Shown piece by piece: positions 1 to 64,000 of a stretch of DNA of 64,000 bases. The translations under genes and the position numbers were made by a program. Positions within the stretch are counted from its first letter, which is position 1, and the number at the start of each line of letters is the position of its first letter. The notes below the pieces were generated by a model that was given only the letters and a program-made list of their open reading frames with translations, was not told the origin of the DNA and made no database searches. This stretch comes from Phycisphaera sp. Lineage in GTDB: Bacteria; Planctomycetota; Phycisphaerae; Phycisphaerales; Phycisphaeraceae. The stretch lies in NCBI GenBank assembly GCA_016125215.1, contig WGMF01000009.1, forward strand, positions 1 through 64,000, written 5' to 3'.

Positions 1-232
1 CGCCCATCCGTTGGCTCCTTGAACACTCGACCGTGAGTGTGAGCACAACGTACACGCAAGCCGCCCAGGGCGCAATACCTAACAAGCGCCGAACGCGCTA
101 CGGATGGGTTGGGAATGCTCTAGGCTGACATGAACACAACGCAGCGTTATCGGCTGCCCATGACCGCCCGGCTGACCAAGCGGGTGAACCCCGGCTCCCG
201 ACGTGGAGGCACGCCGACTGAATCGTGTGGGA
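1..232. other. left-edge non-coding stretch
   Basis: No convincing gene is visible between the left edge and the stop codon of the first pseudopilin gene at 233. I see no T-tract hairpin, tRNA-like fold or repeat here. It may be the 3' flank of that gene plus the flank of a gene beyond the window. Confidence 0.4.
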
Positions 233-910
233 CTACTGGCGGTAGATCGGCCAGTAATAGGTATCCGAGCCGTATTTCCAGAACAGCTCCGCGTTTTTGA
301 AATCGACCCACAGGGCCGACCCGTCGCTCATGGCTGCATTAAGCCCTTTTGGGTTTGCCATCGAGCGATCCTGTCCGTGACCGTTCACGACCCCCGGCTT
401 GATCTGAGCCAGGCAACCCCAGAGCGGGGCACAGCCCTTGATCGTGTGGAGTGACCGCAGGTCCTGCCACGGAATCTGCCAGTAGAGGCTCTTGGGATAG
501 ACAAAGTATTGATAACTACAGAACCGCTCCTCGAACGCGCCGGGGTTGATCGTCGGGCTGATGACATCGAGCATGCCGGGGCAGAAAACGATGCGGTTGC
601 GTTCGCCGAGGTAGGGGATGAGGAACGTGGTGTTGAGGTCGTACTTGCCGTTGCTGGTGCGTTTGGTCTCGTGCGGGTAGCCGTAGCTGACGGCGGCCCG
701 CGACGGGAAATACCGCTTGTGGTCCGAGGCGTAACTCGGCATGGCCACCACCAACTGCCGCAACTGGCTCATGCACTTGACCCGGATCGCCGCCGCTCTG
801 GCGCTTTTCAACGAAGGCAAGAGCAAGGAGATCAGGATCGTGATGATCGTGATGACGACGAGAAGCTCGACAAGGGTAAAGCCTTTGACGGTGTTCCGAT
901 GCGTTTTCAT
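233..910 (-). CDS. pseudopilin-like secreted protein (prepilin-type N-terminal cleavage/methylation domain)
   Basis: 225 aa. A ten-residue positively charged leader (MKTHRNTVKG) precedes FTLVELLVV, the type IV prepilin signature, so prepilin peptidase should cut after Gly10; Glu15 is the usual +5 Glu. One hydrophobic helix (about 14-34) follows, then a globular part. Near the C-terminus an SDGSALWV stretch matches the (F)xDGS/H-x-V region common in the planctomycete and Lentisphaerae pseudopilin families. It is shorter than its four relatives in this window (270-309 aa). Such proteins are exported to the envelope or surface; their role is not established. Minus strand, about 150 bp downstream of the next pseudopilin gene. 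The family call is firm; the function is unknown. Confidence 0.9.
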   Translation of the reverse strand: MKTHRNTVKGFTLVELLVVITIITILISLLLPSLKSARAAAIRVKCMSQLRQLVVAMPSYASDHKRYFPSRAAVSYGYPHETKRTSNGKYDLNTTFLIPYLGERNRIVFCPGMLDVISPTINPGAFEERFCSYQYFVYPKSLYWQIPWQDLRSLHTIKGCAPLWGCLAQIKPGVVNGHGQDRSMANPKGLNAAMSDGSALWVDFKNAELFWKYGSDTYYWPIYRQ

Positions 911-1061
911 GTGGCCGCCTTTACTAGGATATTCGCGGCATAGGTTTTAAGATTGATCTGTATGACGACGTTAGAAGTGGATAAAACGCCGATTTACAAA
1001 ACGCATTTTCTATACACACACGTCATGTTGGCCGGGAGAGCACACAAGGCCAATAGGGTCA

Positions 1062-1922
1062 TCACGGCGATTCTCTGGCCCACTCTTTGGGGTACAACGT
1101 GGCCTGTGCGCCGCCTTCGGTGTTGCCGGCCATATTCATCCAGGGCCGAAAATCCTTCTGGTTATAGCTGTAGTCCCGTACGCTGCCGTCTGTGAAGGCG
1201 TAGTTCGATGTGGCCCATCCCGATTCCCACGCCGTCGTACCGCCGCTGATGTAGCCTTCGCCGTTGCTGACGTGATTGGTCTTGGAACTGGATGTGCCGA
1301 AGATCCGGTCGTCGTAATCCGATGCCAGGAAGTTGTACCAGCCGTTGACCGCGGACCACCCAAAGTTGTTCTTGTAGGCCACGCGGTACATCGAGTCGCC
1401 GGGCTTGCGCAGCAGTTTGCCTGGAACCTCTGCGTAATAAGGCGGTACCCCGCCCGCAACAAAGTGGTGGGGCACCTGATTGGTGCCTGCGGCGTTGAAG
1501 CGGTTGGCATAGAAGCAATATTGTTGATAGTTCGATCCCACACCGCCGAGATTGCTGGTGGCCTGAAGGCACCTCAAGGCCTTGTTGTAACGGGGGTCCA
1601 TCGATTTGGCCGAGAGGTAGGACGCCAGCATGGGGGAGGTGATCGGATTGGTGCCTGTGGGGTAGAACTGCCTAAACATCCCATCGACATACGCCGGATC
1701 GTGTGTTGGGTTGAAGGGATACCAATTCTTCGAGTCGATTGCGTAGGTGTTGTGTGCCAGTGCGATCTGCCTCAGGTTGCCTTTGCAGGCCACCAACCGC
1801 GCCGCGTAACGGGCTTTGTTCAATGCGGGCAACAGCAAGGCGATTAAAAGCACGATGATGGCGATCACCACCATCAATTCCACGAGCGTGAAGCCTTTGG
1901 CTTGAAGTGAATCTCTATCCAT
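1062..1922 (-). CDS. pseudopilin-like secreted protein (prepilin-type N-terminal domain)
   Basis: I chose the ATG at 1922, which gives 286 aa and a ten-residue leader ([10 protein letters not shown]) like that of the neighbouring gene; an upstream in-frame ATG at 1967 would add 15 residues. Prepilin peptidase should cleave after the Gly before FTLVELMVV. One transmembrane helix is followed by a region starting [20 protein letters not shown], a pattern shared by all five genes of this type here. The C-terminal [13 protein letters not shown] corresponds to the DG(S/H)V motif of the family. It is probably a surface-exposed minor-pilin-like protein. Gene order and shared strand suggest a paralogous set (233-910, 1062-1922, 2140-3069, 7378-8190, 8389-9270). 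Confidence 0.9.
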
Positions 1923-2101
1923 TATTCTGTAAGCAGCTCCCAATTTGGGATATCGGCGCTCATTCATTCATAAACATTCAAGACGCCGTATCAGGACCTC
2001 AAACGAGATGACCAGGTCGACACAAACCAACGTTTATTAACAAGACACTGGGTAGTCTGATTTGGATGTATCCGCCCTCATGAATGAATCATTGATCGCA
2101 C

Positions 2102-2135
2102 CTGTTCAACCTAACAGACATGAGCTGTTGAACAG
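2102..2135 (-). terminator. weak inverted repeat after the pseudopilin gene
   Basis: CTGTTCAAC (2102-2110) and GTTGAACAG (2127-2135) can pair perfectly over 9 bp with a 16-base loop, directly behind the stop codon at 2140 on the minus strand. No T-run follows, so it may be an RNA-stabilising hairpin rather than an intrinsic terminator. Confidence 0.3.
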
Positions 2136-2139
2136 CGGT

Positions 2140-3069
2140 TTAATGCGGGCGACGGTCATAACCCCAGTCTCTTGGGAAATAAACCGAGGGTGATCCGCTC
2201 TCCGTGTCCATCGAGAAGTTGGTGTTAGCCAGGGTTTTGTTTTGAAGTGTGTGTTCTCTGACGCTGTTGTCTGTGAAGAGATAATTGATGGTTGTGGTTC
2301 CGGGTCCACCTTGAGGCGTTTCAACGTAACCGGCTTCGTCGTATAGATTGGCTTGCCTGAAGTGATTGCTCCTGAGCTTGTAGAAGTTCCATGCTCCCGT
2401 GGGTGAAATGCGGTAGGCGATGTCAGACGCCAGGGTTTTGTAGAACGCCGAGTCCTGTGTTTGAAAGAAGTGGATGAGCATGTCATCACCCGGACCGTTT
2501 AACATCAGGCTGCGCTTGATGGCGTAGTATTCGGGGTGCGCGATCTTGACCCAGTTGGTGCTTTGCCCGATTTTGTTGTTGGCGTAGTAGAAATAGCTCA
2601 GGGGTGTTGCGTACGCCTGGCCTTTGGGTTTCGTAAGGTCGACGCCGTTGGCAAAGGCTTGCGGGCATCCCATCGTCGGGTTGTAGTAGGGGTCGAATGT
2701 CTTCCAGTCCTGATCGAATCGCATTGTGAAGTAAGGCGCCATGACCCCGTAGTTTTTCGGGTCGCCGTTGGTCCAGATCAGCAGCGCCATACCCGGGGAG
2801 TACGTTGAGTAAGTCGGGTCGCCCATGACGGCATTGAGATAGCCGAATCGGCTCCTGTCCGGGTATGAGTTCTTGTTGTCGATCGCGTAGGCATTGAACG
2901 CGATGCCTTGCTGGCGGAGATTGCTCTTACATTTAGTTAGGCGGGCCACATACCGCGCCTGCTCGATCGCGGGTAATAGCAAGGCGATGAGCAGAACCAC
3001 GATCGTGACCACCACGAGCAGCTCGATCAACGTAAATCCCTTGGCGCGTATCAGAGCTTTATTCATCAT
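2140..3069 (-). CDS. pseudopilin-like secreted protein (prepilin-type N-terminal domain)
   Basis: 309 aa from the ATG at 3069; a second ATG follows at once, and an in-frame ATG at 3117 would add 16 residues. An AAGG sequence nine bases upstream favours 3069. The leader ends in RAKG before FTLIELLVV, so cleavage follows Gly. One hydrophobic helix leads into [19 protein letters not shown], the paralogue-wide region. The C-terminal motif reads [12 protein letters not shown], with Asn where the other copies carry Gly. It contains many aromatic and Asn residues, as expected of an extracellular protein. Same family as the adjacent genes; specific role unknown. Confidence 0.9.
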
Positions 3070-3328
3070 TACATTATACCTTCGATCTACGGGATATCGG
3101 CTGAACCAATTAATCATTTCTAGATTTTGTACCTATTTTCAGCACGAACATGATTTAGGTTGCGTAAAGTACGGATTAATAAATAGATAAACCTTCCCGA
3201 TTCAGAGGGGATGGTTACAGGTTGCTGGAGGGTCCTGCGGGTGGCTGGAAGACCCGTTGCAGGCTGAGGGGCAATCGGACTGCCTACATCAATCGGCGCG
3301 CGGGAAAGATCGCTTTTATGCCTCGTGC

Positions 3329-4810
3329 CTAATCGCTATACCCCGGCAGGTCGAGGACGTAGCCGGGACGGTCTTGTGTGAGCAGGCCCTGGTTCGGGTC
3401 GGGGGAGACTTCGAGTTTGGGGTAGACCTTCCAGTCATCACCTTCGTACGCGGTCGATTCACCGCCGGGCAGCGATGACTTGAGCCAGTCGAGGGTCATT
3501 GTGCGCAGGCGCTCGAGCGTGTCATCAGAGTCCGGGAGGCCGGCGTAGTTGCGCGTCTCTATCGGGTCTTGTTTGCGGCTAAACAAAAACTCTTTCTGGT
3601 CAGGGGCGCTGTAGGCGTACTTCCAATCCTCCGTCACCGTGGTGTAGATCGCGGTGCCCTTGCAACGGTATTGAGCATGTACTGCCTTGCGGTCGCTGTT
3701 GTGGTTGAGCGTGTCCGCAAGGTCGACGCCGTCCGTCTTGATCGACTTGCTCTCAACGCCCGCGGCGGCGAGGAACGTGGGCATGATGTCGACGAGGCTC
3801 ACGGGCTTGTGGCAACGCCTGCCGCCCTCGAAGCGCCCGGGCAACGACGCAAGCATCGGCACTCGCGCGCAGGCGTCGTGCATGCTTCGCTTGCCGAAAC
3901 TGTTGAAATCGCCCAGGAGCTCGCCGTGGTCGGAGGAGAAGAGTATCAATGTGTTATCCCGCTGACCGGTGGCGTCGAGCGCGTCGAGCAACCGGCCGAC
4001 CTGGTAATCGACAAACGAGATGCAGGCGTAGTAATGGGCCTTGATGTTGCGAAGCAGGTTGCGGTCGATGCCCTGGTCACGGCCCTTGTAGCGGTTCTGG
4101 TTTCTATTGATGTAGGTGAGCAAACTCTCCCACTCGTGCGGGACGTGCGGCAGCGGGAGGTTGAACGAGCGGTAGAGCTTGTGCCAAGGCCAGGGCGGCG
4201 CAAAAGGCGGGTGCGGGTGGACGTAACTCGAATAGAGCATCCACGGCTGCCTGGTTTTTTTTTGTTTTTCAATGAAGTCCACCGAGCGGTCGCCGACCCA
4301 CTGCGTCGGGTGGAGCTTGGCAGGCAGTTGCGAGACCTGGGGCACGTAATACATCTCGCCGCGCACGCCGTGCGGTTCGGGCAGTTCACCCCAGCCCTGT
4401 TCTTCGAGCATGTGCGTGTAATCGTCGCTGTCGCGTCGGGGGACCTCTTCGAGCGACTCGCGCGACTGGAAACCGCGCAGGGCCTTGGCGTCGGGTGTGA
4501 AGTGGCACTTGCCGATGCCGTGCGTGCGGTAGCCCGAGTCGGTGAGCGCTTGCATGAAGCTCGGCCGATCGGTCGGCATGGGCCATGCGTTGTCGTAGCA
4601 ACCTGTATTCATCGGGTACTGGCCGTAGTGCAAACAACAGCGCGCGGGGACGCAGACGGGCGAGGGAGAATAGGCGCTGGTGAAGGCAACGCCATGGTTG
4701 GCCAAGCGGTCGAGCGCGGGGGTTTTGATGATCGGGTTGCCCAGCGCAGCCACGGTGTCGGCCCGCTGCTGGTCGGTGAGGATGAAGAGGATGTTGGGTC
4801 TTTCGGGCAT
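3329..4810 (-). CDS. sulfatase (alkaline phosphatase superfamily, S1-type)
   Basis: 493 aa without a signal peptide. The N-terminus PNILFILTDQQRAD carries the metal-binding Asp, and CVPAR at residues 53-57 is the CxPxR signature whose Cys is oxidised to formylglycine. FSSDHGELLGD is the second metal/sulfate motif typical of choline-sulfatase-like S1 enzymes. The expected reaction is hydrolysis of a sulfate ester on a sugar or small organic molecule. The gene follows the GH2 gene by only 36 bp and is probably cotranscribed, which suggests removal of sulfate from a galactose-containing oligosaccharide (inference). The absence of a signal peptide points to cytoplasmic action. The maturase it needs is not in this window. 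Confidence 0.93.
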   Translation of the reverse strand: MPERPNILFILTDQQRADTVAALGNPIIKTPALDRLANHGVAFTSAYSPSPVCVPARCCLHYGQYPMNTGCYDNAWPMPTDRPSFMQALTDSGYRTHGIGKCHFTPDAKALRGFQSRESLEEVPRRDSDDYTHMLEEQGWGELPEPHGVRGEMYYVPQVSQLPAKLHPTQWVGDRSVDFIEKQKKTRQPWMLYSSYVHPHPPFAPPWPWHKLYRSFNLPLPHVPHEWESLLTYINRNQNRYKGRDQGIDRNLLRNIKAHYYACISFVDYQVGRLLDALDATGQRDNTLILFSSDHGELLGDFNSFGKRSMHDACARVPMLASLPGRFEGGRRCHKPVSLVDIMPTFLAAAGVESKSIKTDGVDLADTLNHNSDRKAVHAQYRCKGTAIYTTVTEDWKYAYSAPDQKEFLFSRKQDPIETRNYAGLPDSDDTLERLRTMTLDWLKSSLPGGESTAYEGDDWKVYPKLEVSPDPNQGLLTQDRPGYVLDLPGYSD

Positions 4811-4846
4811 GGGGGAATCAGGTCCTTACAAGTTGTCAGGGGGAAT

Positions 4847-7303
4847 TCAAGTTCGGGTGCCACTGTCGGCTTGCCCGCCAGTGCGTGGACGTGCGTTGTT
4901 TTCACTGGCGGGCAAGCCGCCAGTGGCACCCACCTGGATCGTGCAGGACATTTGTGCGTCGAGTTCCGGGGCGTGCGCGTCGAGAGTGATCGTGCCGGCT
5001 TGATCGGTGGCTTGAACGAGGGCGAGCATCTTCCCGTGGAAGGTGCGTCGGTGGGGGAGTTTGTAATTGGCGTGATCGAGCGGGTCGCCGTTCTCCAGGC
5101 CTATGAGCCTGCCGGGGCCGGTGACGGTGAACTCGACCATCGTGTTTGCATGAGGGACGAAGAACCCCTTGTCATCCACGACATCGATCACGACGTGCGC
5201 CACGCCCGTTCTGTCTGCCCGGATACTTTTTTCATCGGGCAATAACCGCAGGCCCGTGGGTTGGCCCGCGGTGTGGTGTTCGCACTCGGCGGCCTTCTCC
5301 CCGTCACGGTACGCCACCGCCCGCAATGTTCCCGGTTGATACGCCACGTCCCAGCGCAGGTACATCGCTTGATCGTCCCGGTTTTTCACGCCTAACGAAG
5401 TGTTATTATAGAACAACTCCACACGGTCGCAGTTGGTGTAGACGATGACGGGGATCGTCTTCCCCTCCAGCCCCGGCCAGGTCCAGTGTGGCAGCGCATG
5501 CACCATTGGCTTATCCGTCCACTGGCTCTGGTAAAAGTAAAACGTGTCCTTCGGGAACCCGCACAGGTCGAGGATGCCGAAGTTCCAACTCTTGCAAGGC
5601 CAACCGTAACACTCGCCCAGGTAATCGAACCCCGACCAGCGGAACTCGCCGCAGAACCAGGGCAGTCGCTTCGTGTTCCGCCAGGAATCGATGGCGGAGA
5701 TGCGCACCATCGCGTTGTCATACGACGACTGATAGTGCTCGTCGAAACCGGTGAAGAGTTCTTCAACGGTCAGGTGCGGCACGTCCTGCCGTTCGACGTT
5801 GGGGTTGCGTGCCAGGTCGCGGTACCACGTGCGTGAGCGGTAGACACCGCGCGTCTGCAACGAGTGAGGCACCTCGCTGGCAAACATGGGCATGTCGGGG
5901 TACTTCGTGTGGTCTTTCTCGTAATCGAAACACCCGCCGCCGCCGCCGTTGTAGCCGAACACATCCATGAGCGGGCCGAAGCCGGCCTTGAGCGTCTCCC
6001 GGCTGTTACAACAGCCACACGTCATCGGGCGCGTCGGGTCTTCACGGTGGCACACGTCGCGCAGCGCCTTCATCATCGGCAGGCCCTCCGCTCGGCCCTC
6101 GCGCACCTCCTTGATCTCGTTGCCCACCGACCACATCACGACGCACGGGTGGTTGCGGTCACGACGGATCACGTCCGAAAGGTCACGCTCCCACCATTCG
6201 TCCCAATCGAGCTGGTACCCGAACGGCGTCTTGCCGTCGCGCCACTCATCGAAGATGTCCTCGACGACCATCAGGCCCATCTCGTCGCACAAATCCAGCA
6301 GCGTGGGCGACGCGGGGTTGTGCGCGGTGCGGATGGCGTTGCAGCCCATGTCCTTGAGGATACGCAGCCGTCGGCGGATGACATCGTCGGGTAACGCCGC
6401 GCCGAGGCAGCCGGCGTCGTGGTGCTCATTCACGCCAAGGAGTTTTGTGCTCTGGCCGTTGAGGGTGAAGCCGTTTTGTGCATCAAACCTGATCGAGCGC
6501 ACGCCAAAGCGTGTGTCGTGGGTGTCGAGGGTTTGACCGTTGTGTTGGACCTCGATGCGCAGGGTGTAAAGGTTCGGGGATTCGGGGGACCACAGGCGCG
6601 GCTTGGGGATTTCGAGTTGCAGGCACGTTGAAGCGGTCTCTGAGTGGGAGGGGATTTTCATCGGCACGCGCACGCCCCGACATCCCACAGCGCCGGGCAC
6701 GTCGGCAACAATCTCCACATCCATGTCGATCTTGCCATCGTTGACCACGGTGACTCCGCACCCGACGACCGCGCGATCGGGGGTGGCCACGGGCGTGGTG
6801 ACAGATGTGCCCCAATGTGCCACGCGCACCGGGCTGGCTATCGACATCCAGACGTGCCGATAGATGCCCGACCCCGAGTACCATCGGCTGTTGGGCAGGC
6901 GCGAGTTGTCCACGCGCACCGCGATCACGTTGGGCTGATCTAACTTAATGTAAGGTGTCAGGTCGTACGCAAAACTGGCATAGCCGTACGGTCTTCGGCC
7001 ACAGAACTTGCCGTTGCACCAGACCTCGCTGTTGCGGTAGACGCCGTCGAACTCGATGAGGACGCGCCTGTCGCCCGGGTCGTTCGGGAGTGAAAGGTGT
7101 TTGCGGTACCACCCGATCCCACCGGGGAAAAAACCGCCGCCGGCCCGCGTCGGGCAGTCGGGGTCGGGCGTCGCTTCGATGGACCAGTCGTGCGGCAGGT
7201 CGAGCGTACGCCAGGATGAATCATTGAAGTCCGCCCCGATCGCGGTGGGATGGTCGCCGAGCGCAAAACGCCAATCCGTGTCCAGACAAATACGGCTTCT
7301 CAT
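4847..7303 (-). CDS. glycoside hydrolase family 2 protein, probable beta-galactosidase
   Basis: 818 aa, no signal peptide. Order: GH2 sugar-binding jelly roll (about 1-190, DTDWRFALGD then LPHDWSIEA), Ig-like domain (about 190-290), TIM barrel (about 290-610), then C-terminal beta domains of the DUF4982/Ig type. WSVGNEI places the acid/base Glu near residue 396, and FASEVPHS places the candidate nucleophile Glu near residue 477. The spacing of about 81 residues matches my recollection of BgaA-type GH2 galactosidases. FRWSGFDYLGE is the substrate-pocket motif. Oddity: the last 30 or so residues are encoded by one arm and the loop of a long palindromic repeat (4855-4931), so the native C-terminus may have been replaced. 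Exact specificity (galactosidase or another GH2 activity) is not certain. Confidence 0.92.
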   Translation of the reverse strand: MRSRICLDTDWRFALGDHPTAIGADFNDSSWRTLDLPHDWSIEATPDPDCPTRAGGGFFPGGIGWYRKHLSLPNDPGDRRVLIEFDGVYRNSEVWCNGKFCGRRPYGYASFAYDLTPYIKLDQPNVIAVRVDNSRLPNSRWYSGSGIYRHVWMSIASPVRVAHWGTSVTTPVATPDRAVVGCGVTVVNDGKIDMDVEIVADVPGAVGCRGVRVPMKIPSHSETASTCLQLEIPKPRLWSPESPNLYTLRIEVQHNGQTLDTHDTRFGVRSIRFDAQNGFTLNGQSTKLLGVNEHHDAGCLGAALPDDVIRRRLRILKDMGCNAIRTAHNPASPTLLDLCDEMGLMVVEDIFDEWRDGKTPFGYQLDWDEWWERDLSDVIRRDRNHPCVVMWSVGNEIKEVREGRAEGLPMMKALRDVCHREDPTRPMTCGCCNSRETLKAGFGPLMDVFGYNGGGGGCFDYEKDHTKYPDMPMFASEVPHSLQTRGVYRSRTWYRDLARNPNVERQDVPHLTVEELFTGFDEHYQSSYDNAMVRISAIDSWRNTKRLPWFCGEFRWSGFDYLGECYGWPCKSWNFGILDLCGFPKDTFYFYQSQWTDKPMVHALPHWTWPGLEGKTIPVIVYTNCDRVELFYNNTSLGVKNRDDQAMYLRWDVAYQPGTLRAVAYRDGEKAAECEHHTAGQPTGLRLLPDEKSIRADRTGVAHVVIDVVDDKGFFVPHANTMVEFTVTGPGRLIGLENGDPLDHANYKLPHRRTFHGKMLALVQATDQAGTITLDAHAPELDAQMSCTIQVGATGGLPASENNARPRTGGQADSGTRT
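4855..4931. repeat. 29-bp-arm palindromic repeat element
   Basis: The arms 4855-4883 and 4903-4931 are reverse complements at 28 of 29 positions (the mismatch is T versus G), with a 19-base loop. The core reads GTGCCACTG(G/T)CGGCTTGCCC. It lies inside the 3' end of the GH2 gene and just upstream of the sulfatase start. I see no second copy in this window. From memory, similar GTGCCACTGGCGGCTTGCCC units are dispersed in planctomycete genomes; this needs a genome search. Confidence 0.85.
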
Positions 7304-7377
7304 CCCGACAGATTAGCAAGTGCCCCCGGTTTTGGCACGGTGTACGGACGACTTTGATGTGGGGCGATTGCGACAGA

Positions 7378-8190
7378 TTACTTGGCCATCTCGCGCGGGA
7401 CGAAGTGCGGCATGTTGCCGGGCACCTGGACCCATGCGCTGGAGAAACGGCTGTTCACATCGAAGTCGTATGACCGCACGCTGCCGTCGGCGTCGGCGTA
7501 GTTGATCGGGGCGGTATCGGTCGGACTGAGCAACCATCCAAACTGTTCCCTGTTGCCCGAGTTGCCAACTTCACCGAGTGACCCCTTCGGCCCGGGGTGA
7601 GTCGCATAAGGCAAGCCGGAGGTGTGTGTCAGCGCCGAATCCGACACGATGACCGTGAACGAAAGATTGGGATTATTGTCGGGTTGCCAAGCCGTGTAGA
7701 GTCGCTCGTAACCGGGTTGGGCATACATATCGACCCATTTCATCGAAGCGTTGTTGATGGTGTAGATCGTGTAAGAGCAGTCCGCGCCAAATTGGGTTTC
7801 ACTGTATCGGGGCGACGAAAGCGGGCACTCCATGGTGTCATCGAGGTCGCCGCCCAGATACTCCCGGTAGAGTGGGCCTTTGTCTTGACCGTGATCGCTC
7901 ATCTGCCAAGGCCCTTGTTGGTGTAAGTTCTTGGATTGAAACCAACTGTCGGTACCTGTCCAGGGTTCGAACTTCGTAGGGAAATAGAGCTTGGAATCAT
8001 AGGCGTAGGCCACCGACGCCGTGGTCACGCCCCGCAAAACAGCTTTGCACTTAACCACTTTTGCCTTGTACCGCGCTTGACCAATCGCCGGCAACAAAAC
8101 AGCGATCAGGAGAACCACGATCGAAATCACCACAAGCAGTTCGACAAGGGTGAAGGCTGGGCTGAGATGATTTCTTCGGTGCGTCCGCAT
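7378..8190 (-). CDS. pseudopilin-like secreted protein (prepilin-type N-terminal domain)
   Basis: 270 aa from the ATG at 8190, which has GAGG six bases upstream; a GTG at 8202 is the alternative. The leader MRTHRRNHLSPA ends in Ala rather than Gly before [14 protein letters not shown], an accepted but less common prepilin peptidase site. A single transmembrane helix and the IGQARYKAKVVKCKAVLRG region follow. The C-terminal ADADGSVRSYDF is the family DGSV motif. It lies directly upstream of the GH2 gene (gap 74 bp), so a shared transcript with GH2 and the sulfatase is possible. Confidence 0.9.
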   Translation of the reverse strand: MRTHRRNHLSPAFTLVELLVVISIVVLLIAVLLPAIGQARYKAKVVKCKAVLRGVTTASVAYAYDSKLYFPTKFEPWTGTDSWFQSKNLHQQGPWQMSDHGQDKGPLYREYLGGDLDDTMECPLSSPRYSETQFGADCSYTIYTINNASMKWVDMYAQPGYERLYTAWQPDNNPNLSFTVIVSDSALTHTSGLPYATHPGPKGSLGEVGNSGNREQFGWLLSPTDTAPINYADADGSVRSYDFDVNSRFSSAWVQVPGNMPHFVPREMAK

Positions 8191-8388
8191 AGGGAACCTC
8201 ACGAAGTTGACAGACGTTCTATCATCGTTACATCGTCAAGAATTATGCATGGCGTTTGTTATATGGGTTTAGACAATCAGTGGTTTAAACCCTGGTGTGT
8301 TGTATGGAATATAGACGGCTTTGGTTAGTCATCGTGTAGCGACCACCTTCCCACAGCGGTCACCGGGGCTACGCCATGCGGTGTCCTG

Positions 8389-9270
8389 CTATTCCTGGTA
8401 GTCCAACGGGATGACACGATTGAGAATATTGATGTATTTAGAGGAGGGAACAGAGTTGGCCGGGATACTATAGTTTTTAACAGCTCCGTCTTTACCCGCG
8501 TAATTGCCGGACATCCTCGGAAAGATGCCTGGTATGCCTGGGCTTGGTGGGCTTTGAGTGACCCAGAGCGATCCACTCTGGTAATACTCTGGCTGTAGTT
8601 CGTTGTGATTGGTTTGTCGATTCACTCCCGGCCAGCCACCATAATGAATGGCGATGTCAGAAGCCAGCAGGTTGTAATACTTGCCTGTTTTCGCGGGGTA
8701 AAGCCAGTTATCCGTCATTCTGCGCATCAGTCCACCCAACGGTTGGTAGTGCCATGTATCATCTTGCTGAGAATTACCGTTGCCGGGGATAGTCACCCCG
8801 TCCGCCAGAGGTTGTCCGTTGACGTCGGTTTCGATGATTTTCGGGCCCAACCCCCCGATGTCGGCTCCCGAAGGGTTGCCCTTCATATCGAACATCAGGT
8901 TGTATTGCGCGTTGCCACTGTTGGCGGCTTCATCTTTCGGCGAGTTGGGGCATCGGTAAAATGATTCGAGACCGTTAGAGTAATAGGGCTTGAGGATCGG
9001 TCGGATATCCATCTCGCTGCCGGCACCAATCGTAATGAATCTGGTGCGGGTGGCACCACGCTTGGGGTACCATTTATTACTGTCCAACGCGTAAGTTGTC
9101 AGGCCGGTCACGATCTGTCTTAAGTTTGCTGCGCAGGCCACTTCTCGGGCTTTATACCTCGCCCGCTTGAGCGCCGGCAGCAGCAGCGCAACGAGCAGGA
9201 CCACGATTGAAATCACCACAAGCAGTTCGACAAGGGTGAACGCACGGGGCTGTTGTTGGGGGGTTTTCAT
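8389..9270 (-). CDS. pseudopilin-like secreted protein (prepilin-type N-terminal domain)
   Basis: 293 aa. The leader [10 protein letters not shown] ends in Ala at -1 before [22 protein letters not shown], as in the gene at 7378, so these two form a subgroup within the five paralogues. The region [20 protein letters not shown] matches the paralogues. Near the C-terminus [11 protein letters not shown] takes the place of the usual DGSV motif. A predicted surface or envelope protein of unknown function. A terminator at 9317-9360, belonging to the PEP-CTERM gene, separates it from the upstream gene, so it must have its own promoter between about 9271 and 9316. Confidence 0.9.
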
Positions 9271-9316
9271 GGCCGGCCGGTCCTGATCTTGACAAACCGT
9301 GTGGCGGGGTCGAACG

Positions 9317-9360
9317 AAAAACCCTCGTCTGCGTGCGTCGTTGACACGCGCAGACGAGGG
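9317..9360 (-). terminator. rho-independent terminator
   Basis: On the minus strand CCCTCGTCTGCG pairs perfectly with CGCAGACGAGGG (arms 9322-9333 and 9349-9360, 15-base loop), and five T residues follow (9317-9321 read in reverse). It starts about 40 bp after the stop codon of the PEP-CTERM gene at 9403, so it ends that transcript. Confidence 0.88.
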
Positions 9361-9402
9361 AGGAGGTTCACGCTTGGTGTGATGCGACTGAACGTGCCAT
9401 AT

Positions 9403-10158
9403 TCACTTCCGGCGTCGCGGCAGCAACATGGTGCCACCAATGGCCATCAACACCATCGACGCGGGTTCGGGGATGGCGGTGATGTCGACACTCACGTTGT
9501 CGATGATGGCTGAATTGGTCGCGCCTTTAAAACGTATAGCGATGTCTTTGCCGAGCAGTCCCGATAGAAACGCTGTACCACCGCCTGAAGTAGCGCCGTT
9601 GTTATCTTCGACATTGTCACCCACGGTGTATGCGAGTGTGATGTGTTTATAGATTCCGTCGGTCGTTGCACTACCCGAAGTGGTCTTGAGCACAGCGTAA
9701 GTGTTATCTGACATGCTGACGGTGCTGGTGCGGGTTCCAGAGCCGTCATATAGGATGATGCCCGCGTTGTATGGGATTGCTGCAGCCACACCATCCATCA
9801 CGACATCAAACTTGAGGGTTATTGTCGTGCCGGCGGTAAGGGTACCAATTGTGTTATAGACCGAAGTGAATCCCGAATTGGTGTAACGGAACGCATAGGC
9901 CTGTTCTCCCACCGGATCGGTAAAGGCCCCTGCGGACTCATCGACTGTGCCTTGGCGACCCGCACCAAAGCCATTTGTTGCCTTCACCCATTTAGAAGCG
10001 GTCACTGCACCACTGGTGTAGCCCGTGCTCTGGGCGGCGGAGACATCCGGGCTCTCGAAGTCGTCTGAGAAGACGATGGCCGCCTGAGCCGCACCGGTCA
10101 GGCATGCCACCAGCGTCAGGGCTGCGCTCGTCTGGATGAGTGTTTGGGTTAGTTTCAT
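9403..10158 (-). CDS. PEP-CTERM sorting domain protein
   Basis: 251 aa from the ATG at 10158, chosen because GGAGG lies eight bases upstream; the open frame extends to 10230. The signal peptide is about residues 1-26 (ending GAAQA). The body begins VFSDDFESPDV and is rich in Ser, Thr and Gly with beta-type periodicity, like secreted lectin- or jelly-roll-like proteins. The C-terminus has the tripartite PEP-CTERM signal: AIPEPAS at about 228-234, a hydrophobic stretch, and a terminal RRRK. Such proteins are cut by an exosortase, none of which is encoded here, and are released or attached to extracellular polymer. It is monocistronic, between its own terminator (9317-9360) and a promoter element at 10262-10326 shared with the other PEP-CTERM unit. 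Confidence 0.92.
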   Translation of the reverse strand: MKLTQTLIQTSAALTLVACLTGAAQAAIVFSDDFESPDVSAAQSTGYTSGAVTASKWVKATNGFGAGRQGTVDESAGAFTDPVGEQAYAFRYTNSGFTSVYNTIGTLTAGTTITLKFDVVMDGVAAAIPYNAGIILYDGSGTRTSTVSMSDNTYAVLKTTSGSATTDGIYKHITLAYTVGDNVEDNNGATSGGGTAFLSGLLGKDIAIRFKGATNSAIIDNVSVDITAIPEPASMVLMAIGGTMLLPRRRK

Positions 10159-10261
10159 GCTTTGTTCCTCCATGCGGGATTCAGGGACAGGTCGGTCGAT
10201 CTTTAATCTGTGACACGGTATTGCGGTCACGCAGATCGACAGGTACGTTGCTTATGTATGG

Positions 10262-10326
10262 ATTAAAGCAGACAATTTTTGAAATACAAGTCCTTTTTTG
10301 AAACAATTTTCGTTGCGCATCAAAAC
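10262..10326 (-). promoter_or_regulatory. promoter and conserved upstream element of the PEP-CTERM gene
   Basis: On the minus strand TTGTAT (10284-10289) and TTTAAT (10262-10267) are separated by 16 bp and resemble -35 and -10 boxes. Immediately upstream, 10281-10326 is closely similar to 15479-15525 in front of the second PEP-CTERM unit; both contain GTTGCGCATC, AAACAA and CAAGTC at matching offsets on the plus strand. The element lies about 120 bp from the start codon in one case and 135 bp in the other. It sits in the divergent region with the XylR-type regulator and could be an operator for it. Confidence 0.6.
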
Positions 10327-10403
10327 ATGTGGTATCATCTGGAGATACATAATTATGTTCATGTGAGATTTAAATTATTATATGGATAGAGATTAGACCT
10401 GCT

Positions 10404-11681
10404 ATGGATACTAAACCCACGAAACTCGCCAGCAAGCCCAGGCGTGGACTTCGACCCCTGATTCTTATTGCCACACGCCGGGAGTTTTCCAAGCAAGAGG
10501 CTTTGGATGACTCGCTCGTCGATGTGCTCGTCGAAGAGGCGGACAAGCGCGGGTGGCGGTTGTTGGACCTGTCGCTGACTTCGGGTTCGCTCTCGGGTGA
10601 GCAGGACCCGGCCGGTGCGCTGGTGACCATGCTTCCAGATGAAACTCAGGCGGTGAGGCTGCGTTCCCTGGGTTGCCCGGTCATTCGTCTCGGTCGACAC
10701 CCCCATCCCGATGACGCGCTGATGCCCGCGGTGGTGCCCGATTACGAAACGGTTGGACGGATGGCGGTGGATTATTTTGCCAAGCGAGGGTTCCGTGACA
10801 TCGCACTCGTGGGTCACGAAAAGATGCTCATCATCCCCGTGGTTTTCAAGAGCATGACGGAGCGGGCCGCCGAGCTTGGCTGCAGGCTTTATCAGTATTT
10901 TTTCCAGGAACCCGAATCGGATTCCCGGAGTGAACAGGAACGGGCAGACCGATATGACATGCGCGGGGCGGGACTGACGCGATGGCTTGCACACCTGCCC
11001 AAGCCGGTGGCGTTGCTTGCCGCCAGCGACGGGAACGCGGGTATGGCGATCACCATGTGTCAGCGCGCGGGCCTGTCTGTGCCCGAGGACGCCGCGGTGC
11101 TTTCGATCGGCAACCACCGTGCCACCTGCGTGATGAGTCCCATCCCGATCTCCGCCATCGACATCGACCGGGGCGACCTGGGCAGGACCGCGATGCGTCT
11201 GCTCGACGACTGGATTCACGGCCAACCCGCGCCGCCGCGCACGTTTGTCCCGCCACGGTCGCTTGTCACCCGGCGCAGCACGGATATCTTTGCCATCGGC
11301 GACCCCCTCGTGGCCAGGGCGGTGCGTTTCATCTGGGACCATCTCGACGGGAACGTGTCGGTCGACGACGTGGCGCAGGGCGTGCGTGCCCCACGCTACA
11401 AGATCGAAAGGCTGTTCCGTCAGAACCTCAAGCGCGGCGTGAACGAGGAACTCCGCAGGGCCAGGATCGAAAAGTTCTGCGAGCTTCTGCGGACCACGGA
11501 CCTGACCGTCGACGAGTTGACGCCGATGGTCGGCTACAAATCGTCCAAGAGGCTGCACATGGTCTTCAAGAAGGCCCTGGGCCTGACCCCGCGGCACTAT
11601 CGTCTGCGGGAGAAGCGTATCGGTGCCGACGGCGAGCGTGACGTGGATCAATCGACAGGGGCTTACGTGCTCAACAGGTAG
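10404..11681 (+). CDS. XylR-type AraC family transcriptional regulator
   Basis: 425 aa, the only gene on the plus strand. Residues about 18-295 form a LacI/periplasmic-binding-protein-like ligand domain (LILIATRREFSKQ, VVPDYETVGRMAVDYFAKRGFRDIALVG, LSIGNHRATCVMSPIPISAIDID). Residues about 311-405 form an AraC domain with two helix-turn-helix units (VSVDDVAQGVRAPRYKIERLF and TVDELTPMVGYKSSKRLHMVFK) ending in LGLTPRHYR. It should sense a sugar and activate catabolic genes. The start at 10404 is the first usable ATG; no strong ribosome binding site is seen. It is divergent from a PEP-CTERM gene and its last 19 bp overlap the convergent dehydrogenase gene. The ligand is unknown; sugars from the downstream cluster are natural candidates (inference). 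Confidence 0.93.
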   Translation: MDTKPTKLASKPRRGLRPLILIATRREFSKQEALDDSLVDVLVEEADKRGWRLLDLSLTSGSLSGEQDPAGALVTMLPDETQAVRLRSLGCPVIRLGRHPHPDDALMPAVVPDYETVGRMAVDYFAKRGFRDIALVGHEKMLIIPVVFKSMTERAAELGCRLYQYFFQEPESDSRSEQERADRYDMRGAGLTRWLAHLPKPVALLAASDGNAGMAITMCQRAGLSVPEDAAVLSIGNHRATCVMSPIPISAIDIDRGDLGRTAMRLLDDWIHGQPAPPRTFVPPRSLVTRRSTDIFAIGDPLVARAVRFIWDHLDGNVSVDDVAQGVRAPRYKIERLFRQNLKRGVNEELRRARIEKFCELLRTTDLTVDELTPMVGYKSSKRLHMVFKKALGLTPRHYRLREKRIGADGERDVDQSTGAYVLNR

Positions 11682-12697
11682 CGGCGTTCGTCCATGCGGA
11701 AGCGCAGGGGCTTGCCCTCCATGAAACGCCTGAGGTTGTCCAGCGCGACCTTGTCCGCTTCACCCAGACGCGGCGGGCGCTGGGGCCATCGCGCGGAGTT
11801 GACATCGTGACAGGTCAGGATCAGGTTGGGCCAGGTGCGGGCCTCATGGCCGGGCGGGATCGAATCGCCGTTGGACAGCACGTCCAGGCCCGCACGCAGC
11901 CGACCCGATTTCAACTCGGCAAAGAGCGCGTCCTGGTCGATGATATCGCCACGCGCCGCGTTGATGACGATCCCATGATTGGGCAGTTTCGCAAGGAGTT
12001 TGGCCGACAACGACCCGCGTGTCTCGTCGGTGAGGCCGGCCCAGATCACCAGCGCTTCGCTCTGCTCGACCAGGGATTCGAGACTGTCGACCACTTCGCA
12101 GTTGCCCGGCAGCTCGGCGGCGTACGGATCGTAGATGAACCACTTGGGCTCGAAAGGCGTGAGCAACTGGATGAATCGGCTGCCGATCACGCCGCAGCCG
12201 TAGAGCCCGACGCGCAGGCCGCGCAACGTGCCCGAGGGCATCTCCCATTTTGAAGCGCCGCCCCATTCGCCGCCGGCGACCTTCTCCGTGCGCTTGCGCA
12301 GGTCCTTGAGCACCGTGAGCAACAAGGCCGCTGCACCCTCGGCTACGGCGTGGGCCGGCGCATCGCCCCAGTTGGTCACCGGGATGCCGCTGCGGATGAT
12401 CTCGATGGGGATGTAACCGCGACAGGTGCCCGTGAGGTTGAGGATGTAACGCACCTTGCCGGGGTTCTGTGCCAGGGCCGGCGGGATGGGGCGTGACCCC
12501 CACATGGTGATGAGCACGTCAGCCTCACGCATGAGATCGAGCACCTGCCCATCGCTGAGGGTCTTGGCCTGTTCCACGATCTTGACCGAGCCGAACTCTT
12601 TGAGCGCATCGGCCAAAGGCCCCACCGCCGGGAACTGCGGTCTACCCGAGGCAACGTGCAACATGGTCAGGGATGGTGTCGGTGTGGGGGGGGTCAC
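11663..12697 (-). CDS. D-isomer-specific 2-hydroxyacid dehydrogenase family protein
   Basis: 344 aa, cytoplasmic. The NAD-binding motif GLYGCGVIG (about 164-172, GxGxxG) and NAARGDIID (about 246-254, with the catalytic Arg near 249) define the family. The catalytic His appears to be in LTCHDVN (near 297). The third catalytic residue is unusual: the normal DVFxxEP signature reads DVLSNGDSIPP, so the Glu is replaced by Gly or shifted to an Asp. That may mean altered chemistry or a non-standard substrate. The start codon overlaps the stop of the upstream isomerase-like gene by 4 bp (ATGA), so the two are translationally coupled. A role in oxidising or reducing a sugar-derived acid is plausible but not shown. 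Confidence 0.9.
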   Translation of the reverse strand: MTPPTPTPSLTMLHVASGRPQFPAVGPLADALKEFGSVKIVEQAKTLSDGQVLDLMREADVLITMWGSRPIPPALAQNPGKVRYILNLTGTCRGYIPIEIIRSGIPVTNWGDAPAHAVAEGAAALLLTVLKDLRKRTEKVAGGEWGGASKWEMPSGTLRGLRVGLYGCGVIGSRFIQLLTPFEPKWFIYDPYAAELPGNCEVVDSLESLVEQSEALVIWAGLTDETRGSLSAKLLAKLPNHGIVINAARGDIIDQDALFAELKSGRLRAGLDVLSNGDSIPPGHEARTWPNLILTCHDVNSARWPQRPPRLGEADKVALDNLRRFMEGKPLRFRMDERRYLLST

Positions 12698-13458
12698 TTC
12701 CAGGCTTCTCGGTAGGCTTTGAGGTCGTCAAGGGCATGAGCATACAGGTTTTCGAGCTGCTCGTCTTTCCCGATGCCGCGCGTAAACTCGACGGCGGCGC
12801 TGCCCGTGTAACCGTGCTCTTTGAGGACCCCTACGCAGTCAGCCAGACGCCTTTGTCCCTCGGGCGTGGCGTGCTCGGGTAGACGCTGTTGGATGTGCAG
12901 GTGCGCGAGCCTGTCACCCAACGCGGTCAACCATTTTTCGATTTCGGGACAATCCCCGGTCAGGTGTACGATGACGCCGAATCGCTCGGGGTCGAGGTCG
13001 TTGAAAAACGCCGAGGCGTCCTCGACCTTCTCCACCGCCGTTCCCCCGTGGCACTCGCAGAGCAACCGCGTCACGGCCGGCAGTTGTCTGGACCACTCCA
13101 GCAGGTTCTTTCGGTATTCATCGAGCCTGGCCTTGTCGCGCCCGATGTTGTATTTCACACCGTGGGCTTCGAGCTTGTGGATCGCCTCGGCGGCGGCGGA
13201 GCGATTGGCGGTGTCGGCCTCGTCGTCGGTGAAGCCCGTGTAGGTGTTGTAGACCGCCACAGGCCAGGCCCGTTTTGCCAGTGTCTGCCGCTCGGATTCG
13301 TCGGCTAACAGGTAGTGGTTCTCCCACAGCTCGATGCCGTCGAACCCGTCCGTCTTGAACCGGTCGAGCCAGTCGCTGACCTTGAACGAGGGTTGCTTGC
13401 TCCCCCAGCGGTTGCGTTCGAGGCAAACGGTGGCGATGTAAACGGGGTGTTCGATCAT
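12694..13458 (-). CDS. sugar phosphate isomerase/epimerase-like TIM barrel (xylose isomerase-like / AP endonuclease family 2 fold)
   Basis: 254 aa, no signal peptide. FDGIELWENHYLL near residue 40, LLCECHGGTAVE, VIVHLTGDCPEI, HLHIQQRLPEH and AAVEFTRGIG provide the spaced Glu, His and Asp ligands expected for a divalent metal site in this fold. Family members isomerise or epimerise sugars or keto acids. It is the first gene of a two-gene unit with the dehydrogenase (4-bp overlap), next to the XylR-type regulator, which suggests monosaccharide catabolism. The exact substrate cannot be read from the sequence. Confidence 0.88.
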   Translation of the reverse strand: MIEHPVYIATVCLERNRWGSKQPSFKVSDWLDRFKTDGFDGIELWENHYLLADESERQTLAKRAWPVAVYNTYTGFTDDEADTANRSAAAEAIHKLEAHGVKYNIGRDKARLDEYRKNLLEWSRQLPAVTRLLCECHGGTAVEKVEDASAFFNDLDPERFGVIVHLTGDCPEIEKWLTALGDRLAHLHIQQRLPEHATPEGQRRLADCVGVLKEHGYTGSAAVEFTRGIGKDEQLENLYAHALDDLKAYREAWK

Positions 13459-13588
13459 GGGGCGGGGGCGTGCCGGTGTGCGTGAACGTCGGGTGTGACA
13501 GTGTAGAAGAATCGCGCTACGAATGACAATCCGAGTCCGGCACGATGCCGTTGCGAAACCCGGATTCGGCAGGGGGCTAACCCGAACT

Positions 13589-13618
13589 AAAAACCCGCGC
13601 CTTCTTCAAAGGCACGGG
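13589..13618 (-). terminator. rho-independent terminator
   Basis: On the minus strand CCCGTGCCTT pairs with AAGGCGCGGG (13609-13618 with 13594-13603, one G-U pair, five-base loop) and is followed by five T residues (13589-13593). It lies about 70 bp after the stop of the PEP-CTERM gene at 13689 and ends the two-gene PEP-CTERM transcript. Confidence 0.9.
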
Positions 13619-13688
13619 CTGTATGGATTCAGGATGAGACACACGCATGTCACACGCAAGTCACGCGGGTGGAGCGTGGCTCATGTGT

Positions 13689-14495
13689 TCAAGCCTTGCG
13701 TCGTTTCCCCAGCACGAGCAAGCCACCAAGCCCCATGGCCGCGAGCGACATCGGCTCCGGGATGACGTATTCCGTGCCGGTGATGCTGATGTTGTCGTAG
13801 ACCACGACGCCGGAGGTGTTGTAGTAATCGCCAGCCCCGAAACCGAAGTAGGCTTGAGCGGAATCGAAGGTGTATCCGTTGTATGAAACCGTCCAGCTTT
13901 TTGTTGGGCCTGTGCCACTGGCTGAAAAGTTGCCGGTCGTGCCGCTGGTGGGCGTCCAGGAGAAACTGATGTTGTACCATTGTTGACCGTTTTGGTTGCC
14001 CGAGAAACTGGCGACCTGACTGCCGTGACCGAGGATCACGCCGCCGCGGTTGCCGAATGAGTCTTGCATCATCTGCATACCGATATATCCCCCGGCACTC
14101 GTACCGGGCAGCCCGGTCTTGATATCGCCGAAGAAGAAGATGCCGCCAAGAGCCCTCTGGTTGGTGGTGATGTAGTAATCGAAAGAGCCGGTGATGGACT
14201 GGGTGACGTCGAATGCGTTGCCACCGCTGTTGACGAGGTATGAACCAGGGGGTTGGTTTGCGTTGGTGTTGTTATCCCCGGTGATCTGGGCGCCGACGCC
14301 GCCGCCGTTGCCTGTCACGGTGACGTAGGCGTTGTTGCCGTTGTTGATGTTGACGTAGCTCCAACCCGATGGTGCGGAGGAGGTCCCTACGGTCAGGCTC
14401 TCAAAGTCCTGCATGATCGTGGCGGCATGAGCGGATGTGACGGTCGACAGGGCCAGTGCCCCAGCGGCTAAAAGTGTGATAGAACCTGATTTCAT
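13689..14495 (-). CDS. PEP-CTERM sorting domain protein
   Basis: 268 aa. The ATG at 14495 has GAAGGAG about eight bases upstream. The signal peptide is about residues 1-24 (ending SAHA), followed by ATIMQDFESL, which is shared with the paralogue at 14547. The Gly/Asn/Ser-rich body contains FSWTPTSGTTGNFS and YTFDSAQAYFGFG, matching stretches in the paralogue, and looks like a beta-sandwich. The C-terminal YVIPEPMS near residue 243, hydrophobic segment and GKRRKA tail form the PEP-CTERM signal. Second gene of a two-gene unit (51-bp gap), ended by the terminator at 13589-13618. An exported, exosortase-processed protein; binding to extracellular carbohydrate is a guess. Confidence 0.92.
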   Translation of the reverse strand: MKSGSITLLAAGALALSTVTSAHAATIMQDFESLTVGTSSAPSGWSYVNINNGNNAYVTVTGNGGGVGAQITGDNNTNANQPPGSYLVNSGGNAFDVTQSITGSFDYYITTNQRALGGIFFFGDIKTGLPGTSAGGYIGMQMMQDSFGNRGGVILGHGSQVASFSGNQNGQQWYNISFSWTPTSGTTGNFSASGTGPTKSWTVSYNGYTFDSAQAYFGFGAGDYYNTSGVVVYDNISITGTEYVIPEPMSLAAMGLGGLLVLGKRRKA

Positions 14496-14546
14496 CTGCG
14501 TTTCTCCTTCAATCTGGGGATCATGCCTTGGATATGCGGGAATAAG

Positions 14547-15344
14547 TTAAGCGTGTTTCTTCCGCCCGATGAGAATGGTCAGGCCGCCTAAGCCCAGGCA
14601 CAGCATCGACGCCGGCTCGGGGATGACATATTGCGTGCCGGTGATGTTGATGTTGTCGAAACGTGCGGGGCTGGAACCCGTGCCGAAACCGAAGAAGACC
14701 TCGGCGCTGTCGAAGGTGTAGCCGGTGATGCTGAAGCCCGGTTCGGTGACATTGGTGGGCCTGACCCATGAGAGGGTGAAGTCGCCCGTCGTGCCGCTGG
14801 TCGGTGTCCAGGTGAAGGTCGCTTTATTCCATTGATTCGTGAAAATCTCGCGGTCGTTGCTGCTGTCGTTGATCAAGGCCACGTTCGCGCCATTGTAAAG
14901 CGCGGCCCGGGCACCAAACGTTTTTTCCTTGAGCATCGCGTTGAGGAACTCACCGGCCGAGGTATTCGTCAGGCCGTTCTGGACATCGCCCATCACGAAG
15001 TTGATGTACGAATAGTTGCCGTCTTCCACGACGTAGAAGTCGAACGTACCCGAGATCGACTGACTGGCGTCAAGGCCGCTGCCGGCGTTGACGAGATACA
15101 CGCCCGGAGCCGTCTGATTGGCTCCGGTCCAGTCGAGGTTACCACTCTGGCCGGGGTTGCCCGTGCCCGCGGTTGTGGCGTAGGTCCCGTTGGCACCCAC
15201 ACCGACAGTGGTCCATCCGATGGGCACCGCGGGAGCGACTGTGCTTTCAAAGTCCTGCGTGATCGTGGCGGCATGAGCGGTCACCGCCAGACATGCCAGC
15301 AGAGCCGTGGTGATAGTCACCTTGCGGCCTTTTAATACGAGCAT
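14547..15344 (-). CDS. PEP-CTERM sorting domain protein (paralogue of the gene at 13689)
   Basis: 265 aa from the ATG at 15344, preceded by GGAGG at eight bases; an in-frame TTG at 15359 is less likely. The signal peptide is about residues 1-25 (ending TAHA), then ATITQDFEST as in the paralogue. WTPTSGTTGDFTLSW and YTFDSAEVFFGFG are also shared, which indicates tandem duplication. The C-terminal YVIPEPAS signal, hydrophobic stretch and GRKKHA are intact. It leads the unit, with a promoter/operator element at 15479-15525 like the one in front of the PEP-CTERM gene at 9403. No exosortase gene is present in the window. Confidence 0.92.
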   Translation of the reverse strand: MLVLKGRKVTITTALLACLAVTAHAATITQDFESTVAPAVPIGWTTVGVGANGTYATTAGTGNPGQSGNLDWTGANQTAPGVYLVNAGSGLDASQSISGTFDFYVVEDGNYSYINFVMGDVQNGLTNTSAGEFLNAMLKEKTFGARAALYNGANVALINDSSNDREIFTNQWNKATFTWTPTSGTTGDFTLSWVRPTNVTEPGFSITGYTFDSAEVFFGFGTGSSPARFDNINITGTQYVIPEPASMLCLGLGGLTILIGRKKHA

Positions 15345-15478
15345 CAGGTTTTCCTCCAAGATGTGTGATCGAAAATGCGTGAAACGTCTCTGAGGCTGCC
15401 TGCAATACGCTTTTTACCAGAGTTCTATGTCGCGCATGACCGTACGTGGGAACATTCACATAAATAACCGACGTAGAC

Positions 15479-15525
15479 GAAATTTCAAGTCTTTTATTAA
15501 AACAAAATAAGTTGCGCATCCAAAC
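15479..15525 (-). promoter_or_regulatory. conserved upstream element of the PEP-CTERM pair
   Basis: Closely similar to 10281-10326, including GTTGCGCATC followed by (C/A)AAAC, AAACAA, a TTTT run and CAAGTC on the plus strand. On the minus strand it contains TTGAAA (15483-15488), a good -35 match; the -10 is not clear. It starts about 135 bp upstream of the start codon at 15344. Because it recurs at an equivalent distance before another PEP-CTERM gene, it is probably a shared promoter or operator. Confidence 0.6.
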
Positions 15526-15689
15526 GAAAATATCTTATTTTGGTCTGATCCGTGGGGGTGCCCGGAGATGGTAAAGAATTATAAACATCTATAAATAAAT
15601 TGGATAGAAAAATATACGTACAAATTCTGATTGGCTATGAACGCACCTTTCATGAGTTCTGGATTTAGCCAAATCGAATTTGAAAAAAT

Positions 15690-15719
15690 AAAAAAAATCC
15701 TCAAATGCGTCATTTGAGG
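15690..15719 (-). terminator. strong rho-independent terminator at the end of the catabolic run
   Basis: On the minus strand CCTCAAATG pairs perfectly with CATTTGAGG (arms 15711-15719 and 15699-15707, three-base loop), followed by A and eight T residues (15690-15697). It is 53 bp past the stop codon of the ASST-type gene at 15773 and ends transcription coming from the long gene run to the right. Confidence 0.92.
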
Positions 15720-15772
15720 GTGCATGAGAATAAAATATTTGAATGAGATATGCAGGACTACCCGATTACGTG

Positions 15773-16933
15773 TCACTCATCAAGGAAGATCCGAAAATCC
15801 ACCGGGGGTGCCACGGGCAATTCCATCGGCTTGCTCAAACACGATAAAGCTTGACAAAAATCATACGGGTAGCGGTACACCCGCTGGGCGTTGTCGGTCA
15901 GGATGAATTCCCAGACGATCTCCTTCCCCGGCGTGACCTCGAAGAGCCTTCGGAACAGGGATTCGAGGATGAGGGTGTTGCCATTGGGCAGGCGCTGACA
16001 GTTGGCGGTAAATCGGCTGAAGAACTTGTCGCCGTTTTCGTAGACCCACACAAGCGAGTTGTCGCTGGGGTCGATCTCGAGCACGAACGAGCAGCCGCAG
16101 TGCGCCAGGTCCTTGAGTGGCGAAGCGCCATTATCGAAGACGAGGATGTTGCCTTCACCCGGCAAACCTTTTTCGATCATGTGCGGTTCGTGCTGACCGG
16201 AGAGGCCGCCCTTGTAGTCGCCGGTGTAGGACCAGACCACATTGCCACTGTCACGGTCTATGATGCTGATGGTGTCGAGTTGGCGCAGGCTCTGGAGGAT
16301 GTTGCCGGGCTTGAACCTCTTGTCGCCGGCGTCAAACCACTTGTTAGGCGGCAACTCCTGGATCGTGTTGGTGTGCGTCCAGTCTGTGATGGTGTTGTTG
16401 TCGGGACCGCCGGTCCAGTCGCGGTTGGCGGGCATCGGGTTGCACCGGTTCACGTCGAGGTGTTCGTGCTGCACCCACCGCCAGAGAACCCGCTTGTCCC
16501 GATCCACTTCGATCAGTTCGTCGCCGATGATCTTGAGATCGCGGCGCACGGGGTCGGTGATCTTCGCCTTCGCTTCCGGGGGCAGGTCGGTGTTGCAGAT
16601 GAGAAAGACGGTGCCGCGGTCGGTCGGCCAGAAGTCGTGGTGGGGTACACCGGTGGGTTCGTATGCCCACGTTTCGTTGCCCTCCCAGTCGAATTCCGCG
16701 ACGTGCCCAGCACGTTTGTGTTTCCCGAACAGGAGCATGAGCTTGCCGTCGGGCAGCAGTCGCGCGCGGTGGATGAAGCCTTTTTCGCGGTTCGGGTCGA
16801 CGAGCCATTGATGGACGACGCGGCCGTTCATGTCGATAAGTTTCGCGCTGCCTGTGCCGGAGATGAGGTTGTAGCCGCTTGCGCAAAGCGCGGGTTTGTA
16901 GAGGGTCGTGCCGATGGGGTAGACGGATTTCAT
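15773..16933 (-). CDS. arylsulfotransferase (ASST)-family beta-propeller protein
   Basis: 386 aa from the ATG at 16933 (a GTG at 16942 is possible). Repeated propeller blades show the pattern of aryl-sulfate sulfotransferases: LIDMNGRVVHQW, VAEFDWEGNETWAYEP, SIIDRDSGNVVWSYTGDY, LEIDPSDNSLVWVYENG. Candidate catalytic or binding His residues lie in VPHHDFWP (about 98-99), WTHTNT (about 187) and SGQHEPHMI (about 248 and 251). In the known family a His carries the transient sulfo group passed from donor to acceptor. Classical ASST is periplasmic; this copy has no signal peptide. Last gene before the terminator at 15690-15719. Whether it transfers sulfate or is a binding or lyase-type propeller is not certain. 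Confidence 0.82.
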   Translation of the reverse strand: MKSVYPIGTTLYKPALCASGYNLISGTGSAKLIDMNGRVVHQWLVDPNREKGFIHRARLLPDGKLMLLFGKHKRAGHVAEFDWEGNETWAYEPTGVPHHDFWPTDRGTVFLICNTDLPPEAKAKITDPVRRDLKIIGDELIEVDRDKRVLWRWVQHEHLDVNRCNPMPANRDWTGGPDNNTITDWTHTNTIQELPPNKWFDAGDKRFKPGNILQSLRQLDTISIIDRDSGNVVWSYTGDYKGGLSGQHEPHMIEKGLPGEGNILVFDNGASPLKDLAHCGCSFVLEIDPSDNSLVWVYENGDKFFSRFTANCQRLPNGNTLILESLFRRLFEVTPGKEIVWEFILTDNAQRVYRYPYDFCQALSCLSKPMELPVAPPVDFRIFLDE

Positions 16934-17041
16934 AAGAAACACGTGACAGAGATACTCACCACAGAGGCGCAGAGGACACAGAGATAAAGAGGGACAGAAG
17001 GTTCAAAATCCACAGACTTCACCGGGGACAGAGGTATCGCT

Positions 17042-18925
17042 TCATCGCAGGCGAAGTTCCGAGCTGATCCTGATTCGGCGTGTTGCATCGCCGCGCTTGA
17101 TTTCAATCCTATAGGTGTCGTGTTTTTCCTTACGAAGCGTGAGGCCCGCCTTTCGGGTACCCGGGCAGAGCGCGACCACGTGCAGGTTGTCGGTCACACG
17201 TTCTTTGCCCATCCAGCGGAAGATGGTCGTCTGTTCGCCACGTGGCAAGGGCGGCATGCCGCGTGACAACTGCATCACGCCCCCCTGCATCGCCGCGAAG
17301 GTCATCTGCAATTGTTCTTTGCCCTGGGTCAGTGCGACGTGGTTCTTACCGAGTTTGTATTTTGCGTAGGTGTGGTAGCGCGACTCGATGCCCAACTCAA
17401 CCACCGGGCTGTTGGCCACCACGTGATCGATGACGAGCCAGTAAGCGTCGTCGACAAACAGGAACAAGCGTCCGATGAACTTCGCGGGCATGCGCTGGAG
17501 ATAAATGCCCGTGGCGTCGATGCGGACACCGAGGAGACCCTTAGCCTTGACGACCTCGGTCTTCTTACACACGGCATCGCTCGCAGGCCCGAGCCCTTCG
17601 ACGAAAAGCGTGCTCTTGGCCGCGGCCGAACGCGGGTAGATCTCCGAGCCGCGCCTGCCGAACGTCGTGGTGAGATAACCCGTGTCTTTCTGGTCCGTGA
17701 TAAAGACCTCGCCGTGGGCCTGACAGTGGAAACTCAACAGGTCCACCATGCCGTGGCCCATGACCTTGGCCGACCCGCCGCGGATGGACATGCGCAGCTT
17801 CGGGAAGGCCTCGTCATCCGCCAGCGCCGCCCAGTCCATCCCCTTGTAGACCCGCGCGACGGGGACTTTCTTTTTGCTGTGCACCGCTTCGAGCCGTGCG
17901 AGCTCATCGTCGGTCGGGATCACGTCGGCTGCGTAGAGCAGGTCGCCGTTGGCGACATAGGGCCCGGGGCGTTTGGCTTTTCTGCGCGGCGTGTTTTTTA
18001 GGTAAGCCGCGGCCCGCAGCGCAGCATTTTTGAGTTTCAACCGTTCTGCCATCCGGAAATAGAAACACGTCGGGTGCCAGCCATCGTTGTCGCCAAACGT
18101 GATACCGGTAAAGTCGACGGGGAAGTTGAGCGATTGGCCGATCTCTTTGATCTTGAGCGCCGGGTGCTTTCTGCCGGTCGCGTTTTCCCAGCTCAGCACG
18201 TAACGCATGGCGTAGTTCATGCCGTAGTTCCAGTAGCCCGTGCCCTCGTGGCAACCCCCGCCGTTGGTGACATAGGAACTGAAATACTCCGCCAGGGATT
18301 TCTCGACAAACGGGATCAACGGCTGCGCATCGGGCCGATCGTCGTAGAACGCCAGCGCCATAACGCCCATGCCGCCGCAGCACACGCCGTTCCAGTTCGA
18401 CCACGCCTTGTTGGCCCACCACGGCGGGGCGGTCAGACACTGCACAGCCTGCTTCATGTGGAAACGATCGATCACCGCGAAGAAGGTTTTCTGTTCGTCA
18501 GAGGTCAGGTCGGGACGGAAGTGGTCGTACATCAGGCCGATGGCGGTGGACTGTTCGCCGTAGGAGAGGCAGAAGGGCAGCTTGGGTTCGGCGGGGGTAT
18601 TGACGTTGGCCTCGCAACTGATCTGGTTCCACTTGAGCAGGCCGGCCAGGTGCTTGATCGCCGCGGCGCGGTACTTGGCTTTGCGTGAAAGTATCCATGC
18701 GCACGTCAGGCATTCGAGGTGGCTCTGCACGACGCGCGCCGCCTGACCGTAAGCCGGCTCTTGCCCCTCACGGAATGGCGCGGTGCGTGTGAGCCGATCC
18801 GCGTCACTCAAGACCTTGCGTGCGCCTTCGCGCAGGGCGGGGCTGTGCAGCTTGCTCAGAAGGTCCGTAGCGGTCTGTGATGTGACCCAAAGGCGTGGTG
18901 AGTTGACCAGATGGAGATTTGCCAT
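17042..18925 (-). CDS. heparinase II/III-like polysaccharide lyase family protein
   Basis: 627 aa, no evident signal peptide. Residues about 1-340 are helical (alpha/alpha toroid) with WSNWNGVCCGG (about 175-185) and CHEGTGYWNYGMNYA (about 225-239), motifs of heparinase II/III and alginate-lyase-type toroids. About 360-620 is beta-rich (GHGMVDLLSFHCQAHGEVFI; YWLVIDHVVAN), like the heparinase beta-sandwich. Family members cut uronic-acid-containing glycans by beta-elimination. The exact PL family cannot be fixed from motifs. It lies 64 bp downstream of the DUF6785 membrane protein gene and is probably cotranscribed with it. Without a signal peptide it would act on imported oligosaccharides. 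Confidence 0.82.
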   Translation of the reverse strand: MANLHLVNSPRLWVTSQTATDLLSKLHSPALREGARKVLSDADRLTRTAPFREGQEPAYGQAARVVQSHLECLTCAWILSRKAKYRAAAIKHLAGLLKWNQISCEANVNTPAEPKLPFCLSYGEQSTAIGLMYDHFRPDLTSDEQKTFFAVIDRFHMKQAVQCLTAPPWWANKAWSNWNGVCCGGMGVMALAFYDDRPDAQPLIPFVEKSLAEYFSSYVTNGGGCHEGTGYWNYGMNYAMRYVLSWENATGRKHPALKIKEIGQSLNFPVDFTGITFGDNDGWHPTCFYFRMAERLKLKNAALRAAAYLKNTPRRKAKRPGPYVANGDLLYAADVIPTDDELARLEAVHSKKKVPVARVYKGMDWAALADDEAFPKLRMSIRGGSAKVMGHGMVDLLSFHCQAHGEVFITDQKDTGYLTTTFGRRGSEIYPRSAAAKSTLFVEGLGPASDAVCKKTEVVKAKGLLGVRIDATGIYLQRMPAKFIGRLFLFVDDAYWLVIDHVVANSPVVELGIESRYHTYAKYKLGKNHVALTQGKEQLQMTFAAMQGGVMQLSRGMPPLPRGEQTTIFRWMGKERVTDNLHVVALCPGTRKAGLTLRKEKHDTYRIEIKRGDATRRIRISSELRLR

Positions 18926-18989
18926 GCGTGGATATTACTCTCATGATCAAGTTTTTCCCAGCCCGTTGTCGCGTGGCAACCATCGCCGA

Positions 18990-20987
18990 TCAGGTGTATT
19001 GGAAGATCGCCATGTGCTGCACTGTGGCCGGGTCAGCGCCCAACAGGATCTGCACAGCGGGCACCATCGTCCAGAACGCATTGGCAAAGACCTCGCCGAA
19101 GATCATGCCCAGGAACAACGGCATCGCCGCCCGGTATGTGCGCGCCCCTCCAAACTGCACGATCAAAACCTTGAGCAGCCAACCGACGAACAGACTCATC
19201 ATGATCCGCTGTCCGATGGACGAGTAAACGAAGATCAACCCGATCGGATGAAGCGGCCACGCGGGGTATCGGCCACACAAAAACAGCAGCACGCCGGCCA
19301 CCGACACACCCAGGAGCACCGTCCGAAAACGCCCCGCTTCGAAGGGGGAATCCCGTCCGGACACGGCGTCGGCCACAGGGCTCAGGTCCATGATCTGTGC
19401 GCCGCGACCGGTGATCGGGGTGTTCACGCTGTCGAGTGAACTGGTCATGTGGTAGCCCATGTAGAGGTGTACCGCGCCGCAGACAACAAAGCCGACCACC
19501 AGAATGGTCATCCCCAACCCGGCGGTGCGACGCTGGGTTTGCCCCTCGGCCCAGGGCGATAATCCCAACGCCAACACCGTCATCGCTGCCGCGCTGACCG
19601 CTGACGCGCGGTTGACGAGAATGTAATGCGCCGACTGCAGAAACGATGAAGCCACCGTCGACCACTTCGACGGCATGATGTCGATAAAACGGCCCGCCGT
19701 GAAGGGGATGATCCAGACATAGGTAAAGCCCGTCTCTGCCACGATGCGCGTGACCATGAGCATGATGAGCACCGCCGTCACAACAAAAAAGATGGCCCAC
19801 CCCAGCCCCGCGCCGGCCCAGAGGTACCACGCGAACATCACGACCCCGCCCAGGAGAAACATGCGTCCCGCCATCGCCTGGATGGCGTCCCCCCTCTGGT
19901 CCGCCGTCCCCAGACCCAGTGTCGCTCGCATCGTGCGAAGGTAATGCTGTCTGCCCAGCCAGATCACGCCGACCACCATCGCGATCAGTGCGCCGCTGCC
20001 CTGGTCGTAGATCGCCTGCGCGTTGAAGGTGGGCATGTACATCTGGGCGTACATCATGAACAAGCCGAAAAACAGCACCGTGAACCACATCGAGAAGCTG
20101 TAACGGTTGGCCATGAAGTACGACAAACCGATGAACAGGAAATAGAGCCTTGTGCTCTTCAAGAAGCCGGGCGTGTAACGCCAGACCCCCTCGGTCAGGA
20201 TACTTGAGAGGTCCCACGACACGGGGAACAACGGGAAGTTGCCGCGCGTGAAGATATTCAGCCCGTTGGTGGAGTGGATCAGAAAGATGGTGATGCAGCC
20301 GACCCAGAAAAGTTTTGACTTGAAGATCGGCGGGACATTGTGGCCCTGTCCGGGGTCGTCGAGGATGGCGTTGTAGATGCGAAGGAGTGGGAAGTTCAAC
20401 CGCTCGACGTGCAGCCACTGCGGGAAGACCATCAACCCCATGCCGACCATCAGCACCCAGAACGCCACGATGAACGTCCCCCACGCGACCGTCGGCCCGA
20501 CCCACGCCGACCACGGGATCGATTTGCCGGGGTCGAGTTCATCGACGAGTTGCGAAGCGATCGGCGTCGGCTCGTTCAAGCCGACCTTGTCGGGGAACAG
20601 CGACGCGGGCAGGCTGGAGTTCGCAATGGCCGGTGCGAGCACCGGGGATTGGTTGATCTGCTCGGTGTCCAGCGCCAGGCAGTGCGGGAAGAAGCGGAAC
20701 AACCCGTTGCTCGGGATAATCGCCGCGAAGAGCAGCATCCCGCAGATCAGGGCTTTGTGTGGCTGCCCCAGCGCGCCTCCGGGGAACCACCGCCTAAGGA
20801 GCGGGTTGACCACCATCACGAGGATGGCCAGGAAAAACACGACGATCTCGGGCAGGTAGCCGTCGCTGATGAAACTGTTGTTGAGAGCGAAGTTGTTGTA
20901 GGGCACCGCGACCCAGAGGGTCAGGCAGCACAGCAGACCGAAACAAAATGCGATGAGTGTGCGTCTGTCCGGCACGCGGTGTTCCAT
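18990..20987 (-). CDS. polytopic membrane protein of the DUF6785/DUF6784 type (possible oligosaccharide or peptide transporter)
   Basis: 665 aa with about 12-14 hydrophobic segments, starting with TLIAFCFGLLCCLTLWVAVPY. An extended soluble loop (about 115-160) is followed by WVGPTVAWGTFIVAFWVLMVGMG and PQWLHVERLNFPL. The layout resembles the DUF6785 family of planctomycetes and Lentisphaerae, which looks distantly related to OPT-type transporters; that relation is from memory. It is the only multi-spanning transporter-like protein in the window and lies between a lyase and a GH95 fucosidase, making it the best candidate for importing glycan fragments. Substrate and mechanism are unknown. Confidence 0.82.
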   Translation of the reverse strand: MEHRVPDRRTLIAFCFGLLCCLTLWVAVPYNNFALNNSFISDGYLPEIVVFFLAILVMVVNPLLRRWFPGGALGQPHKALICGMLLFAAIIPSNGLFRFFPHCLALDTEQINQSPVLAPAIANSSLPASLFPDKVGLNEPTPIASQLVDELDPGKSIPWSAWVGPTVAWGTFIVAFWVLMVGMGLMVFPQWLHVERLNFPLLRIYNAILDDPGQGHNVPPIFKSKLFWVGCITIFLIHSTNGLNIFTRGNFPLFPVSWDLSSILTEGVWRYTPGFLKSTRLYFLFIGLSYFMANRYSFSMWFTVLFFGLFMMYAQMYMPTFNAQAIYDQGSGALIAMVVGVIWLGRQHYLRTMRATLGLGTADQRGDAIQAMAGRMFLLGGVVMFAWYLWAGAGLGWAIFFVVTAVLIMLMVTRIVAETGFTYVWIIPFTAGRFIDIMPSKWSTVASSFLQSAHYILVNRASAVSAAAMTVLALGLSPWAEGQTQRRTAGLGMTILVVGFVVCGAVHLYMGYHMTSSLDSVNTPITGRGAQIMDLSPVADAVSGRDSPFEAGRFRTVLLGVSVAGVLLFLCGRYPAWPLHPIGLIFVYSSIGQRIMMSLFVGWLLKVLIVQFGGARTYRAAMPLFLGMIFGEVFANAFWTMVPAVQILLGADPATVQHMAIFQYT

Positions 20988-21002
20988 CCACGTAATGGGA
21001 GT

Positions 21003-21022
21003 GTTACAACCTGTTACAACCT
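21003..21022. repeat. 10-bp tandem repeat at a stop codon
   Basis: GTTACAACCT occurs twice head to tail (21003-21012 and 21013-21022). The second unit contains the stop codon of the GH95 gene on the minus strand, and the first duplicates it just downstream. It looks like a small local duplication. Confidence 0.7.
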
Positions 21023-23284
21023 GTAAGTCTCGCCGGCCTTGAGAGTGAGTGGCCGGTCTTCACCGTTGACGCGCAGGATAAAATCCACGTTGCGCGTGGC
21101 GGTGAGGGTGAGTGTGACGACCCTGCCGTCTTCCCAGTTGAACCCCAGTTCCATCCCGCCCCGAGCACGCAGCCCGTTCACCTCACCCTTAGGCCAGGCC
21201 CCGGGCAGCGCGGGCAGGACGTGGACCCACGGCTTACCGTATTTCCGTTGATGGCTTTGCAGGAGCATCTCCGTGACGCCGGCGACGTAGCCGAAGTTCC
21301 CATCGATCTGGAAGGGCGGGTGTGTGCAGAAGAGGTTGGCCACCGTGAGCTTGCCGATGAACGCGCGGATGTCGTCGTGCGCCGCGTCGCCCTCGCGCAG
21401 GCGGGCACGGAAGTTAATCAGCCAGGTTCGGCTCCACCCGGTGTGGCCCCCACCGTGCGAGAGGCGGTAATCCAACGATTTTTTTGCTGCGGCAACGAGG
21501 TCGGGCGTGTCCTCGTGCGTGTATTGCCGACCGGGGTGCAACGCAAAGAGGTGCGAGACGTGACGATGGCCGGGGAACTTTTCCACGAGCTCTTCCGACC
21601 ATTCCATCAACCGCCCGTCGCTGCCGACCCCCGGGAGTCGGAGTTTGGCCAGGGCCTGTTCGACATCGCTGCGCAGTTCGTCTTTCTGATTTGTGAGGTC
21701 GAGGCACTCGAGGTAATTCGTGAAGGTGTCCCAGATGATCTGCTGGTCCATCGCGCAGCCCATCGAGATCGCGCTGACGCCCGGTTCGGTGACAAACGTA
21801 TTCTCCGGCGAGGTGCTCGGGCCGGAGACGAGCTTGCCGGTATGGGGGTCGGTGACGAGCCAGTCGAGGAAGAACAGGCAGCACTCGCGCAGCAAGGGCA
21901 AGGCGCGTTCCCGGGCAAAGCCCACGTCCCCGGTGAATCGCACGTGCTCCATGAAGTGCTGGACGCACCACGCGTAACCCATGACCCACATCCCGTAACC
22001 CGGCGAACCGAAGATCGTGGACCAGAGCCAGATGTCGGTGGTGTGCGCGGAGTAGGCCCCACGGCAGCCGAGTTTGCTTGCCGCCTCTTTTGCGCCGGGA
22101 AGCAGGCGTTCGATGAACGTGAAGAAGGCTTCCTGGCACTCGGCGAGGTTCACGGGAAGCGCCGCCCAGTAGTTCATCTGGATGTTGATGTTGATGTGGT
22201 AGTCCGCGTTCCACGGGGCTTCCATCAGGTCGTTCCAGACGCCCTGCAGGTTCGCGGGCAGGCAGTCGGGTCGGGACGAAGTGACCAGCAGGTATCGGCC
22301 GTAGTGGAACTGCAGCGCTTCGAGGGCCTTGTCCTCCGCGCCTTGTTGGTAGGCGCGGATGCGTGCGTCGAGGGGTTGGTGCTGCGTGTCGGGGCTGTCG
22401 AATTTTAAGTTCACCCGACCAAATAGGGCGAGGTGGTCCTCGATATGCTGTTGCAGCAAGGTGTCATAGTGTGTCTGGGCTGCGATCCGCACACGCGAGC
22501 CAGCCACGTCGGTCAAACAATCTGTTAGGGGTTCGGTGGGGCGGGCGTAGTGGTAATCGGTGGCCACCGAGAGATAGAGACGCACCTCGTCGGCGTCGGT
22601 GACATTGAGCGTGTCCGTGTCGTGCAGGACCTGGCCCCCGACGGTGACAACCTTGAGCACACCCGCGAACTTCACGCCACGGTGCCTGCCCCGTTGGCTG
22701 GCGGTGCCCTCGATGAACAGCGTGTCCTCGGCCACGCACCGTGTCACCGCGCCGCACTCACGACGGAGCTGGATCGACAGGTTCATCTGGCCGGGTTTGT
22801 CCGCGCGGTACCGTGCGACAAGCGTGTTCGTTTTTGTCCCACAGAAAACCTCGGAGGTGTACCGCACCCCGTCACGTGACCAGTTGGCGCTCGCCACCGC
22901 GGTGCCCAGGTCCAGCTCTCTCCGGAAGCCCGTGACCTCGCCGGCTTTGGCTGGGTAGTGGAAGCTGACGAACACGTCACCGAGGGGCTGTTGCGAACGC
23001 GGCGCGATCCTCGGCGAAAGGGCTTTTTCAGCGATGAGTTGGTTGGCCTCGAAGTAGCGTTTGTTGAAGATCAATTCGCGTGCCCGGTCGATGGCCTCCC
23101 GCGCACCATCGGGCGTGTAGGGGTAGGGCGGGCCGGCCCAGATCGATTCCTCGTTGACCTGCAGGCGATCATTCACCGGATCGCCAAAGACCATCACGCC
23201 GAGATGGCCGTTGCCAATCGGTAACGCGGCGTGCCAGTCGTTTGCGGGTTGGGCGTACCAGAGCTTGTGATCGTGTGAGTTCAT
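21014..23284 (-). CDS. glycoside hydrolase family 95, alpha-L-fucosidase type
   Basis: 756 aa, no signal peptide. The N-terminal beta domain has the diagnostic WYAQPANDWHAALPIGNGHLG and NEESIWAGPP; an alpha/alpha barrel follows. HININIQMNYW places the paired Asn at about 365 and 367, SPEN places the probable acid Glu at about 494, and HVSHLFALHPG and FQIDGNFG (Asp) complete the GH95 signature known from AfcA. The expected reaction is removal of alpha-1,2-linked L-fucose, although some members act on alpha-L-galactose. It lies 23 bp downstream of a sulfatase gene and 26 bp upstream of the membrane protein gene, so it is in the same transcript. Intracellular action is likely. Confidence 0.95.
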   Translation of the reverse strand: MNSHDHKLWYAQPANDWHAALPIGNGHLGVMVFGDPVNDRLQVNEESIWAGPPYPYTPDGAREAIDRARELIFNKRYFEANQLIAEKALSPRIAPRSQQPLGDVFVSFHYPAKAGEVTGFRRELDLGTAVASANWSRDGVRYTSEVFCGTKTNTLVARYRADKPGQMNLSIQLRRECGAVTRCVAEDTLFIEGTASQRGRHRGVKFAGVLKVVTVGGQVLHDTDTLNVTDADEVRLYLSVATDYHYARPTEPLTDCLTDVAGSRVRIAAQTHYDTLLQQHIEDHLALFGRVNLKFDSPDTQHQPLDARIRAYQQGAEDKALEALQFHYGRYLLVTSSRPDCLPANLQGVWNDLMEAPWNADYHININIQMNYWAALPVNLAECQEAFFTFIERLLPGAKEAASKLGCRGAYSAHTTDIWLWSTIFGSPGYGMWVMGYAWCVQHFMEHVRFTGDVGFARERALPLLRECCLFFLDWLVTDPHTGKLVSGPSTSPENTFVTEPGVSAISMGCAMDQQIIWDTFTNYLECLDLTNQKDELRSDVEQALAKLRLPGVGSDGRLMEWSEELVEKFPGHRHVSHLFALHPGRQYTHEDTPDLVAAAKKSLDYRLSHGGGHTGWSRTWLINFRARLREGDAAHDDIRAFIGKLTVANLFCTHPPFQIDGNFGYVAGVTEMLLQSHQRKYGKPWVHVLPALPGAWPKGEVNGLRARGGMELGFNWEDGRVVTLTLTATRNVDFILRVNGEDRPLTLKAGETYRL

Positions 23285-23307
23285 CGTTGTGGCTGTGAAT
23301 GTGGGGT

Positions 23308-24909
23308 TTAGTAATCGTCCAGTGATCGTGGGTCGACGCTCGGCATGGTGTCGAGTTTCCAGAGATCTACAGGTACGTCGTTGCTTTGTGGCACACCGGG
23401 CGTGCTGCGGCCGTCGGCGATGAGTTGCTTGAGCAGCGAGATCATCTCCCGGACCTTCGCCGGCTCCTGCGCGTGAAGGTTTCGGGTTTCGCCTGGGTCA
23501 TTGTGCATGTCGTAGAGTTGCACCAGGGGCAAGCCGTCCTCCGCCGCCTGTTTGTCTGTGTAGCTCCAACCGCCCGAGCCGGGGCACAAGACCAGCTTCC
23601 ACCGTTTGTCACGGATGGCAAACTTGCCCGCGATGGAGTGGTGCACCACATGCTCGCGCGTCGGCTTTGTCGGGTCCTTGAACAACGGCAACATGCTCAC
23701 GCTGTCTTCGCCGGCGTCATCGGACAAACGTTCACCCAGCGCCTCGGCCAGGGTGGCCATCAGGTCAGAGAGGCAAACGATCTGGTCGCACCGGCTGCCG
23801 GGTTCGATCACGCCCGGCCAGCGTGCGATGTACGGGATTCTGTGCCCGCCGTCCCACGCGTCCGACTTATACCCCCGGAATTGACCCCGTAAACCCGCAC
23901 TGGGGTAATGGCCCTGCGGTTCGAGGGCCGACTCGAAATTGCCACGTCCGTCTTCCTTCGCACCCACGTAATGGGCAAAGCCGTTGTCACTGGCAAAAAT
24001 CACAAGCGTGTTGTCCACCACACCGTGACGCTCCAGCGAATCGAGCACACGACCAAAGACATCGTCCGTCTCGATCATCAGGTCGGCGTACAGGTTGTTC
24101 AGTCCGCTCTTCCCGATGAATTGTTTGTTGACCGACAACGGCGTGTGCGGCGAGGTCATCGGCAGGTAGAGTAAGAATGGCTCGTTGTTCTCCGAGCGGG
24201 CCTTGATGTATTCATCAGCCTTCTGGGCCCAGGTGGGCAGGAGTTGCTCGAAGTGCCAGTAGGGCATGGCAGGGCCGTAGTTGCTGGCCTGGTCGTCACC
24301 GAGAAGACGGCGCGGCAACCACTCTGATGGAACCCCTACGGTGCGGTCGTTCTCGATGAAACAATAAGGCGGCCAATTGGGGACATCGACGCCGAAGTAA
24401 TAGTCGAACCCCCGCTTGGTCGGACCACCTGTAGTCGGTTTGGAAAACGCCTCTTGCCATTTCAATCGCAGCGTCTCTGTGACTTCCGGGGTTTCGTAAG
24501 GCGGCGTACCCTGCCCCCAAGGGAGCACCTCGGGGTGAAAAGTATTCTTGTCGATATCGAAGTCCCAGCCCTGCCCGAGGTGCCACTTGCCGATGCAGCC
24601 CGTGTGGTAGCCACGCTTTTTCAGAAGACCCGCGACGGTCAGGCGATCCTTGTCGATCAAGGGGTCGCCGTAGACCTGAACAATGCCGCGTTGGAGCGTC
24701 GAGCGCCAGTTGTATCGCCCGGTGAGGATGCTGTAACGCGAGGGCGAACAGACCGCCGATGAAGAGTGGGCATCGGTGAAGACCATGCCCTCACGTGCAA
24801 ATCGATCAATGTTGGGTGTCTTGATTTTGCCGTTGGGGTTGAGGCACGACGCGTCGCCGTAGCCCATGTCATCGACCAGAAAATAGACCACGTTGGGTTG
24901 CTTTTTCAT
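23308..24909 (-). CDS. sulfatase (arylsulfatase A-like, S1-type)
   Basis: 533 aa, no signal peptide. VVYFLVDDMGYGDAS carries the paired metal-binding Asp residues; CSPSR at about 54-58 is the formylglycine signature, continuing YSILTGRYNWRS. GKWHLGQGW and FASDNGFAHYVG are further family motifs. It should hydrolyse a sugar sulfate ester; the arylsulfatase A/exo-sulfatase style suggests a terminal sulfated residue. Directly upstream of the GH95 gene (23 bp), so removal of sulfate before fucose release is a reasonable reading. It needs a formylglycine-generating enzyme or anSME from elsewhere in the genome. Confidence 0.94.
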   Translation of the reverse strand: MKKQPNVVYFLVDDMGYGDASCLNPNGKIKTPNIDRFAREGMVFTDAHSSSAVCSPSRYSILTGRYNWRSTLQRGIVQVYGDPLIDKDRLTVAGLLKKRGYHTGCIGKWHLGQGWDFDIDKNTFHPEVLPWGQGTPPYETPEVTETLRLKWQEAFSKPTTGGPTKRGFDYYFGVDVPNWPPYCFIENDRTVGVPSEWLPRRLLGDDQASNYGPAMPYWHFEQLLPTWAQKADEYIKARSENNEPFLLYLPMTSPHTPLSVNKQFIGKSGLNNLYADLMIETDDVFGRVLDSLERHGVVDNTLVIFASDNGFAHYVGAKEDGRGNFESALEPQGHYPSAGLRGQFRGYKSDAWDGGHRIPYIARWPGVIEPGSRCDQIVCLSDLMATLAEALGERLSDDAGEDSVSMLPLFKDPTKPTREHVVHHSIAGKFAIRDKRWKLVLCPGSGGWSYTDKQAAEDGLPLVQLYDMHNDPGETRNLHAQEPAKVREMISLLKQLIADGRSTPGVPQSNDVPVDLWKLDTMPSVDPRSLDDY

Positions 24910-25006
24910 TTGTGGTCGATTGGTGAATGAACCTGGATGCGCGTGGGATGGATATCAACGAGGGTCACAGGCGCGCCGTGCTGTGTTGCGTTGTGTGTTG
25001 TCTAAC

Positions 25007-26320
25007 TCATGCCTTGGCGGGCGTCGGTCTCTCCTTGGGCGAGATCGCGTTGATGTCGTTGACGACCGCCCCTTGCGGCGCGGCGATCGGGCCGTTGAGC
25101 ATCGGGTCGTTTGTTTCCACCATGAACCTGTGCAAGCGGTCGCGCATGTCGTTGGCGGCTTCGTGTTCGGTGGTCGGGGTGATGAGGTTGTTCGTCTCGT
25201 TGGGGTCGAAGCACAGGTCGTAGAGCGCCTCTTTGGGAATGGTCTGGTCGGCCAAGCCGTTTTCGAGCCAGTAGGTCTTGCTCTCGCCGTCGTCGATGTT
25301 GGTGAAGACCGGTTTGGGACGGGGGTAGAAGCGTCGGATGTATTTCCACCGCTTCGTGCGTACAGCCCGCATCGGCTGGTAGGCGGCGTGGTAGTTGACC
25401 TGGAAGAAAAGCTCCCCGTGGAGTGCACGGGTTTCGCTGCGCATCAGGGGCATGAGCGATTTACCTCGCAACCACGGGGGGGCCTCGACGCCGACTAATT
25501 CACACACCGTCGGGAACAGGTCCATGTGGGTCGTCATGGCGTCGACAACTTTGCCGCCTTCGAACACCCCCGGGAGGCGGAGCATGAGCATCGTGCCGAT
25601 GCCCGAGTCCTGCAGGTTGCACTTCATGCGGGGGAAGGCGATGCCGTGGTCGGTGGTGCAGATGACCAGTGTGTTGTCGGAAAGCCCGTTCTTGTCCAGC
25701 GCATCGAAGACCTCGCCCATCTTCTGGTCGAGGATACGCGCCGAGGCTTTGTAGCGTGCCATGTCGATCCGGGTCTCGGGCGTGTCGGGCAGCGGCGAGG
25801 GGGGCAGGCAGTAACGCGGGTCGTCTGGGCACTCGGAAAGTTCGGGGAACTCTCTGTGCGTCTGACCGTAGCCCACGGTGAGGAAGAACGGTTCTTCGGG
25901 GGGGTTGGACAGGAACTCAAGGGCTTGATTTTGACCGTCCCTGCCGAAGTACCGGTCGTAGCCGATGGTCTTCCAGGCTTCGGGGTCGCCGGGCTTGGCG
26001 TGCGCCACGTGCTGCACGCCGGCCAGAGCGGAGGTGTAACCCGCTTTCTTGAGTGTGTGGATGATGTGCTGTTTGTAGTCGTACAGTGCCCAGCCACGGT
26101 GCGCCAGTCCGGTCATCCCGTTCTCGTGAGGATAACAACCTGTTAGTAACGCCGCCCGGCTGGGGCTGCAGGTGGGGTTGATGCAGAAGTTCTGCCGAAA
26201 GAGCACGCCTTGTTCCGCGAGTTTCTGCAAAGCCGGCGTCGGGACCGCGTGGCCGAAGGGCTGGATGTAGCGCCCGGTGTCATGGGAGTGGATGTAGAGG
26301 ATGTTGGGCTTTTTGTTCAT
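25007..26320 (-). CDS. sulfatase (N-sulfoglucosamine sulfohydrolase-like)
   Basis: 437 aa from the ATG at 26320, which starts MNKKPNILYIHSHD; an upstream in-frame extension to 26458 overlaps the neighbouring gene and is not credible. CSPSR at about 51-55 is the formylglycine motif, continuing AALLTGCYPHENGM. The stretch GMTGLAHRG with AGVQHVAH resembles heparan N-sulfatase (SGSH)-like enzymes. The first metal motif is HSHDTGRY rather than LxDDxG, also seen in that group. The likely reaction is removal of an N- or O-sulfate from an amino sugar (inference from family resemblance). No signal peptide. Begins 22 bp after the stop of the SASA esterase gene. Confidence 0.92.
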   Translation of the reverse strand: MNKKPNILYIHSHDTGRYIQPFGHAVPTPALQKLAEQGVLFRQNFCINPTCSPSRAALLTGCYPHENGMTGLAHRGWALYDYKQHIIHTLKKAGYTSALAGVQHVAHAKPGDPEAWKTIGYDRYFGRDGQNQALEFLSNPPEEPFFLTVGYGQTHREFPELSECPDDPRYCLPPSPLPDTPETRIDMARYKASARILDQKMGEVFDALDKNGLSDNTLVICTTDHGIAFPRMKCNLQDSGIGTMLMLRLPGVFEGGKVVDAMTTHMDLFPTVCELVGVEAPPWLRGKSLMPLMRSETRALHGELFFQVNYHAAYQPMRAVRTKRWKYIRRFYPRPKPVFTNIDDGESKTYWLENGLADQTIPKEALYDLCFDPNETNNLITPTTEHEAANDMRDRLHRFMVETNDPMLNGPIAAPQGAVVNDINAISPKERPTPAKA

Positions 26321-26342
26321 GGCGTGTGTCGTCGTGGTGCGT

Positions 26343-27725
26343 TTAATCGGGTTGGACTTGGCGGGTGAAACCGAGCATGGCGCGGTGGTTGTGGTAGTCC
26401 CAGGGCACGCGGTGGGGCGGGCAGGCACCGGCGGCGCCGATGACGGTGGATCGGCCAACCAGCGGACGGGTCAGCTCGATACGGAACACGTCTCGCCCCG
26501 GGATAGCATACCCCTTGACAGGCACGCCGCCCTGTTCGTCCCGCACCACGAAGGGAAACTCACTCGTCGGCCCGCCGTGGTAATCGAGCTGCGCATGAAC
26601 GTGGTCGAAGTGCAGATCGATACTCTTGCCGTCCGTGCTCACCGCGCGGGAGCACTCGGGGTGGCGGAACACAACGTCGCGTCCGTAGACCGCGCCCATC
26701 GCGGTGTCGGCGGCGCGCCGGGCAATGAGCAGGTTGCCGACCGAGCCGTTGTGGATGCCGTCGCTGAGCACGGACTCAAATGCGCTGATGATGTAGACGC
26801 GGTCGAGTTCGTGCGTGAGTTGTCGCTGGTATTCACGGATGGCGTCCCAGTCGGCACCGGCGCTGGCGTTGAGGTGGCGGTTGAGCTGGACGGTGATGAT
26901 GGGCAGTTGCGGTTGTGCGACGGCCTCGCGGACGCCTTGGACATATCGCGTGAAGCGTTCCTTGTAGTGCGGATGGTTTTCGGGTCCGGTGTCGGATTCG
27001 CCCTGATACCAGAGGATGCCTTTGATATTTGTGCCCGACGCCTGCACGCGTTTGAGCATGGCGTGGTAAAGATCGCCCTTCTGGCCGGGGTCCCATTGTG
27101 AGATCGGTGAGCCGCCGACGGCAGTGGGGATCAGCCCGACGGGGTGGCCCATTTCACGTTTGATCGTTTTGGCAAAGGCGAGCCAGGGGTTGTGCAACGT
27201 ACGGAAAACAGCGATCTGCCAGCCGCGTCGGTCATCGTATTGATGGATGCCGAACTCGGGTGGGTCATCGATCGGTGATCGTGCGGTGCCCGCCGCGTTG
27301 CTCTGTCCAGCGATCAGCCAGACATCACCCACACAGAAAAAGTGGACCGCATCGCCGCCGCGCCGCCAGGTGTCGGTGTCTTCCTCGCTGCCAACGGAGG
27401 TTTCAAGCCGGTATGGCCCGCCGGACGGGACGGCGCTGAGCGTGATGCGCCACGTGCCGACCTTGCCCGCGTCGTCGCCTTGGGCATCCGTGTCGATCTC
27501 GGTCTGCGCCCTTGTCCAGTCGAGCGACCGGGTGATGGACGAAAGCCCCCCCTCGCGCACGATGCGCACACGCACGTCGGGCTGCTTGCGCCGGCCCATT
27601 GTGCGCCACCGCCCACCCAAGGTCACACGTGCGTGCCCCGAGTCATCCTGCTGATGGATTTGCCAATCACACAGGCCGTGGTCGATGCTGGCGGCAAGGT
27701 CGGGTTCGTAGGTCATTGTTTTCAT
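26343..27725 (-). CDS. sialate O-acetylesterase-like SGNH (SASA) hydrolase
   Basis: 460 aa, no signal peptide. A beta-type N-terminal part (about 1-130) precedes DVWLIAGQSNAAG with the nucleophile Ser near 142, VGGSPISQW, ILWYQGESDTG near 235-243, and a late DHVHAQLDYHG that supplies the His. This block order is that of SASA-type carbohydrate acetylesterases. It should remove O-acetyl groups from sugars; sialic acid itself need not be the substrate. The start overlaps the stop of the GH78 gene by 4 bp, so the two are translationally coupled. That implies an acetylated rhamnose-containing oligosaccharide (inference). Confidence 0.9.
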   Translation of the reverse strand: MKTMTYEPDLAASIDHGLCDWQIHQQDDSGHARVTLGGRWRTMGRRKQPDVRVRIVREGGLSSITRSLDWTRAQTEIDTDAQGDDAGKVGTWRITLSAVPSGGPYRLETSVGSEEDTDTWRRGGDAVHFFCVGDVWLIAGQSNAAGTARSPIDDPPEFGIHQYDDRRGWQIAVFRTLHNPWLAFAKTIKREMGHPVGLIPTAVGGSPISQWDPGQKGDLYHAMLKRVQASGTNIKGILWYQGESDTGPENHPHYKERFTRYVQGVREAVAQPQLPIITVQLNRHLNASAGADWDAIREYQRQLTHELDRVYIISAFESVLSDGIHNGSVGNLLIARRAADTAMGAVYGRDVVFRHPECSRAVSTDGKSIDLHFDHVHAQLDYHGGPTSEFPFVVRDEQGGVPVKGYAIPGRDVFRIELTRPLVGRSTVIGAAGACPPHRVPWDYHNHRAMLGFTRQVQPD

Positions 27726-30502
27726 GTGGTCGCGCCGAGTTGGATCGGGAACGCAAAATGATACCGCCCCGAGCCGACCGTGAAGACCGAGGCTCTCTCG
27801 TCACTGCGGACATGTTCGACGTGGTCCGCCGCTTTGATCGACAACCGACCTTCGGTGATCTGTTCAGGGTCTTTGCAGGGCACATGGACCGTCGCGGTGC
27901 AGTTGGCTGGGACGGTGATCTGCCACGACGCGCTTTGGCCGTCGTGCTCCCACGATGAAGCGACCGTGCCACGCAACGTCTTGATGCTCGCTTTTGCCCA
28001 CGGCAACTCGGCGGGCAAGTAGGGTTTGAAAATAATCCGCTCATAGCCCGGCCCCTCGGCGTCGGGGCGGATGCCTGCCAGGCCCCAGTAAAACCACTCG
28101 TCGATCGCCGCGCCCAGCGTCGTGTGACAGAGCGACCCACCGCCGATCCAGTTCTCCGTGATCGTCGTGCGCTTCGGGTCGCGCAGCATATAGCCCCAGC
28201 TCGGGTAATCCGTCGCGATCACCCGGTTCCAGATGAACTCATCCCGGCCGGACTGCGCCACGGCATGGACGGCCCACTTGGTGCCGGCGTAACCGGTGGT
28301 GAAGCATCGCTGGCGGTGGTTGACGCTGCTGTTGAGATAGCTCTCGACACGTCCGCGTTCACTGTCCGGCACCAACCCGAATGCCAGAGGCCAGGCTTGA
28401 GCGTTCTGCGAGCCAGTGTCGTAGTAGCCCCAGGCGCTGTTGTAGAAGCGAGTGTTGAAAGTATCTTTGATCTGCCCAGCCCGGTCGCGGTATTTTTGCG
28501 CGTCATCCGTTTTGCCCAGCGTCTGGGCGATGAGCGCCATCGTGTTCACATCCATGTAATAAAAAGCCGAGGCAATGGAGAGCGGCTGGTTGTTACGGGC
28601 ACCCATCGCGCCTTCGTTGGTGGCCAGATGGTCGCCCCATTGCGAAATCTGCAGGTGACCGCGCCGCGACTCATCCGGAAAACGCTCGTCATACGGGCAC
28701 CAGTGACGCAGTTTCTTGAGATTCTTGTCGGACGGCTCGGGCTGCACGTCCTTCAATCCCGTGCGCACGAGGTAGTCCATGTACTTTTCGAGGTAGGGGT
28801 AGCTCTCTTCGAGTATCCGCTTGTCACCCCGATGCAGGTATTGCCACCACGGCACAAGCACGAAAGCCGCGCTCCAGACCAGGTCTTCCTCCGCGCCGGC
28901 CTGTGGGGCGATCATCCCGACCAGACCGTGCTCGTCCTGCTGGTCGTAAAAATCGCCGACCCACTTGGCAAAGACGCGCTCGACGGCGAAGTTGTAATAA
29001 GCCTCCTCGGCGTAGCTCCACGCATCGCCCGCCCAGCCCAGACGCTCGGGCCTCTGCGTGTCGTCGGTCGGCACGCCCATCTGGATGTTGCACCGCTGCG
29101 ACTGCACCGTGCAGCGGTGGACCTTGTTGACCAGATCGTGACCGCACTCGAACGAGCCGACCTCCTCCACCGCGTTGCAGGCAAAACAGCCCGTCACGGA
29201 ATCCAGCGTGGGCGTGCCGGGGTAGCCGGTGACTTCGACGTATTGGAAGCCGTGGTACGTGAAGCGGGGTTCGTAGACTTCCCGCCCCTGACCCTTGGGG
29301 GTATAACGATCTGTCTGCAGCGCCTTGTTATTACTGGCAGGGTTGAGCGAACCGTCGGGGTGCTGGGCCTCGGCGTAGCGCAGCGTGACGGTCTGGCCGG
29401 GCTGGTCATCTTTGAGGTTCAGGCGGACGTGACCGGTCATGTTGACCCCGAAATCAAACACATACACGCCGGGCTTGGGCTGGGCGACCGAGACGGGACG
29501 GATTGTCTTGACGATGCGTCCGGGTTCGTGCGGGACGGGTTTGAGCTTCCCACCGGGGGGCCTGACGATATGGACGTTTTTCCAGTGAGCGTCGCTGAAC
29601 GCCGGCGTGTCCCATCGGGGTTGTTCGAGTCTTGCGTCGTAATGCTCGCCATCGTAGATGCAGTTGAATGTGATCGGCGACCAGTCGCCGCGCCACGAAC
29701 CGTCGCTGACCACGCGCTGGGTCGAGCCATCGTGGTATTCGATCTCGAGTTGCACGATCGCACGCGGTGAGCCGTACCACTGCTGCTGCCAGCCCCAGTA
29801 GCGTTTGTGGCCGTTGTACCAGCCATTGCCCAGCAAGACGCTTACCGCGTTCGGGCCGGCGTTGAGTTGTCGGGTGATGTCGTATGTGCTGTAGAGCACG
29901 CGCTTGCGGAACTCGGTGCGCGGTGTGGCAAGCAGGTCTTGGCCAACTTTCTCGCCGTTGAGTCTTAATTCGAACAGACCGACGCCGGCCACGAACGCAC
30001 GGGCACGCCTTACAGTATGTTTGACCTCAAAGGGTTTACGCATCATTGGAGAACGCGGGTCGGGCTCGACCGCTTTGATCTCGTCGGTGACACGGGCTTG
30101 TTGGAACGCGTCCGGGTCGGAGACGGGCTCATCCGGGTCGCCCATGCCGATCCACTGAGCGTGCCAGTCAGCATCGTCGAGCAGGGCGGTGCCGAACGAA
30201 GTGGATTCGAGAAAACCGCTGGGATTGCCCGCTTCGTCCCACAGTTGAACGGTCCAGAAATAATCACGGTTACTCCGCAGCGGCTTGCCGTCATAGACCA
30301 CGTGCATCGACTGCGACGAGTCAACCTTGCCGCTGTCCCATTGGTCCGCCTTGCCCGGCACGAGCAAACGCTTATCGGTGGCGACCAGGACGTGATATGC
30401 GCTTTGTGTCCGACCCCGTCCCTCGAAGGGAACAAGCCAGGAGAAGCGGGGCTTGCGTGTGCCCAGGGCCGGCGGCGCGTCGGTGAATTCAGTTTTCAAC
30501 AT
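27722..30502 (-). CDS. glycoside hydrolase family 78, alpha-L-rhamnosidase
   Basis: 926 aa, a typical full-length GH78, without a signal peptide. The N-terminal Fn3-like domain begins with LKTEFTDAPPALGTRKPRFSW; beta-sandwich rhamnosidase domains follow (RAFVAGVGLFELRLNGEKVG; RYAEAQHPDGSLNP). An alpha/alpha barrel then carries TDDTQRPERLGWAGDAWSY (about 478-496) with the expected catalytic acidic residues, and a C-terminal beta domain ends the protein. It releases terminal alpha-L-rhamnose. Coupled to the downstream SASA esterase by ATGA overlap and 32 bp downstream of GH29. Confidence 0.95.
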   Translation of the reverse strand: MLKTEFTDAPPALGTRKPRFSWLVPFEGRGRTQSAYHVLVATDKRLLVPGKADQWDSGKVDSSQSMHVVYDGKPLRSNRDYFWTVQLWDEAGNPSGFLESTSFGTALLDDADWHAQWIGMGDPDEPVSDPDAFQQARVTDEIKAVEPDPRSPMMRKPFEVKHTVRRARAFVAGVGLFELRLNGEKVGQDLLATPRTEFRKRVLYSTYDITRQLNAGPNAVSVLLGNGWYNGHKRYWGWQQQWYGSPRAIVQLEIEYHDGSTQRVVSDGSWRGDWSPITFNCIYDGEHYDARLEQPRWDTPAFSDAHWKNVHIVRPPGGKLKPVPHEPGRIVKTIRPVSVAQPKPGVYVFDFGVNMTGHVRLNLKDDQPGQTVTLRYAEAQHPDGSLNPASNNKALQTDRYTPKGQGREVYEPRFTYHGFQYVEVTGYPGTPTLDSVTGCFACNAVEEVGSFECGHDLVNKVHRCTVQSQRCNIQMGVPTDDTQRPERLGWAGDAWSYAEEAYYNFAVERVFAKWVGDFYDQQDEHGLVGMIAPQAGAEEDLVWSAAFVLVPWWQYLHRGDKRILEESYPYLEKYMDYLVRTGLKDVQPEPSDKNLKKLRHWCPYDERFPDESRRGHLQISQWGDHLATNEGAMGARNNQPLSIASAFYYMDVNTMALIAQTLGKTDDAQKYRDRAGQIKDTFNTRFYNSAWGYYDTGSQNAQAWPLAFGLVPDSERGRVESYLNSSVNHRQRCFTTGYAGTKWAVHAVAQSGRDEFIWNRVIATDYPSWGYMLRDPKRTTITENWIGGGSLCHTTLGAAIDEWFYWGLAGIRPDAEGPGYERIIFKPYLPAELPWAKASIKTLRGTVASSWEHDGQSASWQITVPANCTATVHVPCKDPEQITEGRLSIKAADHVEHVRSDERASVFTVGSGRYHFAFPIQLGATT

Positions 30503-30534
30503 CGCGGGTTTCTGTTGGGTTTGAATGGGGATGC

Positions 30535-32244
30535 TCAGTGTGACTTCACGGGGTGCAGCTCGACCGCCATCAGCCTCAGGCCCCGCTTGGCGGTCGGGTC
30601 GAGTTTCACGGCTCGGATGCTCAGCGTCTGGTCGCCCGGTGCCAGTTTGATCTTGCCCAGCACGCTCGTCACATTCCCGAAGACACGCTCATCGGTCGGG
30701 GGCTTCATATCCCGGGTGCCCGCGTTGCCCGCCACGGAACATTGACCGATGTCGACTCGCACTTCGTGGTTGCCAAACTCCTCCGGGTGTTTGCGGTTGA
30801 CGATCGTGATAACACGGACCTCGTAATCCCCCGGCTTGTCGACGCGGAGTGTCCACGACACCGCATACGACGTGTCATTCCAACCCTCGATCCCGCGTGT
30901 CCGTTGGACTTTCAATGCCGATCCCTGGATATCCGCCAGTTGCACCGGGAGTTGAGCAAACCCGCCCGTTTCCACAAAGACGCACTGGTCGGCCTTGGCC
31001 GGCCCGTCGAGTTTCACCGCGACGACCGACACGGTTTTCTCGGGTGCCTGGTCGGGGAGCGTGAAGCTCACCGTGTCGCCTTGCTGATTGAAGGTGACAT
31101 GGGCCTGATCCGCTCCGAGCACACGGGCAGAAACAACCTTGTTGGTCAGCCCGCGGAGTTTGACGCCGTCGTTCGACCATATTTTCACGAGCAGATAGAT
31201 CGTATTGCCCTTGGTTGTCACACGACCCCACGCAGGGTCGGTGAAGAAGGGGCTGGCCTGTGAGCCATAGACCGCTTCGCCGTTGCGTTTGAGCCACTGA
31301 CCGACTTCCCGGAGGCGTTCGACGCTCGGTTGCGGGATGACGCCCTCCGCGGTCGGGCCGACGTTGAGCAGGTAGTTCACGCCTTTGGAAACACAGTTGA
31401 CCAGCAGGTCGAGGAGGAAATCGACGCTCTTCCAGTTGTGGTCGAAGTGCTTGAAGCCCCAGGTGTCGTTGAGCGTGGCGGGCGTTTCCCACGCGCCCTC
31501 GATCTTCCCGATGGGGTGCTCGTTGTCGCCGAGGCTGCCGTAGTCGCCCACGTCGTTGCCGATGCGTCCGCTCACGAGGCAGGCGGGTTGCAGCTCGTGG
31601 ACAAGGTCGCGCAGCGATTCACTCTGCTCTTTGGTGACGGTCACGGGCACGTCGAACCAGATCAACCCGATCGGCCCGTAGTTCGTGAGCAGCTCGCGCA
31701 GGTTGGGCTTGACGACATCGTCGAGGTACTTCTGGAAGTCTTCCTTGGGACGGGCGTAGTTGAGCCAGTTAGGTCCTTCGACGGCTTCTTCCCAGTGACC
31801 GGCACCGCCGGGGGCGTGCCAGTCGAGGTCCTGCGAGTAGTAGAAGCACATCTTGATGCCGCGCTTGTTGCACGCGGCGGCGAGTTCCTTCATCGGGTCG
31901 CGCTTGAAGGGCGTCCTGTTGACGATGTTGTACGGGTTGCTCGGCGAGTTGAACATGCAGAACCCGTCGTGGTGCTTGGAGGTGATGACGAGGTACTTCA
32001 TGCCCGCGTCCTGTGCGACCTGCGCCCACTCGTCAGCGTTAAACTTCACGGGGTTGAACTGCGCCGCGAGCTTCTCGTATTCCGTGATCGGGATTTTGAG
32101 GTCGCGCATAATCCATTCGCCAATTCCCTTTGTGCGTTGCCCGTTCCACTCACCGGCGAGCACCGCGTACAGCCCCCAGTGGATAAACATGCCGTAGCGC
32201 GCTTCGTTCCACCATTTCAGTCGTTCTTCCGAAGTCATGGACAT
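30535..32244 (-). CDS. glycoside hydrolase family 29 alpha-L-fucosidase
   Basis: 569 aa from the ATG at 32244, preceded by AAGGA at eight bases; an in-frame ATG at 32271 adds nine residues. WWNEARYGMFIHWGLYA, YLVITSKHHDGFCMF and IGLIWFDVPV are the GH29 barrel motifs; the Asp of WFD (about 198 from this start) is the predicted nucleophile. About residues 340-569 form beta-sandwich domains, including one of the type found in carbohydrate-binding or structural modules (WTLRVDKPGDYEVRV). No signal peptide. It hydrolyses alpha-L-fucosides with retention. It lies between GH78 and the secreted beta-helix gene in the same run. Confidence 0.95.
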   Translation of the reverse strand: MSMTSEERLKWWNEARYGMFIHWGLYAVLAGEWNGQRTKGIGEWIMRDLKIPITEYEKLAAQFNPVKFNADEWAQVAQDAGMKYLVITSKHHDGFCMFNSPSNPYNIVNRTPFKRDPMKELAAACNKRGIKMCFYYSQDLDWHAPGGAGHWEEAVEGPNWLNYARPKEDFQKYLDDVVKPNLRELLTNYGPIGLIWFDVPVTVTKEQSESLRDLVHELQPACLVSGRIGNDVGDYGSLGDNEHPIGKIEGAWETPATLNDTWGFKHFDHNWKSVDFLLDLLVNCVSKGVNYLLNVGPTAEGVIPQPSVERLREVGQWLKRNGEAVYGSQASPFFTDPAWGRVTTKGNTIYLLVKIWSNDGVKLRGLTNKVVSARVLGADQAHVTFNQQGDTVSFTLPDQAPEKTVSVVAVKLDGPAKADQCVFVETGGFAQLPVQLADIQGSALKVQRTRGIEGWNDTSYAVSWTLRVDKPGDYEVRVITIVNRKHPEEFGNHEVRVDIGQCSVAGNAGTRDMKPPTDERVFGNVTSVLGKIKLAPGDQTLSIRAVKLDPTAKRGLRLMAVELHPVKSH

Positions 32245-32277
32245 GGGTTGATTCCTTGGCAGGGTTGCCATCTTGGG

Positions 32278-34638
32278 TTAAGGGTTGGGGATCACGAGTT
32301 CCTGGGGTTGCTGGTCACGGATCAGGGTGAGCGTGATGGTTTTTCCAGCCGGGACCTTGCCCACCTCGGCCAGAAACATCTTGACATCGCGGACCTCCTG
32401 CCCGTTGACACGCTGGATGAAATCGCCTCGACGCAAGCCCGCCTTCTCAGCCGGGGACGCCTTGTCCACCTCGGGCACAAGCAGCCCCGTCGCGTCGGCT
32501 GCCACGCCGACGGCGGAAAACTCCGCGCCCCGCAAGACCCGGAGCGTCGCCCCGCGCCACCGCGTGATGGCGACATTTTTTTCCGGTTGTTCAACGCTAG
32601 CATCGAGCACGGGTAACTCCGGTGTCCGGGCGAGGGCGCGAAGCCGCTGTGAACGGACGCCGAATTGGTCCATCGGAAAATTCACGAATCCCAGTTTCAG
32701 GGCCGGCGAACCTTCCTTGACCCGGAAGTCGCCTTGCACCGGGTCCACGAACATCGGGTCGCCCACGAGCGAGTGCGCGTCGCAGCCGTTCTCCGCATAC
32801 TTTGCGCGGTCGGCCTCGTTGGTGGTGAAGAGGTTTTCGTCCACGTCCTTGCCCCACGTGGGCGTTTGCATCAGGGTCGAGCGGTAAGCCCCCATCCAGA
32901 TGTTGTGCTTCACTTCATCATCACTGTTCGCATACCAGACGTGCGGGTGGAACGTGCAGTTGACCGCGATGTTGTTGTAGACCTTGCGGTGGAAGCCCTC
33001 GCGGAGTTTGAGCCCGCCGTGGAGGAAGACGTTGTTGTAGATTTCGTAGTTGGACGAACCGTCGTCGAGGTCCACGTCCCAGCCGTGGTCGCAGCGCCAT
33101 CGGCTGTTGCGGATCACGTTGGGCCTGACCATGTCCAGCTTCGCCAACGCCGGCAATTCTTCCTCCGGGGCCTCGCCCAGATGCCAGTAGCGGTCCCGGC
33201 CCCACGAGTTGAAGCTGCCGTGGTCGCCGGTCTCGAGCACCGTGTCGAACACGTCGCAGAACTCGATGACGTGCCCGCCGAAGGTTCCTTCGTTGATGTT
33301 GATCCCCGCGCGGGACGTGTCGTAGATCGAGCAGTGCGACACCGTGACACCCATCGACATCGATATCTGCACACCCGCGGCCTGCTTTTCCACCGTGCCC
33401 ACGCCGCGGATCAGGCAATCCTCGACGAGGCAATCGGCCGGGTAGTCGTCGCTCTGCGGGCCTGGCGTCTTGTCGATCTCGCTGTACTTAAAAGTCTGGC
33501 TGTACTGGAATCGCGGGCTGCGGACGGACCTGGTGTCACCCACGAACGCGACAGCGCTGGCGCCTGTGTCGTGGAAGTCGCAGCCACGGATAGTGATTCG
33601 GCGGTTGCCACCGCTGACGAAAACCGCGTTGCCGCCGAGCTGGTCGAACTCGCAATCTTCAAGGGTGCAATCTTCCGCACCGTTGAAGAGCACCGCCCCA
33701 CCGCGGTAGATCGTCCAGTCGCTGCGCAAGAGCGGCTCTCTCGTCTCCATGAACGTGCGGGCCGCGTGACGGAAGATCAGACCACACAGGGCAACCTGAC
33801 TCACCGAACGCGCGTTGGTGCGGTTGAACTCGAAGAGGTGACGCTGGCGGTCCACCTCGACGCGCGCGGTGGACAGGTCCACGTCTGGTGTGGGGTAGTA
33901 ATAAAGCATGTTGGTCTTGGCGTTGTGGTACCACTCGCCCGGTGCGTCGAGTTCCTCGAAGATATTTTCCACATAACGCTGCTTGGGATTGATCGGCGTG
34001 GGTCGGTTGTTCTGCCAACCGCCCTCGTAGGTCAGTTCACCCTTGTCGTTCTTGCCGTTGATGCGGTAGTGCAGGCCTCCCCATCGGTGTCTTTGAAGGG
34101 AGTGGATGTAGCCGCCGGTCGGGTCCGCCCACTTGGCGACGCGCTCGGGACTCAGCGCATCCGCCGCCGCACCGCCGAAGGGTTGAACACCTTCGGTGTA
34201 ATTCGGGTAACGGGCCATCCTTTGCAGGCGACCGTTGATAAAGAGTTGATCGATGGTGATGCCCGGGGGGACTGGGGCTTGCATGATGCCGTCGCGGTAG
34301 GGCTGCCACTTCACATCCAGTTTCGAGCCGCCGCTGAGGACCGCCGTTTCGCCCGGTGCCGCCGCGTAGGTGCAGCCGGAGTCTTCGGCGGTGAAGCGGA
34401 TCGTGTCGGGCAGGTAGTAGACGCCCTCGTGCAGCCAGACTGTCACCGGTCCCTGCGCGGTGAGTGTGCGGGCCACGCATTGCGCACCCGCCACCGAGGC
34501 GAGCGGCTTCTCCAGCGATCCGGGGTTGTCGTCGTCGCCGGTCGGACGGACATGGATTTCCGCTGCTTGCATGATTGTTCCCCAGCCCACACACATTATG
34601 ACCAGAAGCACCCGTTGTAGTTGTATCCAAGACCACAT
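32278..34638 (-). CDS. secreted right-handed beta-helix protein (GH141-like) with a C-terminal PDZ domain
   Basis: 786 aa from the ATG at 34638, with AGGAGG eight bases upstream; ATGs at 34644 and upstream are alternatives. The signal peptide is about residues 1-23 (WIQLQRVLLVIMCVGWGTIMQA). EIHVRPTGDDDNPGSLEKPLASV opens the parallel beta-helix, and INGRLQRMARYPNY with YIHSLQRHRWGGLHYRING are shared with GH141-type proteins (alpha-L-fucosidase or xylanase). Repeated CDF/FDQLGGNAVFVSGG coils continue to about 690. Residues about 700-786 are a PDZ domain (ASPAEKAGLRRGDFIQRVNGQEV). That appendage is unusual and may tether or regulate the enzyme. One of the few clearly exported enzymes here. The GH141 assignment is by resemblance; the activity is open. 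Confidence 0.85.
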   Translation of the reverse strand: MWSWIQLQRVLLVIMCVGWGTIMQAAEIHVRPTGDDDNPGSLEKPLASVAGAQCVARTLTAQGPVTVWLHEGVYYLPDTIRFTAEDSGCTYAAAPGETAVLSGGSKLDVKWQPYRDGIMQAPVPPGITIDQLFINGRLQRMARYPNYTEGVQPFGGAAADALSPERVAKWADPTGGYIHSLQRHRWGGLHYRINGKNDKGELTYEGGWQNNRPTPINPKQRYVENIFEELDAPGEWYHNAKTNMLYYYPTPDVDLSTARVEVDRQRHLFEFNRTNARSVSQVALCGLIFRHAARTFMETREPLLRSDWTIYRGGAVLFNGAEDCTLEDCEFDQLGGNAVFVSGGNRRITIRGCDFHDTGASAVAFVGDTRSVRSPRFQYSQTFKYSEIDKTPGPQSDDYPADCLVEDCLIRGVGTVEKQAAGVQISMSMGVTVSHCSIYDTSRAGININEGTFGGHVIEFCDVFDTVLETGDHGSFNSWGRDRYWHLGEAPEEELPALAKLDMVRPNVIRNSRWRCDHGWDVDLDDGSSNYEIYNNVFLHGGLKLREGFHRKVYNNIAVNCTFHPHVWYANSDDEVKHNIWMGAYRSTLMQTPTWGKDVDENLFTTNEADRAKYAENGCDAHSLVGDPMFVDPVQGDFRVKEGSPALKLGFVNFPMDQFGVRSQRLRALARTPELPVLDASVEQPEKNVAITRWRGATLRVLRGAEFSAVGVAADATGLLVPEVDKASPAEKAGLRRGDFIQRVNGQEVRDVKMFLAEVGKVPAGKTITLTLIRDQQPQELVIPNP

Positions 34639-34681
34639 CTTCATGACCTCCTGACGTTGGTGTGCTTTTTTTACCGGAGTC

Positions 34682-35983
34682 CTAAACTGGAAACCCTGAA
34701 CCCGGCACGATCGCGCCGTGTTGGCGCAGCATGTCGCGGATATCTTCGATCGCCAGTGCCTCGGGGTCGAGGCCGCTCTGGGCACTCAGCGCCGCCATCG
34801 CGCCCGCGGCCTGCCCCATGGCCATGCAACTGGCTTGCACACGTAACGCCGAGTTGGCAAGCCGATCGCTCGACACGCACCGGCCGGCCACGATGAGGTT
34901 TCGGCTGCCCGCGGGGAGCAACGCGCCTCGCGGCACCGTCGGTACGACGCCTTCCTCAAGAGGCTGTTTGTTCAGCCCGTCGCCCTCCGAGCGGTGCAGG
35001 TCGATGGGGTAGAAGGCGTAGCACAGTGCGTCGTCCCACACCCGACCGTTGCGGTAGTCGCCGACGGTGACGGTCTTCTTGCCCTTGATCGTCGCGGTCT
35101 CCCGCACGCCGCACTCGGGGCAGACGGATTCGATCTCGAACTTTTCCAGACCGGGCTGTGTGCGGAGAAAACGATACAGCCGGAGCAGGCTTGCGCGGGC
35201 TTCGAGTTCGAGCTTTGTTTTACCGCAACTGTCACGGGCGCTGATGTGGTGGATGTGGTTGGCGTTGGCACCGCGCACGCGCAGCCACCTTCTCACGTCC
35301 GGCTCTTGTGTGTTCCAGCCCGCGTCGGTGTATTGAAGTCGGCCCGCCTGGACCTGTTCCTGATAAGCGCTTTTGATGGCATCGATGTCGAGCTTGTTGA
35401 AGTCATACCCCCCCGCGCGGCAGGAGAGCGTGGCGGGCTGCAATGTGTCGGGGATATTCAACTCAAAACCCGCAAGCGAGACCGCGTTGGCGTCGCCGGT
35501 GGCGTCGATGACCACTTTTGCGGTGTAATCCTCCAGTCCGTTTTTGGTGCAGAGCGTGACGTGCCAGCCGGTGTTGCCCGTCATCGGCTTGAGCGCCGCG
35601 GGCATGGCGTGGAAAAGAATACGTGCGCCAGACTGCACGACGGTTTCATCGCACAGTGCCGCGTAGACGAAGACGTTCACACGGATTTGCAGCTTGCTGT
35701 GGTGGTGTCGGGCATAGTCGCCAAAGTCGGGAAGGGTTTGTCCGGTCTCTTCGACGGTGCGATTGACGACTTCCCAGCCGATGCCCGCGATGACCTGTTT
35801 GCCCCATGCGTGGAACAGGCCGGGGAAGTTCACGCCGGCGGTGGTCGTGGTGCCGCCGAGCATGCCGGTCTTTTCGACAAGCAGCGTACGCGCGCCGACC
35901 CGGGCGGACTGCGCGGCTGCAACCCAACCGCCGCTGCCGCCGCCGATCACCATCACGTCGTATTGCCTGTCGTCGTTGTGCAT
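34682..35983 (-). CDS. FAD-dependent oxidoreductase (FAD_oxidored-type)
   Basis: 433 aa, no signal peptide. DVMVIGGGSGGWVAAAQSARVGARTLLVEK (about 9-38) is the dinucleotide-binding GxGxxG fold, followed by GMLGGTTTTAGVNFPGLFH, typical of the FAD_oxidored group found beside planctomycete glycoside hydrolases. VVIDATGDANAVSLAGFE and the C-terminal AGRCVSSDRLANSALRVQASCMAMGQAAGAMAALS complete the FAD domain. A CPECG motif with a nearby second Cys could bind metal. The substrate is unknown; the position between the beta-helix protein and a GH63-like hydrolase suggests a sugar or sugar acid (inference). Confidence 0.88.
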   Translation of the reverse strand: MHNDDRQYDVMVIGGGSGGWVAAAQSARVGARTLLVEKTGMLGGTTTTAGVNFPGLFHAWGKQVIAGIGWEVVNRTVEETGQTLPDFGDYARHHHSKLQIRVNVFVYAALCDETVVQSGARILFHAMPAALKPMTGNTGWHVTLCTKNGLEDYTAKVVIDATGDANAVSLAGFELNIPDTLQPATLSCRAGGYDFNKLDIDAIKSAYQEQVQAGRLQYTDAGWNTQEPDVRRWLRVRGANANHIHHISARDSCGKTKLELEARASLLRLYRFLRTQPGLEKFEIESVCPECGVRETATIKGKKTVTVGDYRNGRVWDDALCYAFYPIDLHRSEGDGLNKQPLEEGVVPTVPRGALLPAGSRNLIVAGRCVSSDRLANSALRVQASCMAMGQAAGAMAALSAQSGLDPEALAIEDIRDMLRQHGAIVPGSGFPV

Positions 35984-35992
35984 CTCGATAGA

Positions 35993-37822
35993 TTATTTGC
36001 CTGGGATGTGGATGCCCCAGAGTCCGGGGTTGTCTTCGATGACTTTGATGAGTCCGAGCAAGCCGCCCCAGTGGTAGAAGGCGTCGCTGTTTTCCTTGCC
36101 GCAGCCGTCGCCGGTGCTGGCGTCGTAGTTCTCGTGGACGTGGCCGTGTTCGCGCCACTCTTTGAGCAGGATCGCCTCGGACTTCTCGACCAGCGCCTTG
36201 CGGGCGTCGGGCAGGTCGTAGTTGCACAGCCCCAGGTAGACGAGGAAGTTCATCGGTGCCCAGATCGGGCCGCGCCAGTAGTTTTGATCGGGGAAGGCGG
36301 GGTCGTTGCGAGCGATGGAGGGCAGGACCCACTGGCCCCAGAACTCTTCGGGGTTGAAGAGGTGTTCATCGACCATGCGTCGGGCCTGCTGCTGCGTGGG
36401 GACTCCGGCGAGCATGGGGTAGAAGTGCGTCGGGGAGAGTCGCGTCTGGAACTCGCCGGTGTCGAGGCGCTTGTTGAGGAACAGCCCGGTCTTCTCGCAC
36501 CAGAGTGTTTGGAGATTTATGGTGTAACGCTCAGCCCGTTCGTGGAGTTCGTCGATGACTCGATCCCGACCGATGCGTTTGGCCAGGTCCGCCATCGCGT
36601 TGCAGTCGGCGATGTAGAACGACATCAGCCCGACGTCGGCAAACTGCATGCGGTGGACGCTGGCGTCGTAGGGCATGTCCTGGTACATGGGCGAGTTGTC
36701 CAGGCCCGATTCGAGCGCGGAGGCAAAGCGCGTGTTGATGGGCATGTCATCGGGCGCCCAGGTCGGGTTGGCGGTGTAGGGCGTCGATCCCCAGCAGAGG
36801 TAGCCGTCCTGTTCGCGGTGCTGCGGCCACCAGCGGTTCCACGTGAGCAGGTTGTCGAAGAGGCGTTGGGCTAAAACATCTTCCCCGAAGCGTTCACACA
36901 GGGCTTTCGTGGTGATCGCGCCGACGGGGGGCTGGGAACGGTCGAGGGTTCGATAGCCCCCGCCCTGCGCGAAGTTGGGGATAAAGCCCCGTTCGGTGAT
37001 CTCGTCAGTGATCGCGGTGGCGTTGGAGTAAGCCAGTTCCTTGTTCTCGATGCCGGCCATCCACGCGGCAAAGTAGGTGTCCCAGTCGAAGAGCACCCAC
37101 CCGCCGCGGTTGCAACTCCAGATGCGACTGACAGGCGAGATCACACGCTCGTTGAACGGGTCGTAGATCGTGTCCCACGCCAGGCAGGCCTGCATCGCGT
37201 GGTGGCTCTCGCTCAGGTCAGATCGGCTGTCGTGATATGTTTTGGCAACACGGTCGATCACCCGGCCCGCTTCGTCCAGGCGCGATGCGTTCGACGTGAT
37301 GCACACCGGTTGATCGAGCATCACAAGCAGGTAGGGTGTGCTGAGTTCGACAATCGGCTCGTTGTGCCGGGTGTTGCCGGTGACCGCGACCTCGAGGGTG
37401 GTCTTATCATTGGTCACGATAACCTTATCACCCTTGCGTTGCGCGTAACCGGGTCGGTTCCACAGGACCGAGGCCGAGACTGTGAGCCCCAAGACCTGAC
37501 CCGTGGTGTGCAGGGGGGTGACACGTGCGAACCAGTCGCCATCATCGACCGCGGTTTCAATCTTGTGCCTCGTGTCAGCCCATTCAATCTCTAATGAAGT
37601 GTAAGACCCGTCGTAAGCGTGCGGGCCGGGCATGATCTGCTCGGTCCTGCTCTTGTCGCGTGGGCGCGGCCCGGGCTTTCTGCCGATGAGCGCTTCGCTC
37701 AGGTACATCGTTCGGCCGTAGGTCTTCAAGCCCAGCGAGATTGCGAAGCTTTCAGGCAGCAGAACGTGTGATAGCACGCTGCGGACGTTCCAGGTGTTCC
37801 AACCGTGGGATAGCTGATTCAT
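35993..37822 (-). CDS. GH63/MGH1-like (alpha/alpha)6-barrel glycoside hydrolase
   Basis: 609 aa, no signal peptide. A beta-rich N-terminal part (about 1-210) precedes an alpha/alpha barrel. WVLFDWDTYFAAWMAG, GFIPNFAQGGGYRTLDRSQPPVGA, YLCWGSTPY and the C-terminal YWRGPIWAPMNFLVYLGL are hallmarks of GH63, GH37 and mannosylglycerate-hydrolase-like enzymes. The Asp in FDWD and an acidic residue late in the barrel are the expected catalytic pair. These enzymes invert alpha-glycosidic linkages (glucose, mannose or related sugars); the sugar here is not identifiable. Spaced 9 bp from the FAD gene downstream and 5 bp from the M60 gene upstream, so surely one transcript. Confidence 0.87.
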   Translation of the reverse strand: MNQLSHGWNTWNVRSVLSHVLLPESFAISLGLKTYGRTMYLSEALIGRKPGPRPRDKSRTEQIMPGPHAYDGSYTSLEIEWADTRHKIETAVDDGDWFARVTPLHTTGQVLGLTVSASVLWNRPGYAQRKGDKVIVTNDKTTLEVAVTGNTRHNEPIVELSTPYLLVMLDQPVCITSNASRLDEAGRVIDRVAKTYHDSRSDLSESHHAMQACLAWDTIYDPFNERVISPVSRIWSCNRGGWVLFDWDTYFAAWMAGIENKELAYSNATAITDEITERGFIPNFAQGGGYRTLDRSQPPVGAITTKALCERFGEDVLAQRLFDNLLTWNRWWPQHREQDGYLCWGSTPYTANPTWAPDDMPINTRFASALESGLDNSPMYQDMPYDASVHRMQFADVGLMSFYIADCNAMADLAKRIGRDRVIDELHERAERYTINLQTLWCEKTGLFLNKRLDTGEFQTRLSPTHFYPMLAGVPTQQQARRMVDEHLFNPEEFWGQWVLPSIARNDPAFPDQNYWRGPIWAPMNFLVYLGLCNYDLPDARKALVEKSEAILLKEWREHGHVHENYDASTGDGCGKENSDAFYHWGGLLGLIKVIEDNPGLWGIHIPGK

Positions 37823-37827
37823 GGTTC

Positions 37828-39849
37828 TTACGGCCTTCCGTTGGGGAAATAAAGGTCGATGATGTCTTGCACCCGTTTGCGTGCCAGTTCAGCCGATTGG
37901 GTGTTGTACCGGCCCCATTGCTGTTCGTGCTCGTGCTTGGACTGCACGTCTTTATCTTTAGCAATGGGCTGCTGCCCCCACCACTTGACGGCGAAATCCC
38001 GGAAAGCTGCGTTGTCCGGGGGGACCAGCGTTTTGTAATGCACAAGTGTGTCGTAGACCTTGGCTGACGGGGGCAGGTTTTCCTTCTCCACCACGGCCTT
38101 GAGCGCCTCGGGATTTTGCGGGTGCTTGCCCCAGAAGTGCATCAATGGCCTGAGGTCTTGGCCGGCACACCTTGACAGACGCAGGGTCAGTTCATCGTCA
38201 TCGGGTTTGTGTTCACCCGATGTCCGACCCGCCTCAAAGTCATCATTGAGCTGTTTCCAGGATGCGCTCAGCACGTCCCAACCGTACAGCCGAACGACCT
38301 CCACGTACTTGGCAAAACCCTGGTGCTGGTACCTGCAGAGCTGCGCGTCCATCGGCAACCCCTCTTCGAAGCTTGTGCAGGTCATCCAGGAAACCGCGGT
38401 GTTGTCGAGTGTGCAGGCGGGGTTGTATTTATCCATCTTCGACATGGCAAACGCCCGCTCGAGGTCCTGGCCGTAGCCCTTATTCATCACCGCGATGTGG
38501 AGCAGGTTGACCGCGGCCTCTTCCTCGCCCGCATACTTGGGGAACTTGTAGTTGTGGCCCAGCTCATGGAAGAACCAACTCGGGACCAACTCCGGCCCCT
38601 TGAGCAGGTGGTTGTTGGCCACCCCGTCGATGACCTTCACCCCGTGCATAGCGTGGTTGCCCGTGGGGTAGCCCGGCTTCATCTTCCCGGTGACCCCTTG
38701 TTGGATGTCCACCGATATGTAGTAGGATTCGCGAGGCTGCTCACGGGGCAGGCCCAGCAGGTCGTTGCAGATGTCCATCGCCTTGTCCCACTTGTCCAAC
38801 AGGGCCTTGGGGTCGTCTAGGCCGACGATCCAACTCGTGGGCACCAGCATCATGAACTTTTCGGAACGGATATCCGCCCACGGGGCTTTGAGGTTGCGTT
38901 CGACTTTCTGCCACTGTTCAAGCGAAGTGGCGTTGAAACTCTCTGTGGTGAAATAGGGCGAACGGACCGCGTTGCGGATCGAGACCTCGACCACCCCGGC
39001 CGCGGCGTTCACGGGCACCTCGATATAGATCCCCCCGCCCAACGGATTGGCCACCGATATCTCACGCGACTGGATTGGGTAGGTCAGAGAGATCGAGTTG
39101 AGCCGTAACGCCCTGACGGTGTGACCTTGGTTGTAGGAATGACCACCGACGCGGACCCGGAAACCCTTGCCCACCAGTCCGTCGGGCACGGTGACGGTGG
39201 CGATGGAACCCGGGGCGAGGAATGCGCCGGTCGGCCGACGGGCGAAAGCGGTCCACTTCTCATCTCGACCCCAGACCCTCGGATTGCTCGCGTTAATCCT
39301 GGAAATGATCTTTTCGTTGGGGTCGCTCGGCGGGTCCACCGCGCCGGGGAAGTTCGCTGAGCAACCAAAATTGTAACCGTCGAGCAGGTCACGGTAACGC
39401 GTGAGGGTTTGGCTGTTGTAATCCTTGTTCAGGATCAACTGCATCACGATAAAGTCCACCCAATGGATATCCGTGGCCGGTGGGTGGATGTTGTCGCGGT
39501 CGTCACGGTTGAACTTTCTTCCCGAGACCCAGAGTGGCCCGTAAACCTTGTCGTAAGTGGTCGCCAGCTTCAGGGCCGCCTCGATAGTCTGCTCATCGTG
39601 TGCCATGAAATCCGCGTTGGCCTGGATCGTCTTGAGCGCCGAATCGATCTGGGTGTCATCGAGTGGGTTTTTCCCGTCGAGATGGTCCTGCAGCAAGGCG
39701 AACGCCGAGATCAAAGACCCTCTGCCCCGGGGCACGGACGGTGTGTCACCATCGTCTTGCGTCGCAAGCGTGATTCCCCCGGCCAGACAGGTCATGACGA
39801 GGAGCAGTCGGGAGACCCATTTGATGAGATGTACTCTGAAATCCGACAT
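37828..39849 (-). CDS. secreted M60-family (enhancin/mucinase-like) metallopeptidase
   Basis: 673 aa. The signal peptide is about residues 1-29 (WVSRLLLVMTCLAGGITLA). A helical N-terminal part is followed by a beta domain (about 205-300: IATVTVPDGLVGKGFRVRVGGHSYN) like the M60 N-terminal domain. The catalytic domain (about 320-560) carries the zinc motif HELGH at 428-432 and a cluster of Glu at 442-444 as third ligand, matching HExxH...E of M60. M60 peptidases cleave O-glycosylated proteins such as mucins. Its presence in a glycosidase run with GH101-like and GH20 enzymes supports a glycoprotein substrate. Lies 5 bp from the GH63-like gene. Confidence 0.9.
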   Translation of the reverse strand: MSDFRVHLIKWVSRLLLVMTCLAGGITLATQDDGDTPSVPRGRGSLISAFALLQDHLDGKNPLDDTQIDSALKTIQANADFMAHDEQTIEAALKLATTYDKVYGPLWVSGRKFNRDDRDNIHPPATDIHWVDFIVMQLILNKDYNSQTLTRYRDLLDGYNFGCSANFPGAVDPPSDPNEKIISRINASNPRVWGRDEKWTAFARRPTGAFLAPGSIATVTVPDGLVGKGFRVRVGGHSYNQGHTVRALRLNSISLTYPIQSREISVANPLGGGIYIEVPVNAAAGVVEVSIRNAVRSPYFTTESFNATSLEQWQKVERNLKAPWADIRSEKFMMLVPTSWIVGLDDPKALLDKWDKAMDICNDLLGLPREQPRESYYISVDIQQGVTGKMKPGYPTGNHAMHGVKVIDGVANNHLLKGPELVPSWFFHELGHNYKFPKYAGEEEAAVNLLHIAVMNKGYGQDLERAFAMSKMDKYNPACTLDNTAVSWMTCTSFEEGLPMDAQLCRYQHQGFAKYVEVVRLYGWDVLSASWKQLNDDFEAGRTSGEHKPDDDELTLRLSRCAGQDLRPLMHFWGKHPQNPEALKAVVEKENLPPSAKVYDTLVHYKTLVPPDNAAFRDFAVKWWGQQPIAKDKDVQSKHEHEQQWGRYNTQSAELARKRVQDIIDLYFPNGRP

Positions 39850-39914
39850 TATGGATCAACAGCCAATAAGCCAGTGCGGGTTTGAGGTTCAATCGTATGA
39901 GCAAGAGGAGGATT

Positions 39915-42278
39915 TTATCCGCGCTGAATGTCCCGGGGTGTTTCGATGCTCACGGCCTTGGTGTCCCAGCGCACGTGGACGTTGCCCCGGGGTGTGGGAT
40001 AGGTCACGTCATAAGCGAATTCAGCGCGGTAGGGGTCCACCTTCAACTTTGCACACCCCGGTTCGAGGATCTCGATCCCTGCCAGGCCTGTGATGAGGAA
40101 CTCGGCTGGGCAGGCGCTCCAGGCGTGGGAGTGGGTGCGTTGGAAGCCCTGCCAGTCGCCGTTGCGCCACGAGCCGTTCTCGTACCACTCTTCGGTGCAT
40201 GATGTCCGACCCCGGTCAACCATGCGATGGCCCCAGCGTTCGTCGATGAGCCGCAGCGCCAGGTCGGTCCGGCCGCGCTTACGCAGCGCTTCAAGCACAA
40301 CCACCATGAAGAAGGGTTGGGCTTCGGTGGTCTTGACCGAGGGCCTGTCGAAGACACGATCGATGATGCGGTCAGCGGTGGCGTCATCGACACACCCGAA
40401 CGCGATGGCGGCGGCGTTGCCGTGCTCGCTGCGGAGGTCGGAGAGTTTCCCTTCGTAGATTGCGTCGGCGACGAGACCGGTGGCGGGGTCGATGAATGTG
40501 CGGGCAAAAGCGTTGCGTACGCCGTCCGCCGCCTGGGTGTAGGCATTGACCGCCCAGTCGTCGCCCTTGAATCGCGCGACCGACGCCGCCGCGTCGCACG
40601 CACCGGCGAAAAGCGCGTTGTACGGTGAGCAAGGGCCTCGGGTGTCGATGTGTGCCCAGTCGATGAAGACCCATCCGAACATCGCGTCGAGAACACCGTC
40701 GGGCGTGATGCGTTCGAGGTGGGTGCGCATGATGCGCTGCATCTCGGGGTAACACTCGTGCAGGTATCGCCCGTCGCCCGTGTAGAGGTAGTGCCGCCAC
40801 AGACACACGACCCACCACAGCGAATAATCGGGGATGTCGTGTGTCCAATCGGTGCTGGCGACGTTGGAGATGTTGGCAAGCAGGCCCGTGGGGCGGGTGT
40901 TCATCGCGGCCTGACGGATGAACTTGCCGGGCAGGGCGGTGTCGCCAAAGGCGGTGTAGATCGCGGGCACGGTGACCGCCGCCACGTCGCCGAGCCACTG
41001 GGCCTGCTCGCGGTAGGGGGTGTCCATGATCGACTCGATCGAGCAGAGTTCGAGTGTGTTTCGGCTGATTTCAAAGATGCGTTCGAGTCGTGTCGGCCCC
41101 TTGATCCGGCCTTTGTACGCGTAGGGGTAACGCACCTCGACCGCGCGGCACGCACGAATATGCAGGCCTGCCTCGCAGTGCTTGACACGCAGGCGCAGGT
41201 AACGGAACGACCGCCAGATGAGCGGGCGAAAAACGTTGTGGCCTTGCGCGAGGGTCGCCTTGTCCGCGAAGGGGCACTCCAGGGCGATGTTGAAGCGGCC
41301 GTCCACGAGGCGTTCGGCGTAACCGATCTCGATGATCGCGCCGGCGGGGGCTTCGACCTCGACCTCGGCATACCCCGTGAGCACTCGGCCGAAGTCGAGC
41401 GTGATGCACGGGTCGTAGCGTCCGTCGGTGACGCCGTCGCGGTGGCGGTCGCTGCAGGTGAGCGTGGTGAGGCCACCGGGGGTGAGCAGGTTTTCGGGGT
41501 GCTCGACCCCGGACCACTCGACGGGCCTGCCGACCTGGGAGAGTGACGTGCTCAGGTCGCCCGTCCCACGACGCGAGGTGAGGTCGAGGCATTCCTCGAC
41601 GCATTGCAGCTTGGCGGCGTTGGTGTGCTTGACTTCGAGCGGTTCGATGTCGCGTGGGACCAGTCGGCACCAGGGCGGGATGATGGGCGGCAGGTCCTGC
41701 GTCCGTGAATCGATCGCCTTGACAAGGGGCCAGTGGCTGTCATCAAACCCAGTCTGTTGCCAACCGGACGGGATGGCACGCAGGTCCACGTGCTCCTGGT
41801 ACGGGCCGATCTTGTTCATGCCGTTGAACTGCGTGTCCACCCGCCACGGCCCGACGATACCCCGCCAATCACCGGTCGTCGCACACAAGACCCGACCGTC
41901 ACCCGCAACGACTTCCGCAAGCAAGCCGCCGCGTGCCGAGTCCTGAACGCCCTGGTGCTGAACGAGCACCGCCAGGCAGACCGGGCCGGGGCTAACAAGG
42001 TGTGAGATATCGTGCTGGTCGTAGTACTGGTGGTAGGGTTGGGACTGGATCGGCCCGTCACCGATGAGGTGGCCGTTGATCCAGACTCGGTAACGCGTGT
42101 CTGCGCTGATGAACAGATGGATGTTGTTTGGGTCCGACACATCGAAGTCGCGTCGGAACAGGACCCACGCGTTTTTAGCCGGTGCGTGCGGGTGCCAGAC
42201 CCATCGGGCCGACCACTTGCGTGAGACGGGGAAGAGTTGCATGGAAGGGGTGTTCGGGCTGGGTTTGTTTTTGTTCAT
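39915..42278 (-). CDS. glycoside hydrolase family 78, alpha-L-rhamnosidase-like
   Basis: 787 aa, no signal peptide. WSARWVWHPHAPAKNAWVLFRRDF and ISADTRYRVWINGHLIGDGP form the N-terminal beta-sandwich typical of the family. The alpha/alpha barrel contains MDTPYREQAQWLGDVAAV (about 415-432), with the catalytic acidic positions of GH78, and a C-terminal beta domain closes with YDVTYPTPRGNVHVRW. It lacks the N-terminal Fn3 domain of the larger GH78 at 27722, so the two are distinct subtypes. The substrate may be alpha-L-rhamnose or a related sugar. Lies 25 bp downstream of a sulfatase gene. Confidence 0.9.
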   Translation of the reverse strand: MNKNKPSPNTPSMQLFPVSRKWSARWVWHPHAPAKNAWVLFRRDFDVSDPNNIHLFISADTRYRVWINGHLIGDGPIQSQPYHQYYDQHDISHLVSPGPVCLAVLVQHQGVQDSARGGLLAEVVAGDGRVLCATTGDWRGIVGPWRVDTQFNGMNKIGPYQEHVDLRAIPSGWQQTGFDDSHWPLVKAIDSRTQDLPPIIPPWCRLVPRDIEPLEVKHTNAAKLQCVEECLDLTSRRGTGDLSTSLSQVGRPVEWSGVEHPENLLTPGGLTTLTCSDRHRDGVTDGRYDPCITLDFGRVLTGYAEVEVEAPAGAIIEIGYAERLVDGRFNIALECPFADKATLAQGHNVFRPLIWRSFRYLRLRVKHCEAGLHIRACRAVEVRYPYAYKGRIKGPTRLERIFEISRNTLELCSIESIMDTPYREQAQWLGDVAAVTVPAIYTAFGDTALPGKFIRQAAMNTRPTGLLANISNVASTDWTHDIPDYSLWWVVCLWRHYLYTGDGRYLHECYPEMQRIMRTHLERITPDGVLDAMFGWVFIDWAHIDTRGPCSPYNALFAGACDAAASVARFKGDDWAVNAYTQAADGVRNAFARTFIDPATGLVADAIYEGKLSDLRSEHGNAAAIAFGCVDDATADRIIDRVFDRPSVKTTEAQPFFMVVVLEALRKRGRTDLALRLIDERWGHRMVDRGRTSCTEEWYENGSWRNGDWQGFQRTHSHAWSACPAEFLITGLAGIEILEPGCAKLKVDPYRAEFAYDVTYPTPRGNVHVRWDTKAVSIETPRDIQRG

Positions 42279-42303
42279 TGTGGGGGGGTGTGAATCGTCA
42301 GTC

Positions 42304-43719
42304 TCAGACAGTCACCGCGCCCTCGGGTCGGTTGAGGTTGTAACGGAAGGCGTCGGATTCGTAGAAGTCAACGGATTGGCCACAGGTGCGTGCCCACCAG
42401 TCGTCGGCCAGAGCGGCGAGTTTGTCTTTTTGCTTCTTGTATGCGGGATCGAACGCGACGCAGTGCAACTCGTCCGGGTCTTTGGCCAGGTCGTAGAGTT
42501 CTTCGGTGTTGTCGTCGCCGTAGTAACGGACGTATTTCATCGTGGCGGTGCGGACACCGTAGAACGGGTGCAGGCCCCACCACGCGGCGTAGTGCTCGAA
42601 GAAGACGTGGCCGTCTTCGGGTGCGTGGTCCCTGTGAAGGGCGCGCACCATGTCGTTGTTGTCGAAGGGTTCGGGGCCTTCGATACCCGCCAGTTCCAGC
42701 AGCGCCGCACCGAAGTCGGTCGAGACGATCACGTCGTCGATGGTCTTGCGCCGGCTTGCCATGCCCACGGGGAGTTTGAGTATGCAGGGGATGTTGTAAA
42801 GCTCCTCGTAGGGCATGGTGCCCTTACGTGTGAAACGGTGGCCGCCCATCATGTCGCCGTGGTCGGAGAGGAAGAGGACGACGGTGTTGTCCCACAGGCC
42901 CTTTTGTTTGAAGAGTTCGATGACCTGCCCGCAGGCCTTGTCGACAGCCGAGATCATGGTGTAATACTGCGCCATCTCTTCGCGGAGTTTGGATTCGCTT
43001 TCAAGCTTGTGCGGGCCGCGCTCGACGTGTTTCTTGAGGAAGGCGGGCTTGCCCTCGAAGGTTTCTTCGTAATAGCTTTTGGGCAGGACCATCTCATCGG
43101 GTTTGAAGCGTTCGCGCCACTCGTCTTCAAAGTAGAAGGGGGGGTGGGGGAGGTTGGTGTCGAACATGAAGAGCAGGGGCTTGCCACCCGGTTCGTGATT
43201 CGTAAGCCAATCGAGGCCCTGTTTGAGGTACTTGTAGTGCGTGGAGGTCTGGGGCCACTCGCCCTGTGTGGAGTCGATGCCTTGTGAGTGGAGTTCCTCA
43301 TGCACACGGATGCGTTCGATGGGTTCGTGACCCTTGGGGAAGTGTCCGTCGAGGCACTCGCCGACGTCAAAGCCCATGGTCTTGAGCGGCGAGCCGAGGT
43401 GGCTCTTGCCGAAGTGGGCGGTGGTGTAGCCCGCGTCGCGGAAGACGTTGACAAAGGTGCGGTTCTTCGTGGTCAGGTGGCCGCAGTGGTTGAAGAAGCC
43501 GTAGTTGACCATGACGTTGCATTCATGGGGCGACATGCCGGTCATGAGCGCGCAGCGCGAGGGCACGCACTGTCCGTGGACGGTGATGGCGTTGGTGAAG
43601 TGGACGCCCTCAGCGGCGAGGGCGTCGAGGTTGGGCGTGTAAGCGATGCCGTCCACAAAGCCCATGCGTCTGGCTTGCATCTGGTCGCACATGAGGATGA
43701 GGATATTGGGTTTCGTCAT
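42304..43719 (-). CDS. sulfatase (S1-type, choline-sulfatase-like)
   Basis: 471 aa from the ATG at 43719; the extension to 43827 lies wholly within the upstream gene. PNILILMCDQMQARRMG has the metal Asp; CVPSR at about 51-55 is the formylglycine motif, followed by CALMTGMSPHE. HFGKSHLGSP and FLSDHGDMMGGH are further metal and substrate motifs. No signal peptide. The ATG overlaps the stop of the GH20 gene by 4 bp, so the pair is translationally coupled, which suggests a sulfated hexosamine as substrate (inference). Confidence 0.93.
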   Translation of the reverse strand: MTKPNILILMCDQMQARRMGFVDGIAYTPNLDALAAEGVHFTNAITVHGQCVPSRCALMTGMSPHECNVMVNYGFFNHCGHLTTKNRTFVNVFRDAGYTTAHFGKSHLGSPLKTMGFDVGECLDGHFPKGHEPIERIRVHEELHSQGIDSTQGEWPQTSTHYKYLKQGLDWLTNHEPGGKPLLFMFDTNLPHPPFYFEDEWRERFKPDEMVLPKSYYEETFEGKPAFLKKHVERGPHKLESESKLREEMAQYYTMISAVDKACGQVIELFKQKGLWDNTVVLFLSDHGDMMGGHRFTRKGTMPYEELYNIPCILKLPVGMASRRKTIDDVIVSTDFGAALLELAGIEGPEPFDNNDMVRALHRDHAPEDGHVFFEHYAAWWGLHPFYGVRTATMKYVRYYGDDNTEELYDLAKDPDELHCVAFDPAYKKQKDKLAALADDWWARTCGQSVDFYESDAFRYNLNRPEGAVTV

Positions 43720-45119
43720 GGCTGAACGTGAGGGGTTGAGGTCGAAATAACAGTGAGGATTTTGCAGAGCGAGTCGTATTCTTCCTTCAACGGCGCGAGG
43801 CGGGTGTGGAGGTATTCTTCGATCCACGAGGGTTCAACGAGCCCGTCCAAGCTCCTGCGGACCTCATCCCCCACATGCCCGGAGTCGTCGATCATTTTGC
43901 CCAGTTGTGGCAGGACTTTCATCCCCATCCTCGTGCTTTTAGCGCTGGGACGCCGTGGGTCCACGCCGGCAAGTGTCAACTGTTGACGTGTGAACTGGAC
44001 CTGTTGCCAGGCACGCCTGCGCAGGTCGGTCAGGCGTTCCATCGCATCACGGCAGGATACAAAACGCGCTTTCTCATTGAATGTCTGAAGGGCTTCGACG
44101 CAGCTGGCCAATCCACCCTCCGGGGGTGCGCCGTCGTGGAGGATCACCGCGACCAGTGCGAGCGTGTCCAGCGCCGCGTCGATGGGGATGCACTGCACGG
44201 TGTCGGTGGCCCATCGACTCCAACCGGTGGCGATCACGCCGACATAGTCCAGACGTTGTGCGATCTGGGCCCAGGCCAGCGCGTTGACCTGCCGCTGCGT
44301 CGGGTCGGGTCGGTCGGCCATGTGTCGTTCGGGGGTGTCGCCCGCCCCCTTGTAAGCGGTCGCGCCCCAGAGCGTAAAGCCGTGGTCCTTGAAGCGTTGA
44401 CAGTATTCGCTCTTGTAATGGCTCTGCGTGTGGTCGGGATGACCGTAGTAACCCCATGTCATGAGGTCGCACTTTTCTGCCAGTGCGTGCAGCGCATCGC
44501 TTTGCCAGTGGGTCATCATGTCGTGCCAGAGGATCGGGCGGATGCCGCGTGCGATGAGCGCGTCGAGGATGGGTTCGACGTGTTGCAGGTAGAGCGCGCC
44601 CTTGCCGTACTTTTCTATGTAGGAAGCGCATCGGGGGTTTTGGCCGAACGTCCACGACTCGTCACCGCCGAGGTGGAAGTGCGTAACGCCGGGCATGAGT
44701 CGCAGCACGTCGTCGACCATCTTTTGAACAAGCTCACGCGAAGCGGGGTCGAGCGGGTTGAGGCTCGATGCAACGTCGGGGACTTCGCGCAGCTTCTCAT
44801 AGCCCGGCACGGAGAGGGGCGTCTCCATGTGTCCGAGGCACTGGACAAGCGGGATGCAATCGAGGCCCAGTTCGCTGGCCACACCCATGAAGCGCTGCAC
44901 ATCCGCCGGCGTGTAAGCGGTCGGGCTTCGGAAGCGTTCGTCGACCGTCCACGGGAAAGAATCTTCCCATTCGATGAGCACGGTGTCGTACCGCAAGCCG
45001 GCTAAAAGCCTGAGCAAACAGACGAAGCGTTCGGGCGTGGGGGGCAGGCCTTTGAGGTCCAGGTGGACGCCGCGCCGGGGGATCGCGGGGGTGCTGCGAT
45101 GGAATAGCCCAGCGGTCAT
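43716..45119 (-). CDS. glycoside hydrolase family 20-like beta-N-acetylhexosaminidase
   Basis: 467 aa, no signal peptide. The barrel opens with RRGVHLDLKGLPPTPERF and YDTVLIEWEDSFPW. THFHLGGDESWTFG has the catalytic Asp153-Glu154 pair of GH20, and WHDMMTHW and LMTWGYYG lie on later strands. It lacks the usual N-terminal GH20b domain, so it belongs to a compact subgroup. It would remove terminal GlcNAc or GalNAc by substrate-assisted catalysis. Four-base overlaps at both ends tie it to the GH101-like gene upstream and the sulfatase downstream, an obvious functional trio on amino sugars. Confidence 0.9.
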   Translation of the reverse strand: MTAGLFHRSTPAIPRRGVHLDLKGLPPTPERFVCLLRLLAGLRYDTVLIEWEDSFPWTVDERFRSPTAYTPADVQRFMGVASELGLDCIPLVQCLGHMETPLSVPGYEKLREVPDVASSLNPLDPASRELVQKMVDDVLRLMPGVTHFHLGGDESWTFGQNPRCASYIEKYGKGALYLQHVEPILDALIARGIRPILWHDMMTHWQSDALHALAEKCDLMTWGYYGHPDHTQSHYKSEYCQRFKDHGFTLWGATAYKGAGDTPERHMADRPDPTQRQVNALAWAQIAQRLDYVGVIATGWSRWATDTVQCIPIDAALDTLALVAVILHDGAPPEGGLASCVEALQTFNEKARFVSCRDAMERLTDLRRRAWQQVQFTRQQLTLAGVDPRRPSAKSTRMGMKVLPQLGKMIDDSGHVGDEVRRSLDGLVEPSWIEEYLHTRLAPLKEEYDSLCKILTVISTSTPHVQP

Positions 45120-46384
45120 CGGGTGCCCTCTCCGTCGGTGCGAGTGAGCATCACCGCTTCATCCGGGTTGATGCTCAGTGTCAATCGTCCGCCCTCGACG
45201 GTGACGGTTCCCAGGGGCTTTGACGGCTCGGATGAAAGTCGGCTGATTGCAAGCTCGCGGGCATTTTGCCAGCCCTCGGGGAGCGGCCACGTCTTGTTTT
45301 CGCAGCCGTCTTTGCTGTACGCGATCAGGGTGGGCTTGTCGCACCACAGCGCGGGCATGCAGATGTCGTTGCCGTCGATCAGGCCCTGTGGGGTGTCGCC
45401 GCCACCGGGATTGTTTTTGTAGTACCAGGGCAGGACTTTAAGGTAAAACTCCCGCTTCCAGGCGGCGTGTCGCTCGTCCTCGGGTTGGCCCCACAGCTCG
45501 CGTGCTTCTTCCATGACGTTGGAGCAGTAAAGATCGTCGGGCAGGTGGGCGACGGCCTCGCCGCCGTGCCACGTCCAGGCCTGCAGACCGACGAACATGT
45601 CCCCGCGGAAACCGTTGGGCCACTCGGAGGTCACGTCGATCCCCCGGTCACGCCAGTAGCGATAGATCCGTCGCTGCGTGGCGACTTCCTGCTCACGCGG
45701 GTAGCCGAGGTAGGGCGAGATCAAACCGTGGCGTTCGAGCGGTCGTGCGCCGAGGAAGGCGTCGATGTGGACCGTCTTGCCCTCGACGAGTTCGGGGACC
45801 CTCTCGATGAGACCGTCGATGCGTTTCTGAGCCAGGCCGAGCTTCCACTCCCGGGTGTAGCTGATCTGGTAAGAGGTCATGCCGCCCCACGCCTTGCCGG
45901 GGATCACTTTGCCTTCGATGTCTTTGGCAATGATGTCTTTAGCAACATACTCGTCCCAGAGCGGGCTGTCCTCGTAGGCGTCGAACATGTTCAGGTGGAG
46001 GCTGACGGTGGCGCGGTAGCGGCGGGCCTCACGGATGAGCCAGCGCAGGCTGTCGAGCGCGGTGGCGTCTTGCTTGCGTTTGAGGTGCGGGTTGACCTCG
46101 CTCCAGTCGGGGTATTTCGAGTCGTGGCCCTCGTGATGCCAGCCGATGAGATAGACAATCTGCGGGATGCCTTGCGTCAGGTTGTGGACCTTGCGGATGG
46201 CGTCGAGGGTGCCCTCGAAGGTGAGATAGCACTTGTCCATCTTGCCGTTGCCGTCGCGGGTGGCAAGCATCATGAGATAGACCAGGCTCTGGTGATAGGG
46301 CAAGAGCCACGGCCGCTCGGGCTTCATGGTTTTGGAGTAGTCGTAGAGTTCGCCGCTGGGTTCGGGCATGATCTTCAATCCCAT
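45116..46384 (-). CDS. GH101-like endo-alpha-N-acetylgalactosaminidase-type protein (small, catalytic barrel only)
   Basis: 422 aa, no signal peptide. GWHHEGHDSKYPDWSEVN resembles the GHDSGH region I associate with GH101, VSLHLNMFDAY is a substrate-pocket strand, TVHIDAFLGA offers the nucleophile Asp near 208, and VTSEWPNGF the acid Glu near 254. Known GH101 enzymes are very large secreted proteins releasing Gal-GalNAc from Ser/Thr; this one is only the barrel with a short beta tail and is intracellular. It could act on GalNAc-linked amino acids or short glycopeptides, or on another alpha-linked sugar. First gene of the long run; the intergenic stretch 46385-46535 upstream may hold the promoter. 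Paralogue at 47296. Confidence 0.75.
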   Translation of the reverse strand: MGLKIMPEPSGELYDYSKTMKPERPWLLPYHQSLVYLMMLATRDGNGKMDKCYLTFEGTLDAIRKVHNLTQGIPQIVYLIGWHHEGHDSKYPDWSEVNPHLKRKQDATALDSLRWLIREARRYRATVSLHLNMFDAYEDSPLWDEYVAKDIIAKDIEGKVIPGKAWGGMTSYQISYTREWKLGLAQKRIDGLIERVPELVEGKTVHIDAFLGARPLERHGLISPYLGYPREQEVATQRRIYRYWRDRGIDVTSEWPNGFRGDMFVGLQAWTWHGGEAVAHLPDDLYCSNVMEEARELWGQPEDERHAAWKREFYLKVLPWYYKNNPGGGDTPQGLIDGNDICMPALWCDKPTLIAYSKDGCENKTWPLPEGWQNARELAISRLSSEPSKPLGTVTVEGGRLTLSINPDEAVMLTRTDGEGTR

Positions 46385-46535
46385 CTAACCGCAAATTTAC
46401 CACTTATTGTGGGAGGGGGCATCACCGCTCAACGGCAATGACCTTGCAAGGTTGCGACAGGCTTTCGCTCTGCGGAATAAGTTTCGCACACAAGACGCCT
46501 CAACTTGTCAAATCCCTTTCGATCAGCCCGTAGGG
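46385..46535. promoter_or_regulatory. probable promoter region between the two gene runs
   Basis: 151 bp between the metallophosphoesterase stop and the GH101-like start, by far the largest gap in the 15773-58163 block apart from 48589-48701. No clear hairpin with a T-run or canonical boxes stands out; placing the promoter of the 30-kb run here is inference from spacing. Confidence 0.35.
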
Positions 46536-47258
46536 TCATGGGTCTTTATCATCCCCGTAATGGAAGAGTTCACTTGTGATGTGCTCCCCGTCTACGTTCA
46601 CAAGGGCAAACGTGAAAGGGGATTCACATAGGGCGGGGACCACCATCGTCGAAAAACCACCACCGTCAGCCTCACGAAGCGGCCGGCCGCGGTGGAAGTG
46701 ACCGCTCACCGCGAGCGAGTATCTCGACCGACGCATGGCCTCGAACACCGCTTCGTGATTGGTATAGCCGTAGGGTGTTTCACGACGGGGTTCACCCACC
46801 GGGACATGCTGCAAAGCAATCCGGGGTCCGGCGTGACCTTCCACCTGTTGGGCCATTCTCCTTAGCCCATTCGGGTCCCTCTCCGCGTTGTAACCGGGTC
46901 GCTCCGGGTCAACAAAAGGTACAAGACGTACGTCATTCAAATCGAGACGGTTGTGACGTTCGAAGATTCCGAAAAACTTCCGCACGTTGGGGTCGTGGTT
47001 GCCGGGGATCGCAAGCCAAGTACAAGCCAGACGTTCAAGAATCTGCCGGAGTTCTAAGAGCAACCCCTCGGCTTCCGGGGCTTCGGGGTCATCGATCAGG
47101 TCTCCCAAGACCGCAACGCCATCGGGTTTGATATCGTTGTTTAACCGATCAACCGTTCGCCTCAACAGCGCCGCGCCACGCTGGCTCTTGCGGTTGGCCA
47201 GAGCGCTGGGTGTGCGACTGTAATGGATGTCCGTGATGAGAGCGATACGAGTAGCCAT
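46536..47258 (-). CDS. calcineurin-like metallophosphoesterase
   Basis: 240 aa, cytoplasmic. The five metal-binding blocks are present: LITDIHY (DxH), VLGDLIDD (GDxxD), AIPGNHDP (GNHD), ALQHVP and VSGHFHRG (GHxH). The family hydrolyses phosphomonoesters or phosphodiesters, including nucleotides and sugar phosphates. It ends the second gene run, 37 bp after the second GH101-like gene, and may serve metabolism of the released sugars; no specific substrate can be named. Confidence 0.9.
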   Translation of the reverse strand: MATRIALITDIHYSRTPSALANRKSQRGAALLRRTVDRLNNDIKPDGVAVLGDLIDDPEAPEAEGLLLELRQILERLACTWLAIPGNHDPNVRKFFGIFERHNRLDLNDVRLVPFVDPERPGYNAERDPNGLRRMAQQVEGHAGPRIALQHVPVGEPRRETPYGYTNHEAVFEAMRRSRYSLAVSGHFHRGRPLREADGGGFSTMVVPALCESPFTFALVNVDGEHITSELFHYGDDKDP

Positions 47259-47295
47259 GGTCCTGGAGCAGACGAAGTATTAGCCGAGGTGTTCA

Positions 47296-48588
47296 CTAGG
47301 CGTGCGGTGTGATTCTGACGGCCTGTTTTGGTTGGAGAACAAGGAAGACCTCGCGGTTTGAGACGGCGAGTGTGGTGAGTGGCTTGGGGCCTTCGACGGT
47401 GAGTGAACAGACATCAACCTTGCCCTCGCTTTGCCAAGACCTGGGCAGTCGCCATCGCCTGTGGGCGTAACCGTGCTTGCTGTATGCAATGAGCGCGGGC
47501 TTATCGCACCAGAGAGCCGGCATACAAATATTTTCGTTGTCTCCAAGCCCGCCGTAATCGTAATCCGCGGCGGGGTGGTTGCTATGGTAATACGGCAGTG
47601 TTTCGAGGCAGAAGCGCTCAACAAAGTCGGGCGGCGGTTTCACGTCATCAAACTGGGCGTGGTAAGGCGAAGTGGTGTACAGCGCGTCCGGCAGGTCGGA
47701 GAGATTCCGTGAGTCCGCGGCGTAGGGAGTAAGCCCGACGCAGCGATCCACACGCATCCCCCACGCGTGTTCCACGGCCGGATCGACGCCGTGTTCCCGC
47801 CAGTAGCGCAGGATTTTTCGGATGGTGTTTGCCTCTTCCTCTTTGCTGTAGCCGAGGTAAGGGCTGATCGGACCGTTCTGGTCTTTCATGCGAGCGCCGA
47901 GGAACGCGTCGATATACACACAGCCGTTTTCGCGCAGCTCGGGGACCATTTCAAGCAGGTTGTCGATACGCTTCTGAGTCAGGCCGTGCTTCCACTCCTG
48001 CGTGTAGCTGATGTGGTAGCAGTCCATGCCCGACCACCGGTTGCCGATGATGGGTTTGCTGTCCGGGTCCTTGGCGATGATGTCTTTCTCTAGGTATTCA
48101 TCGAAAAGCGGGCTGTCGGCATAAGCATCAAACATGTTGACGTGGAGCGTGACCAGGCAGTTGTACCGACGCGCCTCTCGAAACAGCCACCGAAGGCTGT
48201 CGAGCGCGGTGGCGTCTTGCTCGCGCTTGAGGTATTTGCACACCTCGCCCCAGGCGGGGTACTTCGAGTCGTGCCCCTCGTATTGCCAGCCGGTGAGCAA
48301 GACCATCTGCGGGATATTGCAGGTGATGTTGCTCACGCGACGGATCGCTTCAAGAGAGTCCTCGAAGCGCATACAGACCTCTTGGATGCTGCCATCGCCA
48401 AAAGTCCACCTCTGGCCGCGTGGCCTGTTGGCCGCCATGGCGGGGTCGCCGCTCTGAAAGCCCGTGCCGCTGCGTGACGCGTTGAAGTGCCGATAGACGA
48501 AGCGCTGGTGCCAGTCCACGATCCAGGGCCGCTCCGGCTTCATGGTCTTTTTGTAATCGTAGTACTCGCCGGTGGGTTCGTGTTTCAT
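47296..48588 (-). CDS. GH101-like endo-alpha-N-acetylgalactosaminidase-type protein (paralogue)
   Basis: 430 aa from the ATG at 48588, where MKHEPTGEYYDYKKTMKPERPW aligns with the start of the paralogue at 45116; an upstream start at 48642 is possible. GWQYEGHDSKYPAWGEV, VTLHVNMFDAY, CVYIDAFLGA (nucleophile Asp) and DPAVEHAWG (acid Glu) match the paralogue. It has an insert after the first conserved block (SGTGFQSGDPAM...) that the paralogue lacks. No signal peptide. Two such copies in separate transcripts suggest distinct specificities. As with its partner, the family call rests on motif memory. Confidence 0.75.
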   Translation of the reverse strand: MKHEPTGEYYDYKKTMKPERPWIVDWHQRFVYRHFNASRSGTGFQSGDPAMAANRPRGQRWTFGDGSIQEVCMRFEDSLEAIRRVSNITCNIPQMVLLTGWQYEGHDSKYPAWGEVCKYLKREQDATALDSLRWLFREARRYNCLVTLHVNMFDAYADSPLFDEYLEKDIIAKDPDSKPIIGNRWSGMDCYHISYTQEWKHGLTQKRIDNLLEMVPELRENGCVYIDAFLGARMKDQNGPISPYLGYSKEEEANTIRKILRYWREHGVDPAVEHAWGMRVDRCVGLTPYAADSRNLSDLPDALYTTSPYHAQFDDVKPPPDFVERFCLETLPYYHSNHPAADYDYGGLGDNENICMPALWCDKPALIAYSKHGYAHRRWRLPRSWQSEGKVDVCSLTVEGPKPLTTLAVSNREVFLVLQPKQAVRITPHA

Positions 48589-48701
48589 GGCTAGTGGATT
48601 CCGTACCCCTATCGTAAGGTATTCATTGGTGAGTGGCACCACAATCGAGTGACAATCGAAGCCCTTGACGCGACAAGAGCGCCCCGGCGGCAGAATCTAC
48701 T

Positions 48702-49358
48702 TCACGTCGGGGGCGCGTGGGTGAAACGGGCGACCTGTTGCGCCAGCAGCCGGTAGCCCTCTTCGGTGAAGTGAACGTCACCGGGTTGCGTGAAGAGATC
48801 GGGGGTGAAGGTCGACGAAAGCGCGTGCAGGTCGTTGATGGGGATGTTGTGGGCTTGCATGATTCTGCGGGCAACATCGTTGTAACGCCGCTCGTCTCCT
48901 TCGAATCGACCGGCTTCGCCTGGCGGGACAACGGTGGTGCTGGCCCAGATCAATCGTTTGGCTGAGGGTTTCATGCGACCCACGAGCGTTTCGAGGTTAG
49001 TACGGTATTCCTCGATCGGGACCGAGATGGTGCCCCTAATCTTGTCACGGTTTCCGTAGACCTTCGAGTCGGGGTGGCGGTGGCAAAGGTCGTGCAGGCC
49101 CCAGTTGAAGTGGATCACGTCCCACCGTCGGCCATCCAACCACTCGTCAAGACGTTCGAGTCCAAGGCGTGTGTCACCGCAGTTGGCGCGGGGACGCTCA
49201 ACGTTACAGCGGCCACGCAGCATCTCACGCACGATCGGCGTGTAGCCCTGCGAGATCGAGTCGCCGATGATGAACAGACTCGGCAGGCATGCGTCCGGGC
49301 CCGTGGCGTTCGAGGCATCGAGCCTGCGATTGTCCCGCTCGGGGGTGTAGAACTCCAT
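48702..49358 (-). CDS. SGNH/GDSL hydrolase
   Basis: 218 aa from the ATG at 49358 (a GTG at 49370 is the alternative). LFIIGDSISQGYTP is block I with the nucleophile Ser; ANCGDTRLGLERLD supplies the block II Gly; HFNWGLHDL replaces the block III GxND; and DLFTQPGDVHFTEEGY holds the C-terminal Asp-x-x-His pair. A small lipase/esterase-fold enzyme without a signal peptide, probably a carbohydrate deacetylase given its place next to the DUF5703 and GH42 genes. Substrate unknown. Confidence 0.9.
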   Translation of the reverse strand: MEFYTPERDNRRLDASNATGPDACLPSLFIIGDSISQGYTPIVREMLRGRCNVERPRANCGDTRLGLERLDEWLDGRRWDVIHFNWGLHDLCHRHPDSKVYGNRDKIRGTISVPIEEYRTNLETLVGRMKPSAKRLIWASTTVVPPGEAGRFEGDERRYNDVARRIMQAHNIPINDLHALSSTFTPDLFTQPGDVHFTEEGYRLLAQQVARFTHAPPT

Positions 49359-49385
49359 CGCGATAAGCACCTCGGGCCGCCTGCA

Positions 49386-51770
49386 TTACCCTGTATAATT
49401 CGACGCCCTTTCGCACCGCACGGGCGGCATCACGACAACATCTTTCTCCCTCGACGCCGGCTTAACAACCAGGCCGGTCAGCTTGCCCGCGGTGAGCCTG
49501 CCTTGCACGGTCGTCTTCTCGGGGGCGTGGAGTTTGAAATCGACATCCCACTCGATGGGCCACGCGGGGAAGAGACGGATCTCACTGCCGAGGGTCTGCA
49601 TGAGCATTTCCTGCAGGCCGATCATCCCGCTGCCGCCCCAGTTGTGGTCGGGGACCCAGTCGTGACCGGGGCCCCAGAAGGTGGGGTATCGCCGATCGCT
49701 GTCGTCGAGCTTGCGCGAGTTGAAATCCGCAGCTTCTTGGGTCATGCCCATGCGTGCGAAGAAGATGCCGTCCTGGTGCCAGCTCACGACGTTGCCCTTG
49801 CGAAAGTCGCCGAGCGTGTAAGTATCCTTGAAGACCCGCATGTCGTCGCGGCCCAGTGCAAAACGGTCGAAAGGGAAAAGCGGGTACAACTGCGGCAATT
49901 CGGCGTTGGAGTATTCGTGCCAGCTCTTCGCGGGGAGGATGACCCTGTGGCCCTTGTTCTCGCCGAATGGCAACGGCGGGACGGCTCGCAGCATGTCCCG
50001 GTAATACGCCTTGTCGCGCAGATTCAGGAGTGAATCATCGAGTGTCAGGATCAGTTCGAGGCAGGCGCTCAGGCCCGCGATCAGGTCCGCGGGATTGGTC
50101 GCGCCGCGGTAACTCTCGCACGCCTTGGCGGGGTAGACCACCAGGTGGCCGTTCTCATCAACTTCGCGGCCGTTGCGCATCACCTGTCTTTTGCGGAAGT
50201 GCTCGTTGAAGAACAGCACCGCGCTTTCAACAAAGGTCATATAGCGCGAGATGTCCGCACCCGTGAAGCGGTGGTATTCGAGGATCATGTAGGCGTGTTC
50301 GACCTGCGACTCCCAGTGATACGCGATGGGTTTGCAAGCCATGACACCCTTTTCAACGGGGTCACCGTAGTGGTGCATGGCGTCGGCGCGTTTGTCGCCA
50401 AAGGGGATGTCTTCACCCCGCTGGCGGTCGCCGGTCGGCCAGCCGTAGCCCATCCCCAGCGCGATGCCCGGCACGGTGATGTATTCACTGAACACCGCGC
50501 CGTCGTGGCCGAAGTTGGCTTTGACACGGGCCGTCGCGCCGGGTGTGGCCTTACGGTAGAGCTCGAACTGGCCGAGGATCGCATCGGTGTCGCCGGCCTT
50601 GAGCATGGGCCAGTAGAGCAGGCGCTGGTTCTGAGCGGTGAAGCACCCGCCGCCCCATTGCCGCCAGTCCGGGCCGTGCTGTTTGAAGTTTTCACCGACG
50701 AGGTTGGCATCGAACGTGAAACTCCCGCCGTTGAACTTCGAGGGGTATTCGCCCAGCGCGTTGCAACCGAGCTGGTAGCGGAAGAGGTTGTAGTTGCGAG
50801 CGACGCGCCAGGCACGGTCCGCCGCGTCGGGCTTGTCGGGGTGGATGACGATCCAACTGCGTTCCCAGAAATGCCGCCACCAGTCGAGGGTGGTTTGTCT
50901 TGTTGTGCCCCAGTCGCCTTGCGAGCTGTCCGCAAGAGCGTTGAGTTTGTCCCGCCACTGTTCGAGCGTCTGGGTCTGTTCGATGTGCGTGACGATACGA
51001 ACGCGGTGTCGGTGCGAAGGTATTTGCGATTTCAAAACCCACCCCCGGAAGGTGCGGGTCTGATAGCGGCCATCGGCTTGGCCCGCTTCGACGAAGCCTT
51101 CCCCGGTCATGAAGCCGCCGAAGGTCCGGTTCGAGAGGTCGTCCGCGATCTGGTCACGATACGCTCCGAGGTCCTGTTGCTTGATGAGTTCGTTGCGGAG
51201 CCAGTTGTCCGGTGGGTTGCGGTGATAGAAGAGCACACCTTGATCGGTGAACGCCACGGTGTCCGCGGAGAGGTGGACCTCGCCAGGGTATTTCATCAGG
51301 TCGAAGCTCGCATGTCGCCGGGTGTCATTGGCAAGCTGTTCTTCTTCCAGCCGCCAGTTTTCATAGGTCGCGGTGGCGTTGAGTTCGTGGTCCGATTCAA
51401 CTTCGACGTGAACAATCGGTCGATGGACCTCGGCCCAGATGCGCACGGTCGCCTTCAAACCCGTGCCGTCTTTTCCGCCGATGACGCCTTCGATCTCGAC
51501 GTAACCCTCACGGAGCCTGAGCGTCTGTTTGAAAGTCGCGCCGGGGGTGTTGAACGGGTTGGGGTCAAGTTTCAGCCGGACGCGGCCGAGCTTGAGGTAT
51601 TCATTCGTCTCGGCGAGGCTGCCGCTGCGCGAGATGTAGAACAGCACGTCGCCGTTTTCGACCCAGACATTCAGTGCGATATCACCCCCACCGCAGGGCA
51701 TCGATTCGGACGAGTCCCCGCTCGGCGAGTCCCATACAACGTCGTAGTCATCAATCGGAGAGACGGCCAT
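49386..51770 (-). CDS. DUF5703-type (alpha/alpha barrel) protein, putative glycoside hydrolase
   Basis: 794 aa from the ATG at 51770, with GGAG six bases upstream; an ATG at 51782 adds four residues. The N-terminal beta domain (about 1-270) with DDYDVVWDSPSGDSSESMPCGGGDIALNVWV is the DUF5703 pattern, which resembles the GH95 and GH65 N-terminal domain (a promiscuous sugar-binding start). The remainder is an alpha/alpha barrel (RLLYWPMLKAGDTDAILGQFELYRKATPG; GPGHDWVPDHNWGGSGMIGLQEML). The layout parallels GH95 at 21014, so it is probably a hydrolase of the same clan, although no activity is known to me. No signal peptide. Between SGNH and GH42 genes with gaps of 15-25 bp. Confidence 0.82.
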   Translation of the reverse strand: MAVSPIDDYDVVWDSPSGDSSESMPCGGGDIALNVWVENGDVLFYISRSGSLAETNEYLKLGRVRLKLDPNPFNTPGATFKQTLRLREGYVEIEGVIGGKDGTGLKATVRIWAEVHRPIVHVEVESDHELNATATYENWRLEEEQLANDTRRHASFDLMKYPGEVHLSADTVAFTDQGVLFYHRNPPDNWLRNELIKQQDLGAYRDQIADDLSNRTFGGFMTGEGFVEAGQADGRYQTRTFRGWVLKSQIPSHRHRVRIVTHIEQTQTLEQWRDKLNALADSSQGDWGTTRQTTLDWWRHFWERSWIVIHPDKPDAADRAWRVARNYNLFRYQLGCNALGEYPSKFNGGSFTFDANLVGENFKQHGPDWRQWGGGCFTAQNQRLLYWPMLKAGDTDAILGQFELYRKATPGATARVKANFGHDGAVFSEYITVPGIALGMGYGWPTGDRQRGEDIPFGDKRADAMHHYGDPVEKGVMACKPIAYHWESQVEHAYMILEYHRFTGADISRYMTFVESAVLFFNEHFRKRQVMRNGREVDENGHLVVYPAKACESYRGATNPADLIAGLSACLELILTLDDSLLNLRDKAYYRDMLRAVPPLPFGENKGHRVILPAKSWHEYSNAELPQLYPLFPFDRFALGRDDMRVFKDTYTLGDFRKGNVVSWHQDGIFFARMGMTQEAADFNSRKLDDSDRRYPTFWGPGHDWVPDHNWGGSGMIGLQEMLMQTLGSEIRLFPAWPIEWDVDFKLHAPEKTTVQGRLTAGKLTGLVVKPASREKDVVVMPPVRCERASNYTG

Positions 51771-51792
51771 TCCGAACTCCATTGGGGAGTGC

Positions 51793-53859
51793 TTACTTTC
51801 GAGTCGGCCTGCTCATCACGCGCACCGCGTAGTGTTCGAGTGTGAGTTTGCCACGCAGGGCCTTACCGCTGAGCACGTCGGTGTAGTCCGTGTCGAGCGC
51901 GACCTCGACGGGCTGCCTGTTGTAGTTCTGCAGGAAGAGATAGTCAGTCTTGCCGTCGGTGCGGAGCTGCGCGGTGACGCCTTTGGGCAACTCCGTGCTC
52001 ATCACCGGCTTGATCGACAGGTCGCCGATCAATTTCTTGTAAAACAGCGTGAGGAAGTCCTGCCCCATCCGCGCCGCGAGGTAATAGGCTTTGCCTTTGC
52101 CGAATGTCTTGACGGTGACGGCGGGGGACCCCGCAAAATACTGGTCGCCATATGTGGCCAGCACTTTCGACCCCTCGGCGTGGATCACCGAACAGGTGTC
52201 CACCGCCTTGAACTCGCCCGAGATGCCCAGCGCGTTGCCCTTGCTCATGGCAACCTTCACCGACTCGTGCGGGTAGTAACTCTGGCTCTCTTCCTCCCAC
52301 ACGCCAAAGACTTCACGCAACCCCCGGCCCGGCACGCCGCCGAGGAAGCACAGGTCCGACTCGTCCACCACCGCGCTCCAGTAGGTCATCACCGCCGTGC
52401 CGCCACGCTCGACGAACGCCCTGAGCCGATCCGCAAAACCGTCACGCAGCATGTAAGAGAGCGGCAGCGTGACGAGCTTGTACCGATCCAAATCCCCCGT
52501 CTGATCGATCACGTCCACCGGCACACCCATCGACCAGAACGGCCGGTAGTGCGAGTCGCAATCCTGTCGGTACTTGGTGTTCTCACCGAGATAGACCCGC
52601 GCGCCCTCACGGATCGCCCACTCGTTTTCCCAGTCCTGCACGAGTGCGACGCTCGGCTGCACCGAAGTGCCCACGACAGCGTCGAGCTTCGCAAGCGCTT
52701 GCCCAACCTCCGCGACCTCCTTGAACTCGCGCGTCTTCTCCGTGCCTTCATGGTCCACCACCGCGCCGTGGAATTTCTCCATGCACCCCCGGCTCTTGCG
52801 CCACTGGAAGTATTGCACCGTGTCCGAACCATGCGCCACGGCCTGCAAACTCGAAAGCATGTGCATCCCCGGCTCCTTGCGTTTCTTCACACGCCCGCGC
52901 GTCGGGATGCTCGGCACGCTCTCCATCAGCATCCAAGGCTTACCGGCTTTCATCGTTCGGCACTGGTCGTGCATCCGTGCGGTGGCGACCGCTTCGCCCA
53001 GTTCGTCGGCGTGTTCGTGCCAGTTGGGGTACGAGTCCCATGTCACCACGTCCACCGCGCGGGCAAAGGCCCAGTAGTCAAGCGTCGTCGTGCCGTTCAT
53101 GAAGTTGGTCGTCACCGGTACGCCGGGCGTCAGTTCACGCAGCGGCACCGCTTCCTGATTGAAAAAGTCGATGGTCTGATGCGTCTTGAAACGATCCCAA
53201 TCGATCATCAAGCCGTGGATGCCTTTGTCGGTCGGGAGGATGTCTTCCCACGTCGGGAAGGCGTGCGACCAGAAACTCGACCAGTAGGCGTGGTTGAGTC
53301 TGTCGAGGTCGTGCTGGTAACGATCGCGCAGCCATTCCTGGAACCACTTGATGCACAGCTCGCAGTGACAGTCCCCGCCGTTGTATTCGTTGGAGACGTG
53401 CCAGACGAGCAGCGCGGGGTGGTCCTTGTAACGCTCCGCGAGCTTGCGATTGATCGTCTGACACTTCTGCCGGTAGACGGGTGAGGATCGACAGTGGTTG
53501 TGGCGACCGCCGTGGGGTTGGCGCGAGCCATCGGCGTTCACACGGCGAATCTCCGGGTAGGTCCGACTCATCCAAGCGGGCTTGGACCCGCTGGGCGTCG
53601 CCAGCACGGCATAAGCGTTGTGGGCCGCGAGCTTGTCCATGATCGTGTCGAGCCAACCGAACTCGAACTGCCCCTCTTGCGGTTCGAGCGACGACCAGGA
53701 GAAGATGCCGATGGACATCGCGTTGCAGCCCGAGAGCTTCATCAGTCGCATGTCCTCGTCCCAGACTTCCGGGGTGCGGATCCACTGGTCGGGGTTGTAG
53801 TCTCCGCCGTGGAGCATGTGCGGGCACTTGGGGTGGATCGGGGGGTAACGTGTTGTCAT
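51793..53859 (-). CDS. glycoside hydrolase family 42 beta-galactosidase
   Basis: 688 aa from the ATG at 53859. HMLHGGDYNPDQW starts the barrel; WHVSNEYNG gives the acid/base Glu158 and WMLMESVPS the nucleophile Glu313. Cys123 and the CHCELC cluster (164-169) form the zinc site known in GH42. Trimerisation (TYWSAVVDESDL, YLGGVPGRG-like) and C-terminal beta domains follow. No signal peptide. It hydrolyses beta-D-galactosides, often short oligosaccharides, and complements the GH2 enzyme at 4847. Flanked by DUF5703 (about 20 bp) and a sulfatase (33 bp). Confidence 0.95.
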   Translation of the reverse strand: MTTRYPPIHPKCPHMLHGGDYNPDQWIRTPEVWDEDMRLMKLSGCNAMSIGIFSWSSLEPQEGQFEFGWLDTIMDKLAAHNAYAVLATPSGSKPAWMSRTYPEIRRVNADGSRQPHGGRHNHCRSSPVYRQKCQTINRKLAERYKDHPALLVWHVSNEYNGGDCHCELCIKWFQEWLRDRYQHDLDRLNHAYWSSFWSHAFPTWEDILPTDKGIHGLMIDWDRFKTHQTIDFFNQEAVPLRELTPGVPVTTNFMNGTTTLDYWAFARAVDVVTWDSYPNWHEHADELGEAVATARMHDQCRTMKAGKPWMLMESVPSIPTRGRVKKRKEPGMHMLSSLQAVAHGSDTVQYFQWRKSRGCMEKFHGAVVDHEGTEKTREFKEVAEVGQALAKLDAVVGTSVQPSVALVQDWENEWAIREGARVYLGENTKYRQDCDSHYRPFWSMGVPVDVIDQTGDLDRYKLVTLPLSYMLRDGFADRLRAFVERGGTAVMTYWSAVVDESDLCFLGGVPGRGLREVFGVWEEESQSYYPHESVKVAMSKGNALGISGEFKAVDTCSVIHAEGSKVLATYGDQYFAGSPAVTVKTFGKGKAYYLAARMGQDFLTLFYKKLIGDLSIKPVMSTELPKGVTAQLRTDGKTDYLFLQNYNRQPVEVALDTDYTDVLSGKALRGKLTLEHYAVRVMSRPTRK

Positions 53860-53892
53860 GGTGGGGTACTCTACTAGGAAACCCAACGGCGA

Positions 53893-55269
53893 TTAAATCC
53901 GCCTTGGGCTTGTGGATGATTGTGTTTTCTTCCCGGTGCGGATTGTCCTGTATTCTCCCTTGAGGCTGACCAGCCCCCAGCGTTCCATCGCCTGTTCACC
54001 GGTGGGCAGATCGTCGCCGTTGCGGTCGAGTCGGGATTGCAATTCTCTGTCCATCGAATCGCGTAGCGCAGCGTGCCCGGGGTCGTGTACGAGATTGTGC
54101 ATCTGGTAAGGGTCGTTCAAATTGTCATACAACAGCCACGGACCGTCGGTGTCGCGGACGTAGGTGTAACGCGACATGCGCAGGCCGCGGTAAGCCTTGA
54201 AATCACCCCGCCTGTCGAAGGGGACGACGGACATGATTAGCGCGGCTCGGTCCTTGTCGGTGTCGACGCCTTTGAATTGTGGCGAGAGGTCTTCGCCCTC
54301 GACCGTGTCCGGGATCGGGATCTCACACAGCGCAAGCAAGCTCGGCAGGATGTCGAGGATGTTGATCGGCGTCGTAACCTTGCGCGGGCCCTCGTGAATC
54401 TTCGGGTAGAGGCACAGGAACGGCACGCAGGCCGACTCGTCCCAGGGGACCTGTTTGCGGTGTGAGCTTTTGCCGTGCGAGCCGTGCATGTCGCCGTGGT
54501 CGGAGGTGAAGATGAAGATCGTGTCGTCCGCGACGCCGGCTTCTTCGATTGTTTTATAGAGGTCGCCGACGCAGCGGTCGATGGCGGTGCAGTGGGCGTA
54601 GTAACCTTGGAGTTCCTTGCGTGTGTGTTCTTGCTCTTCGGGCGGGACATTGGGCCGGAGAGTGAGCTTGTCCGGGGGATAGAGCGCCTGAAGCTCTTGC
54701 GGCGCGGTGTGGTGTGGGAAGTGCGGGCCACCGAATCCGATAAATAGAAGGAAAGGCTTGTCACCACCGGCGTGGTCTTGGATGTAGCTCTGTGCGTCTT
54801 TTGTCTGGGCGTAGGCGTCATATCCCTCCCACGTGCGCTTGGTCGGGTCGTTGTGCGCGTAGTAGTGGGAGTGGTTGTAGTCGTGCGTGCATTCGAGGAC
54901 TTTCCAGTAGTCAAAGCCCTGCCTGCGTTCGGGGGGGATGTAGCTGTCGCGTCCGTGGCCGTCGAGGTGCCACTTGCCGATGTAGGCGGTGTCGTAGCCG
55001 GCTTGCTTGAAGACCTCCGCATAACACAGTTCCTCAGCCGGGAGGTAGAGGTCGTTGTAGAACATCCCGGTCGTGGTGGGGTAACGTCCGGTCATCAGGG
55101 CTGCGCGTGCGGGTGTGCAGACGGGGCAGACGGAGACCGCGTTGGTGAAGTTGATCGCGCGCAAGGCCAGCGCGTCGAGGTTCGGCGTCTTTACGTTGGG
55201 GTCGCCTGCGTAACCCGTGGCCTGGGCTCGCCACTGGTCGGTCAGGACAAAGACGATGTTGGGTTTCAT
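53893..55269 (-). CDS. sulfatase (S1-type)
   Basis: 458 aa from the ATG at 55269. KPNIVFVLTDQWRAQATGYAG has the metal Asp; CTPAR at about 51-55 is the formylglycine motif, followed by AALMTGRYPTTTGMFYND. YIGKWHLDGHGR and FTSDHGDMHGSHGKS are conserved pocket motifs, and DYNHSHYY probably lines the substrate site. No signal peptide. Immediately upstream of GH42 in the same transcript, which suggests a sulfated galactoside as substrate (inference). Confidence 0.94.
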   Translation of the reverse strand: MKPNIVFVLTDQWRAQATGYAGDPNVKTPNLDALALRAINFTNAVSVCPVCTPARAALMTGRYPTTTGMFYNDLYLPAEELCYAEVFKQAGYDTAYIGKWHLDGHGRDSYIPPERRQGFDYWKVLECTHDYNHSHYYAHNDPTKRTWEGYDAYAQTKDAQSYIQDHAGGDKPFLLFIGFGGPHFPHHTAPQELQALYPPDKLTLRPNVPPEEQEHTRKELQGYYAHCTAIDRCVGDLYKTIEEAGVADDTIFIFTSDHGDMHGSHGKSSHRKQVPWDESACVPFLCLYPKIHEGPRKVTTPINILDILPSLLALCEIPIPDTVEGEDLSPQFKGVDTDKDRAALIMSVVPFDRRGDFKAYRGLRMSRYTYVRDTDGPWLLYDNLNDPYQMHNLVHDPGHAALRDSMDRELQSRLDRNGDDLPTGEQAMERWGLVSLKGEYRTIRTGKKTQSSTSPRRI

Positions 55270-55315
55270 GGGCAACGCAGGCTCCGGTGGGATGCGGACG
55301 ATAGGCCAGCCAAGA

Positions 55316-56701
55316 TTACCCGCCCATCACCTGCGTGTCGGGAGTGTCGTAGGCCGCGACGATGTAGGGGTGGTTTTCGTCGTAGGTTGCCAGGGGCTTG
55401 GGGTTTTCAACGCGGCCAACCTCCCGCACGCCTTTGCCTTCGACACCGGTGAGTTTGTCGCCGAGGTCGGCCCGGGCCATGTCTGCCAGAGCATTGAGTT
55501 CCGCAACGATCTCCGGGTGCTGTTCGATGACGTTGTGCTCTTCGCCGATGTCCGTTTCGAGGTCGTGGAGTTGGGGGAAGGTCATGCCCTCGGCTTCCGC
55601 CTGCTTGCCCTTGGAAAAGTGGAGCTTCCATCTGCCTTTGCGGACGGCTTCGAGTTTGTCGAGGTGGTAGTGATAAAAAACCTCATGCGGAGATTGGGCA
55701 TCGGCCTCACCCGTGAGCAGCGGGCCGATGTCTTTTCCATCGATCACGCGGTCTTGCGGTTCGGTGGTGCCTGCGATGCGTGCAAGGGTGGGCATGAGGT
55801 CCATCGAGGTGACCAATTCATCGCACACCTTGCCCGCCGGCACCTTGCCCGGCCAGCGGACGATAAAGGGCACGCGCTGGCCGCCCTCCCACGTAGTGAA
55901 CTTCGTGCCACGAAGCGGCGCGTTGCTGCCGCCCTCTCCGCGCGCTCGTGAGCCGTTGTCACTGGTGAAAATGACCATGGTGTTGTCATCGAGGCCGAGT
56001 TGTTGCAACTCGTGGAAGAGCACGCGCGTGACCCAGTCGATGCACTCGACCGCGCCGCCGTAGCCGCCGTTGCGGGACTGCTTAAGGAAGCGGTGCGGCA
56101 CAAACAAGGGCACGTGGACGTACATGTGAGCCAGGTACAGAAAGAACGGGCCGGCCTTGTTGTCACGGATGAATCGCACGCACTCGTCGGCGTAACGCTC
56201 GGTCAGACCGCGCTGGTCGGGTTGCTGCTGGATGACTTCGCCATTGCGCATGAGCGGGAGTGGGACGCGGTTGGCCCTTTTTTCCGGGGGGCCCTGGATG
56301 CCCATGTCATTGCTGTAAGGCAGGCCGAAGTATTCATCGAAGCCGTGCCGGGTCGGGAGGAACTCGGGCTGGTCGCCGCAGTGCCACTTGCCGACGATCT
56401 TGGTGCGGTAGCCCCGGGTCTTGAGCACGTCGGCGATCGTGCGTTCATTGGGGTGAAGGCCGATAGGGTCGCCGGGGAAGAGCACGCCGAGGATGCCGAC
56501 ACGCTGGGGGTAACACCCTGTTAGTAGCGCCGCGCGGGAGGCGGAGCACACGGGCGACATCACGTGGTAATCGGTGAAGCGTGTGCCCTCGTTGGCCATG
56601 CGGTCGAGTGTGGGCGTGGCATTGACGGTCGAGCCGTAGCAACCCAGGTCGCCGTAGCCCAGGTCGTCGCAGTTGATGAGGATGACGTTGGGTTTACTCA
56701 T
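55316..56701 (-). CDS. sulfatase (N-acetylgalactosamine-6-sulfatase/arylsulfatase A-like) with a CxAxR motif
   Basis: 461 aa from the ATG at 56701 (MSKPNVILINCDDLGYGDLG). The frame is open upstream to 56965, but that part overlaps the SASA gene and is not coding-like. The active-site motif is CSASR at about 52-56, with Ala where most sulfatases have Pro; it is followed by AALLTGCYPQRVGI. GKWHCGDQPEFLPTRHGFDEYFGLPYSNDMG and FTSDNGSRARGEGG resemble GALNS-type enzymes. Cys is retained, so formylglycine formation should still be possible. No signal peptide. Starts 8 bp inside the upstream SASA gene's end. Confidence 0.92.
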   Translation of the reverse strand: MSKPNVILINCDDLGYGDLGCYGSTVNATPTLDRMANEGTRFTDYHVMSPVCSASRAALLTGCYPQRVGILGVLFPGDPIGLHPNERTIADVLKTRGYRTKIVGKWHCGDQPEFLPTRHGFDEYFGLPYSNDMGIQGPPEKRANRVPLPLMRNGEVIQQQPDQRGLTERYADECVRFIRDNKAGPFFLYLAHMYVHVPLFVPHRFLKQSRNGGYGGAVECIDWVTRVLFHELQQLGLDDNTMVIFTSDNGSRARGEGGSNAPLRGTKFTTWEGGQRVPFIVRWPGKVPAGKVCDELVTSMDLMPTLARIAGTTEPQDRVIDGKDIGPLLTGEADAQSPHEVFYHYHLDKLEAVRKGRWKLHFSKGKQAEAEGMTFPQLHDLETDIGEEHNVIEQHPEIVAELNALADMARADLGDKLTGVEGKGVREVGRVENPKPLATYDENHPYIVAAYDTPDTQVMGG

Positions 56702-58163
56702 GATGGGGGGCATCATAACCGCATGTGGTGAAGGGCGAGGCGGGCAGGCCGTCCTTGTTGTAGAGCAGCGTTCCCGTGGGTTGGTTGGTGTAGGCGTAAC
56801 GCGCAGCGACGGGGTGCGTGACACCCTCGGCCCGGACGATGAGGTCCTGTCCGTCGATGGTGCCCTTGGCCCAATGCCACGAGCCGTTCTGGTCCTGGAT
56901 GGAGAGCCAGTCGAGGTCGGCGTCGGGTGTTTCGTGTGGGGGCGTGGTGCCATTTTTAGTGGCAAACATCAGGCCGTGATCGGCAAACTCAAACTGGATA
57001 CGCAGTTTGTCGCCCTCGGCTTGAGCGCGGGTATAGAGCGGCCCGGTCGGCGGACGGTCGCGTAGCCCGTAGTCGAAGTAGGACGCGAGGCGTGCGAGGC
57101 GGATTCCGGTGTCGAATTTGTTGGGCGGGTGTTCGCGCACATCGCCGACATCGATCGTGACCGCCATGCCTGTGTGTGAGAGCGCGAGTGTTTCGTATTG
57201 CGCTTGTCTGATCTCAGCCCTGCCGTCGCCCATCTCGGGGTTGTCGCGTGTCGAGTTGCCGATGCCCGGCAGTTGCACGAAGTAGAACGAAAAATCCCCG
57301 CGCGGGCCTTGGGCATCCTTCGAGTCGGGCTGTTCCCAAACCTTCCGCCAACCCACGATCAACGACCGCAGCTTGGGGGCATAGTCACGCTTATCGCCGA
57401 CGTTGCTCTCGCCCTGGTACCAGACGACGCCGCGCATACCCAGGCCGACAATCGGCTCGATGTAACGGGTGAAGTGTTTCCCGGTCGGGTCGGGCGGTTG
57501 ATAGAGCCAGCTCTCGATATTCGACCCACCGACCGCGGCGTTGATGATGCCGATGGGCACGAGCGTATCGTGCAGCAAGGAACGAGCGAAGTAGAAACAG
57601 ACCTTCTTGACCTCACTTGCGTTCTGCCCGGTGCAGATCAGCCAGGGTGCATCTATATCCGAGACCATCTGACGCAGCGCGGGGTAGTCGGGCTTTTCAT
57701 CCGGGAAGTCGGGCAGGGGGGTGGGGCGGGTTGTGCGGAGCTTGCCCGCCATGTTTGACTGCCCCGAGCAGAGCCAGACCTCGCCCACGATCATGTTATT
57801 AACCTCGGTGGTGGCCTGTTGGCCATCCATCTCACAGACGATCCGCAACGTGTGCCCCTCCGGCGCGTCGTGGACGGATCGAAGCTTGGCTGCACGCATC
57901 GGTTCGAGCACAACGCGCCACACGCCCCGGGCGTCGGCCAAGGTGGGCTTGGTCTGATCCATGAAACCGACCGTCACCTTTGCGCCGGGCAACGACGTGC
58001 CCCAGATCGGCAGCGGGATCAACTGTTGCAGCACCGCGTTGTCCCGGAAGGGCAACCCGCACCGCGCCTTCAACGTCGGTTGCTCTTGAGCCGGGGCCTC
58101 GTCGGCCGGACAGTTTGCGGGCCCGGACAACAACGTGGCCCCGAACAGGCACAAGCAGGTCAT
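56694..58163 (-). CDS. secreted sialate O-acetylesterase-like SGNH (SASA) hydrolase
   Basis: 489 aa. A short signal peptide (about 1-21: MTCLCLFGATLLSGPANCPA) makes this the exported counterpart of the esterase at 26343. A beta domain (about 35-125: CGLPFRDNAVLQQLIPLPIWG) precedes VWLCSGQSNMAG with Ser136, NAAVGGSNIESW and GVVWYQGESNVGD. It should remove O-acetyl groups from extracellular or periplasmic glycan. Its last 8 bp overlap the start of the CxAxR sulfatase, so the pair is cotranscribed. First gene of the second run; the promoter should lie in 58164-58366. Confidence 0.92.
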   Translation of the reverse strand: MTCLCLFGATLLSGPANCPADEAPAQEQPTLKARCGLPFRDNAVLQQLIPLPIWGTSLPGAKVTVGFMDQTKPTLADARGVWRVVLEPMRAAKLRSVHDAPEGHTLRIVCEMDGQQATTEVNNMIVGEVWLCSGQSNMAGKLRTTRPTPLPDFPDEKPDYPALRQMVSDIDAPWLICTGQNASEVKKVCFYFARSLLHDTLVPIGIINAAVGGSNIESWLYQPPDPTGKHFTRYIEPIVGLGMRGVVWYQGESNVGDKRDYAPKLRSLIVGWRKVWEQPDSKDAQGPRGDFSFYFVQLPGIGNSTRDNPEMGDGRAEIRQAQYETLALSHTGMAVTIDVGDVREHPPNKFDTGIRLARLASYFDYGLRDRPPTGPLYTRAQAEGDKLRIQFEFADHGLMFATKNGTTPPHETPDADLDWLSIQDQNGSWHWAKGTIDGQDLIVRAEGVTHPVAARYAYTNQPTGTLLYNKDGLPASPFTTCGYDAPHHE

Positions 58164-58366
58164 CCAACACTTTGTAAGGGTCTGTCTATTGTGGAGTGGT
58201 TGCAGGTCAGGGCCTCCTTCGTCGAAAGAATTTAGTCAGGGGTTTGTGTGTAGGGTGCGGTGATAACGGTCTTGTATCCGCGGACACACAGGGAAAAATT
58301 TCTTCGTTAAGGGGCATGTGTCGGTTAAGTTGAGGGATCGGTTTTCATGTGTAAAGGTCCGTGTGT
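58164..58366. promoter_or_regulatory. probable promoter region upstream of the secreted SASA esterase
   Basis: 203 bp without a gene between the esterase start and the stop of the secreted barrel protein. It is locally AT-richer (around 58290-58340) than the flanking genes. I see no convincing terminator. It probably carries the start site for the 58163-46536 run. Confidence 0.35.
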
Positions 58367-59530
58367 TCAGTGTTGAGGCTCGGGCGTGGGTTCGATGAAT
58401 CGTCCATCTTTCCAGAGGGCCTCGACCGAAGCACCGTGATAGGCGCGTGCCAGCACGGAGATGCTGCGTTCGTCGCCCTTGAGCTCGGAGACGGGCTTGG
58501 CCATGAACCGCTCCAGGGGTACCAGCCCGCTGTCAGCCCCGGGCGCGGTAAAGCCGTACAGCCCGACGCCGGCTTTGATTGCTTCGGGGACGACCTTGAT
58601 CGCGTCCTGTCCGTTCCACAGCGCCAGACAGGTGATTAGGCGCGTGTGTTCACCCACCATCGAACGGACCGCATCGATCCCCCGCATGTCGCCGGCTTCG
58701 TTCATCAGCCAGTCGACCTCTTTGAACATGTCGGAGTGGACGACGTGCGGGTGTTTGACGTTGTTGCACGTGAGCCAGAGGATGCACCTGGGGTTGGCCT
58801 TGCGGGCTGCGTCGCGGATCGTCTTCCAGCAGCTGTCGAGAGCCCTTCGGCTGTAGGCGGTGTCCTGCTCTTTGGTCAGCAGTTCTTCGCCGGGGAACGG
58901 TTCGTTCATCAATTGTTCGTACAACTTCTTCTCGCAATCGAGCCATTTGCCCTGTGTCGATTGGCGCCGCGGCATCCAGAGCCAGTCGAACATGAACCCG
59001 TCGATTCCCGTCGTGCCCACCGCGTCGGTGATGGACTTTTCGAGATAGTCAAGGTATTCATCGGTGTAGGGGATGTGGTAGGTCGTCGGCGTGCCGTAGC
59101 TCAAGTCGGGGTGGTCGGTGCCCCATTTCGTGTTCGCTCCGACGCAGAAGTACCCCATGACGAGCATCTTCTGTTCGTGACCCAGCCCGACCACTTCGCG
59201 GAGAAAGTCATGCTTGAGCCCGGGCTGCTCGGGAATAAAGCCGTCCTTGTACCAGGCGTACCCGTTGCATGAGACGCAGAAGGTCTGGAGGACGTTGGCC
59301 CCGACAGCCTTGTACCACGCGACGTGGGCAGCCGGTTCCGCTTCGCTCCACCGGCCGGGGCTTGCGAAGGGCTTGTGCCTGCGACCGCCCGGTGCCCAGT
59401 TGAAATCGATGCAATAAGCCTTGATCTCGTCAACCGGTGCGGGGGCCGGTTGCGCGTCGGCGTGGGTCGCTCGAATGATTGCCATGGATAAAAGGATCCC
59501 GAATAGCAGGGCCGGGCGATCGAGTCGCAT
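58367..59530 (-). CDS. secreted TIM-barrel-like protein, possible glycoside hydrolase of unassigned family
   Basis: 387 aa from the ATG at 59530; an ATG at 59572 adds 14 residues before the same signal peptide. The signal peptide is about residues 1-26 (LLFGILLSMAIIRATHADA). The rest reads as a beta/alpha barrel: IKAYCIDFNWAPGG, GANVLQTFCVSCNGYAWY, MLVMGYFCVGANTKWGT, GIDGFMFDWLWMP, CILWLTCNN, VDWLMNEAGD, GVGLYGFTAPG. The Asp of FMFDW sits where GH29- and GH13-like barrels carry a catalytic Asp, and MNEAGD could hold the acid. I do not recognise a defined family. Position next to secreted PDZ/HEAT and esterase genes suggests extracellular glycan work. Confidence 0.8.
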   Translation of the reverse strand: MRLDRPALLFGILLSMAIIRATHADAQPAPAPVDEIKAYCIDFNWAPGGRRHKPFASPGRWSEAEPAAHVAWYKAVGANVLQTFCVSCNGYAWYKDGFIPEQPGLKHDFLREVVGLGHEQKMLVMGYFCVGANTKWGTDHPDLSYGTPTTYHIPYTDEYLDYLEKSITDAVGTTGIDGFMFDWLWMPRRQSTQGKWLDCEKKLYEQLMNEPFPGEELLTKEQDTAYSRRALDSCWKTIRDAARKANPRCILWLTCNNVKHPHVVHSDMFKEVDWLMNEAGDMRGIDAVRSMVGEHTRLITCLALWNGQDAIKVVPEAIKAGVGLYGFTAPGADSGLVPLERFMAKPVSELKGDERSISVLARAYHGASVEALWKDGRFIEPTPEPQH

Positions 59531-59581
59531 CGTTCGTTTTACCTCACGGTAGAGATCCAAGTTCGGTTCCATCTCTTGACG

Positions 59582-61948
59582 TTAATGCGGTGTGCCAGCC
59601 TTGATCGCTTGCTCAAAGGTCATCAGCTCGATGGGCTGCGTATCTGGTGTATCGACCGCTTCAACCAATGCGTCCCACCATTTCTTGAACTTGCCCGATT
59701 GAAACGTCCGCTCGGAATCGGGTCGGGCCTTGAGTTCATCGAGGTAGGTTCTGGCGTGCGGGCCGTACATCGCAAGCGAGCGCAGCACCATGAAGATTTT
59801 GAAGCTGCCCTTGCCGTCGGGGGTCTTGAGTGTGTCGTAGGCCCATGCCAGGCCTTCCTTGATATGGAGGTTGGCCAGCACACGGACGCCCTGTTCGGGA
59901 CCGTTGCCGGGGTTGTGATACGAACGGTAGGCCGGGTCACGGTTCTTAATGACGTGCTCGACTTTGTCCGCCACACGGTAGAAATCCGACAAAGGCATGT
60001 CTGTCAGCAGGCTCATTGCATTGGAGCGGGTGGCTTGCTCGCTGTGGTCGGCCAGTTTCAGGACGGCCTTGTAGAACAGGTCTTTATCCGTAACCAGGCC
60101 CGCCGCGAACGGGTCGGCACAAAGATTCACAAGGCTGTCCGCTAACGATCTGTCGATCAACCGCAGGGGGTCGTTGGGCTGGTCGGCCAGGACCATCCTG
60201 AGCATCTCGGTGAAACAGGGGTAGGCGGGTTTGCCCATGTAACTCAGCGCCGCCGCCGCCGCGGCACGCACTTCGGCGTCTTCGTTTTCATCGCGCAGGA
60301 TGCTGACCAATTTTGTCAACCGCGGTTGCGCGACCTCGGGGGGGCAACTGTTGCCAAAGTAGCTTATTGCGCTGATGCGCTGGTCTCGGGTGCCCTTGTC
60401 CAGCATCGCGACGAGTTCGGGCATCGTCGGGTGACCACGTTCCCGCAGCGCACCGATGGCCTTGACACGCACCTGCGGCGCGGGGTGGCCGAAGAGTGCG
60501 AGCAGTTGTGCATCGCTGAGGTGTTCGTAATCGATCCGGCTGGCGTCGATGACATCCGTGACCTGCCGCCCCTTGAGCCACAGCGATGCGTCAGCGTCTT
60601 TGCCGGTGATGCACAGCGCGTGCCTGGGGATGCAAAGATTCAATAGAAGTGAGCCGCTGCTGTTGCCGTCCCCGGATTCACCGCCGTCGTAGGTGAAGCG
60701 TCCGTCCCATGTGCGGTAGAGCGTGTAGAGCCACCGCGCGTTTTTCGAGAACGATTGTGTGACCTCGGGCCCAGCGACATTCGCACCCAGCGGGGTCCAG
60801 AGCACGTTGAAGTAATAGGTGGCGTGGCCTTTTTCCAGGTCGTCGTAGGATGTGGCCGACTGGTGCGAGAAGAATGCGGCACCCTCTTTGTCACCCAGAA
60901 AGCTCATCGCCAGTGCCGCGGTAGCGCTGCTGCCGTTGTTGTTGAAGACGTGGAGGTAAGGCTTGTGGACCCCGTAGGGCAACGCGCCTTTATCGATGTA
61001 ACTTGCGAAGAACTGGTGCGTCTTCGGGATGGCCTTATCAAAGGCGGGGTTCTCGATGCCGCACTTTTTGGCCAGCAGGATGCCCAGGTAACACGTCAGG
61101 CTCGGCTGGTTGATCTGGGCATAACCCGGCAAACGTCCGTCGGTGCGCGGTGTGGCCAACCGGTGTGCCCACAACCCCGCCGGGTCCTGCCCACGCGCCA
61201 GCGCGACCGAGTAAGTCTCCAGCCCCGGTAACACGGACTTATCCCCTGTAAGGAGGTAATACTCCGCCAGCGTGATGCACCGGTACCCCCACGACCAGTC
61301 GATCAGACCCATGTCCTTCTCGCCGCGCACGACGGCATCGATGTCTTCGGGGTTGGGGTGGACCCAGTCCTCCTTGGGTAATTCTCTCTTCACGATATCG
61401 ATGTACGGGGCCTCATCCGTCGCCATGAATCCGAGCCAGCCGACGCACAGCGCGCCCTTTTTGTAGTCTCCGGTCTTGACCATGCGGTCGGCCACCAGCC
61501 TCACGATCCGGTCGGTCTTGGGGCATTGGTAGGGCGCGGTGTCGCTGTATGTGCCCAACGGTATGAGTTTGAGTTCGACCGTGTGGCCGTCATCAAGCAT
61601 CAGAGGCAACTTCCCTTCAGCCACGAAAGTCTCAGCGTCATTGATGGCCTCGGCTATCTCCCGGCGCGGGTCCGCGTGAAACCGATTCCCACCGGCACCC
61701 ACGATCACGTCACCGACCTTGAGTTTGCCGTCCGCCGGTGATCCTTCGTCGATCTTTGTGATGGTGATCCTGTTGGCATCCACCGCCCCCATCAGTCCGG
61801 TCGGCCCGAGCAGGTGGGCCTTGTCATCAGCCATGATCGGGTTGACGGGGAGCAGCATCCATACCAGCGCCCACGCCAGCGTCGAGCCGAGTAAGATTCG
61901 TAACCGGATCGAGCGAGGCTGCCTGGACTGATTGGTGCTAATGAACAT
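59582..61948 (-). CDS. secreted PDZ + DUF6288 + HEAT-repeat protein
   Basis: 788 aa from the ATG at 61948. The signal peptide is about residues 1-40 (RILLGSTLAWALVWMLLPVNPIMA). A PDZ domain follows (about 45-135: ITKIDEGSPADGKLKVGDVIVGAGG). Then comes a helical toroid of the DUF6288 kind (about 140-500: GLIDWSWGYRCITLAEYYLLTGD; HVFNNNGSSATAALAMSFLGDKEGAAFFS; GNSSGSLLLNLCIPRHAL), and HEAT-like repeats (about 500-700: VRVKAIGALRERGHPTMPELVAML). The toroid resembles prenyltransferase/lyase folds, but no catalytic residues are known to me. Probably a scaffold or substrate-handling protein of the envelope. Confidence 0.85.
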   Translation of the reverse strand: MFISTNQSRQPRSIRLRILLGSTLAWALVWMLLPVNPIMADDKAHLLGPTGLMGAVDANRITITKIDEGSPADGKLKVGDVIVGAGGNRFHADPRREIAEAINDAETFVAEGKLPLMLDDGHTVELKLIPLGTYSDTAPYQCPKTDRIVRLVADRMVKTGDYKKGALCVGWLGFMATDEAPYIDIVKRELPKEDWVHPNPEDIDAVVRGEKDMGLIDWSWGYRCITLAEYYLLTGDKSVLPGLETYSVALARGQDPAGLWAHRLATPRTDGRLPGYAQINQPSLTCYLGILLAKKCGIENPAFDKAIPKTHQFFASYIDKGALPYGVHKPYLHVFNNNGSSATAALAMSFLGDKEGAAFFSHQSATSYDDLEKGHATYYFNVLWTPLGANVAGPEVTQSFSKNARWLYTLYRTWDGRFTYDGGESGDGNSSGSLLLNLCIPRHALCITGKDADASLWLKGRQVTDVIDASRIDYEHLSDAQLLALFGHPAPQVRVKAIGALRERGHPTMPELVAMLDKGTRDQRISAISYFGNSCPPEVAQPRLTKLVSILRDENEDAEVRAAAAAALSYMGKPAYPCFTEMLRMVLADQPNDPLRLIDRSLADSLVNLCADPFAAGLVTDKDLFYKAVLKLADHSEQATRSNAMSLLTDMPLSDFYRVADKVEHVIKNRDPAYRSYHNPGNGPEQGVRVLANLHIKEGLAWAYDTLKTPDGKGSFKIFMVLRSLAMYGPHARTYLDELKARPDSERTFQSGKFKKWWDALVEAVDTPDTQPIELMTFEQAIKAGTPH

Positions 61949-62022
61949 GGCGGTGACTCGTGTGAGGGGTGATGTTCGGTCTGCCAGAAAAGCGTGTGAG
62001 ATGCATCCGTAACCACACGAGT

Positions 62023-63369
62023 TCATGGGTTGGAGTGTCGGTCGGGCCAGAGTTCATCGTTGACCGTGCGCAGGAGTACGCGTGCGGCCACAGCGGAGGC
62101 TTCGCACAGACCTTTGACAGGGATATGGTCCGCTGTGTCGCCGGCCATGTGACAGGTGCCGCCGGTCGTCAGGCCCTCGCGTCCGCCGCCGAGCGCGAAC
62201 GCGGGCACACCGCGCCGAACGAACGCGGCATGGTCCGAGTGTTCGTGGTGGAACGTCTTGTAATCCAGGGTCAGGCCCATCTGCTGGCCCAGCGCGTGGG
62301 TGTAGCGACGTCGGCTTTCTTCGTCGTGGCATCCGTAGAAGTTGAGCGACCAGGGACCGCTGACCGGGGGCATGTCACAGTTGCACAACGTGCGGATGCG
62401 TGTCAGTTGCGCCTCATGGGCCTTGGCGTGATAGGCCGAGCCGACAAGGCCGATCTCCTCGCCGGCGAACCCGATGAAACGGACGGTGCGTTTGAGGTGC
62501 AGGTGGCACCTGGCCAGCAAACGGGCCACCTCCATCACCATCACGGCGCCGGCCGCGTTGTCGTAGGCCCCCGGGCCGATCTCGTGCGAGTCGAGGTGTC
62601 CACCGATCACAACGAGTTCATCGGGATACTCGTTGCCCACAAGTTCGCCGACGACATTCCACGTCGTGGCGGGTTCGTAGCCACAATCGGTGGTGAGTAC
62701 GAATTCCGTGTCGGGCACTTTGTGTGCCAGACCTTTGACGAGTTGGCCCGCTTCACGCCCGAGGCTGACGCAGGGGATGGCCCCGGGTGTCGCGTTGGTG
62801 ACGCTGCCGGTGCGGAATGCCCCGCCGGGGGTGGTGTTACAGATGATTAGGCCCGCCGCGCCCAGCGCCACGCTGTGCTCATAGACATCGTGCCGGTGGC
62901 GACCCGTGCCGAGTGTCAGCGCGATGTTCCCAGCCAAGGCGTCTTTGTGGCTGTCCAACTCTTCCGCCAGGCCCTTGCCGACATCGACAATCCTGCCGTG
63001 CAGACCCCCGCTCCCGGTCGGTGCGCTGTAGGGCAGGGCGTAGCATTCAAAGGTGTTCGGCGTGGGCTTGATGAAGCTCAGTGACGCGGGCTTGCCCCTG
63101 CGCCACGCGGTGAATTCAAACCCCTCCAGGTGTGCATCGACCAGGCCGTAGGATTTGAAACGGTCGAGCATGACATCGGCCGCGCAACGGTACCCCTCGG
63201 TCCCGGCGAAGCGTGGCCCGATGTCGACACACAGGGCTTTGAGGTTGCGGCCGACCTCGCAGGCACACTTCGATTCATCGGCAATCCGCTCATCGAACGA
63301 AGAGCAGGCGTTACATCTCCCTGTCGTGTGTGAGTCTGTATCCGTGTTTTGCATGGGTCCGGGCGTCAT
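62023..63369 (-). CDS. M28-family zinc peptidase (aminopeptidase-like)
   Basis: 448 aa, no signal peptide; an ATG at 63354 is an alternative start. A PA-domain-like insert (about 140-200: GNIALTLGTGRHRHDVYEHSVALGAAGLIICNT) is followed by the di-zinc core: VIGGHLDSHE (His near 257), YDNAAG (Asp), FAGEEIGLVGS (Glu pair), NCDMPP (Asp) and EHSDHAAFVRRGVPAFAL (last His). Such enzymes trim amino acids from peptides. In this context it could process peptides left after the M60 peptidase has cut a glycoprotein (inference). Gap of 74 bp to the PDZ/HEAT gene. Confidence 0.9.
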   Translation of the reverse strand: MTPGPMQNTDTDSHTTGRCNACSSFDERIADESKCACEVGRNLKALCVDIGPRFAGTEGYRCAADVMLDRFKSYGLVDAHLEGFEFTAWRRGKPASLSFIKPTPNTFECYALPYSAPTGSGGLHGRIVDVGKGLAEELDSHKDALAGNIALTLGTGRHRHDVYEHSVALGAAGLIICNTTPGGAFRTGSVTNATPGAIPCVSLGREAGQLVKGLAHKVPDTEFVLTTDCGYEPATTWNVVGELVGNEYPDELVVIGGHLDSHEIGPGAYDNAAGAVMVMEVARLLARCHLHLKRTVRFIGFAGEEIGLVGSAYHAKAHEAQLTRIRTLCNCDMPPVSGPWSLNFYGCHDEESRRRYTHALGQQMGLTLDYKTFHHEHSDHAAFVRRGVPAFALGGGREGLTTGGTCHMAGDTADHIPVKGLCEASAVAARVLLRTVNDELWPDRHSNP

Positions 63370-63415
63370 CGATCAGCCGTTGCGTGGAGCGGTGTCGGGG
63401 GTTTGCGTTGGGTGT

Positions 63416-64000
63416 TCAGGGGTAAGCTTTTTCAAAGATCGTCTGCGCGAGCGCCTCGACGGACGGGTCGGGCTTCTTGCCGGAGGGCAGCCAGTGATCG
63501 ATCGGGATCGCGGCGCTCTTGCCGTGGATGCCCGTGGGTGTGGTGATCTTGTCCGCCAGCGACTTGGCAGGGAGCGTGTAGATGAAGAGCGGGTCTTCAC
63601 ATGCGAATCGCTCTTTCCAACTGTTGGCCAGTGCGTTGAATTGTTCGGCGAACAGTGACCCCCGGTCGTTCTTGACCATGTCCGGGCCGACGAGGAAGAC
63701 CACGCCCTTGAAGCTCGCCGGCGTGAACGATTCAACTAACACATTGTAAGTCTCGGAGGCATCGGTGTTCACGCTGCCGGCGAGCTGCGGGTAGCTGCCC
63801 CAGGGCTTGTGGTCGGGGACGGCCTTGGTCTTGATGATGGCGGGGATGTAGTCGCTCCAGTAGGTCTTCCAGGCGTCCACGTAGCGGTGGACGTTGGCGT
63901 CGTAATACTCGTTGCCCGGCCGGAGCGAGGCCAGTTGCTTGTAATCGTCCATCAGGCTCGGGGCGCGGTTGAGGTCCTCGGCCTTGATCCAGCCCTTGAG
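63416..64000 (-). CDS. C-terminal part of an SASA/SGNH-like protein, truncated by the window edge
   Basis: 194 in-window residues; the frame stays open through position 64000, so the start lies outside. FTPASFKGVVFLVGPDMV aligns by pattern with the block that reads KGVIWYQGESN in sialate O-acetylesterases, and LFAEQFNALANSWKERF with the following helix. The QGESN motif itself is absent here (FLVGPDM), so this may be a degenerate or diverged esterase, or only a look-alike. First gene of the third run as seen here. Low certainty of function; the frame is certainly coding-like. Confidence 0.6.
   Translation of the reverse strand, partial: LKGWIKAEDLNRAPSLMDDYKQLASLRPGNEYYDANVHRYVDAWKTYWSDYIPAIIKTKAVPDHKPWGSYPQLAGSVNTDASETYNVLVESFTPASFKGVVFLVGPDMVKNDRGSLFAEQFNALANSWKERFACEDPLFIYTLPAKSLADKITTPTGIHGKSAAIPIDHWLPSGKKPDPSVEALAQTIFEKAYP

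Follow-up and report, generated by a model that had tools for sequence, protein, structure and literature searches.

Two small GH101-related proteins lacking signal peptides in a planctomycete carbohydrate-degradation gene cluster

The q1 and q2 genes and their neighborhood

The window analyzed here, a 64,000-nucleotide stretch of a Phycisphaera sp. genome (contig WGMF01000009.1, positions 1 to 64,000), carries on its minus strand two paralogous genes, both of which lie where a sequence-only reading had placed them and encode proteins of the sizes it gave. q1 (45116..46384) encodes a 422-aa GH101-related glycoside hydrolase, and q2 (47296..48588) encodes a 430-aa paralog when counted from its ATG, or a 448-aa protein if an upstream GTG at 48642 is taken as the start. 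The two proteins are 52% identical in a pairwise alignment, and each contains the EGHDSKYP block, the V[HY]IDAFLGA motif with its Asp (D208 in q1, D227 in q2), and the downstream Glu (E254 and E273) to which that reading had drawn attention. q2 also has a 23-residue low-confidence insert, which recurs in other members of the q2 subclade described below. The proteins had been described as miniatures without the GH101 accessory domains, and a Pfam scan agreed, finding no Gal_mutarotas_3, GH101_dom-5, or GalBD_like domain in q1 or q2; in contrast, L047, a true GH101 encoded in another genome of the class, carries Gal_mutarotas_3, GH101C, GH101_dom-5, CBM_4_9, and GalBD_like. The proposed lack of an export signal held in that a hydropathy heuristic detected no hydrophobic, signal-peptide-like stretch at either N terminus; the cytosolic site of action is what we infer from that absence.

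Along the minus strand, q2 is followed by a gene for a calcineurin-like metallophosphatase (46536..47258; 240 aa), absent from the sequence-only reading, and then by q1, a GH20-type β-N-acetylhexosaminidase-like gene (43716..45119; 467 aa, GGDE motif, no signal peptide), and a sulfatase gene. The ATG of the GH20 gene overlaps the stop codon of q1 (ATGA). Upstream of q2, and on the same strand, are genes for a GDSL esterase (48702..49370), a GH42 β-galactosidase (51793..53886), and an M28 peptidase (62023..63369), the last two proteins having no signal-peptide-like N terminus. On the other side, also on the minus strand, lie an M60 peptidase gene (37828..39849) and genes for an MGH1/GH63-like hydrolase (35993..37822) and a heparinase II/III-like protein (17042..18925). 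The M60 peptidase has a HELGH motif and a signal-peptide-like N terminus and is likely the extracellular glycopeptidase of the cluster. The minus strand further encodes a DUF5703 protein, a GH78-like protein, GH29, GH95, two SASA esterases, a DUF6785/6784 membrane protein, and all five Pfam-confirmed sulfatases of the window. Part of this arrangement is found again at another locus, L008, where relatives of q1, q2, the GH20, the MGH1-like hydrolase (63% identical and near the q1/q2 relatives), and the heparinase II/III-like protein (57% identical and directly upstream of the q1 relative) recur together; L008 also holds a weaker relative of the GDSL esterase.

Viewed as a whole, positions 17042-63369 (minus strand) form a long same-strand block that includes the five sulfatases, GH29, GH95, GH78-like, SASA, and M60 genes, along with a weak GH141-like protein. 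By the heuristic, few proteins of this block have a signal- or membrane-like start. The DUF6785/DUF6784 protein (18990-20987), with about ten hydrophobic segments, is the only candidate transporter recognized in the cluster. A promoter and terminator scan did no better than shuffled sequence. Elsewhere in the window, at 233-3117 and 7378-9270, five open reading frames have prepilin-type FTL[VI]EL N termini.

Family assignment and distribution of the export signal

Both proteins matched the Pfam family PF12905 (Glyco_hydro_101) well above its curated cut-off of 25 bits: q1 at 63.9 bits (E = 2e-17; profile positions 40-208 of 272) and q2 at 66.1 bits (E = 4.4e-18; positions 40-178 of 272). In phmmer searches of the PDB, the GH101 structures of EngBF and SpGH101 were matched by q1 at E = 1.6e-11 and ~1e-8 and by q2 at E ~1e-7 and 6e-7, respectively. 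No PF12905 match besides q1 and q2 was present in the 4.04-Mb source genome, and such proteins are rare in the class, with 3 of 397 sampled genomes, the source genome included, matching at E = 1e-15.

A pattern scan of GTDB species genomes with q1 as the query yielded 40 loci, and 36 proteins spanning several phyla were aligned. All 36 matched PF12905, while the C-terminal β-sandwich GH101C was matched weakly in 14 of them. Thirty-two columns are invariant, including G86-H87-D88, Y91, P92, H130, N132, D208, and E254 (q1 numbering). Compared as a profile with three true GH101s from one genome of the same class, the aligned family gave a probability of 99.5 and an E value of 1e-22. Small size is a trait of the family at large, not of q1 and q2 in particular.

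A tree of 45 catalytic segments, whose root was not inferred from the data and in which GH101 is represented by only three sequences, all drawn from a single genome and sitting on a long branch, contained three supported groups: the three true GH101s, ten DUF5696/GH129-like proteins, and seven signal-less proteins, namely q1, q2, and five others from the PVC group. The q1/q2 clade is thus separate from the three GH101s tested. Of the two options that the sequence-only reading had left side by side, a new GH101 subfamily or a sister family, this separation, taken with the missing domains and the active-site differences described below, favors the latter, and we call q1 and q2 members of a sister family of GH101 rather than plain GH101 enzymes. 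The seven proteins split further into two subclades, one around q1 and the other around q2, both represented at L008, so that the q1/q2 duplication is either older than that split or was moved by transfer.

By the hydropathy heuristic, a signal-peptide-like start is found in 0 of the 7 members of the q1/q2 clade and in 27 of the 29 aligned members outside it; by this measure, lacking a signal peptide sets that clade apart. The members bearing signal peptides do not make up one clade of their own, and one protein, L049, was not firmly placed. The signal peptide was likely lost in the q1/q2 clade. This clade is a small, apparently non-exported branch of the sister family, which may already be filed in CAZy. 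Our literature search, partial in coverage and with CAZy outside it, returned no prior description of this family; GH101 has been named in Kiritimatiellaeota genomes, and those assignments may include proteins of the q1/q2 family.

Predicted structure and active site

AlphaFold (AF2) models of q1 and q2, built without templates, had mean pLDDT values of 90.6 and 89.7. For both models, VIA-align ranked GH101 structures first (Z ~27), followed by the GH129 enzyme NagBb (Z ~22 over ~290 residues), the ZgGH129 3,6-anhydro-D-galactosidase structures (Z 17-18), and GH36, GH31, and GH13 (Z ~15-17). The q1 model aligned to 5a56 with a Z of 27.3 (2.8 Å over 359 residues) and to 2zxq with a Z of 26.9 (2.5 Å over 356 residues), and the q2 model aligned to 3ecq with a Z of 27.2 (3.1 Å over 358 residues). 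The structure prediction thus bears out the GH101-like fold that had been proposed: a barrel with a C-terminal β-sandwich of the GH101C type. An unrelated TIM-barrel family is out, given the Z of ~15-17 for GH36, GH31, and GH13 against 27 for GH101. In both models the barrel begins near the N terminus, and NagBb is matched only from about residue 240, so that its N-terminal domain has no counterpart.

Using a published list of SpGH101 catalytic-site contacts (PMC10949244), we mapped the active site by profile comparison. D88, H130, N132, and D208 of q1 correspond to D658, H694, N696, and D764 of SpGH101, and all four are invariant in the 36-member alignment; D88, H130, and N132 are the predicted substrate contacts and D208 (D227 in q2) the predicted nucleophile. 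Of the catalytic pair suggested earlier, D208 is backed by its pairing with D764. E254 did not pair by sequence, as MAFFT, pairwise, and segment hhalign alignments to the GH101 acid/base (SpGH101 E796) failed or were ambiguous. Nonetheless, E254 follows strand 250-253, the next strand after that of D208, and is invariant in the 36 aligned members. Because sequence alignment is insufficient here, it is on this topology and invariance that we read E254, and likewise E273 of q2, as the putative acid/base.

Other parts of the GH101 active site differ. The position of SpGH101 His661 is occupied by Tyr91 in q1, and this Tyr is invariant in the aligned family. The Trp-lid motif GWxWLD is absent from q1 and q2, which have AWGGM and RWSGM at the aligned positions; W166 of q1 falls within this W-x-G-G alignment region, which resembles that of the DUF5696 proteins compared. 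In addition, the structural alignment to SpGH101 stops near residue 1047. In SpGH101, K1156, E1253, and D1254 are placed around the distal subsite (PMC12550630), and the region that holds them is therefore absent from q1 and q2. These differences bear on the reading of q1 and q2 as miniature core-1 endo-enzymes that free Gal-β-1,3-GalNAc from O-glycopeptides as classical GH101 enzymes do. The Pfam match, the fold, and most catalytic-site residues are indeed GH101-like, but with the Trp lid missing, His661 replaced, and the distal-subsite region gone, we regard endo action as improbable. Rather, since the domains that close the distal end of the GH101 active site are missing, exo action is the most likely mode.

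Thus, q1 and q2 share with SpGH101 and EngBF the barrel and β-sandwich, PF12905, the EGHDS block, the HxN motif, the nucleophile Asp, and a Glu ending the next strand, whereas at 422-430 aa, as opposed to more than 1,000 aa, they lack the N-terminal super-sandwich, dom-5, GalBD, the Trp lid, and the signal peptide. With GH129 (NagBb and ZgGH129 DagB) they share the barrel fold and the proposed exo mode; unlike GH129, they have no N-terminal domain and no reported DUF5696 profile match, carry a GH101-type β-sandwich tail, and are nearer GH101 by structure score.

Proposed function and rival readings

Retaining α-glycosidase chemistry is well supported by the fold, the residues, and the partner genes. 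Beyond this, we give an even chance to the proposal that q1 and q2 are cytosolic retaining exo-α-N-acetylgalactosaminidases or α-galactosidases acting on short glycans or glycopeptides brought in from outside. The exported M60 peptidase would act first, and the short glycans or glycopeptides released would then be imported. In the cytosol, q1 and q2 would act together with the GH20 enzyme whose gene overlaps q1. Within a (β/α)8 barrel followed by the GH101-type β-sandwich, D208/D227 would serve as the nucleophile and E254/E273 as the acid/base, and a terminal α-linked GalNAc (or Gal) would be removed in an exo manner.

The M60 setting suggested by the sequence-only reading is plausible, in view of the exported-type M60 peptidase nearby and a precedent in Bacteroides thetaiotaomicron. 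There, the polysaccharide utilization locus BT4240-50 combines an M60L glycopeptidase with a GH109 α-N-acetylgalactosaminidase, a GH2 enzyme, and a GalNAc kinase in a working pairing (PMC11992087). As in the window, an exported M60 peptidase is paired with glycosidases for mucin-type glycopeptides. However, the α-N-acetylgalactosaminidase of BT4240-50 belongs to GH109 and is predicted to be periplasmic, whereas q1 and q2 are GH101-like and without a signal peptide, and the GalNAc kinase of that locus has no identified counterpart in the window's cluster.

The closest relative of q1 is found in a different setting. At L007 (9986-14302), it lies 2 bp upstream of genes for NamZ (an exo-N-acetylmuramidase) and an APH (kinase)/nucleotidyltransferase fusion, amid MurNAc-salvage-like and housekeeping genes rather than in a mucin locus. 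This arrangement hints at a role in amino-sugar salvage, and q1 and q2 could accordingly work in the cytosol on envelope glycans, of the cell itself or of other bacteria, instead of imported mucin-like material. We consider such a role very unlikely for the window's proteins, however, as both the window and the L008 copies sit amid carbohydrate-degradation genes. No clear GalNAc kinase emerged from the APH proteins of the source genome or when the kinase fusion of L007 was used as a query; the latter search had one match (24%), to the nucleotidyltransferase part of the fusion.

The sugar itself is less firmly indicated than the chemistry. The GH129-like DagB cleaves 3,6-anhydro-galactose from carrageenan oligosaccharides and is encoded in a sulfatase-rich locus; the fold therefore leaves the sugar unfixed. 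With the same fold and chemistry, q1 and q2 might instead cut another galacto-type linkage, as α-galactosidases or 3,6-anhydro-galactosidases. Their substrate would then be a galactan bearing sulfate and fucose, a polymer that the fucosidases, GH42, and the five sulfatases would also attack. The structural matches to the ZgGH129 enzymes are compatible with this, as are the GH78 gene of the window and the GH110 and GH97 genes next to exported relatives, and the window's many GH29, GH95, and sulfatase genes may indicate a polymer that is rich in fucose and sulfated. That gene content, the replacement of His661 by Tyr, and the nonmucin setting of L007 all count against our preferred proposal. On the other hand, the structure score is higher for GH101 (27) than for GH129 (18-22), the presence of GH123 and GH20 among the partners speaks for N-acetylhexosamines, and no carrageenan-type gene (GH16, GH82, or GH127) occurs among the Pfam-scanned window proteins. 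On balance, the galactan reading is the main rival, though a rather unlikely one, and we favor exo removal of α-GalNAc over that of α-Gal or anhydro-Gal from a sulfated glycan with a confidence of about one half.

The relatives provide further context. Those with a signal-peptide-like start (from Runella, Niabella, Echinicola, and others) adjoin SusC/D, GH110, GH123, GH35, GH95, and GH97 genes. Some family members are fused to other domains: to GH110 (L012:4316-7543), to GDSL, NPCBM, and GH27 (L033:8854-13452), or to GH130 (L075:3381-6092). Two proteins contain two PF12905 stretches each (L038:8549-11326 and L043:36-2816). Except for GH130 and the fucosidases, these partner families work on galactose- or GalNAc-type sugars. 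L007, described above, and loci with unassigned flanks depart from this picture. We tentatively propose, as somewhat short of an even chance, that these proteins make up a glycoside hydrolase family of their own, a sister of GH101 and GH129, whose members are exo-α-N-acetylgalactosaminidases or α-galactosidases. Bacteroidota and several other phyla would export them, and a single non-exported PVC clade would finish glycopeptide degradation in the cytosol.

The large size of characterized GH101 enzymes led one group to attempt the design of a minimal GH101 scaffold (PMC10949244). If our proposal is true, a natural GH101-type enzyme of 420-430 residues could serve directly as a compact template for the release of O-glycans or the Tn sugar, and the pair would illustrate how O-glycopeptides may be processed in the planctomycete cytosol. 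The 36-member aligned family, drawn from several phyla, supplies named targets for assays.

Two relatives depart from the common pattern. A 270-aa cut-down q2-like open reading frame (L074:9619-10431), with no related neighbors recognized, resembles q2 only over about its first 210 residues. In a genome of the source's own family, a further member (L003:763-2286) reads IGSDSKSP in place of EGHDSKYP, has Gln at the His130 position, and aligns an Asp with Glu254; judging from these substitutions, it may be inactive or altered.
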